Both the position numbers and the translations under genes were made by a program. This document shows positions 1 to 53,708 of a DNA stretch of 53,708 nucleotides, piece after piece. The notes under the pieces were generated by a model. It was not told the DNA's origin. It worked only from the letters and a program-made list of their open reading frames with translations, and searched no databases. Numbering within the stretch: the first letter of the stretch is position 1; each line of letters opens with the position of its first letter. Location of the stretch: the NCBI GenBank assembly GCA_016650365.1, contig JAENVV010000188.1, positions 1-53,708 on the forward strand, read 5' to 3'. Source of the stretch: Acidimicrobiia bacterium. Its GTDB lineage: Bacteria > Actinomycetota > Acidimicrobiia > Spongiisociales > JAENVV01.

Positions 1-207
1 CTAAGGTCCTCGCCGCACCGCAGCATCCGGACTCCCCGACAACCCATCCGCCGACCATCAGGGGCACCTGGCAGCTGATCCCAATCTGGCCAGTTGACCA
101 CGTAACACCTCAGTCCCGGCACCGGACCGCCTCGCGATGCGGAATCACGTTTTCGTCACAGTCATGCGATACGTTTTGGCCCGGTGCTGATGAGCGATCT
201 GGAGGTG

Positions 208-213
208 TACTGT
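208..213 (+). promoter_or_regulatory. Candidate leaderless -10 (TACTGT) for the Uma2 remnant
   Basis: A TANNNT hexamer lies 7 bases before the ATG at 221, and no Shine-Dalgarno sequence is visible. A start site about 7 bases after the -10 would fall on the ATG itself. No good -35 is seen. Bases 1-207 hold nothing I can assign. Confidence 0.4.
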
Positions 214-220
214 GTATGCC

Positions 221-662
221 ATGTTGCAGACCGGTGAACGAGTCACCATGGATCGGGAAACGTACGAGTCGCTCGGCGCCGAAGTACGCGGCGAGTACGT
301 CGATGGCGAACTTCGACGTACTCTCGGAGTGGGCTTGGAAGCCGGCCACGGACGAATTCATCCCCGACGTCATCGTCTTCGACCGCACTGAGGATCAACC
401 ACGACTTGGGCCCGTCCCGCATTTGGCGGTCGAGGTTTTGTCAAACGAACCAGCCCGAGACATGATTCGCAAGTTCCACAAATACGCATCGGCCGGCCTC
501 CAACATTATTGGATCATCGACCCGGACGAACCAACCATCATCGTATATGCATTGAGGGACGGTACCTACATTGAGACAGGCCGGCATCCGGCGGGGACGC
601 TTGCAACGCTCGACATTGGGGTCTTGCACTTATCGATTGATCCAATCGACCTCATAGCTTGA
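221..662 (+). pseudogene. Uma2-family (DUF820) PD-(D/E)XK endonuclease-like gene, broken by an internal deletion and frameshift
   Basis: The C-terminal part is read in the frame that contains 216 and ends at 662. It carries the Uma2 core: PDVIVFDR, then LAVEVLS with the acidic residue, then a lysine-containing RKFHKYASAGLQHYWIIDP segment. The expected family N-terminus (a start, a METYESLG-like helix and the GEYVDGEL strand) is read in a different frame, from the ATG at 221. The two halves meet near 310-322, where GEL should be followed by about 40-50 residues that are missing before the VLSEWAWKP strand. I infer a small deletion that also shifted frame. Intact family members are about 180-190 residues; only about 145 residues of homologous sequence remain. 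The start at 221 is supported by the -10 at 208. If expressed from 216, the protein would lack the proper N-terminal strands. The 3' end overlaps the NUDIX gene tail to tail by 11 bases. Confidence is high for the family and moderate for the inactivation. Confidence 0.6.
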
Positions 663-1113
663 CCAGCTGGAGGAGTCGGTCAACCAGCTCGGTTTGGGCA
701 GGATTCAGTTTGGCCTTGGCCCGGGCCGGGCTGGCCCATTCGACCCGATCGATCTCAGGAAACTCTGCCTCCTGACCCGACCTTGGCGGCCACTCCATGG
801 TGAAGGTGTTGGACATCACTGCCTCGGGATCAAGCTCGGTTTCGACGGCCCAGGCCGTAACGATCTTGCCGGACTTCTGGGTGATCGAGCCAAGTTCGAG
901 GAACGGACCCTCCGGGCACCGGACGCCGAGTTCCTCGGAGAATTCCCGTTTGGCCGCCAACAGTGGAGCCTCGCCGTCCCCTGTCTCGCCTTTCGGGATG
1001 GTCCACACCCCGTCGTCACGGTGTGCCCAGAACGGACCGCCCGGGTGGGCGATCAACATCTCCAGATCGCCCTCCCGCCACCGGTACGCCAGGATCCCGG
1101 CACTCTGTTTCAT
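652..1113 (-). CDS. NUDIX hydrolase (153 aa)
   Basis: Small pyrophosphohydrolase of the NUDIX superfamily, which cleaves nucleoside diphosphates linked to another moiety. The NUDIX box is clear: a GETGDGEAPLLAAKREFSEELG segment around residues 42-64 fits GX5EX7REUXEEXGU, with the REFSEE metal-binding glutamates intact. A WTIPKGE motif precedes it. The N-terminal SAGILAYRW and the late WPPRSGQEAEFPEIDRVEW region resemble the NTP-pyrophosphohydrolase branch (COG4119-like). The ATG overlaps the stop of the upstream AlkD gene by four bases (ATGA), so the two are almost certainly co-translated. Together they suggest a small nucleotide/DNA-damage housekeeping operon, although the substrate cannot be read from sequence. 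Confidence 0.9.
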   Translation of the reverse strand: MKQSAGILAYRWREGDLEMLIAHPGGPFWAHRDDGVWTIPKGETGDGEAPLLAAKREFSEELGVRCPEGPFLELGSITQKSGKIVTAWAVETELDPEAVMSNTFTMEWPPRSGQEAEFPEIDRVEWASPARAKAKLNPAQTELVDRLLQLVKL

Positions 1114-1808
1114 CGGTACGGAGGCATGTCAGGGATACGCTTGGCACCCTCCCGATATGTCAATCCGGACATCTCGTGCCGATGGTCAAGAAGGAATCGG
1201 CGAACCGACTCAGCATTGAACCAGGAGTAGTCACGGAGGGCCCAGCCTATGGCCTTGCGAATGAAGAACTCCTTCTCGGGCAGGCGGGCCAGGCAGTGGT
1301 CGAACAGCAATGCCTCGTCTGTCTCCAGCTTGTGGCGAACCTGGCAGATGATGGCGCTTCTTCGTAGCCACATATCTTGACTGTCAATCCACGATCGCAC
1401 GATCGGAGTGACTTCGGTCCGTTGCTTCAGGAGAGCCCGGCCAACGGCGTGGATCGCCAGCTTGTCGACCAGATCCCACCATCCCCCCTCAACGATCAAT
1501 CGCTCGTAAAGATCGATCCACTCGACGGCGACGAACTTCTTGTGTTCGGTGGCATACCCCAGAGCAACGTACTTCATTTCACGCTGTGGCTGGTTCCAAA
1601 GACCCAGCACGGATAACTCATAATCGTCTGGCGTCTCGACGAGAAAGAGCTGTTTCGCCTCCCTAAGAACCAACTTGAGGTCCGCCGAGCCGACCCCATA
1701 GAAGGGCGTGTCGGTCTTCATGTAGGCGGCCATCTGGCTGGCGCGCTCGGCATCGGCCAGACCCGACAACTCAGAGTCCACGAACGAAACGAGACCTTCC
1801 ACATCCAC
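1110..1808 (-). CDS. DNA alkylation repair protein, AlkD-like HEAT-repeat glycosylase
   Basis: Resembles AlkD, the helical HEAT-like DNA glycosylase that removes N3/N7-alkylated purines. Family landmarks in order: YMKTDTPFYGVG near the N-terminus, NQPQREMKYVALGYA, GGWWDLVDKLA, DMWLRRSAIICQ and the strongly conserved EFFIRKAIGWALRDYS. The WWDLVD aspartate corresponds to the catalytic-region aspartate of the family. I chose the GTG at 1808, giving 232 residues and matching the usual 230-240. A start at 1886 or further upstream would run through the divergent DUF402 gene. A TAACTT -10 lies exactly 7 bases before this GTG, which makes a leaderless start plausible. It overlaps the downstream NUDIX gene by four bases. 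Identification is firm; the start is moderately supported. Confidence 0.85.
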   Translation of the reverse strand: MDVEGLVSFVDSELSGLADAERASQMAAYMKTDTPFYGVGSADLKLVLREAKQLFLVETPDDYELSVLGLWNQPQREMKYVALGYATEHKKFVAVEWIDLYERLIVEGGWWDLVDKLAIHAVGRALLKQRTEVTPIVRSWIDSQDMWLRRSAIICQVRHKLETDEALLFDHCLARLPEKEFFIRKAIGWALRDYSWFNAESVRRFLLDHRHEMSGLTYREGAKRIPDMPPYR

Positions 1809-1814
1809 GCCAGC

Positions 1815-1821
1815 TAAGTTA
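1815..1821. promoter_or_regulatory. Palindromic bidirectional -10 element between AlkD and DUF402
   Basis: The seven bases TAAGTTA contain TAAGTT on the plus strand, six bases before the ATG at 1827. On the minus strand they contain TAACTT, seven bases before the GTG at 1808. Neither gene has a Shine-Dalgarno sequence in the 18-base space between the starts. The simplest reading is two leaderless transcripts fired in opposite directions from one near-symmetric -10. Confidence 0.45.
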
Positions 1822-1826
1822 CCCGA

Positions 1827-2330
1827 ATGGTCGACCGGATGAGCTTGCAGTTCTTCAAGTACCCCGACGTTCCTCATTGGCGCCATGAAAACCTGCTCGT
1901 ACTTGGTAAGGACGAGCACGGCACCTGGCTGGGATGCGAGCCGGGCTCTGAACAACAAAAAGGGAACGGGCCCATCACAACTACGATGCACCCGTGGGTT
2001 TTTTGCTCGGTCCCCGACGCCTGGTGGTCGCTCGTATTCAACAGCGAACGCCCACTAACCCATTTCCTCGACATCATCACGCCGCCCAAGATCAACGGCG
2101 ACCGGATCGAGATGGTCGACCTGGATCTCGATGTCGTTCGAACTGCTGGGGGCGAGGTGTATATCGACGACGAAGACGAATTCATCGAACACCAGAAGCT
2201 GTACGGTTACCCGCCCTGGATGATCGACAAGGCCCGCACCACCACCGCCGAACTGGTGATCGCTCTCGAGAAGGAGGCGGAGCCCTTCACGCGCGCCTGC
2301 CAGGCTTGGTTCGACCGGTTCACGGCCTGA
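1827..2330 (+). CDS. DUF402-domain protein (167 aa)
   Basis: DUF402 (FomD/NtdP-like barrel) family; some members hydrolyse nucleoside di- or triphosphates, but the role here is not established. The diagnostic stretch is EMVDLDLDVV followed by GEVYIDDEDEFIEHQ and YGYPPWMIDKA, with the acidic cluster that binds metal in characterised relatives. Near the N-terminus, KYPDVPHW is also typical. The ATG at 1827 fits the leaderless -10 at 1815; a second ATG at 1839 is possible. The gene diverges from AlkD and converges with the ABC-F gene, with only 23 bases between the stops. It stands alone as a single transcription unit. Confidence 0.85.
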   Translation: MVDRMSLQFFKYPDVPHWRHENLLVLGKDEHGTWLGCEPGSEQQKGNGPITTTMHPWVFCSVPDAWWSLVFNSERPLTHFLDIITPPKINGDRIEMVDLDLDVVRTAGGEVYIDDEDEFIEHQKLYGYPPWMIDKARTTTAELVIALEKEAEPFTRACQAWFDRFTA

Positions 2331-2353
2331 GCCTGGCCGATTGGGTGGCATGG

Positions 2354-3952
2354 CTACGCGAGCGCGACGAGTTCCAGCATTGATTCGTCGAAATAGGCCA
2401 TGGTTCCTTCAGGCATAAGGATGGCCTTGTCCGGCTTGAGGTCCGCGACGAAGTCGGAATCATGGGAAACCAGGATGATGGTGCCGCTATAGGCGTTGAG
2501 CGCTCCAAGCAGGGCCGTTTTGGCCTGGGGGTCCAGGTTGTTGGTTGGCTCATCGAGCAGGAGAACATTCGGCCGAGCGACCACCAACTGGGCCAACGCC
2601 AGCTTGGTTTTTTCCCCACCTGACAGAGTGGCGGCATCCTGATCAACCTTGTCGGCCAACAGGAAATGGCCGAGCAATGAGCGCAGTGTCTGATCGGGCT
2701 GGTCCGATACCTCGCGCATATGGTCGATCACCTCGACGCCTGGTTTGATCTGCTCGTGCTCCTGGGCGTAGTAGCCAATCGTGGTTTTGGCGCCGAGCTC
2801 GACCTCGCCGAGATCTGCGGTCTCCACGCCGGCCAGGATCCGCAACAGTGTCGTCTTCCCGGCCCCATTGAGTCCCATGATGATGATCCGCTCCCCACGG
2901 TTGGTGTCGACGTTGACGTCCAAAAACACCAGGTTGTCGCCGTACGACTTGGCCAACCCGTCTGCAACGAGTGGGGTCCGAGCCGAGGGATCTGGTTGTG
3001 GAAACGAGACATTGACCGCCTTGCCGCGGGCGGCTACTTCCACGAGATCGTGGCGGAGGCGACCAGCCCGAGTCTCCATGGTCTTGGCCTTGCGAGCCAT
3101 CTTCTCGGTTGAACCCTTGAACCGGCGAATCGTCGTTTCCAATTGATCGATCTTGGCCTGCTGAGTCTTACGTTCCCGCTCTCGCTGAACACGGCGCTTT
3201 TCGCTCTCATCGAGGAAGTGGGAATAATTACCACGGTACGCCTCAATCCGGCCGTTCTCCAGCGCCAACACCGACGTAATCGACTGGTCGAGCAGCGGGA
3301 GATCATGACTCACGACGAACAGGCCGCCTTTATAGGCTTCGAGATAGTCCATCAGCCAGGCTTTCGCATCAAGGTCGAGGTGGTTGGTTGGCTCGTCCAA
3401 CAACAAGATGTCCGTTTCTGAGTACAAGATCCGGGCAAGTTCGACTCGCCGTCGTTGACCACCGGACATTGAAGTCACCGGCTGGTCAAGGTCCTCGTTG
3501 TCAATGCCGATGGCCGCCGCGATCGCCTTGGCGCCGGCTTCCAGTTGAAATCCGCCCTTGGCCTCAAACTCGTCGTGCAGCCGACCGAACTGGAGGATGG
3601 CTCGTTCCTGCTCCTCACCGGTCGAGTGTTCGATCTTCAATCGAGCTCGCTCAATGCCGCGTTGCATTCCGCCGACATCACGGGCTGTCAGGATGCGCTC
3701 CAGGGCAGTCATGTCGGGATGCTCAAGTTCGTCGAGTGGGACTTCCTGCGAGAAATAGCCCACTCGACCGGTCTTCGTGATCGTGCCGTCGGCCGGCTGC
3801 GTCTTGCCGATCAGCGTCTTCATCAGCGTCGTTTTGCCCGCGCCGTTCCGCCCGACCAATCCGACCTTGTCGCCAGCTTGAACGGTGAATGAAACGTCTT
3901 CGAGGAGGACCCGAACACCCGCTTCTATACGGACATCTCGTACGAGGAGCAT
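2354..3952 (-). CDS. ABC-F family ATPase (532 aa)
   Basis: Soluble duplicated ABC ATPase of the ABC-F class, whose members act on the ribosome as translation factors or antibiotic-resistance proteins. First Walker A GRNGAGKTT at residues 34-42, first signature SGGQ at 163-166, then a charged linker rich in Arg/Lys/Glu (ABC-F interdomain linker, with YRGNYSHFLDESEKRR before it). Second Walker A GLNGAGKTT at about 360-368 and second signature SGGE at 444-447. No membrane segments. The ATG at 3952 is preferred because MLLVRDV begins the usual ABC-F fold; a longer reading to 4099 would add 49 unrelated residues overlapping the previous gene. It is the last gene of a six-gene minus-strand run, separated from the methyltransferase by 134 bases. 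Whether it is housekeeping (EttA-like) or protective cannot be decided. Confidence 0.92.
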   Translation of the reverse strand: MLLVRDVRIEAGVRVLLEDVSFTVQAGDKVGLVGRNGAGKTTLMKTLIGKTQPADGTITKTGRVGYFSQEVPLDELEHPDMTALERILTARDVGGMQRGIERARLKIEHSTGEEQERAILQFGRLHDEFEAKGGFQLEAGAKAIAAAIGIDNEDLDQPVTSMSGGQRRRVELARILYSETDILLLDEPTNHLDLDAKAWLMDYLEAYKGGLFVVSHDLPLLDQSITSVLALENGRIEAYRGNYSHFLDESEKRRVQRERERKTQQAKIDQLETTIRRFKGSTEKMARKAKTMETRAGRLRHDLVEVAARGKAVNVSFPQPDPSARTPLVADGLAKSYGDNLVFLDVNVDTNRGERIIIMGLNGAGKTTLLRILAGVETADLGEVELGAKTTIGYYAQEHEQIKPGVEVIDHMREVSDQPDQTLRSLLGHFLLADKVDQDAATLSGGEKTKLALAQLVVARPNVLLLDEPTNNLDPQAKTALLGALNAYSGTIILVSHDSDFVADLKPDKAILMPEGTMAYFDESMLELVALA

Positions 3953-4086
3953 CAGGACGAGGAGGCTAGTGGCGACCGAACCTGGACTACTAATCCCACT
4001 TCCGCCAACCAAGGCCGCCGGACGAACCCGGCCCGATGCAACGAATGAAACAGCGATCCGTCGGATCTTCGATTTTGCCGACTCGC

Positions 4087-4905
4087 CTAGACCCGCCACC
4101 AGACGGTGGCCAATGATTTCTGCCGGTCCTCGAGCTGGACCCGCCCAGCATCGAGTTGCACGATCTCCGGGTCAAGGGCCGCTTCGAGCTCCGCCCAACG
4201 GTCGATGGGTACCAGCAGCCGCCTGCCGTAGAACGTCAGGAGCTCTTCTCGATCCGCAAACCACATCGGCGCCCCGCCGTCCCAACGTTCAACGATCGGA
4301 GCCACGTCCAATGACTCCTCGATGACTGCGACCAGATCGTCAACGGTCGGCCCGACGGGTCGGTCAAGGTTGTGGAGCTTCCGGTAGTACGGCCCGAGAT
4401 GGGCCCATGGATGGTTCTCGAACTCCTGGATAACGACTGCGGTTCGGGCAGCCGACTGCATCGCGGTCAAGAACGGCACCAGATCCGGGACATTGTGGAT
4501 CACATGCGAACAGGTAACGACATCAGCGCGATCAGCGAGACCAGCCGATTCGGGCCAACCACCTTCTACGACCAGAACACTGAGCCCTCGCTCAGCTGCC
4601 ACGGTTCGAAGCTTGGCAGCCATTCCGGCGTCACGCTCGACGGCGGTTACGGAGACCCCTTCGGCCGCCAGGTCGAGGCAACTCCCACCTGCTCCGGCTC
4701 CGATATCGATCATCGATCCTGGTCTGAAGCGCCGAATAACTTTGCGGGTGTGTCGTTCAGGAATGTGCCCATCGGCCGCCATGGAATCTCGCCTGGCAAA
4801 GAGATCTGCCGGCCACTCGTATGGATTCCACGGAACCGCGTCGAGCAGCTCTTGTGGAATTGCCCAGGCTTCGAGCTGCTCCCGCCATCGCTGAGCCGCA
4901 GTCAT
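4087..4905 (-). CDS. Class I SAM-dependent methyltransferase (272 aa)
   Basis: Motif I is MIDIGAGAGGSCLDLA at residues 65-80, followed by the acidic ribose-binding residue in TAVERD (Glu90). A motif-IV-like VVTCSHVIHNV segment and QEFENHPWAH follow in the C-terminal half. The N-terminal 60 residues are helical and charged, as in methyltransferases with a substrate-recognition cap. The substrate cannot be told. It sits 14 bases downstream of the Mca-like gene and upstream of ABC-F, so it is probably in the same transcript. Small-molecule methylation is as likely as macromolecule methylation. Confidence 0.8.
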   Translation of the reverse strand: MTAAQRWREQLEAWAIPQELLDAVPWNPYEWPADLFARRDSMAADGHIPERHTRKVIRRFRPGSMIDIGAGAGGSCLDLAAEGVSVTAVERDAGMAAKLRTVAAERGLSVLVVEGGWPESAGLADRADVVTCSHVIHNVPDLVPFLTAMQSAARTAVVIQEFENHPWAHLGPYYRKLHNLDRPVGPTVDDLVAVIEESLDVAPIVERWDGGAPMWFADREELLTFYGRRLLVPIDRWAELEAALDPEIVQLDAGRVQLEDRQKSLATVWWRV

Positions 4906-4919
4906 TCGGTCGTCCGGGC

Positions 4920-5765
4920 CTATCGGAGTCCGGTGAAGAGGTCGTCTTCGGGACTCGCCACATCAACATCTGAAAAGATCCGTACAAAAGACTCCAACCC
5001 GAATACCGTCGGGCGAATGTCGGCAGGAACCTGAAAGAAGAACCAATCCTCGGGAATCTGAGTTCTGTGCGCTCTCCAGGCGTCCTCTTTGCGACCGAAC
5101 TGATCCTTGACGTCGATCCAGGCGTCGATCATCTCATCTGGTGTGCCACCGTGACGCTGTTGTTCATACTCATCGTCATTGATCAAACCGGCCTCAAGCC
5201 TGGCGAGGGCAAACCCGGCCACCCTCGTGCGGGGCCACGCCGACCAATACACCTTCGACGGCCGCCACAATTCTTCGCCGCCGGCCAGCGGAAACCGTCC
5301 CAGATCCATGGCACCCCAGTAGGCAGCCAGGCCGATTCTGTGAACCTGGATGTGATCAGGATGTCCATAACCACCAAACGGGTCATAAATCACCAGAACT
5401 TCGGGCTGATACTTCCGGATAAGTTTGATGAGCCGACCGGTTGCCTCCATAAAATCTGCTTGCCAGAAACAGCGCTCGTCTGCGTTGGGCTCCGTACCCA
5501 TCATTCCCGAGTCGCGATATCCGAGGAACTCGTGATTCTGAACCCCGAGAATCTTCAAGGCATTGGCAAGCTCTTCGGCGCGCATCTCGACAAGCCGTGG
5601 CTTGAGGTCGTCCGGGTTCTCGTAATTGTGAATTTCCCCCTCGGCGCCGTCGGTTGCCGTGACGACAACGACCTCTTCGCCCCGGTCGGCGTACCAGGCC
5701 AGTGTGCCGCCGGTTGAAGTGGTCTCGTCATCGGGATGGGCGTGAAACGCCATTAGTCCAGGCAT
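4920..5765 (-). CDS. mca: PIG-L/LmbE-like zinc amidase, probable mycothiol S-conjugate amidase (281 aa)
   Basis: Zn-dependent N-acetylglucosaminyl amidase family. The zinc motif AHPDDE is at residues 9-14 and the second zinc histidine lies in the YGHPDHIQVH block (His135-His138). ATDGAEGEIHNY after the first motif and the FLGYRDSGMMGTEPN block fit Mca (which cleaves mycothiol conjugates during detoxification) better than MshB; the GYRDSGM region is typical of both. The presence of this gene suggests mycothiol chemistry, a hallmark of Actinobacteria. The ATG at 5765 starts just before the catalytic motif; 5753 is an alternative. Extension to 5981 would overlap the upstream gene. It lies 22 bases after DUF2087 and 14 before the methyltransferase. 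Confidence 0.85.
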   Translation of the reverse strand: MPGLMAFHAHPDDETTSTGGTLAWYADRGEEVVVVTATDGAEGEIHNYENPDDLKPRLVEMRAEELANALKILGVQNHEFLGYRDSGMMGTEPNADERCFWQADFMEATGRLIKLIRKYQPEVLVIYDPFGGYGHPDHIQVHRIGLAAYWGAMDLGRFPLAGGEELWRPSKVYWSAWPRTRVAGFALARLEAGLINDDEYEQQRHGGTPDEMIDAWIDVKDQFGRKEDAWRAHRTQIPEDWFFFQVPADIRPTVFGLESFVRIFSDVDVASPEDDLFTGLR

Positions 5766-5787
5766 GGCAGCCAGGATAGCCGGATGC

Positions 5788-6339
5788 TCAAGTTGGCCTG
5801 GTTTGACCCGGATACCGGCCGCCAATGCGCCAGTAGACCCCATCGGCCCTGGCGAGTAACTCCTCATCGACCAGATACCGACGCAGCGCTGCATAGTCCG
5901 AAAAGAAGAGTTGGAGCATGAACGACACCTGACGCTCCGGATACCGAACCCCCGGTTCAAACGCCTGCACCAGGCGCTCAAGAACCACCAGACGTTTTGT
6001 GCGGTTCGTCGGGATGGAAATCAACCGGGTGCCCTGAAAGAAGGCATTGAGGACCTTGACTTCATCTTCAGACCAGTCTCCGGCCAGGATTTCGGGAGCG
6101 GCTCGCTCCTCATCGGGGAGTTGGGCACCGAGCTGATCAAAGACCTCTCCGTTGAGTGAATGATCTTCCTTGAGCAGTCCCGCCTCACGGAGCCGCGCGG
6201 CAGCCAGGAGCAGCTTCTTGCGATCGCCCCCCGTTGTCTCGGCGAAGTCGGTAACCGAAAAGGGTCCCAGCGCCGCCCGCCCGAGCAGCGCCAGTCGATC
6301 GCGATCGACTACCACCCTTAGGAACTCGGTGGGAGTCAC
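5788..6339 (-). CDS. DUF2087-domain protein with a winged-helix-like N-terminus (183 aa)
   Basis: The C-terminal 90 residues are DUF2087: FFQGTRLISIPTNRTKRLVV, then ERLVQAFEPGVRYPERQV, then YAALRRYLVDEELLAR and a terminal YWRIGG. The N-terminal half (PFSVTDFAETTGGDRKKLLL, then AARLREAGLL) looks like a helix-turn-helix, as in regulators that carry DUF2087. DNA binding is therefore likely but not shown. The start is a GTG whose last two bases are shared with the TGA of the SGNH gene (GTGA). It is embedded between surface acyl-transfer genes and the Mca-like amidase, so it may regulate part of this run. Confidence 0.85.
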   Translation of the reverse strand: MTPTEFLRVVVDRDRLALLGRAALGPFSVTDFAETTGGDRKKLLLAAARLREAGLLKEDHSLNGEVFDQLGAQLPDEERAAPEILAGDWSEDEVKVLNAFFQGTRLISIPTNRTKRLVVLERLVQAFEPGVRYPERQVSFMLQLFFSDYAALRRYLVDEELLARADGVYWRIGGRYPGQTRPT

Positions 6340-7382
6340 GGACGGCCGGCCACTTCAGGCTCAGCCGGCCGGATCCCGCACCGGTGTTCGGTCGGCTCCG
6401 GGAACAGGCGTTGGAGATCTGACCCGAGCCGACGAGACAACAGCTCGGTTCCGGAGAGATTCAGATGATATAAGTCGGAGAAGAACTGCCGGTCGTCGTC
6501 CATGTCGACATACCTGATTACTGGAATGTTGTAGTCGACTCCAAGTTGGCCGATTGCCTCCTCAAACGCAAGAACATCAGCCATTCCGTCAGGGAGAACC
6601 ACAGACAACTCCTCATTGAGCGTCGGCATCCTGACGACCACAACTCGCATCCCCAAACCAGTAGCGTCCTCGATCATCGCTCGAACCGCCCGATCTTCGT
6701 TGCCGCCAACTGAGAAGTTCACGAAGACCTCTTGTGCGAGTTGATCGAGCCCGGCTTGGGTAGGTACTTGGTACACATTGTTATCAAAGCCTTGAAACCG
6801 CCCTCCGTCGGTGAGTACGGTGACCGGCCAGCCAGGGGTTCGCCCCCACACCAGATATCGAGCAACGTTCTCAGGTTCCCGAAGCCGGGAGCGGATCCGG
6901 ACGAACGTGGAGAAGCGCCCGACCTGCTGTTCGAGTGAAGCCCAGCTGAACTGACCGTACAAGCCCAACCGACCAGCCGATGGCAGGTACTCGCGCAGGT
7001 CGTAGGAAATCCCCGGATTGGCATCGTTGTAGTCACGGATCGATATCCCGATGACTACGACCTCCGGACACAAATCCGGCCAGACGAGATCACGTGACCA
7101 GACCTTCCAGGTACTCGGAGTAGTCGAGGGAATTGCCGCGTTGTAACCCGACGAGAACCGGCTTTCCTCTCCGACAAAACCCGAATCAATTCCGGCATTC
7201 ACGACTGACGACCCGATAAACACAACGTCAACCTGACCAGCCCGGTCGATCTGATCTGCCTTGTCCTGGGTGAACTGGTTGTCCCACAAGAGTTGGCCGG
7301 GAATGTGCGGCGCCAGCAAACGGGCTCCCCCTTCAAGGAGCAGCACCACGACGAGGAATCCAAGAATGAGCGAACGACGCAT
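6336..7382 (-). CDS. SGNH/GDSL-hydrolase-like partner of MBOAT, membrane-anchored (348 aa)
   Basis: Has an N-terminal signal-anchor helix (residues 4-16, SLILGFLVVVLLL). Block I of the SGNH fold is VVFIGSSVVNAG with the likely catalytic serine at 58/59. The Asp-x-x-His block is SDLYHLN near Asp303/His306. Such proteins (AlgJ/AlgX, DltD or PatB-like) work with an MBOAT protein to O-acylate a cell-surface polymer outside the membrane. Translation is coupled to MBOAT: the stop and start share one base (TGATG). I use the ATG at 7382; a longer frame to 7631 would lie inside the MBOAT gene and does not look natural. The target polymer is unknown. Confidence 0.85.
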   Translation of the reverse strand: MRRSLILGFLVVVLLLEGGARLLAPHIPGQLLWDNQFTQDKADQIDRAGQVDVVFIGSSVVNAGIDSGFVGEESRFSSGYNAAIPSTTPSTWKVWSRDLVWPDLCPEVVVIGISIRDYNDANPGISYDLREYLPSAGRLGLYGQFSWASLEQQVGRFSTFVRIRSRLREPENVARYLVWGRTPGWPVTVLTDGGRFQGFDNNVYQVPTQAGLDQLAQEVFVNFSVGGNEDRAVRAMIEDATGLGMRVVVVRMPTLNEELSVVLPDGMADVLAFEEAIGQLGVDYNIPVIRYVDMDDDRQFFSDLYHLNLSGTELLSRRLGSDLQRLFPEPTEHRCGIRPAEPEVAGRP

Positions 7383-8797
7383 CAGAACTGGAAATATAGG
7401 AAGGGGACAACTTCTTGACCAGAGAACAAGACGATCGCCATGAAGAACGCACCGTAGACCAACCCTTGGGCGAAGGCGGGAAGCTGAAGCAGGCCTTCGT
7501 GGCGTCGGGTGCGGCGTTGCACGAGATCGACAAACAGGACCGCCAGACCGGCGGGAACCACCAGCACCAAACCGCCATAGGGGATGCCGTCGGCGTGGCG
7601 GGCTGTAGCGATACCCGATAGTACGTCCCATGCCTGTGGGAAGGAGTCAGCTCTGAAGAACACCCATGAGAGGGCAACCAGGTGGAACGTCAGGAGCACG
7701 GCAGGCACATCGCCCCATCGGGGCGGGTCCGTTTCCGAGCGCTCGGATCGGCTGCGGAATCGACGATGAATGACCAGATAGAGTCCATGCAAACCGCCCC
7801 ATACGACAAACGTCCATGCCGCGCCATGCCATAGGCCTCCGAGCAGCATGGTCACCATCAAGTTTCGCTGGGTGGCGACCGCCCCGTTGCGGCTTCCCCC
7901 GAGGGGTATGTAGAGATAGTCGCGTAACCAGGTCGAGAGTGAGATGTGCCAGGTGCGCCAGAACTGGGTGATGTTGCGTGACAAATACGGCTGGTTGAAG
8001 TTCACCATGAGGTCGAAACCAAGCAACCTGGCGGACCCCCTGGCGATGGACGAGTAGCCAGAAAAGTCGCCGTAGATCTGCAAACTGAACGCGTAAACGG
8101 CTACCAACAGCTGCATCCAACCTGCGGTTCCCGCCGTTTCAAACGTTTCTTGGACGAACGGCGCGAGCGCGTCGGCAATGACCACCTTCTTGAACAGCCC
8201 GATGAAGATGAGCAACAGTCCTGACGAAAGATCCGCCCCCGTGAGCTTGGGCCGATCGGCCAGGAACTGGGGCAACAGTCGTTTGGCCCGTTCAATCGGA
8301 CCGGCCACCAGTTGAGGAAAGAACGCCACAAAAACGGCAAAGGTCAACAGATTGTCGGTTGGCTCGAGCTCCCTGCGGTAGACGTCAATGGTGTACGACA
8401 TCGTCTGGAACGTGTAGAAACTGATTCCGACCAGCAGCACGATGTGCAGGGTCACAAAGTCCGCTTGTATCCCGAGGGTTTCGAGGAGTTCACGAGCCGA
8501 ATCGGCAAAGAACCCGAAGTACTTGAAGAATCCGAGGATTCCCAGGTTGACCGCCATCGAAACCTGTAGAAGTCGTTTCCTGACGACCGGGTCCTTCGAG
8601 GAGCCCATCCGTTTCCCGACGGCGAAATCCACCAGTGTCGAGATCCACAGCAATGACAGAAATCGCCAATCCCAGAAGGCATAGAAAACGTAGGAAGCAA
8701 CCAGGAGCAACAGGTTCTGTTCGCGGCGCCGCAGTAGACGGTAAAGACCAAACACCACCGCCAGTAGGACGGCGTACTGCATACTATTGAATGCCAT
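7382..8797 (-). CDS. MBOAT-family O-acyltransferase, AlgI-like (471 aa)
   Basis: Polytopic membrane protein of the MBOAT superfamily, with about ten hydrophobic segments starting at residues 10-20. The family signature runs from MVNFNQPYLSRNITQFWRTW and HISLSTWLRDYLYIPLGGSR to GLWHGAAWTFVVWGGLHG, including the conserved His324 and His337. AlgI-type members move acetyl groups across the membrane for an SGNH partner, which here is the next gene. An ATG start at 8797; a TAATGT hexamer sits 9 bases upstream (plus-strand 8807-8812), so even this first gene may have an almost leaderless transcript. It diverges from the beta-lactamase-like gene. Confidence 0.93.
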   Translation of the reverse strand: MAFNSMQYAVLLAVVFGLYRLLRRREQNLLLLVASYVFYAFWDWRFLSLLWISTLVDFAVGKRMGSSKDPVVRKRLLQVSMAVNLGILGFFKYFGFFADSARELLETLGIQADFVTLHIVLLVGISFYTFQTMSYTIDVYRRELEPTDNLLTFAVFVAFFPQLVAGPIERAKRLLPQFLADRPKLTGADLSSGLLLIFIGLFKKVVIADALAPFVQETFETAGTAGWMQLLVAVYAFSLQIYGDFSGYSSIARGSARLLGFDLMVNFNQPYLSRNITQFWRTWHISLSTWLRDYLYIPLGGSRNGAVATQRNLMVTMLLGGLWHGAAWTFVVWGGLHGLYLVIHRRFRSRSERSETDPPRWGDVPAVLLTFHLVALSWVFFRADSFPQAWDVLSGIATARHADGIPYGGLVLVVPAGLAVLFVDLVQRRTRRHEGLLQLPAFAQGLVYGAFFMAIVLFSGQEVVPFLYFQF

Positions 8798-8857
8798 GAG
8801 TCCGTGACATTAGTGGTCGGCCCAACCCATTGACCGCACCTTGCAGCGACGCTTCGA

Positions 8858-8863
8858 TACACT
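8858..8863 (+). promoter_or_regulatory. Candidate leaderless -10 (TACACT)
   Basis: TANNNT hexamer 7 bases before the ATG at 8871 with no ribosome-binding sequence between. It supports 8871 over the in-frame TTG at 8841. Confidence 0.4.
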
Positions 8864-8870
8864 CAGCGAA

Positions 8871-9878
8871 ATGGTCAAACTCGCAACGGAGTCCAAGTAC
8901 CAGTCGCTACTGGACGAACTGATACGGGGTGGTGCTGCCCCGGGTGCCGCCCTGGGGATCGTCACCCTCACGGGTGAAATGGTCCTGGCCACATCGGGAG
9001 TTCGCTCCCTGATCGACGACAGTCCCATTCGATCCGGTGACCATTTCCATCTTGGATCCTGTGCCAAGGCCATCACCGCCACGGTCGCAGCTGAGCTGGT
9101 CGAAGAAGGCCTCATCAACTGGTACGAGCCGATCAGCAGCGTTTGTGACCTCCCGACCGAGGCATCACTCGCCCAGCTACTCAACCACACGGCAGGACTC
9201 CCCCCATTCGAAGAGGAGCGCGAGCTGCTTGGGATGCCCGAGCTTCCGAAAGACGCCGTCCAGAATCGCCGGGGCTTTGCTGAGTTCGTGCTCGGCCATC
9301 GGGACAGCTCGCCGCCGGGCACAGCCATGCGCTATTCGAATGCCGGGTATGCCGTGGTAGGTGCCGTAATCGACACGCTCACGAATTCCAGCTGGGAAGA
9401 GGCGGTGCGCCTTCGGATCTTTGAACGCCTCGATCTGGCAGCCGGATTCGGGTGGCCTGCCGCCGCTCGAGCATCCAATCCGTGGGGACACCAGCTCATA
9501 GATGGACGACTGGTTCCTCATCCGCCCGATGACTCGTATCAACTCGAACCCTGGATAGCGCCAGCCGGGGACATTCACATGTCATTCATGAGTTTCCTGC
9601 GATGGCAGCACGCCAACCTCGAAGCACTGTCGTCGGGGTCCGGGGCGCTGAGCCCGCGGGTCATCCGGACCGTCCACGAGAACGGCTACGGATGGGGACG
9701 TCAACAATTCGCCGGTCACAACATCAGCGGACACACCGGTTCAGCCGACACATTCTTCGCAGCCGCCATCATTCTCCACGACATCGGGATGGGCGTCGTG
9801 GTAACCACCAACGCCACCTGGGAGCGATGCGAGCCGGCCACGATGGAGCTACTCAAGGAGATCGTCAGGGCCCTCTGA
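8871..9878 (+). CDS. Serine hydrolase of the beta-lactamase/class C penicillin-binding protein family (335 aa)
   Basis: The three active-site elements are in order: SxxK as GSCAKAIT (Ser63, Lys66), YxN as RYSNAG (Tyr155, Asn157) and an H/K-T-G box as GHTGSADTF (His288-Thr-Gly). This is the pattern of the beta-lactamase-related esterase/D-aminopeptidase group rather than a classical class C enzyme, where the last box is KTG. A cysteine follows the serine (SCAK), which is uncommon. No signal peptide is visible, so it may act in the cytoplasm. It is a single gene. Antibiotic hydrolysis should not be assumed; peptidase or esterase roles are equally likely. Confidence 0.88.
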   Translation: MVKLATESKYQSLLDELIRGGAAPGAALGIVTLTGEMVLATSGVRSLIDDSPIRSGDHFHLGSCAKAITATVAAELVEEGLINWYEPISSVCDLPTEASLAQLLNHTAGLPPFEEERELLGMPELPKDAVQNRRGFAEFVLGHRDSSPPGTAMRYSNAGYAVVGAVIDTLTNSSWEEAVRLRIFERLDLAAGFGWPAAARASNPWGHQLIDGRLVPHPPDDSYQLEPWIAPAGDIHMSFMSFLRWQHANLEALSSGSGALSPRVIRTVHENGYGWGRQQFAGHNISGHTGSADTFFAAAIILHDIGMGVVVTTNATWERCEPATMELLKEIVRAL

Positions 9879-9888
9879 GGAATCCGGC

Positions 9889-9894
9889 TACGCT
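9889..9894 (+). promoter_or_regulatory. Candidate leaderless -10 (TACGCT)
   Basis: TANNNT hexamer 8 bases before the ATG at 9903. The CTCCTCCC between them is pyrimidine-rich and not a Shine-Dalgarno sequence. It lies just after the stop of the preceding gene. Confidence 0.35.
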
Positions 9895-9902
9895 CTCCTC
9901 CC

Positions 9903-10343
9903 ATGCCGGCAGCTCATTTCACCCACACCGTGACTTCTTCGGCCACCAACCTCGATCAGGCGTGGGCCGGCCTTCAAGATCCCCTCACATGGGCAACGGT
10001 TGCCGGCATCACAGAGGTGAGTAAAGCCACATTCGATGGGGGTGGCAATCTGACCGGTTATCTGTTTACCGCGGTGGTTGCCGGCAAGGAATACGCAGGA
10101 AAAGCCGACGTTCGCTTGTCCTCACGCCCGACAGACATGGTCGTGCACATATCAACGTCAGAGATCGCCGGAACCATTGCCGCCAATCTGGTGCCCGGCG
10201 AGGACGGGGTTCGGGTCACCATCACCCTCGATCTGCAGACCAGGGGTCTCCTGGCCGCAATGATGTTCCCCCTCATAACGGGTGCGATCCGCAATGGACT
10301 ACCCGAACAGGTCCACCAGTTCGCCGCTCACCTGGCTGCGTAG
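9903..10343 (+). CDS. SRPBCC-family protein (146 aa)
   Basis: Looks like a START/SRPBCC-fold ligand-binding protein. The N-terminus FTHTVTSSATNLDQAWAGL, then DPLTWATVAGITEV, matches the pattern of CoxG/polyketide-cyclase-like members, followed by alternating beta strands and a long C-terminal helix (LEQVHQFAAHL-like). No catalytic motif is visible and the ligand is unknown. It converges with atpC; a strong hairpin separates the two. Confidence 0.6.
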   Translation: MPAAHFTHTVTSSATNLDQAWAGLQDPLTWATVAGITEVSKATFDGGGNLTGYLFTAVVAGKEYAGKADVRLSSRPTDMVVHISTSEIAGTIAANLVPGEDGVRVTITLDLQTRGLLAAMMFPLITGAIRNGLPEQVHQFAAHLAA

Positions 10344-10381
10344 CCAGCCATCATCAGGATCACCGCGAGCTTGCTTCACCC

Positions 10382-10404
10382 GGCGAAGAAGCGATTTCTT
10401 CGCC
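10382..10404. terminator. Hairpin between convergent SRPBCC and atpC genes
   Basis: Perfect 9-base arms GGCGAAGAA and TTCTTCGCC around a 5-base loop. The hairpin touches the last base of the atpC stop codon and is positioned to end both transcripts. No T-tract follows on either strand, so it may act as a factor-dependent terminator or mRNA-end stabiliser. Confidence 0.5.
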
Positions 10405-10730
10405 TAGGCCTCATCTTCGATAGCCGCCAGGGCGGCGGCGGCCAATCGGGCCTCGTTGGCGTCTCCCTCGACGATTTGAGCCCGGTCGGTTAGCAGAGTG
10501 ACCTGGTTGTCGAGGACCTGGATGAAGCCACCGTGGACCGCAATGGTGGTTTTCTTCCCATCGGCGCCCTCAACATGCACCGCGGCGGTTACCAGGGCAC
10601 CCATGGTCGGTTCGTGGCCGGCCATGATGCCAATCTCACCGTCAGGGGTCCTTGCCACGATGAACGTGGCTTCCCCCGACCACAATGTGGCCTCGGGGGA
10701 AACGACGTCAACACGGAAGCTGGCAGCCAA
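10404..10730 (-). CDS. atpC: F-type ATP synthase epsilon subunit (108 aa)
   Basis: Subunit epsilon of the F1 central stalk. FRVDVVSPEATLWSGEATF and EIGIMAGHEPTMGAL are the family's beta-sandwich signatures, and AIVEGDANEARL-like sequence begins the C-terminal part. At 108 residues it has a shortened C-terminal helical domain, as is frequent in Actinobacteria. The start codon is TTG, one base after the atpD stop, and the only start in register. It is the last gene of the operon. Confidence 0.95.
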   Translation of the reverse strand: MAASFRVDVVSPEATLWSGEATFIVARTPDGEIGIMAGHEPTMGALVTAAVHVEGADGKKTTIAVHGGFIQVLDNQVTLLTDRAQIVEGDANEARLAAAALAAIEDEA

Positions 10731-10731
10731 C

Positions 10732-12168
<1,437 letters not shown>

Positions 12169-12178
12169 TTATGCTTTC

Positions 12179-13063
12179 TTATGCCTGGCTGAGCGCTTCG
12201 GCGCCGCCAACAATCTCGGAAATCTCTGTTGTAATTTCTGCCTGCCGGGCCCGGTTGGCACGCTGGGTTAGCGCCCTGATCAGATCCTCGGCGTTATCGG
12301 TGGCCGCTTTCATAGCCCTCCGTCGGGCAGAATGCTCCGAGGCGGAAGCTTCGAGAAGCATCGAGAAGATGGTCGCTTCTACATACCTCGGAAGTAGACG
12401 ATCCAGGATCTCGCCCGGTGATGGCTCGTAGGAATAGTCAATCGACTTGGACGGCTCCCCCTCCGATTCCTCCCCGACCTGAGTAATCGGCAACAACGCC
12501 GTCAGCATTGCCTCCTGGGAACCCGCCGATTTGAATCGCGTGAAGACAGCATCGAGCGAATCGATGGTTTCGCTCGCATAGGCATCCATCACCACGTTGG
12601 CGACCGCCCTGGCGTCACCATAACCGGGAGCATCGGTAACGCCCAGAAAGGCTCGATCGACCTTGTACTTGCGGTACTCGAAATACGACTGAGCCTTCTT
12701 GCCAACCGCGAAGAAGCGTACATTCTTACCCTGCCCGAGATACTCAAGGGCGCGTCGTTCGGCGATCCGAATGACCGTCGAGGCATAGGCTCCAGCCAAT
12801 CCACGGTCCGAGGCGATCACCAGGATGCCAACCGTTTCGACTGATCGTTCCTCGAGCAACAGGTGGGATGCTCCCCCGGATGCTCCGCTGACGTTGCGAA
12901 TCACTTCGACAAGCTTGTTCGAATACGGCTTCGACTGATTCACTCTCGAGGTCGCTTTGGGAATCCGCGAGGCGGAAATGAGCTCCATGGCGCGCGTGAT
13001 CTTCATCGTCGACTGGACGGACTTGATCCGCCGTCGGGTATCGCGAAGTTCAGCGCTGGCCAC
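12179..13063 (-). CDS. atpG: F-type ATP synthase gamma subunit (294 aa)
   Basis: Rotor stalk subunit. The N-terminal helix RDTRRRIKSVQSTMKITRAM and the C-terminal helix with ATDNAEDLIRALTQRANRAR and QAEITTEISEIVGGAEAL are characteristic. GTG start at 13063 with GGAG upstream; four bases separate it from the atpA stop. Length as expected. Confidence 0.97.
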   Translation of the reverse strand: MASAELRDTRRRIKSVQSTMKITRAMELISASRIPKATSRVNQSKPYSNKLVEVIRNVSGASGGASHLLLEERSVETVGILVIASDRGLAGAYASTVIRIAERRALEYLGQGKNVRFFAVGKKAQSYFEYRKYKVDRAFLGVTDAPGYGDARAVANVVMDAYASETIDSLDAVFTRFKSAGSQEAMLTALLPITQVGEESEGEPSKSIDYSYEPSPGEILDRLLPRYVEATIFSMLLEASASEHSARRRAMKAATDNAEDLIRALTQRANRARQAEITTEISEIVGGAEALSQA

Positions 13064-13067
13064 TTAC

Positions 13068-14579
13068 CTACTCCCCAAGTGTTTCTTTGAATGCGTTGAT
13101 CGCCGCATCGAGGGCGTCGGCTTCGGGCAGCTTCCCGGTCTGGCGAATCGTATCCAGTAACTCGGGATTGCGGGTCTTCACAAACGTCCGCAAGGCGGCG
13201 TTGGTCTTCACAATCCGTTCAACCGGCACATCATCGAACAGGCCGTTGGTGACCGCGTAGATCTCCAGCACCTGCTCCTCAACGGGTAGCGGCGAGAACT
13301 GAGGCTGTTTGAGCGTCTCGACGACCCGCCGGCCCCGCTCCAACTGGGAGAGTGAGGCATCGTCAAGCTCGGAACCGAATTCGGCGAACGCTTCCAACTC
13401 ACGGAATTGGGCGAGGTTCAAACGCAACGAACCCGCCACCTTCTTCATAGCAGAGATTTGCGCCGCGCCACCAACTCGCGACACCGAAATACCAGCATTG
13501 ATGGCCGGACGAATACCGGAGAAGAACAAGTCCGTCTCCAGGAAGATCTGTCCGTCGGTAATCGAAATCACGTTGGTGGGGATGAATGCCGAGACGTCGC
13601 CTGCTTTGGTCTCGATGATCGGTAACCCCGTCATCGACCCTCCGCCGAGCTCGTCTGACAGCTTGGCGCAACGCTCCAACAGGCGGCTGTGCAAGTAGAA
13701 GACGTCACCCGGATAGGCTTCACGGCCCGGTGGGCGACGCAGAAGCAAGGAAATCTCACGGTAGGCCACAGCCTGCTTGGATAGATCGTCGAAGACGATG
13801 AGCGCATGCTGACCGTTGTACATCCAGTGCTGACCGATGGCCGACCCGGCGTACGGAGCGTACATTTGGAGAGCGGCCGGATCCGAAGCGGTGGCGGACA
13901 CAACGACGGTGTACTCCATGGCCCCGTTACGTTCCAATGAGGCGACGACCTCGGCGACGGTCGATGCCTTCTGACCGATGGCAACGTAAATGCACTTTAC
14001 GTCCTGGCCCTTCTGGTTGATGATGGCATCGACCGCGACGGCCGTCTTGCCGGTCTGACGGTCACCAATAATCAGCTCTCGCTGTCCACGGCCAATGGGG
14101 ATCATGCCATCGATGGCCTTGATACCGGTCTGGAGAGGTTCACTGACCGGCTGACGTTGGACGACCGACGGCGCCTGGGTTTCTAGCATGCGTCGTTCGG
14201 TGGTCGCAATCGGGCCTTTTCCGTCGATGGGAGCGCCGAGCGGATCAATCACGCGACCGAGCATCGCATCGCCAACCGGAATGGAAAGAATGTCACCGGT
14301 CTGTCGAACCGGGGAGCCCTCTTCGACGTGGCTGTACTCACCCATGAGTACGACACCGAGGTCGGCTTCGTCGATCTGAAGGGCAACACCGAGCAGACCA
14401 CCCGGGAACTCAAGGAGCTCCGAAGCCATGGTGGCGGGAAGTCCCTTGACGCGGGCAACGCCATCGGCGATTGCCGTCACGTACCCGATTGTCTCAGTTT
14501 GTATGGAAGGCGACCAGTCGGCCAGGTTCGCTTTGAGGGCCGACGTGATGTCTTCGGGATTGATGGTCATCTCTGACAT
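13068..14579 (-). CDS. atpA: F-type ATP synthase alpha subunit (503 aa)
   Basis: Non-catalytic nucleotide-binding F1 subunit. Walker A GDRQTGKT with Lys178, [16 protein letters not shown], and the arginine-finger stretch [23 protein letters not shown] start at 14579 with AGGAG nine bases upstream. No unusual insertion; actinobacterial alphas often carry a C-terminal extension, which this one lacks. Confidence 0.98.
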
Positions 14580-14594
14580 CGTTACTCCTGGTTC

Positions 14595-15131
14595 CTATGC
14601 CTTGAGTGCCTGGCGGAGGCTGCTGAGCCGCTTCTTTACCGAACCATCGATTACGGTGTCACCGACCTGGGCGATAATGCCGCCCAACACGGTCGGGTCG
14701 ACCACAACCTTGGCTTCGAGCGACTTGCCCGTCTTTCGTTCGAGCGCACTGATCAGGCGGCCCACTGTTTCATCGTCGAGCTCGATCGCCGTGCGAATCT
14801 CTGCGACTTCTCTGTTCGAAGAAGCCGCCGCCGTTTCAGCCAGGGCATCGGCGATGGCCGGAATGGAGTTAGCCCTCCCCATGCCCACGATTAGCGATAC
14901 GACGTTGCGGGTGAGATCGGTCGCCCGAGAGCCAAGTAGATCATTGACAATGGCCTCTTTGCGCTCGGCCGGCAGCTGCGGGTTGCTGAGCGCATCACGC
15001 AGCTCATTCGAGCTCTGAAAAGCCCGGCCGATCTCAAGAAGCTCGGCGCGAACCCGGTCGAGCTCACCCTCACCTTTGGCAATCGCGAAGATGCCGCTGG
15101 CGTACTGTGAAATCCGATCGTCACTCGACAT
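14595..15131 (-). CDS. atpH: F-type ATP synthase delta subunit (178 aa)
   Basis: Peripheral stalk (OSCP) subunit. YASGIFAIAKGEGELDRV at the N-terminus and DPTVLGGIIAQVGDTVIDGS near the C-terminus are family hallmarks. A normal single-domain delta, not the b-delta fusion found in mycobacteria. ATG start, six bases after the atpF stop. Confidence 0.96.
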   Translation of the reverse strand: MSSDDRISQYASGIFAIAKGEGELDRVRAELLEIGRAFQSSNELRDALSNPQLPAERKEAIVNDLLGSRATDLTRNVVSLIVGMGRANSIPAIADALAETAAASSNREVAEIRTAIELDDETVGRLISALERKTGKSLEAKVVVDPTVLGGIIAQVGDTVIDGSVKKRLSSLRQALKA

Positions 15132-15137
15132 GGAGGT

Positions 15138-15680
15138 TTAGGCCCCTTCCAAAGAAGCCAGGTAGTTGTCGACCAGGCTCTTCTGAGCGGCGCGGTCGAG
15201 GCTGTTGCCGACGACTTTTTCCGCAAGGTCAATTGACAGGTTGGCGACTTCCTGACGAGCCTCGGTCATTGCCCTGGCCTTTTCGCTCAAGGCATCTTCC
15301 CTGGCCTTGCCAACGATGCCTTGGGCTTCTATCTGAGCTTTGGCAATGAGATCTGCCTTTACCGTGTCGGCCTGGCTTCGAGCCGCTTCGACAATTTGGT
15401 TGGCTTCGGACTTGGCTCCGGCCACTTGCTGGCGATAGTCGTCAAGCAGGCTTTGAGCCTCGGCTTTGATGGCTTCAGCTTCCTGGATCTGCCCGGCAAT
15501 AGCCCTCTGACGGTTGTCGAGGAGCTGTTGCATCTGAGGCCAGGCGAACTTCCACATGACGAAGAAAACAACCGCGAAAGCCAGAACACCACCTACCAGT
15601 TCGGGAACGGTGGGGATCAACAGGTCGATCCCGGAGCTTTCGGTCGCCTCTTCGGCGAGGATGAGTACGTCGGCAATCAT
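15138..15680 (-). CDS. atpF: F-type ATP synthase b subunit (180 aa)
   Basis: One N-terminal membrane helix (about residues 27-45, LVGGVLAFAVVFFVMWKFAW) followed by a long charged coiled coil rich in Ala, Glu, Lys and Gln. This is the peripheral stalk that ties F1 to FO. Only one b gene is present, so a homodimer is expected. ATG five bases after the atpE stop; ribosome binding is weak, suggesting coupling. Confidence 0.96.
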   Translation of the reverse strand: MIADVLILAEEATESSGIDLLIPTVPELVGGVLAFAVVFFVMWKFAWPQMQQLLDNRQRAIAGQIQEAEAIKAEAQSLLDDYRQQVAGAKSEANQIVEAARSQADTVKADLIAKAQIEAQGIVGKAREDALSEKARAMTEARQEVANLSIDLAEKVVGNSLDRAAQKSLVDNYLASLEGA

Positions 15681-15685
15681 GACGA

Positions 15686-15991
<306 letters not shown>

Positions 15992-16783
15992 TCAGTGCTG
16001 TGGGTGGAGTGACGATTCGATATATACCGCTGACAGAAGTGTGAAAATGTAGGCCTGCAAAAACCCGACGAGTACCTCGAACATGAAGATGGCCACTCCG
16101 ACGACGAACCAGGCCGCTCCGATCGATCCCCGGAGAACGCTGATGTCACCGCCCAACACGCCGAGGAGGAAGAATCCGGCTGAGCCCAGCAGCAAAGCGA
16201 GCATCACATGCCCGGCCACCAGGTTGGCGAACAACCGGACCGTAAGGGAGAAAGGCCGAACAATCAGCGTCGACACGAACTCGATGAGCCCGACCAGCGG
16301 CTTGAGAGCCACTGGTACGCCCGGTGGCCAAATCAAATCAAGAAAAAAGTGCAAACCTTGCTTGCGGATACCCTCGACCACAAAGATGACCCAGGTCAGC
16401 AATGCCAGGGTGAGCGGGATTGCCATCCGTGACGTGAACGGGAAGTTGATCCCCGGGACGAGTTCCATGAGGTTGCCGACCCAGATGAAAAAGAAGAGAG
16501 ACAAAAGGTAGGGAACGTATTTCACGCCTTCGGGCCCAATGACGTCGCGAGCGATGCTGTCGCTCACCAGGCTGATCAAAGATTCAACAGACGCCTGGAA
16601 CTTGCCAGGAACCAGCTTGGGTTTGCGCAAGGCAAAGTACATAACCAAGGCAATGATGACCGCACCAAGGCCGATGAAGATCGGTACCGAGTTGAATTCG
16701 AACAAGTCCAAAACGTTGGCAGGAACACACACCACCTCGCGGGCAATGTCACATTCCTCGGATGCCAGGATCAATGGATCCAC
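15992..16783 (-). CDS. atpB: F-type ATP synthase a subunit (263 aa)
   Basis: FO channel subunit with about six membrane segments. The essential arginine lies in SLTVRLFANLVAGHVML and the C-terminal helix has EVLVGFLQAYIFTLLSAVYI. GTG start at 16783 with AAGGGA upstream. It overlaps the 3' end of the atpI-like gene by 13 bases. Confidence 0.96.
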   Translation of the reverse strand: MDPLILASEECDIAREVVCVPANVLDLFEFNSVPIFIGLGAVIIALVMYFALRKPKLVPGKFQASVESLISLVSDSIARDVIGPEGVKYVPYLLSLFFFIWVGNLMELVPGINFPFTSRMAIPLTLALLTWVIFVVEGIRKQGLHFFLDLIWPPGVPVALKPLVGLIEFVSTLIVRPFSLTVRLFANLVAGHVMLALLLGSAGFFLLGVLGGDISVLRGSIGAAWFVVGVAIFMFEVLVGFLQAYIFTLLSAVYIESSLHPQH

Positions 16784-17205
16784 TCAAGTTCCCTTTCCGC
16801 TCCGCGTGAGATGGCCACCGTCTCCCAGGTCAGGAGTATGAGGTAGGCCACCACCGCCGTGATACCAAATGCCATTTTGTCTAGGTCCGTGAACTTCGTA
16901 ATCAAAATCATCGCGCCGGTTAGAAGGCCCAACCGGACGAAGAAACCGAACAGAGCCGCCGCATAATAGGCAGACAACCCCAGTCGAGCCGAAATCGAGA
17001 GCATCCAGCCCGAGACAAGGAACATCATCACGACCACTCCACAGCCGACCGCCGAGGCGATCGCCCCGTCGGTCCCCCGCAACACGGCAAACAAACCAAT
17101 GAGCACCGGGGCTACGAATACTGCCCTTCTGACGGTGTGTTTGGCGATGACGGCCTCGATATCGGTGGACGCTCGCTTGCCCGTCGGGTGCTCAGTCTCT
17201 GGCAT
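16771..17205 (-). CDS. AtpI-like small membrane protein preceding FO genes (144 aa)
   Basis: Four hydrophobic segments: AVFVAPVLIGLFAVLR, SAVGCGVVVMMFLVSGWML, YYAAALFGFFVRLGLLTGAM and FGITAVVAYLILLTWETV. Placed like mycobacterial Rv1303/AtpI, which helps c-ring assembly; the function here is inferred from position. I start at the ATG at 17205; reading back to 17382 would run through the upstream gene. It overlaps the AtpZ-like gene by 14 bases and atpB by 13. Confidence 0.75.
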   Translation of the reverse strand: MPETEHPTGKRASTDIEAVIAKHTVRRAVFVAPVLIGLFAVLRGTDGAIASAVGCGVVVMMFLVSGWMLSISARLGLSAYYAAALFGFFVRLGLLTGAMILITKFTDLDKMAFGITAVVAYLILLTWETVAISRGAERELEWIH

Positions 17206-17443
17206 GACGGCGCTCCTCTTCCTGACGTTCACCGACCACGACGGCGTATCGCCACATGGCGCGGAAACCCGAGTAAGAACCGAGTAAAACGAAGGCGATG
17301 GTAAGCCATGGATCGGTACCGAGCCAACGATCGAGGAGAAAACCGATGAGCAATCCGCTAAGAACCGATCCGAGTAGGGCACTGGTGCCCCATCCCTCGT
17401 CTGCTGCTCCAGCTACCTGACTGGTCACCGACCGCTTCTCCAA
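17192..17443 (-). CDS. AtpZ/AtpI-family small membrane protein (83 aa)
   Basis: First gene of the ATP synthase operon. Two helices (LLGSVLSGLLIGFLLDRWLG, then PWLTIAFVLLGSYSGFRAMW) with GLLIGFLLDRWLGTDPW, a motif typical of AtpZ-like proteins proposed to transport Mg/Ca or assist assembly. The start is a TTG with an excellent GGAGG 9 bases upstream, which decides the start. C-terminal tail is charged (RQEEERRHARD). Confidence 0.75.
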   Translation of the reverse strand: MEKRSVTSQVAGAADEGWGTSALLGSVLSGLLIGFLLDRWLGTDPWLTIAFVLLGSYSGFRAMWRYAVVVGERQEEERRHARD

Positions 17444-17463
17444 CGTCCTGTCCTCCGTTGCGC

Positions 17464-17491
17464 ATTATGGTCCTTGTGAATTGTTTCACAA
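17464..17491 (-). promoter_or_regulatory. Candidate promoter with overlapping palindromic operator for the ATP synthase operon
   Basis: On the minus strand TTGTGA (-35) and CATAAT (-10, plus 17464-17469) are 16 bases apart and directed toward the TTG at 17443. An 18-base inverted repeat at 17474-17491 (TTGTGAA, four bases, TTCACAA) covers the -35 and most of the spacer, a classic repressor position. It would give a very short leader containing the GGAGG. Confidence 0.35.
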
Positions 17492-17553
17492 AATCCAATA
17501 GGGCACAAGTCCTCTAGTCAGCATCGAACAATATGTGCCCCGGCGCGTAACGG

Positions 17554-19083
17554 TCAATCCTCGTTGGAGATCCAGAATCCGACCATCAAGAGAACCACGC
17601 CAAGGGCGAGGAACAGGGCCATCTTCCAGATCGTCTCGACGGTGGCAAGGTCGACGAGGAAGACCTTCACGAGAATTCCCGCCATGGTGCCGAGGCCGAG
17701 GCGCATGATGGTCTTGCGCTCCGCCACGCTGCCGTACACGATCAGACCGACGGCAATGGCGCTCCAGACCGCAGTGGTGAGCGCCTGGCTGTACGTCGCC
17801 AGGTCTATCAGACCAACAAGAAAGCCGGCCAGGTACACGTACCCCGCCGCGAAGTTTCTCCCGACCATGGCGTCAGAGCCGGTTTGCCGGTCTAGTGCGA
17901 TTGCCACGAGTCCGATAATTCCGATGACAGCGACCCGGGCAACCGAGTCACCCGACCCGCCAAGGTCGACCAGTGTGGCGATATTGAGATACCCCGCCCC
18001 GGCCAGCGCCAGGCCACCGGCCCACTTGGGCCCTACTGCCTCTGAGTGGAAGCCGATGATGGTCACGGCAGCCGCAATCACGGTGATGGCGAGTACCGCG
18101 GCCGGACCATCGAGCAACACGGTCGAGCCAACGGTGGCCAGGGCGGCCGCAACCAGAGCGTGCGTAACCCCTAGGGCATCGTCGTCTCTCATCGAAAACG
18201 CCACCAATGCATGAAGGCCGGCGAGTCCAAAGGCCGTGGACGCCAGGACCGTTGACTCGCCTGCGTGAGCGAGGTAGGCGATGGCAAAGACGACCGGGCC
18301 AACTGCTCCTGCACCAAGGGACAAGCGATTGTCCAAAACGGTTCCTACCAACCTGGCGATCGAAGGGGCGACGAGAAAGGCAACAACGATGCCAGCCAGC
18401 ATGACATCGATTTCGAGAAGAGAGGCGCCTCCCAAATCCAGCGCGGCTCGGAGGACCTCAAAACCAACGACCACGACGGCCATGACGAACGTCGTTGCAT
18501 ACAGGACGACCCATTCGCGGATAAGAAACAGAGCGACGGCAGCTCCGAGAATGGCGAGGAAGTAGAAGGCGTCGCCCGAGCCCTGGAGCATCCGGCCCGG
18601 CAACACCAACGGCGCAATCAACGCCCCGGCCAGGCCCGCAACTCCGAGCGATTCGGCGTCCCAGAACAATGCCAGTCCGATACCCAAAGTCGAAACGACG
18701 ACCAACTGGATGAACGCCGACGATGCGGTGGTCAGTGAATACCACTCAAACGCGGCATAGCCCGTCAGGTATAGACCGGCGACGCCTCCCCCGGCCAACA
18801 ACGTGCCGAAACCCCGCCGGCTCGGAACAAGTTTCGCTCCGAGCCCCAACATGGCAACGCTGGCTGCCGCACCGAGGCCAACCCGGGCGGCCGCCGTGAC
18901 CCAACCAGCTTCGACGGCGTAACGAAACATGAAGACCAGGCCGAGCAGAACGAGGGCCAAGCCAACGCGAAACAGGTTCTTTCCGGTAAGGATCGTGTCC
19001 CAGAGGTCATCATTGGCAGGGCGCCTCTGTGGTGGTCGTTGTCCTGGAAGGGGTGGCGGTTGTTCGGTGACTGTCGGTGTCAT
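17554..19083 (-). CDS. DUF2339 polytopic membrane protein (509 aa)
   Basis: After a cytosolic Pro-rich N-terminus (PPPLPGQRPPQRRP) and a WDTILTGKNLFRVGLAL segment comes a run of about fifteen hydrophobic helices to the C-terminus. FGTLLAGGGVAGLYLTGYAA and the spacing of helices match DUF2339, a membrane family of unknown function found in many bacteria. The usual coiled-coil N-terminus of longer members is missing. SD GAGGGAG lies before the ATG. It is transcribed toward the ATP synthase operon but separated from it by the promoter region above. Confidence 0.8.
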   Translation of the reverse strand: MTPTVTEQPPPLPGQRPPQRRPANDDLWDTILTGKNLFRVGLALVLLGLVFMFRYAVEAGWVTAAARVGLGAAASVAMLGLGAKLVPSRRGFGTLLAGGGVAGLYLTGYAAFEWYSLTTASSAFIQLVVVSTLGIGLALFWDAESLGVAGLAGALIAPLVLPGRMLQGSGDAFYFLAILGAAVALFLIREWVVLYATTFVMAVVVVGFEVLRAALDLGGASLLEIDVMLAGIVVAFLVAPSIARLVGTVLDNRLSLGAGAVGPVVFAIAYLAHAGESTVLASTAFGLAGLHALVAFSMRDDDALGVTHALVAAALATVGSTVLLDGPAAVLAITVIAAAVTIIGFHSEAVGPKWAGGLALAGAGYLNIATLVDLGGSGDSVARVAVIGIIGLVAIALDRQTGSDAMVGRNFAAGYVYLAGFLVGLIDLATYSQALTTAVWSAIAVGLIVYGSVAERKTIMRLGLGTMAGILVKVFLVDLATVETIWKMALFLALGVVLLMVGFWISNED

Positions 19084-19428
19084 GGTCGGTCTCCCTCTCG
19101 TCTACTGAGAGCATCGACCCTGACGATCCAATTGACCAGGGGTGACACCACCCATTCGAGCCGGGGGTTCCACTAGGGGTCGTTTCGAAACGACCTCGAA
19201 GCGTCGCTTGGGGGCAGCAGGATCAACGCGCCGAACCCCGGAATACCGGGGGTTCGGCGCCTGTGCGATTCCGGGAGGAGTGGGCATTCACCTGTAAGGG
19301 GTGGGACCGTACCCGGGTTCCGCACTAAGCCTCTTTGCCTGTGCTTACACTATCGCGCCGCGCTGCCAACCTGGCTAGGGACCAATGGACCATCGCAAGT
19401 CGACCATCAGCCCAACCGCAGATACCCG
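19084..19428. other. Gene-free spacer with a perfect palindrome and a long hairpin
   Basis: No convincing CDS. At 19178-19195 is a perfect 18-base palindrome (GGTCGTTTCGAAACGACC). At 19228-19260 is a hairpin with 14-base arms (GCGCCGAACCCCGG against CCGGGGGTTCGGCGC with one bulged G) around AATA. The ten bases CCGGGGGTTC occur both at 19161 and in the hairpin at 19246. This lies upstream of DUF2339 on the minus strand, so it may be its operator/leader. A 61-codon minus frame (19102-19287) through it lacks a ribosome site and runs through the hairpin; I do not believe it. Confidence 0.6.
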
Positions 19429-19434
19429 TATGAT
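19429..19434 (+). promoter_or_regulatory. Candidate leaderless -10 (TATGAT)
   Basis: A strong -10 match placed 8 bases before the ATG at 19443, so a transcript would begin near that ATG and drive the 11-codon leader and the following membrane gene. Confidence 0.4.
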
Positions 19435-19442
19435 CTCAAGGC

Positions 19443-19478
19443 ATGATCCTATTCGGCACGAACGTTCCTTCACGATGA
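19443..19478 (+). CDS. Putative 11-codon leader peptide
   Basis: Begins where a transcript from the TATGAT at 19429 would start and encodes MILFGTNVPSR. Its TGA overlaps the ATG of the next gene (ATGA, 19475-19478), the usual arrangement for translational coupling. No clear Shine-Dalgarno sequence exists for the downstream gene. It could serve to bring ribosomes to the second start on a leaderless mRNA. No homology can be claimed for so short a peptide. Confidence 0.35.
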   Translation: MILFGTNVPSR

Positions 19479-19858
19479 GTGGTTTCATGGGTGGCTTCAT
19501 CGTGGCCATCGCCGGCGCAGCCGTGGCACTGGGGGTCGTGGCCCTCGTCGGGGTTTTCCACAAAGCGATCAATGTCTATCGCGGGGCCGGGCTTCTGACA
19601 GTCCTGGCGCTCATGGCCGCGGTCGTCTGGTTCGCGTATGGGCTGGTGGCCGATCCCAACATCTCAAGCGACCCCTACCTGGGGAGCTTCCTCGGCTTGG
19701 GGGGCGCTTCCTTCGCACTCCTTACCAAGGCGAGACACTTCGTTCCGACGGCGATGCTCCCACCTCCCCCACCACCCACTCTCGGAACGGTAGAACGTGA
19801 CGCTCCACCGACGAGCGGCGACCCCTTCGCCCGGCGTGAGGTCGATCCGAACGGCTGA
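19475..19858 (+). CDS. Small membrane protein, function unknown (127 aa)
   Basis: I do not recognise a family. Three hydrophobic segments are visible: GGFIVAIAGAAVALGVVALVGV, then LLTVLALMAAVVWFAYGLVA, then a weaker one around SFLGLGGASFALL. A Pro-rich tail (MLPPPPPPTLG) and a charged C-terminus follow. ATG at 19475 is favoured because it starts right before the first helix and overlaps the leader ORF; longer in-frame starts at 19430 or 19385 are possible but the first would sit inside the -10 element. The DUF3159 gene follows 21 bases after its stop with its own -10. Confidence 0.6.
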   Translation: MSGFMGGFIVAIAGAAVALGVVALVGVFHKAINVYRGAGLLTVLALMAAVVWFAYGLVADPNISSDPYLGSFLGLGGASFALLTKARHFVPTAMLPPPPPPTLGTVERDAPPTSGDPFARREVDPNG

Positions 19859-19866
19859 CCGCTCCG

Positions 19867-19872
19867 TATGCT
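19867..19872 (+). promoter_or_regulatory. Candidate leaderless -10 (TATGCT)
   Basis: TANNNT hexamer 7 bases before the ATG at 19880; it decides for 19880 over the upstream in-frame start at 19868. Confidence 0.4.
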
Positions 19873-19879
19873 GGTTGTG

Positions 19880-20563
19880 ATGACACAAGAGCACCTTTGG
19901 GATGACCTGCGCTCCGATCTACGAGGCCTATTCGTCGGTGATCGCACGGTCGGGGACTCGTTCCTGGCCCCGATTGCCTTTGTGGCCGTCAACGCGTTGA
20001 CGAATCTCGGCGCGGCGTCTGTCGCCGCGTTGGCCGTTGGAGGTGGCGTAGCGGCCTGGAGAGTTCGCAAGGGCCAGAAGGTGTTCTATGCCCTCGGGGG
20101 CATACCGGCGATCGGATTGGCCGCTCTTCTGGCTCTCCGGTCGGGTCGGGCCGAGAGTTTCTTCCTGCCCGGAATCGTCGGAACGGGGCTGATGGCCGTC
20201 GTGTCCATCGTGAGCATGGTCGCCCGACGCCCACTGGCGGCTTGGTCCAGTTGGGCACAACGGCGCTGGCCACTGGCGTGGTACTGGCGGCCAGATGTCA
20301 GACCCGCCTACACGGCGGTGACCGGCGTATGGGCAATCTACTTCGCAGCACGGGCGGGCCTGCAATGGTTTTTGTACGCCACCGGGCGACCCGAGGCATT
20401 GGCGGCGACCAAGGTCCTGACGTCGTGGCCAACGATCATCCCACTCCTGATGGCCACCTACGTGTACGGGAACCGACGGCTCGTCCGGTTGGGCGGCCCA
20501 ACCGTCGCCGAGTTCGAGGCCGGCCTGGTTGGCCCCTTCAACGGAGGTCAACGGGGTTTTTGA
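19880..20563 (+). CDS. DUF3159 membrane protein (227 aa)
   Basis: Actinobacterial DUF3159 family, about six transmembrane segments, unknown function. The pattern of a G-D-S start to helix 1 (TVGDSFLAPIAFVAVNALTN), then AWRVRKGQKVFYALGGI, then RSGRAESFFLPGIVGTG and a late RPAYTAVTGVWAIYFAARAG fits the family. The stop codon sits in the loop of an inverted repeat (20547-20572). Family recognised by pattern only. Confidence 0.7.
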   Translation: MTQEHLWDDLRSDLRGLFVGDRTVGDSFLAPIAFVAVNALTNLGAASVAALAVGGGVAAWRVRKGQKVFYALGGIPAIGLAALLALRSGRAESFFLPGIVGTGLMAVVSIVSMVARRPLAAWSSWAQRRWPLAWYWRPDVRPAYTAVTGVWAIYFAARAGLQWFLYATGRPEALAATKVLTSWPTIIPLLMATYVYGNRRLVRLGGPTVAEFEAGLVGPFNGGQRGF

Positions 20564-20572
20564 CCCGTTGAC
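20547..20572 (+). terminator. Hairpin with the DUF3159 stop codon in its loop
   Basis: Perfect 9-base arms GTCAACGGG and CCCGTTGAC enclosing GTTTTTGA; the TGA in the loop is the stop. No T-tract follows. It lies between convergent genes and could end either transcript. Confidence 0.35.
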
Positions 20573-20652
20573 TCGCCCCACTCGTAACGTGACCACCGCC
20601 CGCCGGCACTCCATGCTGAATCAACCCCCTGCAGAGGTTGCCTGGCGATCGC

Positions 20653-21924
20653 CTATACGTGACCTGAGAAGTCGGACTCGTATGGCGTGAACTTCGAAGC
20701 CAACGCCGCCACCTCTCGCTTGACATCGGCCAGAACCACCTCGTCCTGATAGTGGTGAACGGCCCGTGAAATGAGCTGAGCCGCAGTTCGACAGTCGGCT
20801 TCCTCCATGCCCTGGGTTGTTATCGCCGGCGTCCCCATGCGAATACCTGAGGTTACGAACGGGGGCCGGGGATCGAAGGGAATCGAATTACGGTTCATCG
20901 TGATGCCGAGTTCGTTGAGCATCGTGGCGGCATGCTTACCGGTGAGATCGGGATCGACCGATCGAAGGTCCGCCAGGATGAGATGGTTATCGGTACCTCC
21001 AGAAACCACGCGAACCCCTTCGTCGATGAAGGTCTCGGCCATTGCCTTGGCGTTGGCCACCACCTGGGCGGCGTATGCCCGGAACTCAGGCTGGGCAGCC
21101 TCGTGGAAGGCCACTGCTTTGCCGGCAATCTGGTTGTACAGAGAACCACCCTGAGCACCAGGGAAGACGCCCTTGTCAATGGCCTTTCCGAACTGCTCCT
21201 TGGCCATGATCAAACCTCCCCGGGCTCCCCGGAAGGCTTTGTGGGTGGTTCCGGTCACGATGTCAGCGATCGGAACCGGGTTGGGATAGGCCTTACCGGC
21301 TATCAGGCCAATGAAATGAGCGGCATCGACCATGAAAATGGCACCGACCTCGTCGGCGATCGAACGAAACGCCTCGTAGTCGAGATGCCGTGAATAGGCC
21401 GAGTACCCGGCCAGAAGAATCTTGGGACGGCTTTCGAGGGCAATCCTTCGTACCTCATCCATATCGATGAGTTCGGTTTCGCGGTCGAGTCCGTACGAAA
21501 CGAAGTTGTAATACATCCCCGAGAAGTTGACATGCGAGCCATGGGTGAGATGCCCACCCTGATCAAGAGACATTCCCATGACGGTGGCGCCCAATTCGAT
21601 GAGCCCGAAGTACACGCCCATGTTTGCCTGAGCACCCGAGTGAGCCTGCACATTGACGTACTCGGCATCGAATAGATGTCGAACTCGGGCGTTGGCCAAC
21701 TCCTCCATCTCGTCGATCACTTCACAACCCTCGTAGTAACGACGGCCCGGGTAACCCTCGGCGTACTTATTCGTGAACACCGAACCAGTCGCCTGCATCA
21801 CCGCTCGCGATGCGAAGTTTTCAGAAGCAATCAGGTGGAGATGAGTGTTCTGGCGTTCAAGATCCTTGCGGATCAGAGCGGCCATCTCAGGGTCGACCTG
21901 TTCGAGTGGACGGTTGTCAATCAT
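20653..21924 (-). CDS. glyA: Serine hydroxymethyltransferase (423 aa)
   Basis: PLP enzyme that interconverts serine and glycine and supplies one-carbon units on tetrahydrofolate. HLIASENFASRAVMQA, NKYAEGYPGRRYYEGCE, VNVQAHSGAQANMGVYF and the PLP-lysine motif TTHKAFRGARGG (Lys229) are all intact. The ATG at 21924 has GGAG nine bases upstream; an in-frame extension to 21981 has no such site. In many actinobacteria glyA lies near this prmC/tsaC/atp block. Single-gene unit, divergent from the VOC gene with a 73-base spacer. Confidence 0.97.
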   Translation of the reverse strand: MIDNRPLEQVDPEMAALIRKDLERQNTHLHLIASENFASRAVMQATGSVFTNKYAEGYPGRRYYEGCEVIDEMEELANARVRHLFDAEYVNVQAHSGAQANMGVYFGLIELGATVMGMSLDQGGHLTHGSHVNFSGMYYNFVSYGLDRETELIDMDEVRRIALESRPKILLAGYSAYSRHLDYEAFRSIADEVGAIFMVDAAHFIGLIAGKAYPNPVPIADIVTGTTHKAFRGARGGLIMAKEQFGKAIDKGVFPGAQGGSLYNQIAGKAVAFHEAAQPEFRAYAAQVVANAKAMAETFIDEGVRVVSGGTDNHLILADLRSVDPDLTGKHAATMLNELGITMNRNSIPFDPRPPFVTSGIRMGTPAITTQGMEEADCRTAAQLISRAVHHYQDEVVLADVKREVAALASKFTPYESDFSGHV

Positions 21925-21985
21925 GGTCAGAACTCCACTTGGCGGCGAAACCGTGATCGTACCAGCGCCCGTCACCGTCACGGTC

Positions 21986-21991
21986 TAACGT
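21986..21991 (+). promoter_or_regulatory. Candidate leaderless -10 (TAACGT)
   Basis: TANNNT hexamer 6 bases before the ATG at 21998, in the short spacer between divergent glyA and the VOC gene; no ribosome site. Confidence 0.35.
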
Positions 21992-21997
21992 CCTGGT

Positions 21998-22471
21998 ATG
22001 GACTCGATAGGCCACCTCATCGAACGGTTCGACCATGTTGCCTACGCCGTGGAACGGATCGAGGACGCCCTCCCTCTCCTCGACATGCTCGGCGCCACGT
22101 TCTACGACGGGGCCGACCATGTACGAAACCAGTTCCGCTGGGCCCAGTTCACGCTGCCAGACGGAAGCAAAGTTGAGTACCTCGCTCCCCTCACCAACGC
22201 CAGTTTCCTGCGCCGCTTCCTTGATACTCGCGGGCCCGGTATGCACCATGTGACGCTGAAAGTGTCCGACCTCAAGCAGGCAGCAGAGCTCTGCGAAACG
22301 GCGGGCATCGCCGTCACCGGGTTCAGCGAGTCCGAGATGTGGAGCGAGCTGTTTATCCATCCAAAAAGCACCAACGGCGCCCTCATCCAGCTCGCCCAAT
22401 GGGACTACTCGTACACCCTGGCCGGCTCGCTCGATCAGGTGCTTGGCGGCACCGTGATTGACGAGACGTAG
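21998..22471 (+). CDS. VOC/glyoxalase-fold protein resembling methylmalonyl-CoA epimerase (157 aa)
   Basis: Two beta-alpha-beta-beta-beta modules: DHVAYAVERIEDALPLLDML at residues 12-31 and GMHHVTLKVSDLKQAAELC at 81-99. The overall pattern (RFDHVAYAV, FTLPDGSKVEYLAPL, HPKSTNGALIQLAQ) is that of methylmalonyl-CoA epimerase. Comparing from memory with the Propionibacterium enzyme (ligands His, Gln, His, Glu), this protein has His13, Glu60, His83/84 and Gln131, so the Gln and Glu appear swapped. Metal binding is plausible, but the epimerase reaction is uncertain. No mutase or carboxylase genes are nearby. Confidence 0.75.
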   Translation: MDSIGHLIERFDHVAYAVERIEDALPLLDMLGATFYDGADHVRNQFRWAQFTLPDGSKVEYLAPLTNASFLRRFLDTRGPGMHHVTLKVSDLKQAAELCETAGIAVTGFSESEMWSELFIHPKSTNGALIQLAQWDYSYTLAGSLDQVLGGTVIDET

Positions 22472-22630
22472 CTCCGCAGCGGTTGACCATCGGCGCAGAG
22501 GCCGGTCGCCGACCCGCCAATAGGATTATCCGCAAACCGGATCGACCGCCAGACATGAGGGGTTCCTCTGGACACCCGGTCCCGGCCGGTCTCAGGCGGT
22601 CTCATGGCGCGGCGGCCAACTTTACGGACG

Positions 22631-22636
22631 TAGACT
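22631..22636 (+). promoter_or_regulatory. Candidate leaderless -10 (TAGACT)
   Basis: TANNNT hexamer 6 bases before the ATG at 22643. The 170-base space before it (22472-22642) holds nothing else I can support. Confidence 0.35.
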
Positions 22637-22642
22637 GGCGCC

Positions 22643-23068
22643 ATGATCTTCGAAGCCACCTCGGTAACCGACGGACTTGTTGACGCGTTTTCAGAGCTGA
22701 TACCGCAGTTGTCATCGTCGAGCCCACCCCCAACGAAGGAAGCGCTCGCCACGATCATCGCCGATCCGAATACCCACCTGTTCATCGCCGGAGACGATGG
22801 GACAATTGTGGGGTCGTTGACCCTCATCATTTTTCGCAGCCCGACCGGCGTGCGAGCTCGAATCGAAGATGTGGTTGTTGCCGAATCAGCCCGGGGCATG
22901 GGTATCGGGCGTCTGTTGACCGACGCCGCCATCGAACGAGCCCGAACCAGCGGGGCCAAGGCCATCGGTCTCACCTCTCGCCCATCGCGCGAAGCCGCCA
23001 ACGGCCTTTACCAAGCGATGGGTTTCGAACGTCGAGAAACCAACGTGTATGAGCTTCGCCTGATCTGA
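22643..23068 (+). CDS. GNAT-family N-acetyltransferase (141 aa)
   Basis: GCN5-related acetyltransferase. Motif A is IEDVVVAESARGMGIGRLL with the R-x-M-G-I-G pyrophosphate loop for acetyl-CoA; motif B is ANGLYQAMGFERRE. The beta strand GSLTLIIFRSPTGVRARIE precedes it. Substrate unknown. It ends immediately next to the tsaC stop, the two stop codons lying back to back (TGATCA). Confidence 0.9.
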   Translation: MIFEATSVTDGLVDAFSELIPQLSSSSPPPTKEALATIIADPNTHLFIAGDDGTIVGSLTLIIFRSPTGVRARIEDVVVAESARGMGIGRLLTDAAIERARTSGAKAIGLTSRPSREAANGLYQAMGFERRETNVYELRLI

Positions 23069-23641
23069 TCAGGGAGCTACCGGTCCCGGCCTTAAGACAA
23101 CCGGCTCCGGACCGGTCACATCGAGAACCGTCGAAGCCAGGCCGATGACCGCCTGCCCCTTGAGATATCCTTCGATGGCCGACCCCAGCAGAACATGGGC
23201 CGATTCGTGCGAGTGACACTCCTCCGGTTGCCCACTGAGGTTCGCCGAGGTTACCGCCAGCGGGCCAGTCCTCTCGAGCAGTGTCAGGGCTACATCATGG
23301 TTGGGAACCCGCACCCCGACCGTATGCCGCACGGGATCTCCAATTCCTTCGGGGAGCAACGGGCCCGACTGACAAACCAAGGTAAGCGGTCCCGGCCAGT
23401 AGCGCTCGGTCATCTCGACCGCCCAATCGGGCATTGTCGCCCAGCCATCTAGCGCCTCAGGAACATGTGCCAGGAGACCGATTGGTTTATCGACCGGACG
23501 CCCCTTCAAAACGTAGAGGCGGTCAATGGCAAGGCGGTTGCCCGGGTCTACTCCCAGGCCATATACCGTATCGGTGGGTATCCCGATGATTGCTCCGGAA
23601 ACGAGCAGCTCAACCGCTCCATCAACGGAAACGAGATTCAC
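23069..23641 (-). CDS. tsaC: Threonylcarbamoyl-AMP synthase, Sua5/YrdC/YwlC family (190 aa)
   Basis: Makes threonylcarbamoyl-AMP for the t6A modification of tRNAs reading ANN codons. AIIGIPTDTVYGLGVDP, then YVLKGRPVDKPIGLLA, then YWPGPLTLV and VRVPNHDVAL, with GPLAVTSANLSGQPE, are all hallmark blocks. Short (single-domain TsaC) form. GTG start at 23641 shares bases with the prmC stop (GTGA); a frame extension to 23785 is inside prmC. The mycobacterial equivalent (Rv1301) sits in the same place. Confidence 0.95.
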   Translation of the reverse strand: MNLVSVDGAVELLVSGAIIGIPTDTVYGLGVDPGNRLAIDRLYVLKGRPVDKPIGLLAHVPEALDGWATMPDWAVEMTERYWPGPLTLVCQSGPLLPEGIGDPVRHTVGVRVPNHDVALTLLERTGPLAVTSANLSGQPEECHSHESAHVLLGSAIEGYLKGQAVIGLASTVLDVTGPEPVVLRPGPVAP

Positions 23642-24444
23642 GATCTGTGACCTACCAGATACCGGTCCCGCCCGGTGAGGTCGCGTCGCACCTGCGCCTG
23701 AAGGCCAGGTGGTACCAGAGCCAGCGCTTCGATCGCATGTGCGGATCCGACCTCGATGAAGAACCAACCGGTCTCTGACAACCAATCGGGGAGCCCAGCG
23801 AGAAGCCGTCGGATGACGTCAAGTCCGTCGATTCCGGCAGCCAGAGCCAGGGGGGGTTCCCAGTCGGCCACTTCGGATGGCAATTCAGACATTTCGGTAT
23901 CTGACACATACGGCGGATTGGCGACTAGTAGATCCACCCGGCCTCCCATTTCTTCTGGCAGCGCATCAAACAAGTCGCCGGCAAAGAACCGGACCGTGGT
24001 GCTGTTGGCCAGGGCATTATCGCGAGCGAGGCTCAGGGCAGCCTCTGAGATGTCCGAGGCGACCACCTCAGCGTCCCGATAGACCGATGCCAGGCCGATG
24101 GCCAGGGCGCCACTCCCTGTGCACAGATCGACGATAAGAGCCGGAGGCTCATCCGGAAGCGTCGAAGCCAGCTCCCACAGGTATTCCGTCTCCGGTCGCG
24201 GAATGAGCACCCGGTTGTCGACCGCAATCTCGCATAAGGCAAAGGGAATCGTCCCTTCGATGTACTGGATCGGCTCTCCAGTCAGTCGACGCCGACACAA
24301 CAAAGAGTAGGCAATGGCCGTGTCATCATCGAGTGGCACTCCGATGATCACTTCGGATCGAGACCTACCCGTCACCTTCATCAGCAGTCGTTCGGCTTCG
24401 TGACGGGGCAGACGGGCGGCCGCCAGGACGTCTCTGGTAGTCAT
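23638..24444 (-). CDS. prmC: Release factor glutamine methyltransferase (268 aa)
   Basis: Methylates the GGQ glutamine of release factors. N-terminal helical domain, then RVLIPRPETEYL, motif I VDLCTGSGALAIGLA and catalytic NPPY at Asn176-Tyr179. Its substrate, RF1, is encoded two genes upstream. ATG overlaps the lipoprotein stop by four bases (ATGA). Confidence 0.97.
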   Translation of the reverse strand: MTTRDVLAAARLPRHEAERLLMKVTGRSRSEVIIGVPLDDDTAIAYSLLCRRRLTGEPIQYIEGTIPFALCEIAVDNRVLIPRPETEYLWELASTLPDEPPALIVDLCTGSGALAIGLASVYRDAEVVASDISEAALSLARDNALANSTTVRFFAGDLFDALPEEMGGRVDLLVANPPYVSDTEMSELPSEVADWEPPLALAAGIDGLDVIRRLLAGLPDWLSETGWFFIEVGSAHAIEALALVPPGLQAQVRRDLTGRDRYLVGHRS

Positions 24445-25004
24445 GGGGACGCCACCACACCGAGCAGAATCGTGTCCTCATTCGAAGCCCGGTAGACCGT
24501 CACCCCGCCAAACGAGTATTCAGTTTCAGCCAAGCCGAACAGCGTCCCGTTCTCACCGAACCCCAACTCGCCGAATGCAGTATCCACAGAGCTCGCGCCT
24601 GACCCTTCGGGCAGAATGAGTCCCAGAAAGGCAAGTACGGCCGCCGAGGAGCGCAACTCATCGTCGTCGCCGGAACCGGCGATCAGCGCCAACTGCACGA
24701 CCGAGACCGCCTGATCCGCCACGACCGCCTCCAGCGAAATGGGAGCGTTTCCGGCCCCGGCTTCAATCCGGCCATCCAAGAGCACGGCCGGCGGGGCGCC
24801 CAGTTCCGTCTCAAGTATTTCACTCCATCCGCTGATCAATTGATCAGCGGTCAAATCCAGGGCGTTCCCGGCGGGAGGGTACATGATGGAAACCGCTCCG
24901 GCGGTCGCAGTGGGCCCGACCGACGATCGGTCAACATCGCGTTCTCCACCGGGCGTGCAAGCCACCAGTGCAATCACCAAAAGTAAAGCTGTGAGGAGTC
25001 GCAT
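24441..25004 (-). CDS. Putative lipoprotein, unknown function (187 aa)
   Basis: Signal peptide MRLLTALLLVIA then lipobox LVAC with Cys16, followed by an acidic, Gly/Ala-rich exported domain. No family recognised. It is wedged between prfA and prmC with one-base (TGATG) and four-base overlaps, an unusual place for an exported protein. It is probably co-translated with RF1. An Asp/Glu-rich segment (GSGDDDELRSS) is in the middle. Confidence 0.7.
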   Translation of the reverse strand: MRLLTALLLVIALVACTPGGERDVDRSSVGPTATAGAVSIMYPPAGNALDLTADQLISGWSEILETELGAPPAVLLDGRIEAGAGNAPISLEAVVADQAVSVVQLALIAGSGDDDELRSSAAVLAFLGLILPEGSGASSVDTAFGELGFGENGTLFGLAETEYSFGGVTVYRASNEDTILLGVVASP

Positions 25005-26083
25005 CAGTCGCCGTCGGCGAGTCGACTGGCCATCTCCTCGGTCTGTAACTGGGTGACGAACTCGTCAAGATCGCCATCGAGAATCGAGGTGAGCTGTTTG
25101 ATGGTCAAGCCGATACGGTGATCGGTAACCCGGTTGTCCTTGTAGTTGTAAGTCCGGATCTTCTCAGACCGGTTCCCGGTGCCCACCTGGGAACGACGGT
25201 GCTCGGAGTATTCGGCAGCCTGTCGTTCGCGCTCGGCTTCGTAGAGGCGAGCCCGCAAAATGCGAAACGCCTTTTCCTTGTTCTGCAACTGAGACTTTTC
25301 ATCTTGACATGAGACCACCACACCGGTTGGCTCGTGCGTGAGGCGCACCGCCGAATCCGTCGTGTTGACCGACTGCCCGCCCGGTCCTGAGGAACGGAAG
25401 ACGTCGACCCTCACGTCGTTCATGTCCAACTCAAGTTCGACCTCTTCAGCTTCCGGAAGCACCGCAACCGTCGCGGTCGACGTGTGCACTCGCCCCTGAG
25501 ATTCGGTCCGGGGGACTCGTTGCACCCGGTGCACGCCAGCCTCGTACTTGAGCTGTCCGAAGGCTCCTTTGCCTTTTACGGCAACTGAGATCTCCTTGTA
25601 TCCGCCCGCTTCGGCCTCAGAAGTCGACAAGGTCTCCAGGCGGAGGTTGTGACGTTCCGCGAATCGTTGATACATCCGCATGAGGTCTCCAGCCCAGATG
25701 CCGGCTTCATCACCACCGACCCCGGCGCGAATTTCAAGGATCACGTCTTTCGTATCGTCAGGATCCTTGGGCACCAGCCCAAAACGTAACGCTTCAACGA
25801 GTCGATCTGCGGCTTGAGCTCGTTCGGCGGCCATCTTCGTAAACTCAGCTCGCATGTCCGGATCGGTCTCGAGCGCCGCCAGCTCGGTTGCATCGTCACG
25901 ATCCCCGACGGCTTGCTGCCAGGCCGTAAAGTCCTCAACGATCCCTTTAAGCTCACTATGACGCCGACTGAGATCTGCATAGGCGTTCGGGTCATCATGG
26001 ATGTGGGGGTCAAGCAGATCGCTCTCAACCTCGCCGAAAGTGCGCTGGATCTCTTCGAGACGAGCCAGCAGCGTCTCATCCAT
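25004..26083 (-). CDS. prfA: Peptide chain release factor 1 (359 aa)
   Basis: Class I factor for UAA/UAG. GGQ at residues 235-237 within SSGPGGQSVNTTDSAVRLTH. The codon-recognition domain with HRVQRVPRTESQGRVHTSTA is of RF1 type. I start at the ATG at 26083, which has GGAGG seven bases upstream; a GTG at 26089 would add two residues. Two bases separate the start from the DUF1385 stop. Confidence 0.97.
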   Translation of the reverse strand: MDETLLARLEEIQRTFGEVESDLLDPHIHDDPNAYADLSRRHSELKGIVEDFTAWQQAVGDRDDATELAALETDPDMRAEFTKMAAERAQAADRLVEALRFGLVPKDPDDTKDVILEIRAGVGGDEAGIWAGDLMRMYQRFAERHNLRLETLSTSEAEAGGYKEISVAVKGKGAFGQLKYEAGVHRVQRVPRTESQGRVHTSTATVAVLPEAEEVELELDMNDVRVDVFRSSGPGGQSVNTTDSAVRLTHEPTGVVVSCQDEKSQLQNKEKAFRILRARLYEAERERQAAEYSEHRRSQVGTGNRSEKIRTYNYKDNRVTDHRIGLTIKQLTSILDGDLDEFVTQLQTEEMASRLADGD

Positions 26084-26085
26084 GC

Positions 26086-27030
26086 TCACTCCTCCTCATT
26101 GGCCGAGGCCGGGGTAGCCGGTCGAGGGATCGCAACGTCACCTCGGGCGAACAACGCATCGACAGAGTCCTCATCGAGGGCGGCGATCAGACTCGCCACG
26201 GCTACTTCGACCTGGCCGTCGTCCGGTTGTCCGGTCGTCAACCGCTGAAGCCACAGTCCCGGTACGGCCAGAGCCCTCCCCAGCCTGGAATCGGCCGAGA
26301 GACCTGCATAGCGGAGGATCTCATAAGACATACCGGCGATGACCGGAATGAAAATCAGGCGACTCGTTATGAGCCACCAGATGGGGCCTTTGCCGATGAT
26401 CGTGAACACCGTGATCGCCAGAAGCAGCACGATCAACAGGAAGTTCGTGCCACACCGCGGATGTTCTGGCCGATACCTCTGGATATTCTCTACCGACAGC
26501 GCCTCGCCCGCTTCGTAGGCATGAATCGTCTTGTGTTCGGCACCGTGATACTGGAACACCCGCTTGATATCTTCCATCCGCCCGATAAGCCAGATGTACC
26601 CCACGAAGATCACCAGACGAATGACCCCCTCGTAGACACCGAAGAGAACTCGACTATCTCCAGCCAGCCAGTCCGCGAGTGCGGCAGGTCCGAGAATAAA
26701 AACCGCCGCGAAGAAAAGCATCGCCAGCGACATCGATCCGATCAATTGCCAGTTGGAGAGTTCTTCTTCTTCTTCACCAGCCTGCTTCTGTGCCGACCAG
26801 GTAAGGGCACGCATTCCCAACGTCACGGATTCACCGAGAACCATGACACCGCGCACAAACGGCATGCGGGCTAGACGGGAGCGTGACGACAGCCTCGGAA
26901 GCTCCTCACTTCGGGTCTCTATGGCCCCGGAAGGCAGACGAACCGCCACCGCCCATCCGCTCGGGGCGCGCATCATTACGCCCTCAATGACGGCTTGGCC
27001 CCCTACGGTTTGTTCGGGCGACGCGCCCAT
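26086..27030 (-). CDS. DUF1385 membrane protein (314 aa)
   Basis: GGQAVIEGVMMRAP at the N-terminus and the QYHGAEHKTIHAYEAG plus HPRCGTNFL block are diagnostic of DUF1385, a family often next to prfA/rpmE and thought to be metal-dependent from its conserved His/Glu/Cys, though function is unknown. Membrane helices around residues 95-170 and 200-245. The start lies only 13 bases after an intrinsic terminator, with GGAGG before the ATG. C-terminal tail is acidic. Present in other bacteria between rpmE and prfA. Confidence 0.88.
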   Translation of the reverse strand: MGASPEQTVGGQAVIEGVMMRAPSGWAVAVRLPSGAIETRSEELPRLSSRSRLARMPFVRGVMVLGESVTLGMRALTWSAQKQAGEEEEELSNWQLIGSMSLAMLFFAAVFILGPAALADWLAGDSRVLFGVYEGVIRLVIFVGYIWLIGRMEDIKRVFQYHGAEHKTIHAYEAGEALSVENIQRYRPEHPRCGTNFLLIVLLLAITVFTIIGKGPIWWLITSRLIFIPVIAGMSYEILRYAGLSADSRLGRALAVPGLWLQRLTTGQPDDGQVEVAVASLIAALDEDSVDALFARGDVAIPRPATPASANEEE

Positions 27031-27043
27031 AGTTCCTCCATGA

Positions 27044-27073
27044 ACAAAACCACCGCCTGCGCGGTGGTTTTGT
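27044..27073 (-). terminator. Intrinsic terminator after rpmE, just upstream of DUF1385
   Basis: Perfect 13-base arms, ACAAAACCACCGC and GCGGTGGTTTTGT, around CTGC. On the minus strand the GC-rich stem is followed by TTTTGTT, the classic pattern. It lies downstream of rpmE and 13 bases before the DUF1385 ATG, so it separates the rho-rpmE and DUF1385-prfA transcripts or attenuates the latter. Confidence 0.85.
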
Positions 27074-27087
27074 CGGACGTTGGTGAG

Positions 27088-27354
27088 TTAAGCCTCTTCG
27101 GAAACTGCGGGTTCGACCGCCGGAGCCGCCGCCGGGGATCCGGCCGGCTTCCCAGCCGCTTTGGATGCTCGACGCTGAAAGCGCTCGACCCGACCACCGG
27201 TATCGACGAGTTTTTGCTTGCCGGTGAAGAACGGATGGCACTCATTGCACAATTCTGCCGTGATCGCCGGAACGGTCGAACGGGTCTTGAACTCGTTGCC
27301 ACACGAGCAGTGCACGGTTGTTTCGATGTAATTGGGGTGAATTTCGGTACGCAT
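27088..27354 (-). CDS. rpmE: Ribosomal protein bL31, zinc-binding form (88 aa)
   Basis: [21 protein letters not shown] start; Cys16, Cys18, Cys36 and Cys39 (CNECHPFF) make the zinc site of the C+ type. GRVERFQRR ends the core. An Ala/Pro-rich acidic extension of about 25 residues ([20 protein letters not shown]) follows. SD AAGGAG eleven bases before the ATG. Its terminator follows. Confidence 0.96.
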
Positions 27355-27433
27355 GAGGGTTATAACTCCTTGTCTGCCTCAATTATGCCGCGCAAGTCGA
27401 AAACTGACGATTCGACCGCCACGGCAAGTCCGG

Positions 27434-28999
27434 TTATGAGTTCTTGGCCACCTCGGCCAGAAACTCGGCGTTCGACTTGGTGCTCTTGAGCCGGTCGATA
27501 AGCAACTCGATGGCCCCGTTTTCCAACGCCAACAAGACCCGACGGAGCTTCCAGACCTGGGCAAGTTCGTCGCGATCGAACAACAATTCTTCGCGACGGG
27601 TACCCGATGCTTCAATGTCAATCGCCGGATAGATTCGTTTGTCGGCCAGACGACGGTCGAGACGAAGCTCCATATTGCCGGTCCCTTTGAACTCCTCGAA
27701 GATAACCTCGTCCATCTTCGACCCGGTCTCGACCAGCGCCGTACCGAGAATAGTCAGGCTGCCGCCCTCTTCGATGTTGCGAGCAGCTCCGAAGAACCGC
27801 TTCGGTGGGTACAGGGCGGTCGAATCGACGCCACCAGACAAGATGCGTCCGGAGGCCGGAGTCGCGAGGTTATGTGCCCTGGCCAACCGCGTGATCGAGT
27901 CAAGCAAAATCACCACGTCCTGGCCCATCTCCACCAGCCGCTTGGCTCGCTGAATGGCCAGCTCCGACACCTGGGTATGTTCCTCGGCAGGACGGTCGAA
28001 GGTCGAGTAGATGACCTCACCCTTGACGGAGCGCTGCATATCGGTAACTTCTTCAGGGCGTTCGTCGACGAGAACCACCATCAGGTAACACTCAGGGTTG
28101 TTGGCGGTTATCGACTGGGCAATCTCCTTCAAAACAGTGGTCTTGCCGGCCTTTGGCGGAGACACGATCAATCCACGCTGACCCTTGCCGATCGGAGCGA
28201 TCAGGTCGATGATGCGGGTCAGCACCTGCTGCGGCTTGCCCGCTTCTTCGAGACGGAGCCGCTCATCGGGGAAGAGAGGCGTCAGCGTGTCGAACTTGGG
28301 CCGCTTACGAGCCGTCTCGACATCCATGTCCGAGATGGACTCGATCCTGACCAGTGCCGCGAACTTTTCCTGCGAACGGGGAGGACGGACCGGACCCGCC
28401 ACCATGTCGCCGCGGCGGAGGCCAAATTTTCGAACCTGACTGGCGGAGACGTACACGTCCATGTCGCCGGGCCGGTAACCCGAGCAACGCAAGAAGCCGT
28501 ACCCTTCGGGGAGAATGTCGAGGAGGCCTTCGCGGATCTCCATCTCAGATTCCGGAATGTCTGGTTGATTATCGCGGGGGGTGCGACTCCGTTTGCGGTT
28601 CCGGTTCCGGTTGCGGCTTCTGTTGGAGTCGCCAGGCTGCTGATCGTCGTTGTCGTCGTCGTCACGGTCGTTATCGGCCGAGTCGTCGCCAGAGTCTTCC
28701 GAGTCTGCGTCGGTATCGCGTGAAACTGGTCTGCGCCGGGCTTGCCCGGTGGAGGATGCGGTCTTCTCAGACTTCGATTCGCCATCGGTAGCTGACGATT
28801 CACCGTTGCTGTCTACCTTGGGTGATGCGGCCGGTAGGTCAACCGGCGCGGGAGCTTCGGACGAGTCGAAATTGTCAGAGCCCAAAATGGCGTCAATGAG
28901 TTTGGCTTTTTGCAGGCCGTCGGCCCCGATGCCAATCGCGGTTGCAATCGACCGGAGGTCATTGATCGTCTTGCCCTGAAGGTCGGCTCGACTGGTCAT
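27434..28999 (-). CDS. rho: Transcription termination factor Rho with N-terminal insertion (521 aa)
   Basis: Hexameric RNA-dependent helicase. N-terminal Rho-N helical domain (residues 6-40, ending LIDAILGS), then about 110 residues of insertion: acidic ([20 protein letters not shown]) followed by basic [17 protein letters not shown]. Then the cold-shock-type RNA-binding domain ([14 protein letters not shown]) and the ATPase core with Walker [10 protein letters not shown] (Lys286), [12 protein letters not shown], and [15 protein letters not shown]. Actinobacterial Rho proteins often carry such insertions, which strengthen RNA binding. SD AAAGGA before the ATG; divergent neighbours none, and thrC is upstream on the same strand. 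Confidence 0.97.
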
Positions 29000-29095
29000 A
29001 GTGTCCTTTCCGAAACCGTGTGTCGGTTCGAAGTGTGGGGAGGATCCTGAGCCGATTTCGACGCATCGATGGATCGAACCACAGGGACTTCTCAG

Positions 29096-29151
29096 AGGTG
29101 ACGCAGGACTGCGTCGGCACCTACTCTAGCGCATATTTCGGAATCCACCAA
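29096..29151 (-). promoter_or_regulatory. Candidate rho promoter and leader hairpin
   Basis: On the minus strand TTGGTG (plus 29146-29151) and TAGAGT (plus 29123-29128) are 17 bases apart and point to rho. Just after them lies a stem-loop at 29096-29122 (GACGCA/TGCGTC around GGAC with outer AGGT/ACCT). It could be the thrC 3' hairpin or an early rho leader element. No T-tract. Confidence 0.3.
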
Positions 29152-29163
29152 CCGCCGGTAGTC

Positions 29164-30570
29164 CTAGCGCACATCGACCACTGATCGAATGTGGGCCTCG
29201 ATGAGTGCCAGGTCGGCGGGAAGCGAAACGTACCGTTCGGGAAGACCGGTTAGGGCGGCCAGGGCGGCAGGGACATCGGGAAGGCACCCGGTCGCCCGCT
29301 CCACCGTCTCGGCGAATTTGGCAGGGTGAGCGGTGGCCACCGCGACGACCGGGACATTGACACGGTCAGACCGCATCCGGGCGGCGGCAATACCGATGGC
29401 CGTGTGCGGATCGACGATGATGCCGTGGGAGCCATACAAATCACCCATGTACCCCTCGATGGCCTGATCGGACATCCATGCCGACCGGAAGAGCGATACG
29501 GCCCCCGCCATTTCTGGCGCCGGGATGATGAGAACGCCTCGCGCTCGAAAGTCGGCCATCGTCGAGGCCAATAGACGCGCATCCCGGCCCAAGATGTCAA
29601 AGAGCAGGCGCTCAAAGTTGGACGGAACGGCAATATCCATGGCTGGCGCGATCGTCGGCACCACCTCTTGAATGGACAGGGACCCGGTCGAGATCAACCG
29701 ACTGACACCGTGATTGGCATTGTTTCCGATAATGATCGACTCGATCGGTATCCCCATGGCGGAAGCCACATAAGCCGAGTAGGCGTTTCCGAAATTGCCC
29801 GTGGGGACGGCTACTGAGAACGGACGTTGATCGAGTCGGAGATACGCCCAAACGTAATAGACAACCTGGGCCATGATCCGGCCGAAGTTGATCGAATTGA
29901 CCGCCGACAAGTGCACCTCGGACCGGAACACCTCATCGGCGAACATGGCCTTCACGAGATCCTGGCAATCATCAAAGGTTCCTTCGACGGCCACGTTATG
30001 GACATTGGGGGCGTCGACCGTGGTCATCTGCCTGCGCTGAACCTCTGACACGCGCCCGGCCGGGTGCAAAATAACGACATCGACTGCGGCTCGATTGGCC
30101 AGGGCTGCGATTGCTGCGGACCCCGTATCGCCCGAGGTAGCCCCCACAATCGTGAGTCGCTCCCCTCGCCTCTCAAGCAAGGCATCGAGCATCTGGCCAA
30201 GCAACTGCAGCGCGAAGTCTTTGAACGAAAAGGTCGGCCCCCAGAAGAGTTCGAGCAAATACAACCCATCCCCCAGATCGGTCAGTGGAGCTATGTCCGG
30301 GTGGTGAAAACTCCCATAGGCGGCGGCGCTGAGCGCCCGGATCTCCTCGGGGCTGAACGTGTCCCCAACGAAGCGAGCCACCACGGCCGCGCAGACATCC
30401 GGATAATCAGCCCCGGCGAGATGTGCCAGGTCCTCCGACGAAAGCATCGGCCAGATGGATGGAATGTACAGTCCGCCATCGGGAGCGAGACCTCCCAGTA
30501 GCGCATCTTCAAATGAGGCGTCAACTACTCCGCCGCGCGTTGACAGATAGCCGGGTCGCTCAAGCATCAT
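29164..30570 (-). CDS. thrC: Threonine synthase (468 aa)
   Basis: PLP enzyme that turns O-phosphohomoserine into threonine. The N-terminus (YLSTRGGVVDASFEDALLGG, then LAPDGGLYIP) marks the long class of threonine synthase. The PLP lysine is in FSFKDFALQ (Lys117), and GATSGDTGSAA binds phosphate. The ATG at 30570 overlaps the hom stop by 11 bases. No thrB follows; rho comes next after 164 bases. Confidence 0.96.
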   Translation of the reverse strand: MMLERPGYLSTRGGVVDASFEDALLGGLAPDGGLYIPSIWPMLSSEDLAHLAGADYPDVCAAVVARFVGDTFSPEEIRALSAAAYGSFHHPDIAPLTDLGDGLYLLELFWGPTFSFKDFALQLLGQMLDALLERRGERLTIVGATSGDTGSAAIAALANRAAVDVVILHPAGRVSEVQRRQMTTVDAPNVHNVAVEGTFDDCQDLVKAMFADEVFRSEVHLSAVNSINFGRIMAQVVYYVWAYLRLDQRPFSVAVPTGNFGNAYSAYVASAMGIPIESIIIGNNANHGVSRLISTGSLSIQEVVPTIAPAMDIAVPSNFERLLFDILGRDARLLASTMADFRARGVLIIPAPEMAGAVSLFRSAWMSDQAIEGYMGDLYGSHGIIVDPHTAIGIAAARMRSDRVNVPVVAVATAHPAKFAETVERATGCLPDVPAALAALTGLPERYVSLPADLALIEAHIRSVVDVR

Positions 30571-31846
30571 CCGAGTACACGCGAATCGCCGCGGCTACCT
30601 GTGAGACACCTTCATAGTTCGCCAGATCATCGAGCGCGGCTCGCATTTCTCGTTCAGGAGCGGCGTGGGTCACAATGAGCAGCGTCGCATCATCACCACG
30701 GCCTTCCTGCCATACCGACCCGATACTGACCCCATGCTGACCAAACATGCCGGCAACGGTTGCCAAGACCCCAGGGCTGTCATCCACTTCAAGGCGCAGG
30801 TACCAGCTGGTCGATACCTCGGCGAAGTCCACCAGTCGGGACGGTTGAAACTGGACCTTGGGGGTGGCCGCCGTCCCGGCCAGGAGTTCACGACCGGCAT
30901 CAATCATGTCTCCGAGGACCGCCGTGGCGGTTGGCTCGCCACCCGCGCCGGGACCCGAGAACATAAGTTGACCGATGGCCGGACCTTCCAAGAAGATGGC
31001 GTTTTGTGCGCCGCGAACCGAAGCCAGGGGATGACCCTCGTCGACCAGCGTGGCGTGCACGCGCACACATACACCGCGCTCGGTCGCCTGCCCGATGGCG
31101 AGCAGTTTGACGACGTAGCCAAGTTGACGGGCGTAGGCAATATCGCTGGCGCCAAGTGTCTCGATACCATCCCGATATACCTGGTCACCGGCCACCCAGG
31201 TTCCGAAGGCGAGACTGGCGAGAATGGCGGCCTTGGCCGCCGCATCTCCGCCACCGACATCGGCGGTCGGATCGGCCTCGGCAAAACCGAGCGCTTGAGC
31301 CTCAGCCAGGGCGTCGGCATAATCCATTCCGGCTTCGGTCATGTTGGTCAGGATGTAATTCGTGGTGCCATTTACGATGCCAAGAACCGTGGTGATCTTC
31401 TCGCCGGCCAGTGACTGTGACAGAGGTCGGATGATCGGGATCCCCCCACCCACGGCCGCCTCGAAAAGCAGTGAGACGCCTGCCTTTTCTGCGACCTTCA
31501 ACAATTCGAATCCTCTGGCAGCCATAAGTTCTTTGTTGGCGGTTACCACCGGCTTGCCGGCGGCCAGTGCACGTTCGACGAGGGTTCCGGCCGGTTCGAG
31601 CCCCCCCATGAGTTCAACCACCAATTGCACAGCCGGATCGTCGACTACTCGCTGAAGGTCATCGGTCAGCAGGCCGGAATCCGACGCGAACGGGCGGGGT
31701 TTCGTGAGGTTCCGCACACCCACGTGACGGAGGTCGAAAGAGATGCCCGATTTCAAGGCGATAACTTCGTGCTCTTCAAGCAGCCGTCGGGTAAGCGAAC
31801 CCCCCACGGTTCCGCCACCCAGAATTCCTACACCAATCGTGGACAT
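30560..31846 (-). CDS. hom: Homoserine dehydrogenase (428 aa)
   Basis: NAD(P)-binding GILGGGTVGGSL at residues 8-19, then NGTTNYILTNM and GFAEADPTADVGGGDAAAK, which are catalytic-domain signatures. A C-terminal ACT-type domain (RLEVDDSPGVLATVAGMFGQ) suggests feedback regulation, probably by threonine. ATG with AAGGAG upstream, 47 bases after the lysA stop; part of a lysA-hom-thrC transcript. Confidence 0.96.
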   Translation of the reverse strand: MSTIGVGILGGGTVGGSLTRRLLEEHEVIALKSGISFDLRHVGVRNLTKPRPFASDSGLLTDDLQRVVDDPAVQLVVELMGGLEPAGTLVERALAAGKPVVTANKELMAARGFELLKVAEKAGVSLLFEAAVGGGIPIIRPLSQSLAGEKITTVLGIVNGTTNYILTNMTEAGMDYADALAEAQALGFAEADPTADVGGGDAAAKAAILASLAFGTWVAGDQVYRDGIETLGASDIAYARQLGYVVKLLAIGQATERGVCVRVHATLVDEGHPLASVRGAQNAIFLEGPAIGQLMFSGPGAGGEPTATAVLGDMIDAGRELLAGTAATPKVQFQPSRLVDFAEVSTSWYLRLEVDDSPGVLATVAGMFGQHGVSIGSVWQEGRGDDATLLIVTHAAPEREMRAALDDLANYEGVSQVAAAIRVYSDDA

Positions 31847-31893
31847 GTTTCTCCTTGAACGTCCGGCACAATAGTCGTCCGGGCCGAAAACTC

Positions 31894-33138
31894 TTACCTG
31901 ACCAAATCGTCGAGTGTCTCGCCAGGAACGGCTACCCGCGCCTGGCCATCCGCAACGAATATGACCGGCCGGCGAGGGAGCATGTTGTAGCGACTGGCCA
32001 TCGCGTGGGCATAGGCTCCCGTGGCCGGCATCACGAGAAGGTCACCCGGCACGGTGTCCCCTGGAAGCAGCATTTCACCCAGCCGATCGCTGGTTTCACA
32101 GTGCCGTCCAACCACCCGGAAGGGCGTGTCGTGTGGGCTATCTGCGCGAGTGATCGACCGCATCTCGTACCGGGCATCGTAGAGGGCGGGACGAGGATTG
32201 TCCGAGATTCCACCATCGACAGCCAGGAAGGGTCGCTCGCTTCCCTTTCGAGACATGGCCCGATACAAGGTCACACCCGCGTTCGCAATGACGGACCGAC
32301 CGGGTTCGATCATCAGGCGAAGGTTGACATGTTCGCCAACGGCGGCAGTAAGAACCCTGGCGTAACGTTCAATTGGAATAACCGGATCGTCGTCGACATA
32401 GGGAACACCAAATCCGCCCCCGACATCCACGTCGATCACCTTGCCTGTAAACCGGTCGCGGCGTGTTTCGGCGAACGCCATGACCTGATCGAGGGCCATC
32501 CGATGTATCTGCGGATCACGTAGTTGTGAGCCGATGTGAATGTGAAGACCGTGCAGGGTTATTCCGTGCCCCGCCACCGCTCCGAGGCGGGCAATCGCCT
32601 CATCGGCCTGATGTTCACTCATACCGAATTGTGCTTCAGAGCCGGTGGTACGGATCTTGGGGTGAGTGTCGGCCCCGAGTTCGATGTTGAGACGCAGCAT
32701 GGTTCTGACCGGGCGACCGGCGGCAATCTCAATGAGCCGGGACATTTCGGCCGGGTCATCGATCACGATGCGCCCAACGCCGGCAACGATGGCTTGCTCG
32801 AGCTCGGCGTCGGTCTTTACGTTGCCATGAACCACAATTCGACCCGGGTCAATCCCGCCCGCCAGAGCCGTCGCCAGTTCCCCACCGGACACAACATCAA
32901 CCCACCAGCCGGCCGCGGCGAGTAGCTCAGCCATCGCAACACAGAAGAACGCCTTGGCGGCGTAAGCGGTGACCGTGTCACTCCCGAAGGCGCGCTGAAA
33001 CGCCGCCAACCGATCAACGACATGGCGCTCATCGACGACGTACAGCGGGGTTCCGTAGGTGTCTGCCAGATCGGACAGGGAGCACCCGCCCAGGGCACGA
33101 CCTTCCCAGTTCATCGGCAACACGTCTACGAGACCCAT
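31894..33138 (-). CDS. lysA: Diaminopimelate decarboxylase (414 aa)
   Basis: Last step of lysine synthesis. The PLP lysine is in YAAKAFFC (Lys62). HGLHIHIGSQL, DVGGGFGVPY, EPGRSVIANAG and the active-site cysteine stretch GRHCETSDRL are intact. ATG at 33138 chosen because AAGGGAG lies seven bases upstream; an extension to 33186 lacks one. First gene of the lysA-hom-thrC run, divergent from the WXG100 locus. Confidence 0.96.
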   Translation of the reverse strand: MGLVDVLPMNWEGRALGGCSLSDLADTYGTPLYVVDERHVVDRLAAFQRAFGSDTVTAYAAKAFFCVAMAELLAAAGWWVDVVSGGELATALAGGIDPGRIVVHGNVKTDAELEQAIVAGVGRIVIDDPAEMSRLIEIAAGRPVRTMLRLNIELGADTHPKIRTTGSEAQFGMSEHQADEAIARLGAVAGHGITLHGLHIHIGSQLRDPQIHRMALDQVMAFAETRRDRFTGKVIDVDVGGGFGVPYVDDDPVIPIERYARVLTAAVGEHVNLRLMIEPGRSVIANAGVTLYRAMSRKGSERPFLAVDGGISDNPRPALYDARYEMRSITRADSPHDTPFRVVGRHCETSDRLGEMLLPGDTVPGDLLVMPATGAYAHAMASRYNMLPRRPVIFVADGQARVAVPGETLDDLVR

Positions 33139-33205
33139 GTGTTCTCCCTTTCTCGGTATGCAGAGTAGCCGACCCACGGTGCACAATGAACTATTGCAAA
33201 CTATC

Positions 33206-33233
33206 TTGACACACTGTTATATATCGTTATTGT
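33206..33233 (+). promoter_or_regulatory. Promoter for the WXG100/EssC-like locus
   Basis: A perfect TTGACA at 33206-33211, a 16-base spacer that is very AT-rich (TTATATAT), and TATTGT at 33228-33233. The start would lie about 45 bases before the ATG at 33284, which has an AGGAG. It is the best sigma-70-type promoter visible in the window. Confidence 0.6.
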
Positions 33234-33283
33234 CACCAGAACAGCGACTTCCGAGCCGGAAGCGACCACCAGGAGATGTGTGT

Positions 33284-33586
33284 ATGGCACAGACGATCTA
33301 CAACCCTGAGTACATGGCATCCTTGCGCAGCCAGGTTGGCACCACCCGAAACACGATGGAACAAACGTTTCAGGATCTGCGATCCCTTTACGAGGGACAC
33401 GGCGGGCTGTGGCAAGACGCCGAGGCGAACGGACCGTGCGCCACTTTCGGGCAGTTGGTCGCCGACTTCCAGACGGTGATGACGACCTTTCTCGCCAATC
33501 TGGACACCACCTCGGGCAACGTCCAGGGATACGAAGAAGCCATGTTGAACGTCTCCCAGACCTTCAATTTCACCTCAGGCACCTAA
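33284..33586 (+). CDS. WXG100/ESAT-6-like protein (100 aa)
   Basis: Exactly 100 residues with the helix-turn-helix-hairpin pattern of WXG100 proteins. The turn is GGLWQDAEANG; Trp43 is present but the third position is Asp, not Gly. The helices on each side are amphipathic (MASLRSQVGTTRNTMEQTFQ, then TFGQLVADFQTVMTTFLANL). A C-terminal YxxxD/E secretion signal is not clear; VQGYEEAM is the nearest. Good SD AGGAG. Likely the substrate of the ATPase two genes downstream, by analogy with type VII secretion; first gene of a three-gene operon. Confidence 0.8.
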   Translation: MAQTIYNPEYMASLRSQVGTTRNTMEQTFQDLRSLYEGHGGLWQDAEANGPCATFGQLVADFQTVMTTFLANLDTTSGNVQGYEEAMLNVSQTFNFTSGT

Positions 33587-33622
33587 CGATGATCGACGGG
33601 GAGACCAGCGGTCTATCGAACG

Positions 33623-33868
33623 ATGCCAAACCGGGACACCCTCATACTGGCGAAGAACCGACTCGTGATGCTGCGCGGCGACCTGGCAGCGATCGAAGCC
33701 GATGTAGTCAGCTATCGCAATGTCGTTCCGAATGCGATCGACGCCCCGGTGACCGCCGGCCTCCAAAATGAGGCGTGGGCGTGGAAACTGGTGATCGAAC
33801 GGGCCTCCTCTGCGCTCTCGTACTGGATCGCGGACATCCAAACGGAGATCGATGAGCTTCAGCCATGA
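33623..33868 (+). CDS. Small helical protein of unknown family, between WXG100 and EssC-like genes (81 aa)
   Basis: Not recognised. Predicted mostly helical: a charged N-terminal helix (LILAKNRLVMLRGDLAAIEA), a short loop with Pro (NVVPNAIDAPV), and a second helix with three tryptophans (NEAWAWKLVIERASSALSYW). The stop TGA overlaps the next ATG (ATGA), which argues it is a real, coupled gene. The size and hairpin outline resemble a WXG100-like partner or a small chaperone, but neither the W-x-G turn nor a YxxxD tail is seen. Ribosome site is weak; ATG at 33623 is the only start in frame. Confidence 0.65.
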   Translation: MPNRDTLILAKNRLVMLRGDLAAIEADVVSYRNVVPNAIDAPVTAGLQNEAWAWKLVIERASSALSYWIADIQTEIDELQP

Positions 33869-36800
33869 CGGTGCGGACCAAATCGATTCCGGGAACCAGA
33901 GCGGTCATCTGTGTCCTCGACGACGGCCAGGCATCCGACCTGAATCTGACGTTCGGCCCGGCCTCCACGGTCGGTCACCTTGCACAGAACATTGCCGCCG
34001 TCTTATCTGGACAGTGGGGACCTCACCTCTGGATCGACGGGGTTCGCTTCGAGTCCGATCGGCTCCTGGCTGATTTACCGATCACCGACGGGATCACCGT
34101 CTCATCGACCGAACCAGCCTCCCATCCTCCTGCCATCGGCCAACTGGTGGCAGTGGCAGGCTCCGACGCAGGTCGCACCATCCGTCTGGCCGAGGGTCGT
34201 TACCCGCCAGGGTCCGTATTGAACCAACGCCTCGATGTGGCGGGTGAACGAATACGGATTGGAGACTCCGCCCCGATTCCCTTTGGGTCGTCGGTCACAG
34301 ACCCAACCACGGTGTGGCGGTACGAACCGATCGCCTCGCCAAGCGCGGCGACCCAGGGACCCTTCAACCGCCCGCCCCGCCGGCTTCCGCCCCCGTCTAC
34401 GGCCCCACCTGCCCTCCCCCGGCGAGAAGTGTCAGCCAGGGCGCAGACCGTGCTGCGCTGGACAATGATCGTCGGTCCGTTGGCTCTCGGGGCAGCGATG
34501 ACCGTTATCTTGAAACGACCAGCGTTTGCCATCTTTATGATGCTCGGGCCGGTCATGGCGACAATGAACTGGATCGAGTCACGACGAATAGGGCGAAAAA
34601 CGGATCGGTTAGCCGATGCCGCCTACCGGGCAGCCGTCTCGTCAACCAGCAAGAAACTTCGGACCTGGCTCGCCTCGACTCAGACGGCGGCTCTCAATCA
34701 GCATCCCGACCTTCCATCCGTGTTGAGTTGGCCCGCCCTTCGGCACCCGCGACTCTGGGAACGGCGACCCCACCACTGTGACTTCGGTCAGGTCATGGTG
34801 GGATACGCACCGTTCCACAACCGGCTAATCGGCGGCGAACCAGTCGACCCACGCTTCTTCGAACTGCTGGCCAGGGACCTCCAGGCCACCACGATGCCGA
34901 TCGTCGTCGATCTCAGCCCCGGTCGGGTCGTCGGAATCGTCGGCCCCGCCGAACAGGTCGGGGCCTCGGCAATGGCCATCATTGCCCAACTGGCAATTCA
35001 TCATGGCCCCGCCGATCTCGCCATCAGGGTGGCTTCAGCACCGTCCCGGGTTCCCCATTGGGCCTGGACAGCCCTCCTCCCCCACACTCAGATCGACCCG
35101 GACCAGACGGCGGTTGCGGTAACCCGGGAGGCGGTCGAAGCGCTACTCACCACGTCCGAGCCAACCTTGGTCGTGATCGATGGTTCGTATGAACCGATGC
35201 TCTCTGGACTCGTTCGGGAGTTCGCCGCGTCCGACGGGAGCATCCTCGTCACGGCCGGCAACGCTGACGAATTACCGGCCGCCGTTGATCAAATCGTCCG
35301 GGTCGCCAATCCCACCGTCACGGTCACCGATCTGGCAAGTGGATCGGTTGTCGCAGGGAGCGGACTATTCGTCCACAACGAAGTGTGCGTCGATGCCGCC
35401 CGGTCACTTCTAGGCATCACCGATCCTGAGTTGGCGACCAACGGAACGATTCCCCCGGCGGTCGCCCTGGTCGATCTCCTCGGACCAGACGGCATCGACG
35501 AAACCACCGTGATCAATCGGTGGCGTCAAAGCTCTGATCGGATCTCGGCTCCGATCGGCATTTCATCGACCGGGGTCATCGAGATCGACCTGGTCCGCGA
35601 CGGACCGCACGGCCTGCTCGCCGGCACGACCGGTGCGGGAAAGAGCGAACTTCTCCGTACCCTGGTCGCCTCTTTGGCCGCCAGTGTCGACCCGGAACGT
35701 TTGAATTTCGTTCTCATCGATTACAAGGGCGGGAGCGCGTTCGACGCCTGCGCCGACCTGCCCCATGTGGTCGGCGTCGTCACCGATCTTGACGATCAGC
35801 TGGCCGCCAGAGCCATGACCTGCCTGGAGGCCGAGCTCGGCTTTCGCGAACGGGTATTGCGTCAAGCCGGTGCCAGCGATCTGTCTGGCTATGAGGCCGC
35901 GGCAGATCAGCCACCCCTGCCTCGCCTCTACCTGGTCGTCGATGAGTTCGCGGCGATGGCAGGTGACCTACCGGAGTTCATCGATGCTCTCGTTGATATC
36001 GCTGCCCGAGGTAGATCGCTGGGAGTTCACTTGATGCTGGCCACCCAGCGCCCCGCCGGGGTGGTCAAGGATACGATTCGAGCCAATACGAATCTGCGGA
36101 TCGCACTGCGAGTCCAAACCGTCGCCGACTCGCGCGACGTGCTCGACGACGGCATCGCCGCCCTGATTCCCCGTTCTGTCCCCGGTCGGGGATATGTGCG
36201 ATTCGGGCCGTCGGAACTGACCGACTTCCAAACCGCTCTGGTAACTTGCTCATCGTCGGACCAGGCCCCTGCGAGGTTGGATCTGCACCCGATTGGATTG
36301 CCACGTCGTCCGGACGTCGGTGGCGAGGACGGCGCCGGCACCACCGATCTGGAGCGACTTGTGGCAGCCGTCCAGGCGGCGTCCCACCAAACCCAGATGA
36401 ATCCTCCCCGCACTCCCTGGCCACCAGCCCTCCCTGAGTCGCTCGCACTCTCCTCGCTCATGGCTGACTCAGGCGCGTTCGGACTGATCGACGAACCAGG
36501 GGAACAACGCCAACGACCCTTCATCTGGGAGCGCTCAAAGGGCCATCTAGCGCTCTACGGCATGCCGGGAACCGGTCCCGAGCGAGCCGCGGAGAGTGCC
36601 GTCGCGTCCGCCTGCTCCATACCAGAGGACCTCCAGGTATTCGTGCTGAGGTTCGGAAACCATCGATACGATTCACTCGCCAACATATCCGGGATCACAC
36701 CCGTCATCGAACCGGACGACTTCGAGCGACAGGCGCGCTTGATCCGGAATCTCGGGGCCGAACTCAGGCGGCGCAACAGATCAGCCTCCAGCCCCGAATC

Positions 36801-37797
36801 GGCCATCATTGTCGTCATTGACGATATCGGAGCCTGCCTAAGGAGCTTCGAACCGTTCCACCTGGCCCCGCTTCTTGAGACCCTCACCGAGATCCTCACG
36901 AGGGGCTACACCGCCAGGATTCACGTCATCGCCACCGCCTTCTCGGCGGGAGCCATCCGCACCAGGGCGGCGATTGGGTTTACCACGCGGCTGGCGTTCA
37001 GCTTCGCCGACCGTTCCCACCATGCCGGACTCGGCATCCGCGGCCGGTATCCGCAAACGCTCGGTTTTGGTCGCGGGATCGATGTGTCATCCGAGCTCAT
37101 GGTCCAGGTCGCAACCGACCACTCCGGATTGCAGTTTCCTGCCCGGGCGATCGTTTCCCCGATTCGAATCATGCCACGGATCGTCGAAGACCTCCCCACC
37201 TCCGCCCAGACCGTCACCCGCCCATGGCACATCCCCCTCGGGATCGGAGAGCGCCTTTTAACCGAGATCGGAGTTGATCTCGACGTCGGCGATCACCTGC
37301 TGGTCGCTGGACCGGTCCGTTCCGGCAAGAGCACCACCCTGGCCCTCATCGCCGGCCAGGTCTACTCGGCCAACCCGCAAGTTCATCTCGTGGCGGTGAC
37401 CCCCCGACGGTCCTCACTCGGCGATGCGGCACGATTTGAACATATCGTTGACGACCCGGCGGCTGTGCCAGAGTTGGGTCGGGCCCTGGTGTCAGCCAAC
37501 CGGTCGATCCTGATACTGGTTGACGATGCTGAACTCGTAGAAGGACTTGAAGACGTACTCAAAACGCGCCAGCCGAACGTAACAATGGTGGCAGCGATTC
37601 GCTCAACCGAAGCCACCCGTCTGTATGCACACTGGACTCGACGAATACGGGATTCGGGCAACGTGTTGCTCCTCGGAACGGACCACGGCGACCAGCTCGG
37701 TTTGAGCGTTCCCAGGTTCCTGACCAACCCACCCGCCGGACGTGGATTTCTCTGCACCCACGGCTCGGTGGAGGCAATCCAGGTGGCCAGAGGCTAG
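33865..37797 (+). CDS. FtsK/SpoIIIE-type type VII secretion ATPase, EssC/EccC-like (1310 aa)
   Basis: Cytoplasmic N-terminus of about 175 residues that looks like two small beta domains, possibly FHA or ubiquitin-like (TVGHLAQNIAAVLSG, then a GQLVAVAGSDAGRTIRLAEG repeat), then a Pro-rich hinge, two membrane helices at about 196-238 and three ATPase modules. Module 1 is intact: Walker A GTTGAGKS at 587-594 and LYLVVDEFAAM about residues 688-698. Module 2 is degenerate: its P-loop reads GMPGTGPE at 899-906, with no lysine. Module 3 is intact: GPVRSGKS at 1149-1156 and ILILVDDAEL. This single-chain layout with an N-terminal FHA-like region is closer to Firmicutes EssC than to the split mycobacterial EccCa/EccCb. 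No eccB, eccD, eccE, mycP, esaA or essB is in the window. Confidence 0.88.
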   Translation: MTVRTKSIPGTRAVICVLDDGQASDLNLTFGPASTVGHLAQNIAAVLSGQWGPHLWIDGVRFESDRLLADLPITDGITVSSTEPASHPPAIGQLVAVAGSDAGRTIRLAEGRYPPGSVLNQRLDVAGERIRIGDSAPIPFGSSVTDPTTVWRYEPIASPSAATQGPFNRPPRRLPPPSTAPPALPRREVSARAQTVLRWTMIVGPLALGAAMTVILKRPAFAIFMMLGPVMATMNWIESRRIGRKTDRLADAAYRAAVSSTSKKLRTWLASTQTAALNQHPDLPSVLSWPALRHPRLWERRPHHCDFGQVMVGYAPFHNRLIGGEPVDPRFFELLARDLQATTMPIVVDLSPGRVVGIVGPAEQVGASAMAIIAQLAIHHGPADLAIRVASAPSRVPHWAWTALLPHTQIDPDQTAVAVTREAVEALLTTSEPTLVVIDGSYEPMLSGLVREFAASDGSILVTAGNADELPAAVDQIVRVANPTVTVTDLASGSVVAGSGLFVHNEVCVDAARSLLGITDPELATNGTIPPAVALVDLLGPDGIDETTVINRWRQSSDRISAPIGISSTGVIEIDLVRDGPHGLLAGTTGAGKSELLRTLVASLAASVDPERLNFVLIDYKGGSAFDACADLPHVVGVVTDLDDQLAARAMTCLEAELGFRERVLRQAGASDLSGYEAAADQPPLPRLYLVVDEFAAMAGDLPEFIDALVDIAARGRSLGVHLMLATQRPAGVVKDTIRANTNLRIALRVQTVADSRDVLDDGIAALIPRSVPGRGYVRFGPSELTDFQTALVTCSSSDQAPARLDLHPIGLPRRPDVGGEDGAGTTDLERLVAAVQAASHQTQMNPPRTPWPPALPESLALSSLMADSGAFGLIDEPGEQRQRPFIWERSKGHLALYGMPGTGPERAAESAVASACSIPEDLQVFVLRFGNHRYDSLANISGITPVIEPDDFERQARLIRNLGAELRRRNRSASSPESAIIVVIDDIGACLRSFEPFHLAPLLETLTEILTRGYTARIHVIATAFSAGAIRTRAAIGFTTRLAFSFADRSHHAGLGIRGRYPQTLGFGRGIDVSSELMVQVATDHSGLQFPARAIVSPIRIMPRIVEDLPTSAQTVTRPWHIPLGIGERLLTEIGVDLDVGDHLLVAGPVRSGKSTTLALIAGQVYSANPQVHLVAVTPRRSSLGDAARFEHIVDDPAAVPELGRALVSANRSILILVDDAELVEGLEDVLKTRQPNVTMVAAIRSTEATRLYAHWTRRIRDSGNVLLLGTDHGDQLGLSVPRFLTNPPAGRGFLCTHGSVEAIQVARG

Positions 37798-37879
37798 GTG
37801 CGGTCATGGGCATCAGTTGGCCAATACCCCGACCGACGAAACCGGAGAAGGCCGATCGACCGTGCAGGATCCAGACGCG

Positions 37880-37951
37880 TGCCCCCGGCAGGATTCGAAC
37901 CTGCGCACCCGGCTCCGGAGGCCGGTGCTCTATCCCCTGAGCTACGAGGGC
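37880..37951 (-). tRNA. tRNA-Arg, anticodon CCG
   Basis: On the minus strand the cloverleaf folds completely: acceptor GCCCTCG/CGGGGGC (one G-U), D arm GCTC-AGGGGATA-GAGC, anticodon stem CCGGC/GCCGG with loop CTCCGGA (anticodon CCG), variable GTGC, and T arm GCAGG-TTCGAAT-CCTGC with discriminator A. CCA is not encoded. A TACACT -10 lies nine bases before the 5' end (plus 37961-37966). It sits tail to tail with the EssC-like gene. Confidence 0.95.
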
Positions 37952-37982
37952 GTCGGGGGCAGTGTATCAGCCGCCACCGGTT

Positions 37983-38465
37983 TCAGATCTGGCTCCTTTG
38001 GCCCACCCATTCGACGATCCGACCCATGGCCTCGCCTATATCGGCCGTAGATTCAGCGTCTGAAATCCGAATGTGACGATCGCCGTCGGTTCCATCGAAG
38101 TCCAATCCGGGTGTTACAGCCACGGAGATGTCACGCAGCCACCGTGCCGACAGTTCGGTGCTGGTCAGGTTCAGTGATTCAATATTGACCCAGGCGTGAA
38201 AAGCCCCGTCCGCGGGGGCGACGTCGGTAAGACCGGCTTCGGCCAGTCCGGCAAGCACGATCTGGCGATTCCGAGCGTATCGTCTGACGTTGTCCTCCAA
38301 CTCGTCGGTTGCATCGAACGCGGCGATGGCAGCATGCTGGGAGAGAACCGGTGGACAGATAAACAGATTCTGGGCGAGTCGGGTGATCGGTTCAACCATT
38401 TCGGGAGGCATGACCATCCATCCCAGTCGCCAGACGCACCCAGTTCCAACCTTTGAAAAACCCAC
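37983..38465 (-). pseudogene. C-terminal fragment of a class I/II aminotransferase
   Basis: 160 residues that match only the last part of a PLP aminotransferase. It begins at about the PLP lysine (FSK at residues 3-5), then VWRLGWMVMPPEMVEPI, the helical ITRLAQNLFICPPVLSQHAA segment, DGAFHAWVNIE, SVAVTPGLDFD and the substrate-carboxylate arginine in RHIRIS. A whole enzyme has about 380-400 residues, so some 230 N-terminal residues are missing. The six residues after FSK (VGTGCV) differ from the usual pattern of Tyr-Trp-x-Met-Thr-Gly. Its 5' end lies 17 bases from the 3' end of the giant surface-protein gene, in a different frame. It is best explained as a remnant cut by an insertion or recombination event; a mis-assembly is the alternative. 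Confidence 0.75.
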
Positions 38466-38482
38466 CCTGCCCGGTTGAAGCG

Positions 38483-38640
38483 CTACAGCAGGTCTTCGTC
38501 GGGTTCGCGTCCAACCGCCAGACTCCGTGGAACGGGCCGGTCTTTCGACATTCCCACAAGTACCAGCCCGCCGAGGATGAGCAGAAGTGCCAGCACCAGC
38601 TGGGCCATCGAGTTGTAGCCGGTGTACGGAATACCCGGTT
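38483..38640 (-). other. Cell-wall sorting signal of the giant protein
   Basis: Gly-rich linker, then IPYTG at 38618-38632, four residues, a hydrophobic helix (MAQLVLALLLILGGLVLVGM) and the charged tail SKDRPVPRSLAVGREPDEDLL. It fits the x-P-x-T-G logic of sortase substrates; the tail is unusually long and ends acidic. Confidence 0.75.
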
Positions 38641-41600
38641 CCCCGCCTGACCCGCTCGGCCCCGGTGGAAGAAGCACCACTACGGAAACGGTGACCACCG
38701 TACAGGCCCCATCTGTATCGCAGACTCTGACCACAAATGTGTAGGTTCCGGCGCCCTTGGTCGTTCCGGTGAACGTTCCGTCAGGGTTCATGGTCACGCC
38801 TGGCGGTAAGGCCCCTCCGATGAGAGTAAATCGGACTTCGGAACCTTCCGGGTCGGTGAAGGTGAGAGACGGGACGGTCTGACCAACGGTAACCGTGATG
38901 ATGGTTTCACCTTCATTGACGGGTGGGTCGTTGACGTCGGTGACGGTGACCGTGACCACGGCGGTAGCGCACTCACCGGTCGGGGCGATCCCGGTGGTCG
39001 GTATGGACGTGTCTTCGCAGATCGTATAGGTGAACGAATCCACCCCGGCAAAGTCGGGATCGGGTACGTAGGTGATGGTGCCGTCCGAGTTTATCGTGAC
39101 GGACCCGTTGGGAGGTTGGGTCACGGTCGTCACAATCAGCGTGTGACCTTCCGGGTCACCGTCATTGTTGAGCACGACGATGGTTACCGGCTGATCTTCG
39201 AGCGTCACGGCGCTGTCGTCGGTGGCGATGGGCGGTAGGTTCCCTCCCAGTCCGAAGTCTGCGTCGAGATAGATTTGACCTGCGGAGAGACTCACTGAAA
39301 CGGGGAATGCTCCGCCCAGACCAGGCGGGAGGGTCGTCGGGTCAAGCGCCACCACATACGATCCGGCGACAAGTCCAGATACGAGGTAGTGGCCGGCAGC
39401 ATTGGTTACCTGAACGTAATCCACATCGTCAGTCGTACCTGCAAGGCCGTCCGGGCCTGCCCACGTCACAATCACCCCGACACCCGGTATACCTGGCTCC
39501 CCGGCGCCCTGGATACCATCGCCATCAAGATCGCTGAACACGGTGTCCCCGAGGGCTCCGGTGCCGGTGTAGCCGAAGGGCCCAACTATCACCGCTTGAT
39601 TCGGACTCACGGTCACTGCCGTCGCCCCATCCACGATGGCGTCCGGGTCGTCGGTTTGGATCACTCCCGGAGGCAACGTACCGGCGTCAATCGCGATCGT
39701 GTATGCGCCTGGCATCAAATAGGGAACCGTAAGATTACCGGCCGCATCGGTGGATACGAGGTAGGTGACATCGTCGGCGTTACCTGGAACACCATCCGGC
39801 CCTGCCCAGACCACTGTTACGTCCACGCCTCCGATACCCGGGTCACCGGCATCGGCGGCTCCATCGGCATCGATATCAAAGTACACCCGATTGGTGAGGG
39901 ACCCTTGGCCGGCGACTCCGAAGTCCTCCCCAACCACAGCCTGTCCAGGCAGCAAGGTGACCAGGTCGATACCGTCGGGAGTGAGGTCCGGATCGAATGA
40001 CCATGCGGCACCCGTCGGTAGAGACACGACGATCCGGTAGTCCCCGGACGGCACGTTCACGAACTGATAGAAACCGCCCGCGTCGGTGGCCGTCGGATAG
40101 GACACGTCGTCACCGTTCCCCACAATTGCGTCCGGACCGGCCCAGGTTGCTACGACAATGATCCCGGACAGCGGGGGCTCGGAGCCACCGTCGGCGCCAT
40201 CACCGTTGACGTCGAGCATGACTCGGCCCGCAATGGAACCGACGGCGTAGATGCCGAAGTCGACCATATCGACGGCGTCTCCACTCATCAATGCGAGGCT
40301 GGTTGGATTATTGGCGGTCGTGACCGATGTCCCAACCGGCTCGACCACGGCGACGTCATAGTTGCCCGGCGGGAGACTGAACGAGTAGCCGCCTGCGGGG
40401 TCGCTGGTTGTGGTGAAGACGGCGCCACTCGACGTATTCGTTGCAGTAACGACGACGCCACTGAAACCAGGTTCGCCTACGTCGCGTACGCCATCCCCGT
40501 TGAGATCGATATACACGAGGTCGCCGACTGAGGCAGGAACGTAAACACCTACGTCGATATCAACCTTGGATCCGGGCAACACTGACACCGGACCGCTCAA
40601 ACCGGTCACGGGATCGAGGTCGGAATCAATCGAATCGTCGCCGCCGACGTCCATTGGACTCACGTAGGAGGCGATCACTTCAACCGCGTAGACACCGTCC
40701 GCGATACCGATGAAGGAGTAATCACCGTTGCCGTCGGTAGTCGTCGAGGCGACGACCGTGTCGGGATTGCCATTGTTATCGGTGTCAAGCCACAGATTGA
40801 CGACAACGCCAGGGCGACCCGACTCGCCCACATCCTGGAGCCCGTCGCCGTCGACATCATCCCAGACCATTCCCGCGATGTCGCCAGCCGGCGCGTACCC
40901 GATGTAAGACGCTGTGACCGGGACGGTATCGTCAACGTTGACCGTCTGGCCGTCCGTTCCGGTCGTTTCGTTGCCGTAGCCGACCGGGAAGTCGACATCT
41001 GTCTCGTCGACGTTGACCGAATAGTTGCCAACCGGAAGGGTGGCCGAATAGAGGCCCGAACTGTCGGTGACAACGGTGACCGGTGGTCCGCTTGAGCCTG
41101 TCAGAACAACGTCAACATTCGAGAGAGGGGCATCGCCGTCGGCCGGGTTGAACACGCCGTCGCCGTTTTCATCGGTGAAGACAAAGCCACTGAGGTCCCC
41201 GGTCCGGATGACGGTTACCGAAGCGCTGTCCGTGCCCGTCACTGCGCCGCCGATCGGATCGGTCGCTGAGGCGTTCACCGTGTTCGTGAAGTCGGCCGTG
41301 ACCCCGAAGACATCGCAGGTGTACGACTGGACCTCTCCGATGGCCAACGTCGCGTACGTACCGCCGCAAGCCGGGTACGCCAGATCGGTGATGGTCACGG
41401 TGTCTAGTGCCGTCTCCCCCGTGTTGATGACGGTGATCGTGAAGGTGGCCGTTCCGGACTCGAGCACCGTCGGGGTATCGGCGGCCTTGAAGACGGAGAG
41501 TTCAGGAACCAGGACGTCCACCACTTCGCTGGCAGAGTCGACCACGTCGTTGCCGGCCTCATCTTGGGCTGTCACGCTGATGGTGTTGACAACCGGATCG

Positions 41601-44600
41601 CCGGTAGTCGCATCAACCCCGGCCAGCGCGCACGTATAGGTCTGGGTGGCGCCGACCGCCAGAGCGGCGAAGGCGTTGTCACAAGCCGGCAATGACGGAT
41701 CCACTACCGAGACGTTGGCCAGATCAGCCGGACCGTTGTTTTGGACAGTGATCGTGTAGGTGATGTCTCCGCTGTCAATGACTGTGCTGAAGTCCGCAAC
41801 CTTGCCGATGGTGATGGAGGCAGGCAGCACGGTGATCGACGCTGAGTCGGACGAGGTGGCCGGGTTGCCATTGCCATCGAGGGCTGACGCATCCACGGTG
41901 TTTGTGAAGCCGACCAGGACGTCGGCGACGGTGCACACATATGACGTGCTGGCGTTCGGCGCCAGTGGCCCGACGGTGTTGTCACAAGCCGGGTAGCCGG
42001 CATCAACCACATCGACCGTGGTGAGGGTGACGTCACCTGTGTTCGTGACCGTGATTGTGAACGTGGCGTCCTGACCGATGCCGATAGCTGTTTGGGAGGC
42101 GACCTTTTCCACCAGGACACCTGGCAACAGAACCGTGACGTCAGCCGAGTCGTTCCCACCGTCAACCGGATCGAGATTGGGGTCAAGACCCGACGCCACG
42201 ATCGTGTTCGTGAAGTCGCCATTCACGGTTACGACGCAGTTGTAGCTGACCGATTCGCCGACGAGCAGCGAAGCAATCGTGGAGTCGCAGGAAGGCACGG
42301 AAGCGTCGACCAGGCTCACGTCGGTCAGATCTACGTCACCGGTGTTCGTGACCTCGATGACAAACGTGGCATCGTCGCCGAGCGGCACGGATTGCACATC
42401 TGGCGACTTTGTCACGGCAAGACCGGGAGCGATCGCATCGACGTCGGCGGTATCACTGTCGATCCACGGATTCCCGAGCGGGTCATTGGCGGTGACCGAC
42501 GCCGTATTCGTGAAGTCGGCGCTGACCGTCGCGGTACACGAATACGAAGTCGTTGCGCCGATGGCAAGCGAACTGACGATCCGGCCACAGCTGGCCGCGA
42601 GCGGATCGGAGACGACGAGGTCAGCCAGGACGGTCGCACCGGTGTTGGTCAGAGTGATTGTGAAGGTCGCCGCCGAACCCACCGGCACCTGCTGGAAATC
42701 CGGTGTCTTCTGGATCTCAATTCCAGGAACCAGCACGACCACGTCGGCGCCATCCGCGTCGGTCACTGCGTTCCCGAGGGGATCGGTCGAAGTCACACTC
42801 GCGGTGGCGGTGACGTCGGCCGTCACGTTGTCCAGCGTGCACGTGTAGGTGACGGTCTCACCGACCGCCAGGGTTGCGATCGTGACTGCGCAGTTCGGAG
42901 CGTTCGGGTCGGTCACGATCACATTGACCAGATCGACGTCACCGTTGTTGGTCACTTCGATGGTGAAACTGGCGGTCGCATCATAAATAACGGTCTGGGC
43001 GTCCGGTGTATTCGAGATGGTGATCGACGGGTCGATCGCGTCGACCGAAGCATCATCGGAATCGCTCACGGGGTTGCCAAGCGCGTCGGTCCCGGACACC
43101 GAGGCAATGTTCGTGAAGTCTGCCGAGACTGTCGTTGAACAGGTATAGCTGGTGTTGTCTCCGACCACCAGATCGAACGGCCCTGAATCACAAGCCGGGG
43201 TGAGTGGGTCGTTGACCAGGAGGCCGGTCAGGTCCTGGTCACCGGTGTTGGTCACCAAAATGGTGAAGGTAGCCAAATCTCCGACGACCACGATCTGCTC
43301 TGGGTCAGGAGTCTTTTGGATCTCAACACCGGGGAACACGACATCGACATCCGCAGAGTCGCTGACACTGATGGTGCCTCCGAGCGGGTTGTCCGCAGTG
43401 GCGGCGGCGTTGTTGGTGAAATCGCCAGTGACGTTCAACAGCGTACAGGTATAGGTCACCGAGGACCCGGCTGTCAGGAGTCCAATGGGATTATCACAGT
43501 CGGGTGCCAGCGGGTCGGAAACGGCCACGTTGGGCAGGTCTATGTCGCCCGTATTGGTCACGGTGATATCGAAGGTGGCCGTCTCACCAGACAGTAACGT
43601 CTGCAGGTTCGGGGTCTTCAAGATCTCCAACCCTGGATCGACGAGATCTACGTCCGCAACGTCGCTGTCGGACCAGACTCCGCCGAGGGCATCGGTGCCG
43701 GTCACGTTGGCCGTGTTGGTGACATCAGCCGCCACCGGGTTCGAGCTACATGAGTAAGAGGTCGATTCGCCGATGAACAACGAGCCGACGGACGCATCGC
43801 ACGCTGGAGTCAACGGGTCGGTGACCGCCACGTTGAACAAATCGGTCTGGCCCGTATTGGTAACCGTGATGGTGAAGTCGACGGTGCCACCCAGTCCGAC
43901 GATCTGGTAGTCCGGGGATTTTTGGATCTCGACAGCCGGAACCAACACGGTCGTGTCCGCTGTGTCGGTGGCGGTGACGGTGCCTCCAGACGGTTCGTCG
44001 GCGACGACATTGACCGTGTTTGTGAAACTGGCGACAACGTTGGACAGCGTACAAGAGTACGAAACCGTTTCACCGATCAAGAGCGTGGCGATGGTTGAGT
44101 CACAGGCCGGCGCATTCGGGTCCGACACGACAATCGTGGTGAGGTCGGCGTCTCCGTCGTTGGTCACCTCTACGGTGAAGCTGGCCGTTCCGTTATAGGT
44201 GACGGTCTGGACGTCCGGTGTCTTGGAAATCGAGATGGCAGGCAGGATGACGTCTACCTCGGCCACATCGGAATCGGTAACGGGATTACCGACCGCGTCT
44301 TCAGCCGTGACCGCCGCCGTGTTCGTAAAGTCACCGGGAACCGCCGCCAGAACACATGCATAGGAAACGGATGAACCGGCTGTCAACGTTCCGATGGCGT
44401 TGTCGCAGGCCGGGGCAAGCGGATCCGACACGACAACATTGAACAGGTCAATGGTTCCACCATTGGTCACTGTGATCCCGAAGGTCGCCGGGTCGCCGGC
44501 GAGGATCGTCTGAAGGTTCGGGGTCTTCTGGATGTCGATTCTGCCGGATACCACGGTAACGGCAGCTGAATCCATTGACGTGACGGCCTGGCCAGAGAGA

Positions 44601-47600
44601 TCATCGGCGGAAGCGCTGACCGTGTTGGTGAAGCCGGCAGTTACGGGCGACAGAACACACAAGTAGCTCTGCGTTTCACCAACCGCCAGCGTTGCGAACG
44701 TCGCATCACAAGCCGGGGCGAGAGGATCGGAGATGACGACGTTACTCAGGGCGCTGTCTCCAGTGTTCTCGATGGCGATAGTGAACGTAGCGTCACCGTT
44801 TACGATCGCTTCCTGGGAAGCCGGGCTCTTCGTTACGAGAATCCCCGGGGCAATGACATCGAGGTCTGCCGAGTCGCCGGCAGTCACCGTTCCACCGGAG
44901 GGTTCATCGGCCACGACTCCGATGACATTGGTGAAGTCTGCTGTGGCCGTCATGGTGCACGTATACATCTCGGTTACCCCCACCGCCAGGGAGGGGAAGG
45001 TGGCATCACAGGTTGCGGTCAGCGGGTCGTTCACCACGACATTCGTCAGACCTATGTCACCGGTGTTGGCGATGTCAATCGTGAATGTGATCGTGTCACC
45101 TGCCCTGGCGAAGGTCGGATCAGGACCCTTTTGAATGTCGATGGCAGGCTGGATCATGTCGACCGAAGCGGTATCAGTGTCGCTCACCGGGTTGCCTGCG
45201 GTGTCAGTCGCTTCGACGTTCGCCTGGTTGATGTAGTCGCCCGTGACCGGCGATTGAGCACAGGAGTACGTCTCGACTCCACCGACCGGAATAAGTGAGA
45301 AGAACGTATCGCAACCGGGGGCGAACAGATCCGTGACGCTGACGTTGGTCAGATCGAGAGCCCCCGTGTTCGTGACCGTGAAGTTGAAGGTTGCCGTGCC
45401 ACCAAGTACTACGTATTGAACAGCGGGATCCTTGGTGATCGAGACACCCGGTACCAAAACTGTTACGTCGGCAGTGTCCGATCCGAAGAGCACGGTTCCG
45501 AGTGGGTCTTCGCCGGTGACGTCGACGGTGTTGGTGAGGTCGGCCGTCACGCCACTGGTCGTGCAGATGGCATCCTGGCTCGCACCTATTGCCAGGCTGG
45601 CGATCGACGTGAGGTCGCACACCGCCTGGCCGTCAGTGATCGTGATATTCGTGAGAGCCGTTTCACCGGTGTTCGTGATGGTTACGGTGAAGACGGCGTC
45701 ACTGTTGAGAGCCACGTTTTGGGTCGCCGGATTCTTGACCACGGAGAACGCCGGCGTGAGGACCACCACGTCCGCCGTGTCGGTCGAGGTGACCTCGGTC
45801 AAGAGTGGATCGTCGGCGGTCACGGTGACCGAGTTCGTGAAGTTGGCCGTGACATTTCCCGTCGTACAGCTCACATCCACGGATTCACCGATAGCCAAGT
45901 TGGCGATCGCGGTGCTCGCACAACTCGCCAGTGGATCATCGATGACGACGTTCGTCAGATCGGTTGCGCCATCATTGGCAACTGAGATCGTGAAACTTGC
46001 CGTGCTACCCGACACGACCTCCTGGGTGGCCGGGCTCTTGGTCACCAGAATGCTGGGGTTCAGTACCACCACATCAGCACTATCCGATTCGTTCAGCGCG
46101 CCCGCAGGCGAATCGGCCGTGACGGTTACTGAGTTCGTGAAGTCCGCTGTCACGCCTGAAGTGGTGCAGTTGACAACCGACTGTGCCCCGGCCGCCAACG
46201 AGGTGACCGCGGTCGGCGTACACATTGCGAGCGGATCGTCGACCGCCAGGTTCGTCAGGGTCGTTCCGCCCGTGTTGGTGATAGTGATCGTAAACACCGC
46301 GTCACCGCCGGATACAACCGTTTGGGTGGCCGGATCTTTGACAACCGTCATCGCAGATGGGGGCACCCAACCAAAATCAGCCGCAGTGACCGAGTCACCG
46401 GACAATACGATCACCGCGAGCGGATCGGTGGTGGTCTCCATGTATCCAGCCGGGACGGTCGATCCGTCAACGGCCACCGTGTAGCTGCCTGGTGCCACGT
46501 TCGTGAACAGGTAATTGCCGCTGGCATCGGTCACCGCCGTGTCGGTCGTCGTGCCGACGCCGTCGATGAGGTTGACCGTAACCGTCGGCAGCCCCGGCTC
46601 ACCTGGATCGAGGACGCCGTCCCCATCAAGGTCGGAGAACACCGTATCGCCGATGGTCGCCGGTACGACGAGTCCGGCATCAAGATCTTGTGTGCCGATT
46701 CCGTCGGTGATTCCGATGACGCCAGTTCGTCCGGTGATCTGGGCGGCGTCCGAATCGAGCGTGACGTCACCTCCCTGATTCGGAGCCGAGAACACCGATC
46801 CACCAGGTGCGACAAACTCGACGACGTAGGCGCCGGGAGCCACCGCAAACCCGTACAGGCCGCCGCCGGATGTGGCGGTGCTTGATATTGGGGTGATCAG
46901 GTCGGCGGCGTCATAGAGGTTCACGACGACACCGGCGACGCCCGGTTCTCCGACATCCTGGATGCCGTCCCCGTTGAGGTCGTTCCAGACGCGGTCACCC
47001 AGGCTCGCCGGCAGATACCCCGCATCGGGTCCATCGATGACGTCACCCGAGTTCACCGAGAAGATCGGTGATACACCCGTGGAAGCAACGTCGGAGTCAA
47101 TCGAGTCGTCGGCGCCACTGTCCTGAGCTGTGAATGTGAACCCGACACCGTCGACGATGACCACATAGTCACCAGGAGCCACATTGGAGAAGGTGTAGGT
47201 GCCGGTCGCGTCCGTCGCCACCGTGGCAGTCTGCGTATCTGCGATCCCGTTCTCCGTGGTGTCGCTCCACAGCTCAACCGGGACTGCCGGCACGAATGGC
47301 TCGCCGTTTTGGATGCCGTTTGCATCGAGGTCGCTCCAGACCTGACCGGTCACGGTGGCGGGTTCGTAATATCCGAAGTCGGCTCCGCGGTACGCTTCGG
47401 CTGTCGCGAGACCGTAGGTCTGGGGATCGCCAGTCGTCGGCACCGGAGCCGTCAACCCGGTGGCTGTCGCGTCAGCATCGATGGTGTATTCACCGGCCGG
47501 CAACAGGGCAAGGTTGTACAAGCCCCCTCCGTTGGTGGTGGTCGTATAGACGACGTCGTCGCTGTTACCGGCGACTGCGTCAGGGCCAGCCCAGGTAGCG

Positions 47601-50600
47601 AAGACCGGTACGCCGTCAAGTGGTGTGTCGATCCCGGCGGAATAGACGCCGTCCCCGTCAACATCCTCGAAAACAAGATCTCCGATCGATCCTGAGCCGG
47701 TATACCCAAAGTCGGTCGTGGTGTTGACCTCGCCGGAGGTAACGGTGACGGTTGCCGTGTCATCGGCGTTGCCGTCAGGGTCCTGGGTTATGACCATCCC
47801 GGCGGGAACCGTGGCCGTGTCAACGGTGACGCCGTAGGTGCCGGGATCTACCGTGAAGGAGTAGGTACCGCTGGCATCGGTGACAGCCGTGATCGTCGAG
47901 GTGTCCGGTTTGGTAAGGGTCATCGTGACTCCGACCAGCGGAATGTCGGTTCCAGATGTATAGATCCCGTCCCCATCAACATCGTGGTAAACAAGATCCG
48001 ATATGACAGTGGCTTCCACGAGACCGGCGTCGACCGTTGCGTCTGCCTGGCCGGAGGTGAGGACGATCGCCACCGTGCCGATCTGAATGTCGATGGCCGG
48101 CACAGGGTCGGAATCGACGGTGTCGTCTCCTCCGGCGTTGGCGGTCGTATACCGGAAGGCCGTCGCAGCGGTCGAGGTGTCGAACACGACCCTATATGAC
48201 CCCGGCGCAGCAGATAGGACATATGCGCCATTCCCATCCGTCACCGTCGAGTCGACGATGACATCATCCAGCGTTCCGAACAGGCCGTCGAGACCGGCGC
48301 CAGAAACCAGCGTCACCGTCACTCCACCAACCCCGGCGGCGCCGTCATCTTGGTGGCCGTTTCCATTGATGTCCTCCCAGACGAAGTCCGAAACGCTTGC
48401 ATTGGCGAAGAGTCCGGCGTCGACCGTGTCATCGACGAGTCCTGAGGTCAGCGTGGTCGGGGTGATGGCAATGCCGGGATCGGCCGTCACGACCGCGTCC
48501 GAATCGACCGTGTCGTCACCACCCTGATTGGTCGGTGAGAACGACGTCACCGCCGGCGCAAAGAACACGACGGTGTAGTCGCCCGGCAAGGCCGTCAACG
48601 AATAGGCACCGAGCGCATCGGTGGTGGTTGTATCCACGACGACGTCGTCTGCAGTTCCGAAGAGACTGTCCGTCCCTGGATCCGACACCAGGTTCACCGT
48701 GACTCCGTCAAGACCGGGTTCACCGACATCCTGGATTCCGTCGCCGTTGGTATCGGTCCAGACGAAATCGGAGACCGTAGCCAGAGCGGCATAGCCGAAA
48801 TCGGCCGCGTTGAAGTCCTGGCCGGCAGCCAGATTCACCGTCAACGGATCGTTGACGGTAGTCAACGTGTAGCCGGCGGGTTCCGCAATGACATCGACCG
48901 AATACTGACCGGCGGGGAGTAACGTGAAGTCGTAGGCACCGATCGGGCCGGTGGTTTGGGTGGGATAGGTGACGTCGTCACCGGTGCCCGCGGCGCCGTC
49001 AGGTCCGACCCAGGTGAGTTCGACCGTCGCACCTGGCAGTCCGGTCGTTTCGGCCACTCCGAGCGTGCCGTCGCCGTTGGAATCTTCGAGAACCGCGTCG
49101 CCGATCGAACCGGTGCCGGTGTACCCGAAGTCAACGTCGGCGTTGTCGGTACCGGAGATTGCGGTAAGCGCCGTCGCGGAATCAAGGACCGCATCCAGGT
49201 CATAGGTAGCTGTCATTCCGGCCGGCAGCGTTCCAGTTGTAACGGCGACGACATAGTCACCGGGAACCACTGTGAACGAATACATGCCATTGACGTCCGT
49301 GATTGCGGTCTCAAGAACCGTCGTACCGTCACTTGCGAAGAGCGTCACGGTGATATTGGCGAGGCCCGGCTCGCCGGCGTCGAAGCCTCCATCGCCATCG
49401 ATGTCATACCAGACAAGATCTGAAATGATGATGGGCGTAAACAGTCCGGCATCGAGGGTCGCATCGACCTCGCCAGAAGCAAGGGTGGTAGCCGCGATGG
49501 CCACCGTCGGATCGGCGGTTACGAGGGCGTCCGAGTCCAAGAGGTCGCTGCCCTGATCGGCGAGCGTGAAGACCATGCCGCCGGGCGCCAGAAACACGAC
49601 CGTATAACTGCCGGGAGACGCACTGAGCGAATACGCCCCGTTCAGGTCGGTGGTGTCGGTAGTGACCACGACGTCATCGAGTGTGCCGAACAGACCGTCA
49701 ACACCCGGTCCCGAAACCAGGTTGACGATCGCACCGGCCAGACCAGGCTCCCCGCCGTCCTGGACGCCGTTGCCGTTGAGGTCGTCCCAGACGAAGTCCG
49801 ACACGGTGGCACCAAGATACGCGCCTGCGTCGAGCGTGTCGTCGGACGAACCGTCAAGCACCACGAAAATTGCCGTTTCTCCGGTGACCGGATCGGCATC
49901 GGAATCGACCGCGTCATCGGCTCCCTGATTGGCCGGTGAACTGACCCACGAACCAACGGCTGTCGAATAGTCGAACTCGATGAGGTAGGTACCGGGAGCG
50001 GCCGCCAGCTCGTAGATGCCATTTACATCTGTAAGATCGGTGGCAATGACCGTGTCTGGCGTCCCGTCGCCCGAGGTATCCGCCCAGAGGTTGACCGTAA
50101 CGTTCTGAACACCAGCCTCGCCTCCGTCCTGGATCCCATCTGCATTGAGGTCATTCCAAACGAAGTCCGAAAGGAGTGCAGGTAGCACGCCCGCATCAAC
50201 CGAGTCATCAACCTGACTTGACGCAACCGTGACGGTGCCGGTCGTGCCCGTTGCGTCCACATCCGAGTCAAGGGCGTCGTTCGCCCCGACATTGGCCGCG
50301 GTAAAGGTGAAGCCACTTCCGTCGACGACCAGAACATACCTGCCGGGGTCGGTCGTAAATCCGTAGAAACCATCGGCGTCGGTGATGGTTGAGTTCAGTG
50401 CAGGGCCGTCCGGATTCCCATCCTGATCAACGTCTGCGAACAGGCTCACGGTGATAACGGCGAGACCAGGCTCTGCGACATCGTGAATCCCATCGGCATC
50501 AAGGTCCACAAACACGAGATCCGAGATCGTGGCAAGGCGATACAGCAAGCCATCGAAATCGAAGGTGGCGCCCGAAGCCGCCGCGAAGATCGACGTCGCA

Positions 50601-53600
50601 CCGGTCAAGTCGATGTCGGAATCAATGGTGTCGGCGGCGGCATCTTGGGGAGAAACGAGGTACCCGGTCGTGTCGATAACGACTTGATAGTCCCCAGGCG
50701 GAACCACAAATGTGTAGTCGCCATTGATGTCGGTGGTCGTGTTGGCAACTACGTTTCCTAGACCATCGAGCAACGTCACCCCGATCCCTTGCAGTGGCAC
50801 ATCGGCAACGTCCTGCGTTCCCTCGGCGAAGGCGTCTTCGAACACCGAACCCGCAATGGTCACGCCCTCATAAGCGCCCGCATCCACCGTCGCGTTGACT
50901 TCACCTGACGCAACGGTGATGGCCGGGGCGCTACCCGACGGATCGCCGGCAGATCCCGCATCTGAATCCAGAGTGTCGTCGCCGGCGTCGGGGGCGGTGA
51001 GAACGTACGAGCCGACAGCCGTCGACAGGTCGAAGGTGACGGTGTAGGTGCCGGGCGGAACGTCGAACCCGTACAGTCCACCACCGGCGGTCGTATCACT
51101 CACACTTACGACATTGCCGGCACCGTCGACTCCGTTGAGCGTCACCGCGACGCCATCCAGCCCGACCTCGGTGCCACCCTGGAGGCCATCGCCATCGGCA
51201 TCGACCCAGACAAAGTCGGAAATGGTTGCAGGCTGATAGAAGCCGGCGTCAACAATGATGATTGGGTCGGAAGAATCGGTAACCGTAATCGTCCCGGTTC
51301 GGCCAGTGAGCTGGGATGCGTCCGAGTCAGTGCCGTCGTCGGCTCCGACGTTCGACTCGGTGTACTCGTAGCCGGCAGGTGCCACAAACTCGACGACGTA
51401 ATTGCCTGGAGCAGCCGCCAACGAGTAGGACCCACCTGCGGCTGAGGTGGTGGTGGCTACGAGCGCGTCGGTGGCCGCGTCGCGAAGGTTGACCTCGACG
51501 CCCCCCAGTGGCAATTCGCCAGAGTCCTGCAAACCGTTGCCGTTACCGTCCTCCCAGACGTAGTCTCCGATCGTGATCGGCAAGACGCCCGCATCGACCG
51601 ACAGGTCATCGGCTCCAGAGACGACTGTCACGGCGACGGTGCCGGTGGCACTCACATCGGAGTCGGTAGCGTCACCGCCGCTGTCCTGGAGCGTGAACGT
51701 CCATCCGGTTCCATCAACGCCAAGGGTGTAGGTGCCCGGTGCCAGGTTTGCGAATCCATAAGCGCCGCCGGCGTCCGTCACGTCTGACAAGCTGACGGCA
51801 TTTCCGAGACCATCCGTGCCCACCAGTGTGACGGTTACACCGGCCAGTCCAGGTTCACCGCTGTCCTGGATGCCATCGCCGTCGAGATCGACCCAGACGA
51901 AATCCCCAAGGTCAGCCGGGTAGTAGTAGCCCGAATCAGCAGTGAGGTAATTGCTCCCCGACGTCACGAATATCGCGGTGAACGTGGTCGGCGTTGTGGC
52001 CGTTGATCCGACCGGATTGCTGACCACGACGTCATATAAACCCGGCGCAAGACTGTCGAAGAGATACAGCCCGTCGACATCCGTCGTGGTGACCAGGGTG
52101 GCGTCGTCGCCGGTGCCAACAACTCCGTCGGGTCCGTAGTAGGTGGCCGTCACGGTTACGCTGGCGATCCCGGAGGCCCCGTCGTCCTGGACGCCATTCC
52201 CGTTGAGGTCTTCCCAAACGAAATCGCCGATGGAGCCAGCCACATACATGCCGGCGTCAAGGTCTGTGATGGAATCGCCCGAAATGTACGTGACTATGCC
52301 GCCTTCCCCGGTCACTGGATCGGCGTCCGAGTCAAGTGCATCGTCGCCGCCGAGATTGGCTCCAGTGATCGTGTAGCCGGAAGGCGCCACGAAGCGAATC
52401 TCGTAGGCTCCAGGAATCAGATTACCGAACGAGTAGAAGCCCCCGCCCGATGTGGTGGTCGAAGCAACTACGCCGCCCGCGCCATCAAGAAGTTCTACAG
52501 CTACGCCATCAAGCCCCGGTTCGGTTCCATCCTGAATGCCATCACCGTCAGAATCGACCCATACTAAGTCGGATATCGTGATGGGCACGTAAGCCCCTGC
52601 GTCCACCGTGTCGCTGGCCGCCCCCGCCAATACGGTGATGGTGACCCGGCTGGTCGCCGGATCGACATCGGAGTCGACCGTGTCGTCCGACAGCTCGTCT
52701 TGGAGGGTGAAGACGAACGAGGAACCAGCCGTGTTGGTCGTCAGATCAAACTCAAGCACAAAGTTATTCGGCGACAGCCCCACGAACGAGTAGGCACCGG
52801 TGAGGTCGGTCGTGGTTGTCGCAACCAAGGACGTTCCGTCCGCGTCGTAGAGATAGACCGTGGCGCCCGCAATGCCCGGTTCGCCACCGTCTTGGATTCC
52901 GTCGCCGTTGAGGTCGTCCCACACAAAGTCGCCGACCGCGCCTGCAAACGCATAGCCAGTCGTATCGACGGTTTCGGTTCCGGCTGTGGCGGTCACCGTC
53001 GTGGGGTCGGTCCCTCCGACCAACGCACCTCCGGCCGGAAGGGTCGCGTCAACCACGTCAACCGTTGTCGATCCAACCTCAACCAGCAGGCTGGCCTCCC
53101 CGTTGGCATCCGTCGGAATCGTTTGGGATGCGCCGTTTACATCGGTGAACGTGACGTCAACCCCGACCAGGGGCGAGTCGACCCCGAATGTATAGAGGCC
53201 GTCCCCGTCGACATCCTCGTAGACGACCTCCGTGACCGTGCCAGACGGTATGACGGTTATCGAGTGGGAGTTGCTAACCGGGCCAACGTCGTCGTTGTCG
53301 AGATCAACCCCGTTGACTTCTGCTGTGTTCACCAGCGGATCCGGGTCCGTGGCCCCGATGGTGTACGGCATCGAGTACGTCCAGGTCTCACCCTGGTCGA
53401 GGAACCCGTCCGTGTTGGTGTCTCCGCCGACGTACACCGGCACCCCAAACGGGTCCGCCACGTCAACTGAACCGATCGGTGATCCGTCGCCGCCTGTGGT
53501 GTCGTTGGTGATGGTGAATGTGTAAGTGACCGTTTCGCCGACGAGTGCGGTGGCGGGTCCTGATTTGGCGATGGCTAGGCCCGGTGCGAAATCAATATCG

Positions 53601-53708
53601 AGACTGTGGGTGTCGGTGGCGGGGGTGGCGGGTTGACCGTCGGGGTCGGTGCCGGTGACGGTGACCGTATTGTTGAGCGGGTCAGGATCAGACACCAACA
53701 CCGTATAA
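38483..53708 (-). CDS. Giant sortase-type surface protein, SdrD B / DUF11 mosaic (over 5072 aa, 5' end outside the window)
   Basis: One frame, open at the window edge (the upstream codons read Tyr-Thr-Val-Leu without a stop), so the true N-terminus and signal peptide are not seen. Order: DUF11/DUF7507-like segment, 20 SdrD B-type domains, 17 DUF11-type repeats, 6 more B-type domains, two Ig/cadherin-like modules, a short Gly/Pro linker, sorting motif IPYTG (38618-38632), a membrane helix and a short tail. B domains carry the DxNGDGxQDxGEPG-type calcium loop. It should be a cell-wall-attached stalk or adhesin, by analogy with staphylococcal Sdr proteins and other stalk proteins. No sortase gene is in the window. 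Base composition looks like the neighbours. Repeats are all diverged, so the expansion is old or selected. Confidence 0.92.
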   Translation of the reverse strand, partial: YTVLVSDPDPLNNTVTVTGTDPDGQPATPATDTHSLDIDFAPGLAIAKSGPATALVGETVTYTFTITNDTTGGDGSPIGSVDVADPFGVPVYVGGDTNTDGFLDQGETWTYSMPYTIGATDPDPLVNTAEVNGVDLDNDDVGPVSNSHSITVIPSGTVTEVVYEDVDGDGLYTFGVDSPLVGVDVTFTDVNGASQTIPTDANGEASLLVEVGSTTVDVVDATLPAGGALVGGTDPTTVTATAGTETVDTTGYAFAGAVGDFVWDDLNGDGIQDGGEPGIAGATVYLYDADGTSLVATTTTDLTGAYSFVGLSPNNFVLEFDLTTNTAGSSFVFTLQDELSDDTVDSDVDPATSRVTITVLAGAASDTVDAGAYVPITISDLVWVDSDGDGIQDGTEPGLDGVAVELLDGAGGVVASTTTSGGGFYSFGNLIPGAYEIRFVAPSGYTITGANLGGDDALDSDADPVTGEGGIVTYISGDSITDLDAGMYVAGSIGDFVWEDLNGNGVQDDGASGIASVTVTATYYGPDGVVGTGDDATLVTTTDVDGLYLFDSLAPGLYDVVVSNPVGSTATTPTTFTAIFVTSGSNYLTADSGYYYPADLGDFVWVDLDGDGIQDSGEPGLAGVTVTLVGTDGLGNAVSLSDVTDAGGAYGFANLAPGTYTLGVDGTGWTFTLQDSGGDATDSDVSATGTVAVTVVSGADDLSVDAGVLPITIGDYVWEDGNGNGLQDSGELPLGGVEVNLRDAATDALVATTTSAAGGSYSLAAAPGNYVVEFVAPAGYEYTESNVGADDGTDSDASQLTGRTGTITVTDSSDPIIIVDAGFYQPATISDFVWVDADGDGLQGGTEVGLDGVAVTLNGVDGAGNVVSVSDTTAGGGLYGFDVPPGTYTVTFDLSTAVGSYVLTAPDAGDDTLDSDAGSAGDPSGSAPAITVASGEVNATVDAGAYEGVTIAGSVFEDAFAEGTQDVADVPLQGIGVTLLDGLGNVVANTTTDINGDYTFVVPPGDYQVVIDTTGYLVSPQDAAADTIDSDIDLTGATSIFAAASGATFDFDGLLYRLATISDLVFVDLDADGIHDVAEPGLAVITVSLFADVDQDGNPDGPALNSTITDADGFYGFTTDPGRYVLVVDGSGFTFTAANVGANDALDSDVDATGTTGTVTVASSQVDDSVDAGVLPALLSDFVWNDLNADGIQDGGEAGVQNVTVNLWADTSGDGTPDTVIATDLTDVNGIYELAAAPGTYLIEFDYSTAVGSWVSSPANQGADDAVDSDADPVTGETAIFVVLDGSSDDTLDAGAYLGATVSDFVWDDLNGNGVQDGGEPGLAGAIVNLVSGPGVDGLFGTLDDVVVTTDTTDLNGAYSLSASPGSYTVVFLAPGGMVFTLADQGSDLLDSDALVTADPTVAIAATTLASGEVDATLDAGLFTPIIISDLVWYDIDGDGGFDAGEPGLANITVTLFASDGTTVLETAITDVNGMYSFTVVPGDYVVAVTTGTLPAGMTATYDLDAVLDSATALTAISGTDNADVDFGYTGTGSIGDAVLEDSNGDGTLGVAETTGLPGATVELTWVGPDGAAGTGDDVTYPTQTTGPIGAYDFTLLPAGQYSVDVIAEPAGYTLTTVNDPLTVNLAAGQDFNAADFGYAALATVSDFVWTDTNGDGIQDVGEPGLDGVTVNLVSDPGTDSLFGTADDVVVDTTTTDALGAYSLTALPGDYTVVFFAPAVTSFSPTNQGGDDTVDSDAVVTADPGIAITPTTLTSGLVDDTVDAGLFANASVSDFVWEDINGNGHQDDGAAGVGGVTVTLVSGAGLDGLFGTLDDVIVDSTVTDGNGAYVLSAAPGSYRVVFDTSTAATAFRYTTANAGGDDTVDSDPVPAIDIQIGTVAIVLTSGQADATVDAGLVEATVISDLVYHDVDGDGIYTSGTDIPLVGVTMTLTKPDTSTITAVTDASGTYSFTVDPGTYGVTVDTATVPAGMVITQDPDGNADDTATVTVTSGEVNTTTDFGYTGSGSIGDLVFEDVDGDGVYSAGIDTPLDGVPVFATWAGPDAVAGNSDDVVYTTTTNGGGLYNLALLPAGEYTIDADATATGLTAPVPTTGDPQTYGLATAEAYRGADFGYYEPATVTGQVWSDLDANGIQNGEPFVPAVPVELWSDTTENGIADTQTATVATDATGTYTFSNVAPGDYVVIVDGVGFTFTAQDSGADDSIDSDVASTGVSPIFSVNSGDVIDGPDAGYLPASLGDRVWNDLNGDGIQDVGEPGVAGVVVNLYDAADLITPISSTATSGGGLYGFAVAPGAYVVEFVAPGGSVFSAPNQGGDVTLDSDAAQITGRTGVIGITDGIGTQDLDAGLVVPATIGDTVFSDLDGDGVLDPGEPGLPTVTVNLIDGVGTTTDTAVTDASGNYLFTNVAPGSYTVAVDGSTVPAGYMETTTDPLAVIVLSGDSVTAADFGWVPPSAMTVVKDPATQTVVSGGDAVFTITITNTGGTTLTNLAVDDPLAMCTPTAVTSLAAGAQSVVNCTTSGVTADFTNSVTVTADSPAGALNESDSADVVVLNPSILVTKSPATQEVVSGSTASFTISVANDGATDLTNVVIDDPLASCASTAIANLAIGESVDVSCTTGNVTANFTNSVTVTADDPLLTEVTSTDTADVVVLTPAFSVVKNPATQNVALNSDAVFTVTITNTGETALTNITITDGQAVCDLTSIASLAIGASQDAICTTSGVTADLTNTVDVTGEDPLGTVLFGSDTADVTVLVPGVSITKDPAVQYVVLGGTATFNFTVTNTGALDLTNVSVTDLFAPGCDTFFSLIPVGGVETYSCAQSPVTGDYINQANVEATDTAGNPVSDTDTASVDMIQPAIDIQKGPDPTFARAGDTITFTIDIANTGDIGLTNVVVNDPLTATCDATFPSLAVGVTEMYTCTMTATADFTNVIGVVADEPSGGTVTAGDSADLDVIAPGILVTKSPASQEAIVNGDATFTIAIENTGDSALSNVVISDPLAPACDATFATLAVGETQSYLCVLSPVTAGFTNTVSASADDLSGQAVTSMDSAAVTVVSGRIDIQKTPNLQTILAGDPATFGITVTNGGTIDLFNVVVSDPLAPACDNAIGTLTAGSSVSYACVLAAVPGDFTNTAAVTAEDAVGNPVTDSDVAEVDVILPAISISKTPDVQTVTYNGTASFTVEVTNDGDADLTTIVVSDPNAPACDSTIATLLIGETVSYSCTLSNVVASFTNTVNVVADEPSGGTVTATDTADTTVLVPAVEIQKSPDYQIVGLGGTVDFTITVTNTGQTDLFNVAVTDPLTPACDASVGSLFIGESTSYSCSSNPVAADVTNTANVTGTDALGGVWSDSDVADVDLVDPGLEILKTPNLQTLLSGETATFDITVTNTGDIDLPNVAVSDPLAPDCDNPIGLLTAGSSVTYTCTLLNVTGDFTNNAAATADNPLGGTISVSDSADVDVVFPGVEIQKTPDPEQIVVVGDLATFTILVTNTGDQDLTGLLVNDPLTPACDSGPFDLVVGDNTSYTCSTTVSADFTNIASVSGTDALGNPVSDSDDASVDAIDPSITISNTPDAQTVIYDATASFTIEVTNNGDVDLVNVIVTDPNAPNCAVTIATLAVGETVTYTCTLDNVTADVTATASVTSTDPLGNAVTDADGADVVVLVPGIEIQKTPDFQQVPVGSAATFTITLTNTGATVLADLVVSDPLAASCGRIVSSLAIGATTSYSCTATVSADFTNTASVTANDPLGNPWIDSDTADVDAIAPGLAVTKSPDVQSVPLGDDATFVIEVTNTGDVDLTDVSLVDASVPSCDSTIASLLVGESVSYNCVVTVNGDFTNTIVASGLDPNLDPVDGGNDSADVTVLLPGVLVEKVASQTAIGIGQDATFTITVTNTGDVTLTTVDVVDAGYPACDNTVGPLAPNASTSYVCTVADVLVGFTNTVDASALDGNGNPATSSDSASITVLPASITIGKVADFSTVIDSGDITYTITVQNNGPADLANVSVVDPSLPACDNAFAALAVGATQTYTCALAGVDATTGDPVVNTISVTAQDEAGNDVVDSASEVVDVLVPELSVFKAADTPTVLESGTATFTITVINTGETALDTVTITDLAYPACGGTYATLAIGEVQSYTCDVFGVTADFTNTVNASATDPIGGAVTGTDSASVTVIRTGDLSGFVFTDENGDGVFNPADGDAPLSNVDVVLTGSSGPPVTVVTDSSGLYSATLPVGNYSVNVDETDVDFPVGYGNETTGTDGQTVNVDDTVPVTASYIGYAPAGDIAGMVWDDVDGDGLQDVGESGRPGVVVNLWLDTDNNGNPDTVVASTTTDGNGDYSFIGIADGVYAVEVIASYVSPMDVGGDDSIDSDLDPVTGLSGPVSVLPGSKVDIDVGVYVPASVGDLVYIDLNGDGVRDVGEPGFSGVVVTATNTSSGAVFTTTSDPAGGYSFSLPPGNYDVAVVEPVGTSVTTANNPTSLALMSGDAVDMVDFGIYAVGSIAGRVMLDVNGDGADGGSEPPLSGIIVVATWAGPDAIVGNGDDVSYPTATDAGGFYQFVNVPSGDYRIVVSLPTGAAWSFDPDLTPDGIDLVTLLPGQAVVGEDFGVAGQGSLTNRVYFDIDADGAADAGDPGIGGVDVTVVWAGPDGVPGNADDVTYLVSTDAAGNLTVPYLMPGAYTIAIDAGTLPPGVIQTDDPDAIVDGATAVTVSPNQAVIVGPFGYTGTGALGDTVFSDLDGDGIQGAGEPGIPGVGVIVTWAGPDGLAGTTDDVDYVQVTNAAGHYLVSGLVAGSYVVALDPTTLPPGLGGAFPVSVSLSAGQIYLDADFGLGGNLPPIATDDSAVTLEDQPVTIVVLNNDGDPEGHTLIVTTVTQPPNGSVTINSDGTITYVPDPDFAGVDSFTYTICEDTSIPTTGIAPTGECATAVVTVTVTDVNDPPVNEGETIITVTVGQTVPSLTFTDPEGSEVRFTLIGGALPPGVTMNPDGTFTGTTKGAGTYTFVVRVCDTDGACTVVTVSVVVLLPPGPSGSGGEPGIPYTGYNSMAQLVLALLLILGGLVLVGMSKDRPVPRSLAVGREPDEDLL
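38672..39236 (-). other. Two cadherin/Ig-like modules near the C-terminus of the giant protein
   Basis: First module: PPIATDDSAVTLEDQPVTI, LNNDGDPEGHTLIVTTVTQP, ITYVPDPDFAGVDSFTYTI, the tandem bacterial Ig (Big_9-like) pattern. Second: LTFTDPEGSEVRFTLIGG, LPPGVTMNPDGTFTGTTKG, AGTYTFVVRVCD, a putative-Ig pattern. These are common stalk ends before wall anchors. Confidence 0.75.
39237..41205 (-). repeat. Block of 6 C-terminal SdrD B-type domains
   Basis: About 109 residues per domain, with the loops ENGDGVF, DVDGDGLQD, DLNGDGVRD, DVNGDGAD, DIDADGAAD and DLDGDGIQG in order. The last three carry the WAGPDxxxGNxDDVxY insertion. Confidence 0.85.
41206..46355 (-). repeat. Block of 17 DUF11/DUF7507-type repeats
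   Basis: About 101 residues each. Typical pattern: IxIxKTPDxQTVxxGxxATFTIxVTNTGDxDLTNVVVSDPLAPxCD, then LAVGETxSYTC, then ADFTNTxxVTAxDPxGNxVTDSDTADVxVLxP. All 17 have a pair of cysteines about 17-18 positions apart. Repeats are distinct at the DNA level. Confidence 0.88.
46356..53250 (-). repeat. Block of 20 SdrD B-type domains
   Basis: About 115 residues per domain. Each starts with a version of SDFVWxDLNGDGIQDxGEPG and contains TTTDxxGxYxF; many end with the acidic GGDDxxDSD and VDAGxY. Domains 1, 8 and 18 are the most diverged. The first domain begins after about 150 residues of DUF11-like sequence at the window end. Confidence 0.85.

Follow-up and report, generated by a model that had tools for sequence, protein, structure and literature searches.

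The heptamer TAAGTTA, which lies between the divergent genes for an AlkD-family DNA glycosylase and a DUF402 protein in an Acidimicrobiia bacterium, is probably a shared –10 element of the bidirectional –10-symmetry type that superimposes two leaderless promoters. The window, which is the whole stretch of 53,708 nucleotides analysed here, is contig G000:C188, part of a 3.49-Mb draft genome (G000). The genes and the element concerned are as follows.

652–1113, – strand: NUDIX gene, with an ATG overlapping the AlkD stop codon (ATGA); Pfam E 1.1e-11
1110–1808, – strand: AlkD-family DNA glycosylase gene (PF08713, DNA_alkylation), with a GTG start, predicted to be leaderless; Pfam E 7.4e-57
1809–1826: intergenic gap of 18 bp between the AlkD GTG and the DUF402 ATG, all of it putative promoter core
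1815–1821, both strands: candidate shared –10 element TANNNTA (TAAGTTA), read as TAAGTT on the + strand and as TAACTT on the – strand
1827–2330, + strand: DUF402 gene (PF04167), predicted to be leaderless with its ATG on the predicted +1; Pfam E 1.1e-11

Geometry of the shared element

On the + strand, TAAGTT is followed by ACCCGA (6 nt) and then by the ATG of the DUF402 gene at 1827; on the – strand, TAACTT is followed by AGCTGGC (7 nt) and then by the GTG of the AlkD gene at 1808. The initial annotation had placed the two –10 hexamers at these distances, with 18 bases between the start codons and no Shine-Dalgarno (SD) sequence. Both hexamers are present, the 18 bases are borne out at 1808/1827, and none of five SD-like words sought within 20 nt of either start is found on either strand. 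Its description of the –10 as palindromic stands in part: the 7-mer is odd in length and not a perfect palindrome, but TANNNTA, with any three bases in the middle, does give TANNNT on either strand. No second TANNNT is found near the starts (1601–1900 on the + strand and 1751–2050 on the – strand), and no –35-like hexamer is seen at the usual distance in either direction when the sequence is read by eye.

Positions 1816 and 1820 of the element belong to the hexamers of both directions, with A(–11) and T(–7) being reciprocal base-pair partners. The transcription start sites (TSSs) are predicted at 1827 (+) and 1808/1809 (–), and would thus be 19 or 18 bp apart. Position –18 is G at 1809 for the predicted + start and T, opposite 1826, for the predicted – start. 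T(–18) is stimulatory in E. coli and is frequent, though not obligatory, in bidirectional promoters.

Leaderless starts in the same genome

The set of sequences from the same genome comprises 440,958 bases in 40 sequences, namely the window and L087–L126 minus L107, which is a duplicate of the window. The spacing between TANNNT and the start codon (d) is 6 in 28, 7 in 20 and 8 in 10 of 257 genes, against a background of about 3–4 genes per spacing at other spacings (n = 257). Pooled counts at d = 6 or 7 amount to 47 of 258 genes, whereas 13 other spacing pairs average 9.1. This excess argues that the genome does have genuine leaderless starts, and the spacings of the DUF402 gene (d = 6) and the AlkD gene (d = 7) are the two peak leaderless spacings of the genome. 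TA-led genes are reported to make up 19.2% of genes on average in Actinobacteria (PMC3160421), and TANNNT is reported at 73% of primary TSSs of M. tuberculosis, without a –35 consensus (PMC3898074).

TANNNTA occurs 44 times in the 440,958 bases. Among the occurrences with a spacing of 5–10 on both sides, only that at 1815–1821 has open reading frames (ORFs) that run for 60 codons or more from each of the two start codons. The whole 3.49-Mb genome contains 3 copies of TAAGTTA. Scaled from a window-shuffle mean of 0.59 per 53.7 kb, about 38 copies would be expected, and the heptamer is strongly under-represented in G000. Because a second TANNNT, once one leaderless TANNNT is present, costs only one extra base and a well-placed start codon, the palindrome alone is weak evidence, and the comparison of orthologues carries the argument.

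Two other divergent pairs occur in this genome. At 20653–22471 of the window, the pair 21981(–)/21998(+) has a gap of 16 bp, with TAACGT 6 nt before the ATG on the + side and no TANNNT at leaderless distance on the – side. The genes of the pair at L099:6541–6573 are separated by a gap of 31; their TANNNT motifs, at d = 7 for the – side and d = 6 for the + side, are two separate, non-overlapping leaderless –10s.

Conservation of the divergent pair in relatives

A divergent adjacent AlkD/DUF402 pair is found in five genomes (G000, G001, G003, G009 and G030). TANNNT at d = 7 of the AlkD gene is kept in all five, and TANNNT at d = 6 of the DUF402 gene is seen only in the three genomes of the same genus (G000, G001 and G003), in each of which the intergenic gap is 18 bp. 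Full sharing of the element is seen in this one genus only. Because the spacer of G001 is identical to that of G000, it is uninformative, and the informative comparison within the genus comes from one species, G003. G003 keeps TANNNTA with a change of the central G to C (TAACTTA). Its spacer is identical to that of G000 at 15 of 18 positions (P = 0.004 at an identity of 0.5 and 0.02 at 0.575); the third-position identity between the two genomes is 0.575 over the first 73 DUF402 codons and 0.474 in the AlkD gene.

G009, which belongs to another family, has the arrangement CAT-N6-CAGGATA-N6-ATG. Its AlkD side has a perfect TATCCT at d = 7, and its DUF402 side has CAGGAT at d = 7, in which A(–11) and T(–7) are kept and –12 is C. 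In G030, a member of a third family, TAGCGT of the AlkD gene (d = 7) and TACCCT of the DUF402 gene (d = 9) overlap by two bases, an arrangement that by its calculated spacing resembles the published 23-bp configuration. Of the conservation in relatives that the initial annotation had named as a check, the 18-bp gap and TANNNTA are kept in G003, and full sharing is not seen in G009 or G030.

The AlkD and DUF402 genes lie close together on the same strand in G093 and G098 and about 6 kb apart in several f2 genomes, so their adjacency is not universal. Profile matches across the class place DUF402 in 61 and AlkD in at least 137 of 395 genomes, and among the matches listed for these 395 genomes there is no further adjacent divergent AlkD/DUF402 pair. 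The same-genus genomes G002 (68% complete) and G004 have no DUF402 match, and the AlkD match of G004 is weak.

Orthologue promoters and the terminal A

The orthologue set consists of deduplicated loci in which the alignment starts by residue 15, with more distant or truncated loci lying outside it. The loci are best matches and no random sample, and identical promoter contexts are dropped, so that G001 is merged with G000. TANNNT at d = 6 or 7 is found in 22 of 43 AlkD loci (16 at d = 7 and 6 at d = 6) and in 60 of 95 DUF402 loci (36 at d = 6 and 24 at d = 7). Most of these loci come from genomes in which AlkD and DUF402 are not adjacent, and by this motif spacing both genes look ancestrally leaderless. 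Because the relatives carry TANNNT at leaderless distance, the assumed start codons agree with them, and GTG 1808 and ATG 1827, the starts chosen in the initial annotation, are consistent with the spacings in relatives. G003 keeps the AlkD GTG at 1808 but not the in-frame GTG that follows it at 1802. The DUF402 gene has an alternative in-frame ATG at 1839, which is close to where many homologues begin; a start at this codon would mean a 12-nt leader.

The base after TANNNT is A in 3 of 22 AlkD and 3 of 60 DUF402 orthologue promoters. Four of these six cases are the two sides of the pair in G000 and G003 (4/4), and the frequency elsewhere is 2/78. In the same-genome set, A follows TANNNT at 2 of 48 starts, a list that does not include the DUF402 start; one of the two is the AlkD start itself and the other is in L117, which gives 1/47 besides AlkD (P = 0.0004, assuming an A frequency of 20%). 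Because a one-way leaderless promoter needs TANNNT alone, the terminal A is useful only as T(–12) of an opposing promoter. The rarity of A after TANNNT outside the pair suggests that A is avoided there except where the element is readable both ways, with few exceptions. The initial proposal that one –10 may be common to two divergent, leaderless genes thus gains support from sequence and comparison, through the spacings, the orthologues, the terminal A and G003.

The start in L117, at 1476 (–), is leaderless-like with TAAAGTA. By eye, an opposite-strand ATG lies 6 nt from the mirrored –10, and its ORF is short, if there is any.

A conserved run in the DUF402 5' codons

The comparison of G000 with G003 reveals a further conserved feature.

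1832–1868: run of 37 bp without a difference between G000 and G003; it falls in the first DUF402 codons and spans –24 to –60 relative to the predicted AlkD start

Within DUF402 codons 1–14, all 11 of the 11 degenerate codons for the same residue are identical between the two genomes, versus 18 of 43 in codons 15–73 (Fisher 4e-4). The first 14 codons of the AlkD gene, where the equivalent upstream region of the DUF402 gene lies, have 6 of 11 identical, versus 69 of 158 for the rest of the gene. In this one species pair, the conserved run could be an upstream element of the AlkD promoter or could reflect a constraint that acts on the DUF402 mRNA at its 5' end.

The position of this run on the AlkD upstream side, together with the retention of the AlkD TANNNT in 5/5 pairs and of the DUF402 one in the same-genus three only, would also fit a one-way promoter, in which TAACTT drives the AlkD gene, the DUF402 gene has only weak transcription or a promoter elsewhere and the + strand symmetry arises incidentally. 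This explanation is rather unlikely, because the terminal A, which is present in 2 of 78 one-way leaderless promoters outside the pair, is nevertheless kept in G003. Moreover, DUF402 orthologues are usually leaderless (60/95), and the + strand between 1601 and 1900 offers no other TANNNT from which the gene could be served.

Survey of the architecture across the order

The survey covers 137 genomes of the order, with matches counted by hand. CAY-N6-TANNNTA-N5-RTG, which has the spacing of the window, gives 123 matches in 72 genomes, compared with 34 matches in 23 genomes for the control spacing N13/N12 and 46 matches in 36 genomes for N9/N2, so that the target spacing is 2.7 to 3.6 times commoner than the controls. 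The N7/N6 variant, a secondary count to which the site of the window does not belong, gives 69 matches in 49 genomes. A coding-like ORF is present on one side only at 75 of 116 distinct target places versus 17 of 40 control places (Fisher 0.016), and on both sides at 6 of 116 versus 0 of 40 (Fisher 0.34, not significant). The places read include 40 of 46 control matches and nine N7/N6 places hand-picked from the 69; identical contexts are dropped and the G003 site is left out. Because most places are one-sided, the two-sided form is not claimed to be common. An order-wide enrichment of double leaderless pairs was set aside for the same reason.

The two-sided arrangement is recurrent but rare. 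Among the other five two-sided places, both genes are supported by Pfam in three (L134, L204 and L238).

L134: inositol monophosphatase / apolipoprotein N-acyltransferase, Pfam support on both sides
L204: acyltransferase / AlkZ-like glycosylase, Pfam support on both sides
L238: HycI / TPR protein, Pfam support on both sides
L226: RidA-like side supported by Pfam, the other side ribbon-helix-helix-like by eye

L215 has no Pfam match on the one side scanned. At the N7/N6 spacing, L253 and L254 (around 1001–1026), from two species, carry a mannose-1-phosphate guanylyltransferase-like / MGS_GT glycosyltransferase pair (Pfam on L253 only), and their shared TANNNTA differs by a central-base change (TACGCTA versus TACCCTA).

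At several target places the palindrome looks like an operator that belongs to a ribbon-helix-helix or TetR-like gene, as named by eye. In L151–L156, L202, L207, L209 and L235, symmetric sites (CATATG...TACCATATGG, CATGTTCAATA...) are located directly before small ribbon-helix-helix-like or TetR-like genes, which suggests that these sites are autoregulatory operators over leaderless –10s.

Such operator-over-leaderless–10 arrangements before regulator-like genes of the order, and the retention of the dyad GNTAANTTANC in G000, G001 and G003, would agree with TAANTTA (within GNTAANTTANC) being mainly a transcription-factor operator that controls both genes, over or near their promoters. This is improbable, because neither the AlkD nor the DUF402 gene encodes a regulator according to Pfam and GNTAANTTANC occurs once each in G000 and G001, solely at this site; further matches in G003 and G002 were judged by inspection to be coding, and there is no match in G004. 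Because the dyad does not recur upstream of other genes, there is no regulon, and TAANTTA was rejected as a regulon operator. Even less probable is a chance event, in which two divergent genes happen to lie close together around a TANNNTA that has no promoter function here: shuffling predicts the 7-mer about 0.6 times per window, and a single further base turns one leaderless –10 into the palindrome, but the spacing is correct on both strands, there is no other TANNNT, and both the orthologue spacings and the retention in G003 argue against it.

Proposed mechanism of the shared –10 element

The sequence, its spacings, the spacings of the orthologues, the base bias and the retention of TANNNTA in G003 are seen directly; from them we infer transcription and its start positions, the sequence in which events took place, and the mutual exclusion of the two orientations. 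TAAGTTA would be the shared –10 of a housekeeping-sigma promoter to which RNA polymerase binds in either orientation. In the + orientation, the DNA would open at TAAGTT and the first transcribed base of DUF402 would be the A of its ATG (1827). In the – orientation, the DNA would open at TAACTT and the AlkD transcript would begin with the G of its GTG (1808) or with an adjacent base. The two directions would share two base pairs, A(–11) of each being the partner of T(–7) of the opposite one. Because both mRNAs would be leaderless, the 18-bp gap would consist of promoter core alone, and further upstream promoter contacts of each gene would fall within the 5' codons of the other gene.

The AlkD and DUF402 genes would each have been leaderless before they met, and their two –10 boxes would have been superimposed once the genes came to lie directly side by side, in divergent orientation, in this genus. 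The polymerase would occupy one orientation at a time, and inverse coupling would probably arise only when one direction is strongly activated. A fuller scenario is tentative and, taken as a whole, doubtful: two independently evolved leaderless promoters may have collapsed into one –10, with the orientation of the polymerase picking the mRNA, the conserved element at 1832–1868 possibly biasing the direction, and G009 and G030 representing other stages or outcomes of the overlap.

The initial annotation had proposed that competition for the element couples expression inversely, which is not supported as the default. Five tested E. coli bidirectional promoters with a shared –10 are reported to lack basal competition, their basal activity being too low for polymerases to compete, and the partner is repressed only on strong activation of one direction (PMC12825309). 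Because basal promoters of this type in E. coli are too weak to interfere, near-independent low-level expression of the AlkD and DUF402 genes is to be expected by analogy, unless an activator favours one of them.

Gene products and their possible common role

The best PDB matches of the AlkD gene product are AlkD structures (E 4e-35), and the DUF402 product has a weak match to SA1684 (E 6.7e-5). The AlkD-NUDIX gene order is also found in G001 and G003, and the two genes probably form one operon. Where relatives of the DUF402 gene are named, they are mostly Acidimicrobiia MAGs, together with other Actinomycetota. AlkD is a DNA-alkylation glycosylase family, NUDIX is a hydrolase family, and SA1684 and FomD are nucleotide phosphohydrolases. 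AlkD, NUDIX and DUF402 may plausibly have a common role in the upkeep of nucleotides or nucleic acids. RNase W is reported to be a protein with a DUF402 domain (PMC11602121).

Significance and comparison with known systems

If the transcripts are as predicted, the AlkD/DUF402 pair would have about the most compact divergent layout possible, with no leader, no separate operator and one –10. It would link the literature on bidirectional –10 promoters with that on leaderless genes, which were not found joined in the literature searched. If true, this would suggest that phyla rich in leaderless genes can fuse neighbouring promoters by very few base changes. The pair would also be a natural setting in which to test polymerase competition simply, with no leaders to confound mRNA stability or translation. 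In titles and abstracts, with the subscription literature largely outside the search, no published case was found in which both sides are leaderless from one –10.

The original paper on bidirectional promoters reportedly dates from 2021. In bidirectional –10-symmetry promoters, –7T and –11A are described as reciprocal, and the TSSs are most often 18 bp apart, with 10 and 23 bp also common (PMC10268837). The element described here is like the bidirectional promoters of E. coli and Salmonella studied by Warman, Grainger and colleagues in that a pseudo-symmetric –10 is read on both strands (PMC12825309, PMC10268837); –7T and –11A are likewise reciprocal, and the predicted starts, 18–19 bp apart, are close to the commonest published distance of 18 bp (PMC10268837). 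However, the mRNAs of those promoters are not described as leaderless, a word that is absent from both papers (PMC12825309, PMC10268837), whereas here the start codons lie on the predicted TSSs.

Each side of the pair resembles the TA-led genes reported in Actinobacteria and M. tuberculosis, with TANNNT just before the start codon, no SD sequence and no –35 consensus (PMC3160421, PMC3898074). Those genes are scored singly, whereas here one element would serve two genes.

The csoR-cueA divergon of Bradyrhizobium liaoningense also consists of divergent genes, the –10s of which partly overlap; its csoR mRNA is leaderless by RACE, and its authors suggest polymerase competition (PMC5057107). Unlike the AlkD/DUF402 pair, it is reported as leaderless on one side, with cueA transcription starting 42 nt upstream and a CsoR operator controlling both genes (PMC5057107). 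The prpD (Rv1130)/Rv1129c pair of M. tuberculosis is divergent and leaderless on both sides by TSS mapping (PMC3898074). Its TSSs, however, are reported to be 120 bp apart, so that no –10 is shared, and both directions rise together in starvation (PMC3898074). Bidirectional –10 promoters and leaderless genes are thus both known, and the new feature of the AlkD/DUF402 pair, as predicted from its sequence, would be that both sides are leaderless from one –10.

What the first reader, a model, noticed from the sequence alone, without database searches (positions are those of the whole stretch)
33206..37797. Minimal type VII secretion-like locus: WXG100, unknown 81-residue protein, EssC-like ATPase
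Only three coupled genes behind the strongest promoter in the window. The ATPase has the single-chain layout of Firmicutes EssC in an actinobacterial context, and the other core components (EccB/D/E/MycP or EsaA/EssA/EssB) are missing from this region. It may be a stripped-down exporter or one whose membrane partners are encoded elsewhere.
Basis: partly seen in the sequence, partly recalled or inferred. Interest (0 to 1): 0.65.

Follow-up and report, generated by a model that had tools for sequence, protein, structure and literature searches.

The report
Split type VII secretion variant, VirB8-like partner
Three genes in this bacterium encode the motor and two small proteins of a protein-export machine whose likely membrane parts, found elsewhere in the same genome, resemble a piece of DNA-conjugation machines rather than the usual type VII parts, so it looks like an undescribed version of that exporter.

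Summary
33206-37797 carries a promoter-like site, a WXG100-like gene, an 81-codon gene and a 1310-codon FtsK-type ATPase whose start overlaps the previous stop. The ATPase is a genuine T7SS motor: sequence and fold match YukB/EssC and EccC. It lies outside T7SSa EccC, in a broad actinobacterial EssC-like group.

The locus is not stripped down. In about 20 genomes of the same order the trio faces a divergent pair: a one-TM protein with tandem NTF2 domains (TcpC/VirB8-like) and a membrane LysM protein. That pair is present in the window's own genome, on another contig, at the site where the trio sits in relatives. The trio was moved next to lysA; its likely membrane partners stayed behind. EccB, EccD, mycosin and YukC/EssB were sought genome-wide and not found. 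TcpC-like genes occur in 21 of 27 motor-bearing genomes against 5 of 92 others.

Best reading: a T7SS variant, limited as far as sampled to one order, that uses a conjugation-type VirB8-like subunit as its envelope part. It is unlike the published T7SSa-T7SSj. Secretion, substrates and contact between the parts are inferred.

The parts
33206..33233 (+). promoter-like site TTGACA-16-TATTGT upstream of the trio
   Evidence: only 10/12 site in the window, though total site count is at chance level; TTGAmA and TTATATAT/TATT block conserved in 5 genomes of the genus
33271..33276 (+). AGGAGA, likely ribosome-binding site of the WXG100-like gene
   Evidence: read from sequence
33284..33586 (+). WXG100-like small protein P0003 (100 aa), W-x-G motif lost
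   Evidence: sub-threshold WXG100; profile match to W-x-G family of relatives; dN/dS 0.13; only copy in each genome of the genus
33623..33868 (+). 81-residue partner P0001; reads as a helical hairpin; conserved YxxxD (YWIAD) at residue 67; sits where relatives encode a second small protein with a W-x-G motif
   Evidence: homology to the W-x-G partner not detectable by profile; no family hit
33865..37797 (+). EccC/EssC-family ATPase P0002 (1310 aa)
33895..34104 (+). P0002 residues 11-80: ubiquitin-like fold in the model
   Evidence: strand-strand-helix-strand-strand order; fold assigned by reading, no separate fold search of this domain
34132..34329 (+). P0002 residues 90-155: small beta domain (FHA position, FHA identity not shown)
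34459..34578 (+). P0002 residues 199-238: two-helix membrane hairpin as in EccC
34762..35394 (+). P0002 NBD0/DUF domain
   Evidence: YukB 9qks, ESX-3 and ESX-5 EccC, EccC5 DUF crystal 8rin
35521..36234 (+). P0002 NBD1 with intact Walker A (GTTGAGKS) and Walker B (VVDE)
36517..37134 (+). P0002 NBD2, Walker A lysine lost (GMPGTGPE), also lost across the clade
37237..37764 (+). P0002 NBD3, Walker A GPVRSGKST intact in the window (K or R in relatives)

Best explanation
The trio is the cytoplasmic/motor half of a T7SS variant found in one actinobacterial order, several of whose members are deposited as Acidimicrobiia. P0002 is the hexamer-forming EccC/EssC-type motor, with a ubiquitin-like domain fused to its N-terminus in place of a separate EsaB/YukD. 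P0003 and P0001 are the WXG100-type pair that engages the motor and is probably exported. The membrane half is a TcpC/VirB8-like protein (one TM, two NTF2 domains outside) and a membrane LysM protein, encoded on another contig of this genome (G000:C149:6690-8291). The VirB8-like protein probably multimerises above the motor as a conduit through the cell wall, and LysM ties the assembly to peptidoglycan. Shown: the genes, homologies, folds, gene linkage, relocation, and absence of the ESX/Ess membrane parts that were sought. Inferred: contact between the two halves, hexamerisation, export, and what is exported.
For: Motor identity: TIGR03928 EssC 419 bits and TIGR03924 EccCa 338 bits, both below their equivalog cut-offs; Foldseek top hits YukB 9qks_H (E 1e-14) and ESX-5/ESX-3 EccC. 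Linkage: [LysM, TcpC-like] divergent from [WXG100, small, EccC] in families f2, f4, f5 and f7, in at least two unrelated genomic contexts. TcpC assignment: Pfam TcpC above cut-off in one relative (31 vs 27 bits); own copy found with the relatives' model at 3.5e-35; AF2 gives one TM plus two NTF2 units. Co-occurrence 21/27 vs 5/92 genomes; at least two of the five exceptions lie in conjugative elements. Relocation: the own TcpC-LysM pair sits between GlmU-Prs and DUF3107-WhiB as in relatives, minus the trio; in G004 both halves are still about 7 kb apart. Two motor-less relatives examined keep LysM at that site but lack TcpC and the trio there. EspG-type chaperone in 7 of 119 genomes, all with both motor and TcpC. 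Selection: dN/dS EccC 0.22, WXG 0.13, TcpC 0.25, LysM 0.31. Precedent: Gram-positive VirB8-like trimers are proposed to bridge the coupling ATPase and the cell-wall conduit (PMC11753425); mycobacterial conjugative plasmids carry TcpC together with a T7SS (PMC5452490).
Against: The own-genome TcpC-like protein has no direct Pfam hit and its fold search gives only weak NTF2 hits (E 0.02-0.07). LysM occurs without the motor in many relatives, so it is not dedicated. Six motor-bearing genomes lack TcpC. In the window's genome the halves are on different contigs, distance unknown. The co-occurrence test is not corrected for kinship. No experiment on secretion exists. P0001 is not detectably related to the W-x-G partner of relatives and evolves fast (dN/dS 0.74). 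The 96-row tree leaves the window genus unresolved; the pruned tree places it with TcpC loci, and holding genus and TcpC loci together is not rejected (p-AU 0.10).
Confidence: 0.62

Rival explanations
1. T7SS-like exporter in which the EccC motor and WXG100 pair act on their own or with unknown partners; the TcpC-LysM pair is a syntenic neighbour with a separate envelope function.
For: LysM protein is retained in motor-less relatives; six motor-bearing genomes lack TcpC; in the window's genome the pairs are unlinked.
Against: TcpC tracks the motor (21/27 vs 5/92), sits next to it in different genomic contexts, and is missing together with the trio from the conserved site in motor-less relatives.
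Confidence: 0.2
2. A T7SSd- or T7SSb-type system (kinase/FHA or EssB/EsaA type) whose other genes lie elsewhere.
For: Motor scores best with EssC; other actinobacterial loci of this motor group carry a Ser/Thr kinase and a large envelope-like protein, as published for T7SSd (PMC11217815).
Against: No kinase or large envelope gene beside the motor in this order's TcpC loci; YukC absent in 40 relatives with a ringing B. subtilis control.
Confidence: 0.07
3. A DNA-translocation remnant: FtsK-like motor plus VirB8-like protein derived from a conjugative element.
For: TcpC is a conjugation protein and true conjugative TcpC loci occur in the same order.
Against: Motor has the T7SS NBD0/DUF and three NBDs rather than a coupling-protein layout; WXG100-type genes are next to it; no VirB4 or relaxase recognised beside it.
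Confidence: 0.04
4. A relocated, decaying locus in this genus.
For: P0001 dN/dS 0.74; trio and partners separated; W-x-G lost; EccC and LysM apparently frameshifted in G002, a 68%-complete MAG.
Against: EccC and WXG100 intact with dN/dS 0.22 and 0.13 between G000 and G001; NBD1 Walker motifs kept; promoter block conserved.
Confidence: 0.07

Closest known systems
T7SSa / ESX (EccB, EccC, EccD, EccE, MycP)
   Same: EccC-type motor with two-TM hairpin, NBD0 and three NBDs; paired small proteins; an EspG-like chaperone in some relatives
   Different: EccB and EccD not found and no mycosin above cut-off; motor outside the T7SSa branch; ubiquitin-like domain modelled on the motor instead of on EccD
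T7SSb (EssC/YukB, EssA, EssB, EsaA, EsaB)
   Same: motor closest by profile to EssC; N-terminal domains before the TM hairpin
   Different: no YukC/EssB found; N-terminus is a ubiquitin-like unit plus small beta domain rather than two shown FHA domains; two small partners
T7SSd (Olsenella, Bifidobacterium; PMC11217815)
   Same: actinobacterial, non-T7SSa motor, few components
   Different: T7SSd has a kinase (TsdD), TsdH and giant TsdI; none beside this motor; no TcpC or LysM component is named for T7SSa-j in the sections read
TcpC/VirB8-like subunits of Gram-positive conjugative T4SS (pCW3 TcpC, OrfG, TraM)
   Same: one TM and two NTF2 domains; works with an FtsK-like coupling ATPase
   Different: chromosomal, linked to WXG100 genes and EccC; no VirB4 or relaxase recognised beside it
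Mycobacterial conjugative plasmids with T4SS + T7SS (PMC5452490)
   Same: TcpC and a T7SS on one replicon
   Different: there a full T7SSa (ESX-P) plus VirB4/VirD4/relaxase; here TcpC appears in place of the usual T7SS membrane parts

Membership tests
T7SS (broad: EccC/EssC motor + WXG100 protein) | FtsK/EccC-type ATPase with TM hairpin, NBD0 and three NBDs | tested here: met
T7SS (broad: EccC/EssC motor + WXG100 protein) | WXG100-family small protein encoded beside the motor | tested here: inconclusive
   window copy sub-threshold and without W-x-G; profile match to relatives that carry it (probability 35%)
T7SS (broad: EccC/EssC motor + WXG100 protein) | export of the WXG100 protein | not testable with these tools
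   needs an experiment
T7SSa / ESX | EccB | tested here: not met
   positive control
T7SSa / ESX | EccD | tested here: not met
   no true positive control in that call
T7SSa / ESX | MycP mycosin | tested here: not met
   only subtilases below the curated cut-off (best in own genome 157 vs 279 bits); no control over the cut-off in that call
T7SSa / ESX | motor within the T7SSa EccC branch | tested here: not met
   (three and two T7SSa references)
T7SSb | EssB/YukC | tested here: not met
   B. subtilis control rings
T7SSb | EsaA, EssA | not tested
T7SSb | tandem FHA domains on the motor N-terminus | tested here: inconclusive
   ubiquitin-like and small beta domain; FHA identity not shown
T7SSd | kinase TsdD beside the motor | tested here: not met
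   none among the neighbours of this order's TcpC loci
TcpC / VirB8-like family (partner gene) | Pfam PF12642 above cut-off | tested here: inconclusive
   met in one relative (31 vs 27 bits); own-genome copy no direct hit but matched by relatives' model
TcpC / VirB8-like family (partner gene) | one TM followed by two NTF2 domains | tested here: met
   matches to solved structures weak

The most novel reading that the evidence does not exclude
A T7SS subtype beyond the published a-j, in which a conjugation-type VirB8/TcpC protein plus a peptidoglycan-binding membrane protein stands in for the EccB/D/E or EssA/EssB/EsaA membrane complex, with the ubiquitin-like component fused to the motor and, in one genus, the motor half relocated away from the membrane half.
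Probability: 0.5. Interest if true: 0.78.

Novelty: new variant of a known kind. Interest (0 to 1): 0.62.

Why it matters
T7SS subtypes share little beyond the motor and WXG100 proteins; the membrane parts differ, and how substrates cross the cell wall is unsettled. A subtype whose membrane part resembles a conjugation VirB8 subunit would tie T7SS to Gram-positive T4SS at the level of a conduit protein, and would give a compact system (about five genes) in which to ask which parts are truly needed for export.

Tried and rejected
Pfam WXG100 over the own genome found nothing above threshold because P0003 is divergent. EccB, EccD, MycP and YukC searches found none. Profile comparison of P0001 with the W-x-G partner family of relatives gave nothing, so the pairing rests on position and length. 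The downstream genes DUF3107, WhiB, GDPD, YqeY, LigD and Ku were considered and set aside as flanking synteny, because they stay in place in motor-less relatives. The giant SdrD protein downstream was considered as a TsdI-like envelope part and rejected: opposite strand, beyond a tRNA, not conserved in G001. Paper searches found no description of a TcpC-bearing chromosomal T7SS in the held library; PMC4173767 was not held.

Full report
What is there. P0003 starts 7 bases after AGGAGA; P0001 ends inside the ATGA that starts P0002. The promoter-like site at 33206 is the best consensus match in the window, but promoter-like sites as a whole are no commoner than in shuffled sequence; the block is conserved in all five genomes of the genus.

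The motor. P0002 matches EssC (TIGR03928, 419 bits) and EccCa (338 bits), both below equivalog cut-offs. The model of its first 575 residues shows a ubiquitin-like unit (11-80), a small beta domain (90-155), a membrane hairpin and NBD0. Foldseek's best hits are B. subtilis YukB and ESX-5/ESX-3 EccC. NBD1 has intact Walker motifs, NBD2 has lost the Walker A lysine throughout the clade, NBD3 keeps a K or R. A pattern-based scan of one genome per species, capped at 80 loci, finds this motor type in many Actinomycetota. In a 96-row tree it separates from three T7SSa EccCs with full support; the window genus is a four-row clade of unresolved place. In a pruned tree it falls with TcpC-linked loci, and holding the genus with all TcpC loci is not rejected, p-AU 0.10.

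The small proteins. P0003 is a divergent WXG100 protein without the motif. In most relatives both small genes carry W-x-G. P0001 keeps the position, roughly the length and a conserved YxxxD, but no detectable sequence kinship. Calling it the WXG100-type partner is inference.

The membrane partners. In relatives the trio faces a divergent pair: a TcpC-like protein (Pfam TcpC above cut-off in one relative) and a LysM membrane protein. Profiles of these find one adjacent pair in the window's own genome, G000:C149:6690-7436 and 7446-8291, and pairs in all four genus mates. The own TcpC-like protein is modelled as one TM and two NTF2 units; its solved-structure matches include NTF2-like proteins, among them TraM of pIP501, at weak E-values.

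The trio moved. In relatives of families f4 and f5 the gene order is GlmU, Prs, TcpC, LysM, trio, DUF3107. In the own genome the same site reads GlmU, Prs, TcpC, LysM, DUF3107, WhiB, and the trio is next to lysA instead. In G004 the trio lies beside lysA with the pair about 7 kb away, an intermediate arrangement. Two motor-less relatives examined keep LysM at the site and lack TcpC and the trio there. The linkage also holds in family f2, in other surroundings, with an EspG-like gene and an alpha/beta-hydrolase gene; the EspG gene occurs in 7 of 119 genomes, all with motor and TcpC, and not in the own genome.

Co-occurrence and absence. TcpC-like genes occur in 21 of 27 motor-bearing genomes against 5 of 92 others (Fisher p 1e-13; not corrected for kinship; genome sets read at E below about 1e-30 and 1e-20). 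G034 and G052 among the five carry TcpC in conjugative elements. EccB was absent in 119 relatives and strongly found in four other genomes of the phylum as a control. EccD was absent without a true control. The best own-genome subtilase scores 157 bits against the mycosin cut-off of 279. YukC was absent in 40 genomes with B. subtilis ringing. The own genome is 97.8% complete in 341 contigs.

How it probably works. By analogy with ESX and YukB the motor forms a hexamer at the membrane and is engaged by the small pair. By analogy with Gram-positive T4SS, where VirB8-like trimers are proposed to bridge the coupling ATPase to a cell-wall conduit (PMC11753425), the TcpC-like protein would carry cargo through the wall and LysM would anchor it. 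TcpC and T7SS meet on mycobacterial conjugative plasmids (PMC5452490), and a pIP501 T4SS protein resembles EssB (PMC13037476), so exchange between the two machine types has precedent. Every step after gene linkage is inference.

Novelty. Garrett et al. 2024 (PMC11217815) describe T7SSc to T7SSj beside T7SSa and T7SSb, with kinases, phosphatases, FHA, vWA and Ig proteins; in the sections read no TcpC or LysM component is named, and only T7SSa and T7SSd are placed in Actinomycetota. This is a new variant of a known kind; whether it merits a subtype letter depends on showing that TcpC works with the motor.

Noticed in passing
window 38483-53708 (-): Giant repetitive surface protein (over 5,000 codons, SdrD_B, DUF11 and DUF7507 repeats) ending in an IPYTG-type sorting-like tail; runs off the contig end.
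   Followed up: partly
window 37983-38465 (-): Short ORF that reads like the C-terminal part of a class I aminotransferase, possibly truncated by the neighbouring giant gene.
   Followed up: no
L064 and L130 (G002): EccC and LysM genes are split by apparent frameshifts in this 68%-complete MAG; sequencing error or decay not distinguished.
   Followed up: no
L045, L047, L050, L052, L053 (family f2): Gene after EccC encodes a long N-terminal helical-looking region plus an Abhydrolase_8 domain; candidate exported substrate of this system.
   Followed up: partly
L046:12877-15099: 740-residue protein without Pfam hit, inserted between the TcpC-like and LysM genes; candidate substrate.
   Followed up: partly
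L060 (G115): Different EccC locus with a WXG100-like protein and a neighbour that reads as a ubiquitin-like domain fused to a ParA/MinD-like ATPase.
   Followed up: no
L156, L159, L162, L165, L171, L198, L208: Arthrobacter-group and Microbacteriaceae motor loci, most with a kinase gene, a ~930-1000 aa protein and a ~445 aa protein; may be T7SSd-like and widen its reported range.
   Followed up: no
G009, G034, G052 (L134, L135, L138): Conjugative-element-like loci with TcpC in the same order; G009 has several copies.
   Followed up: partly
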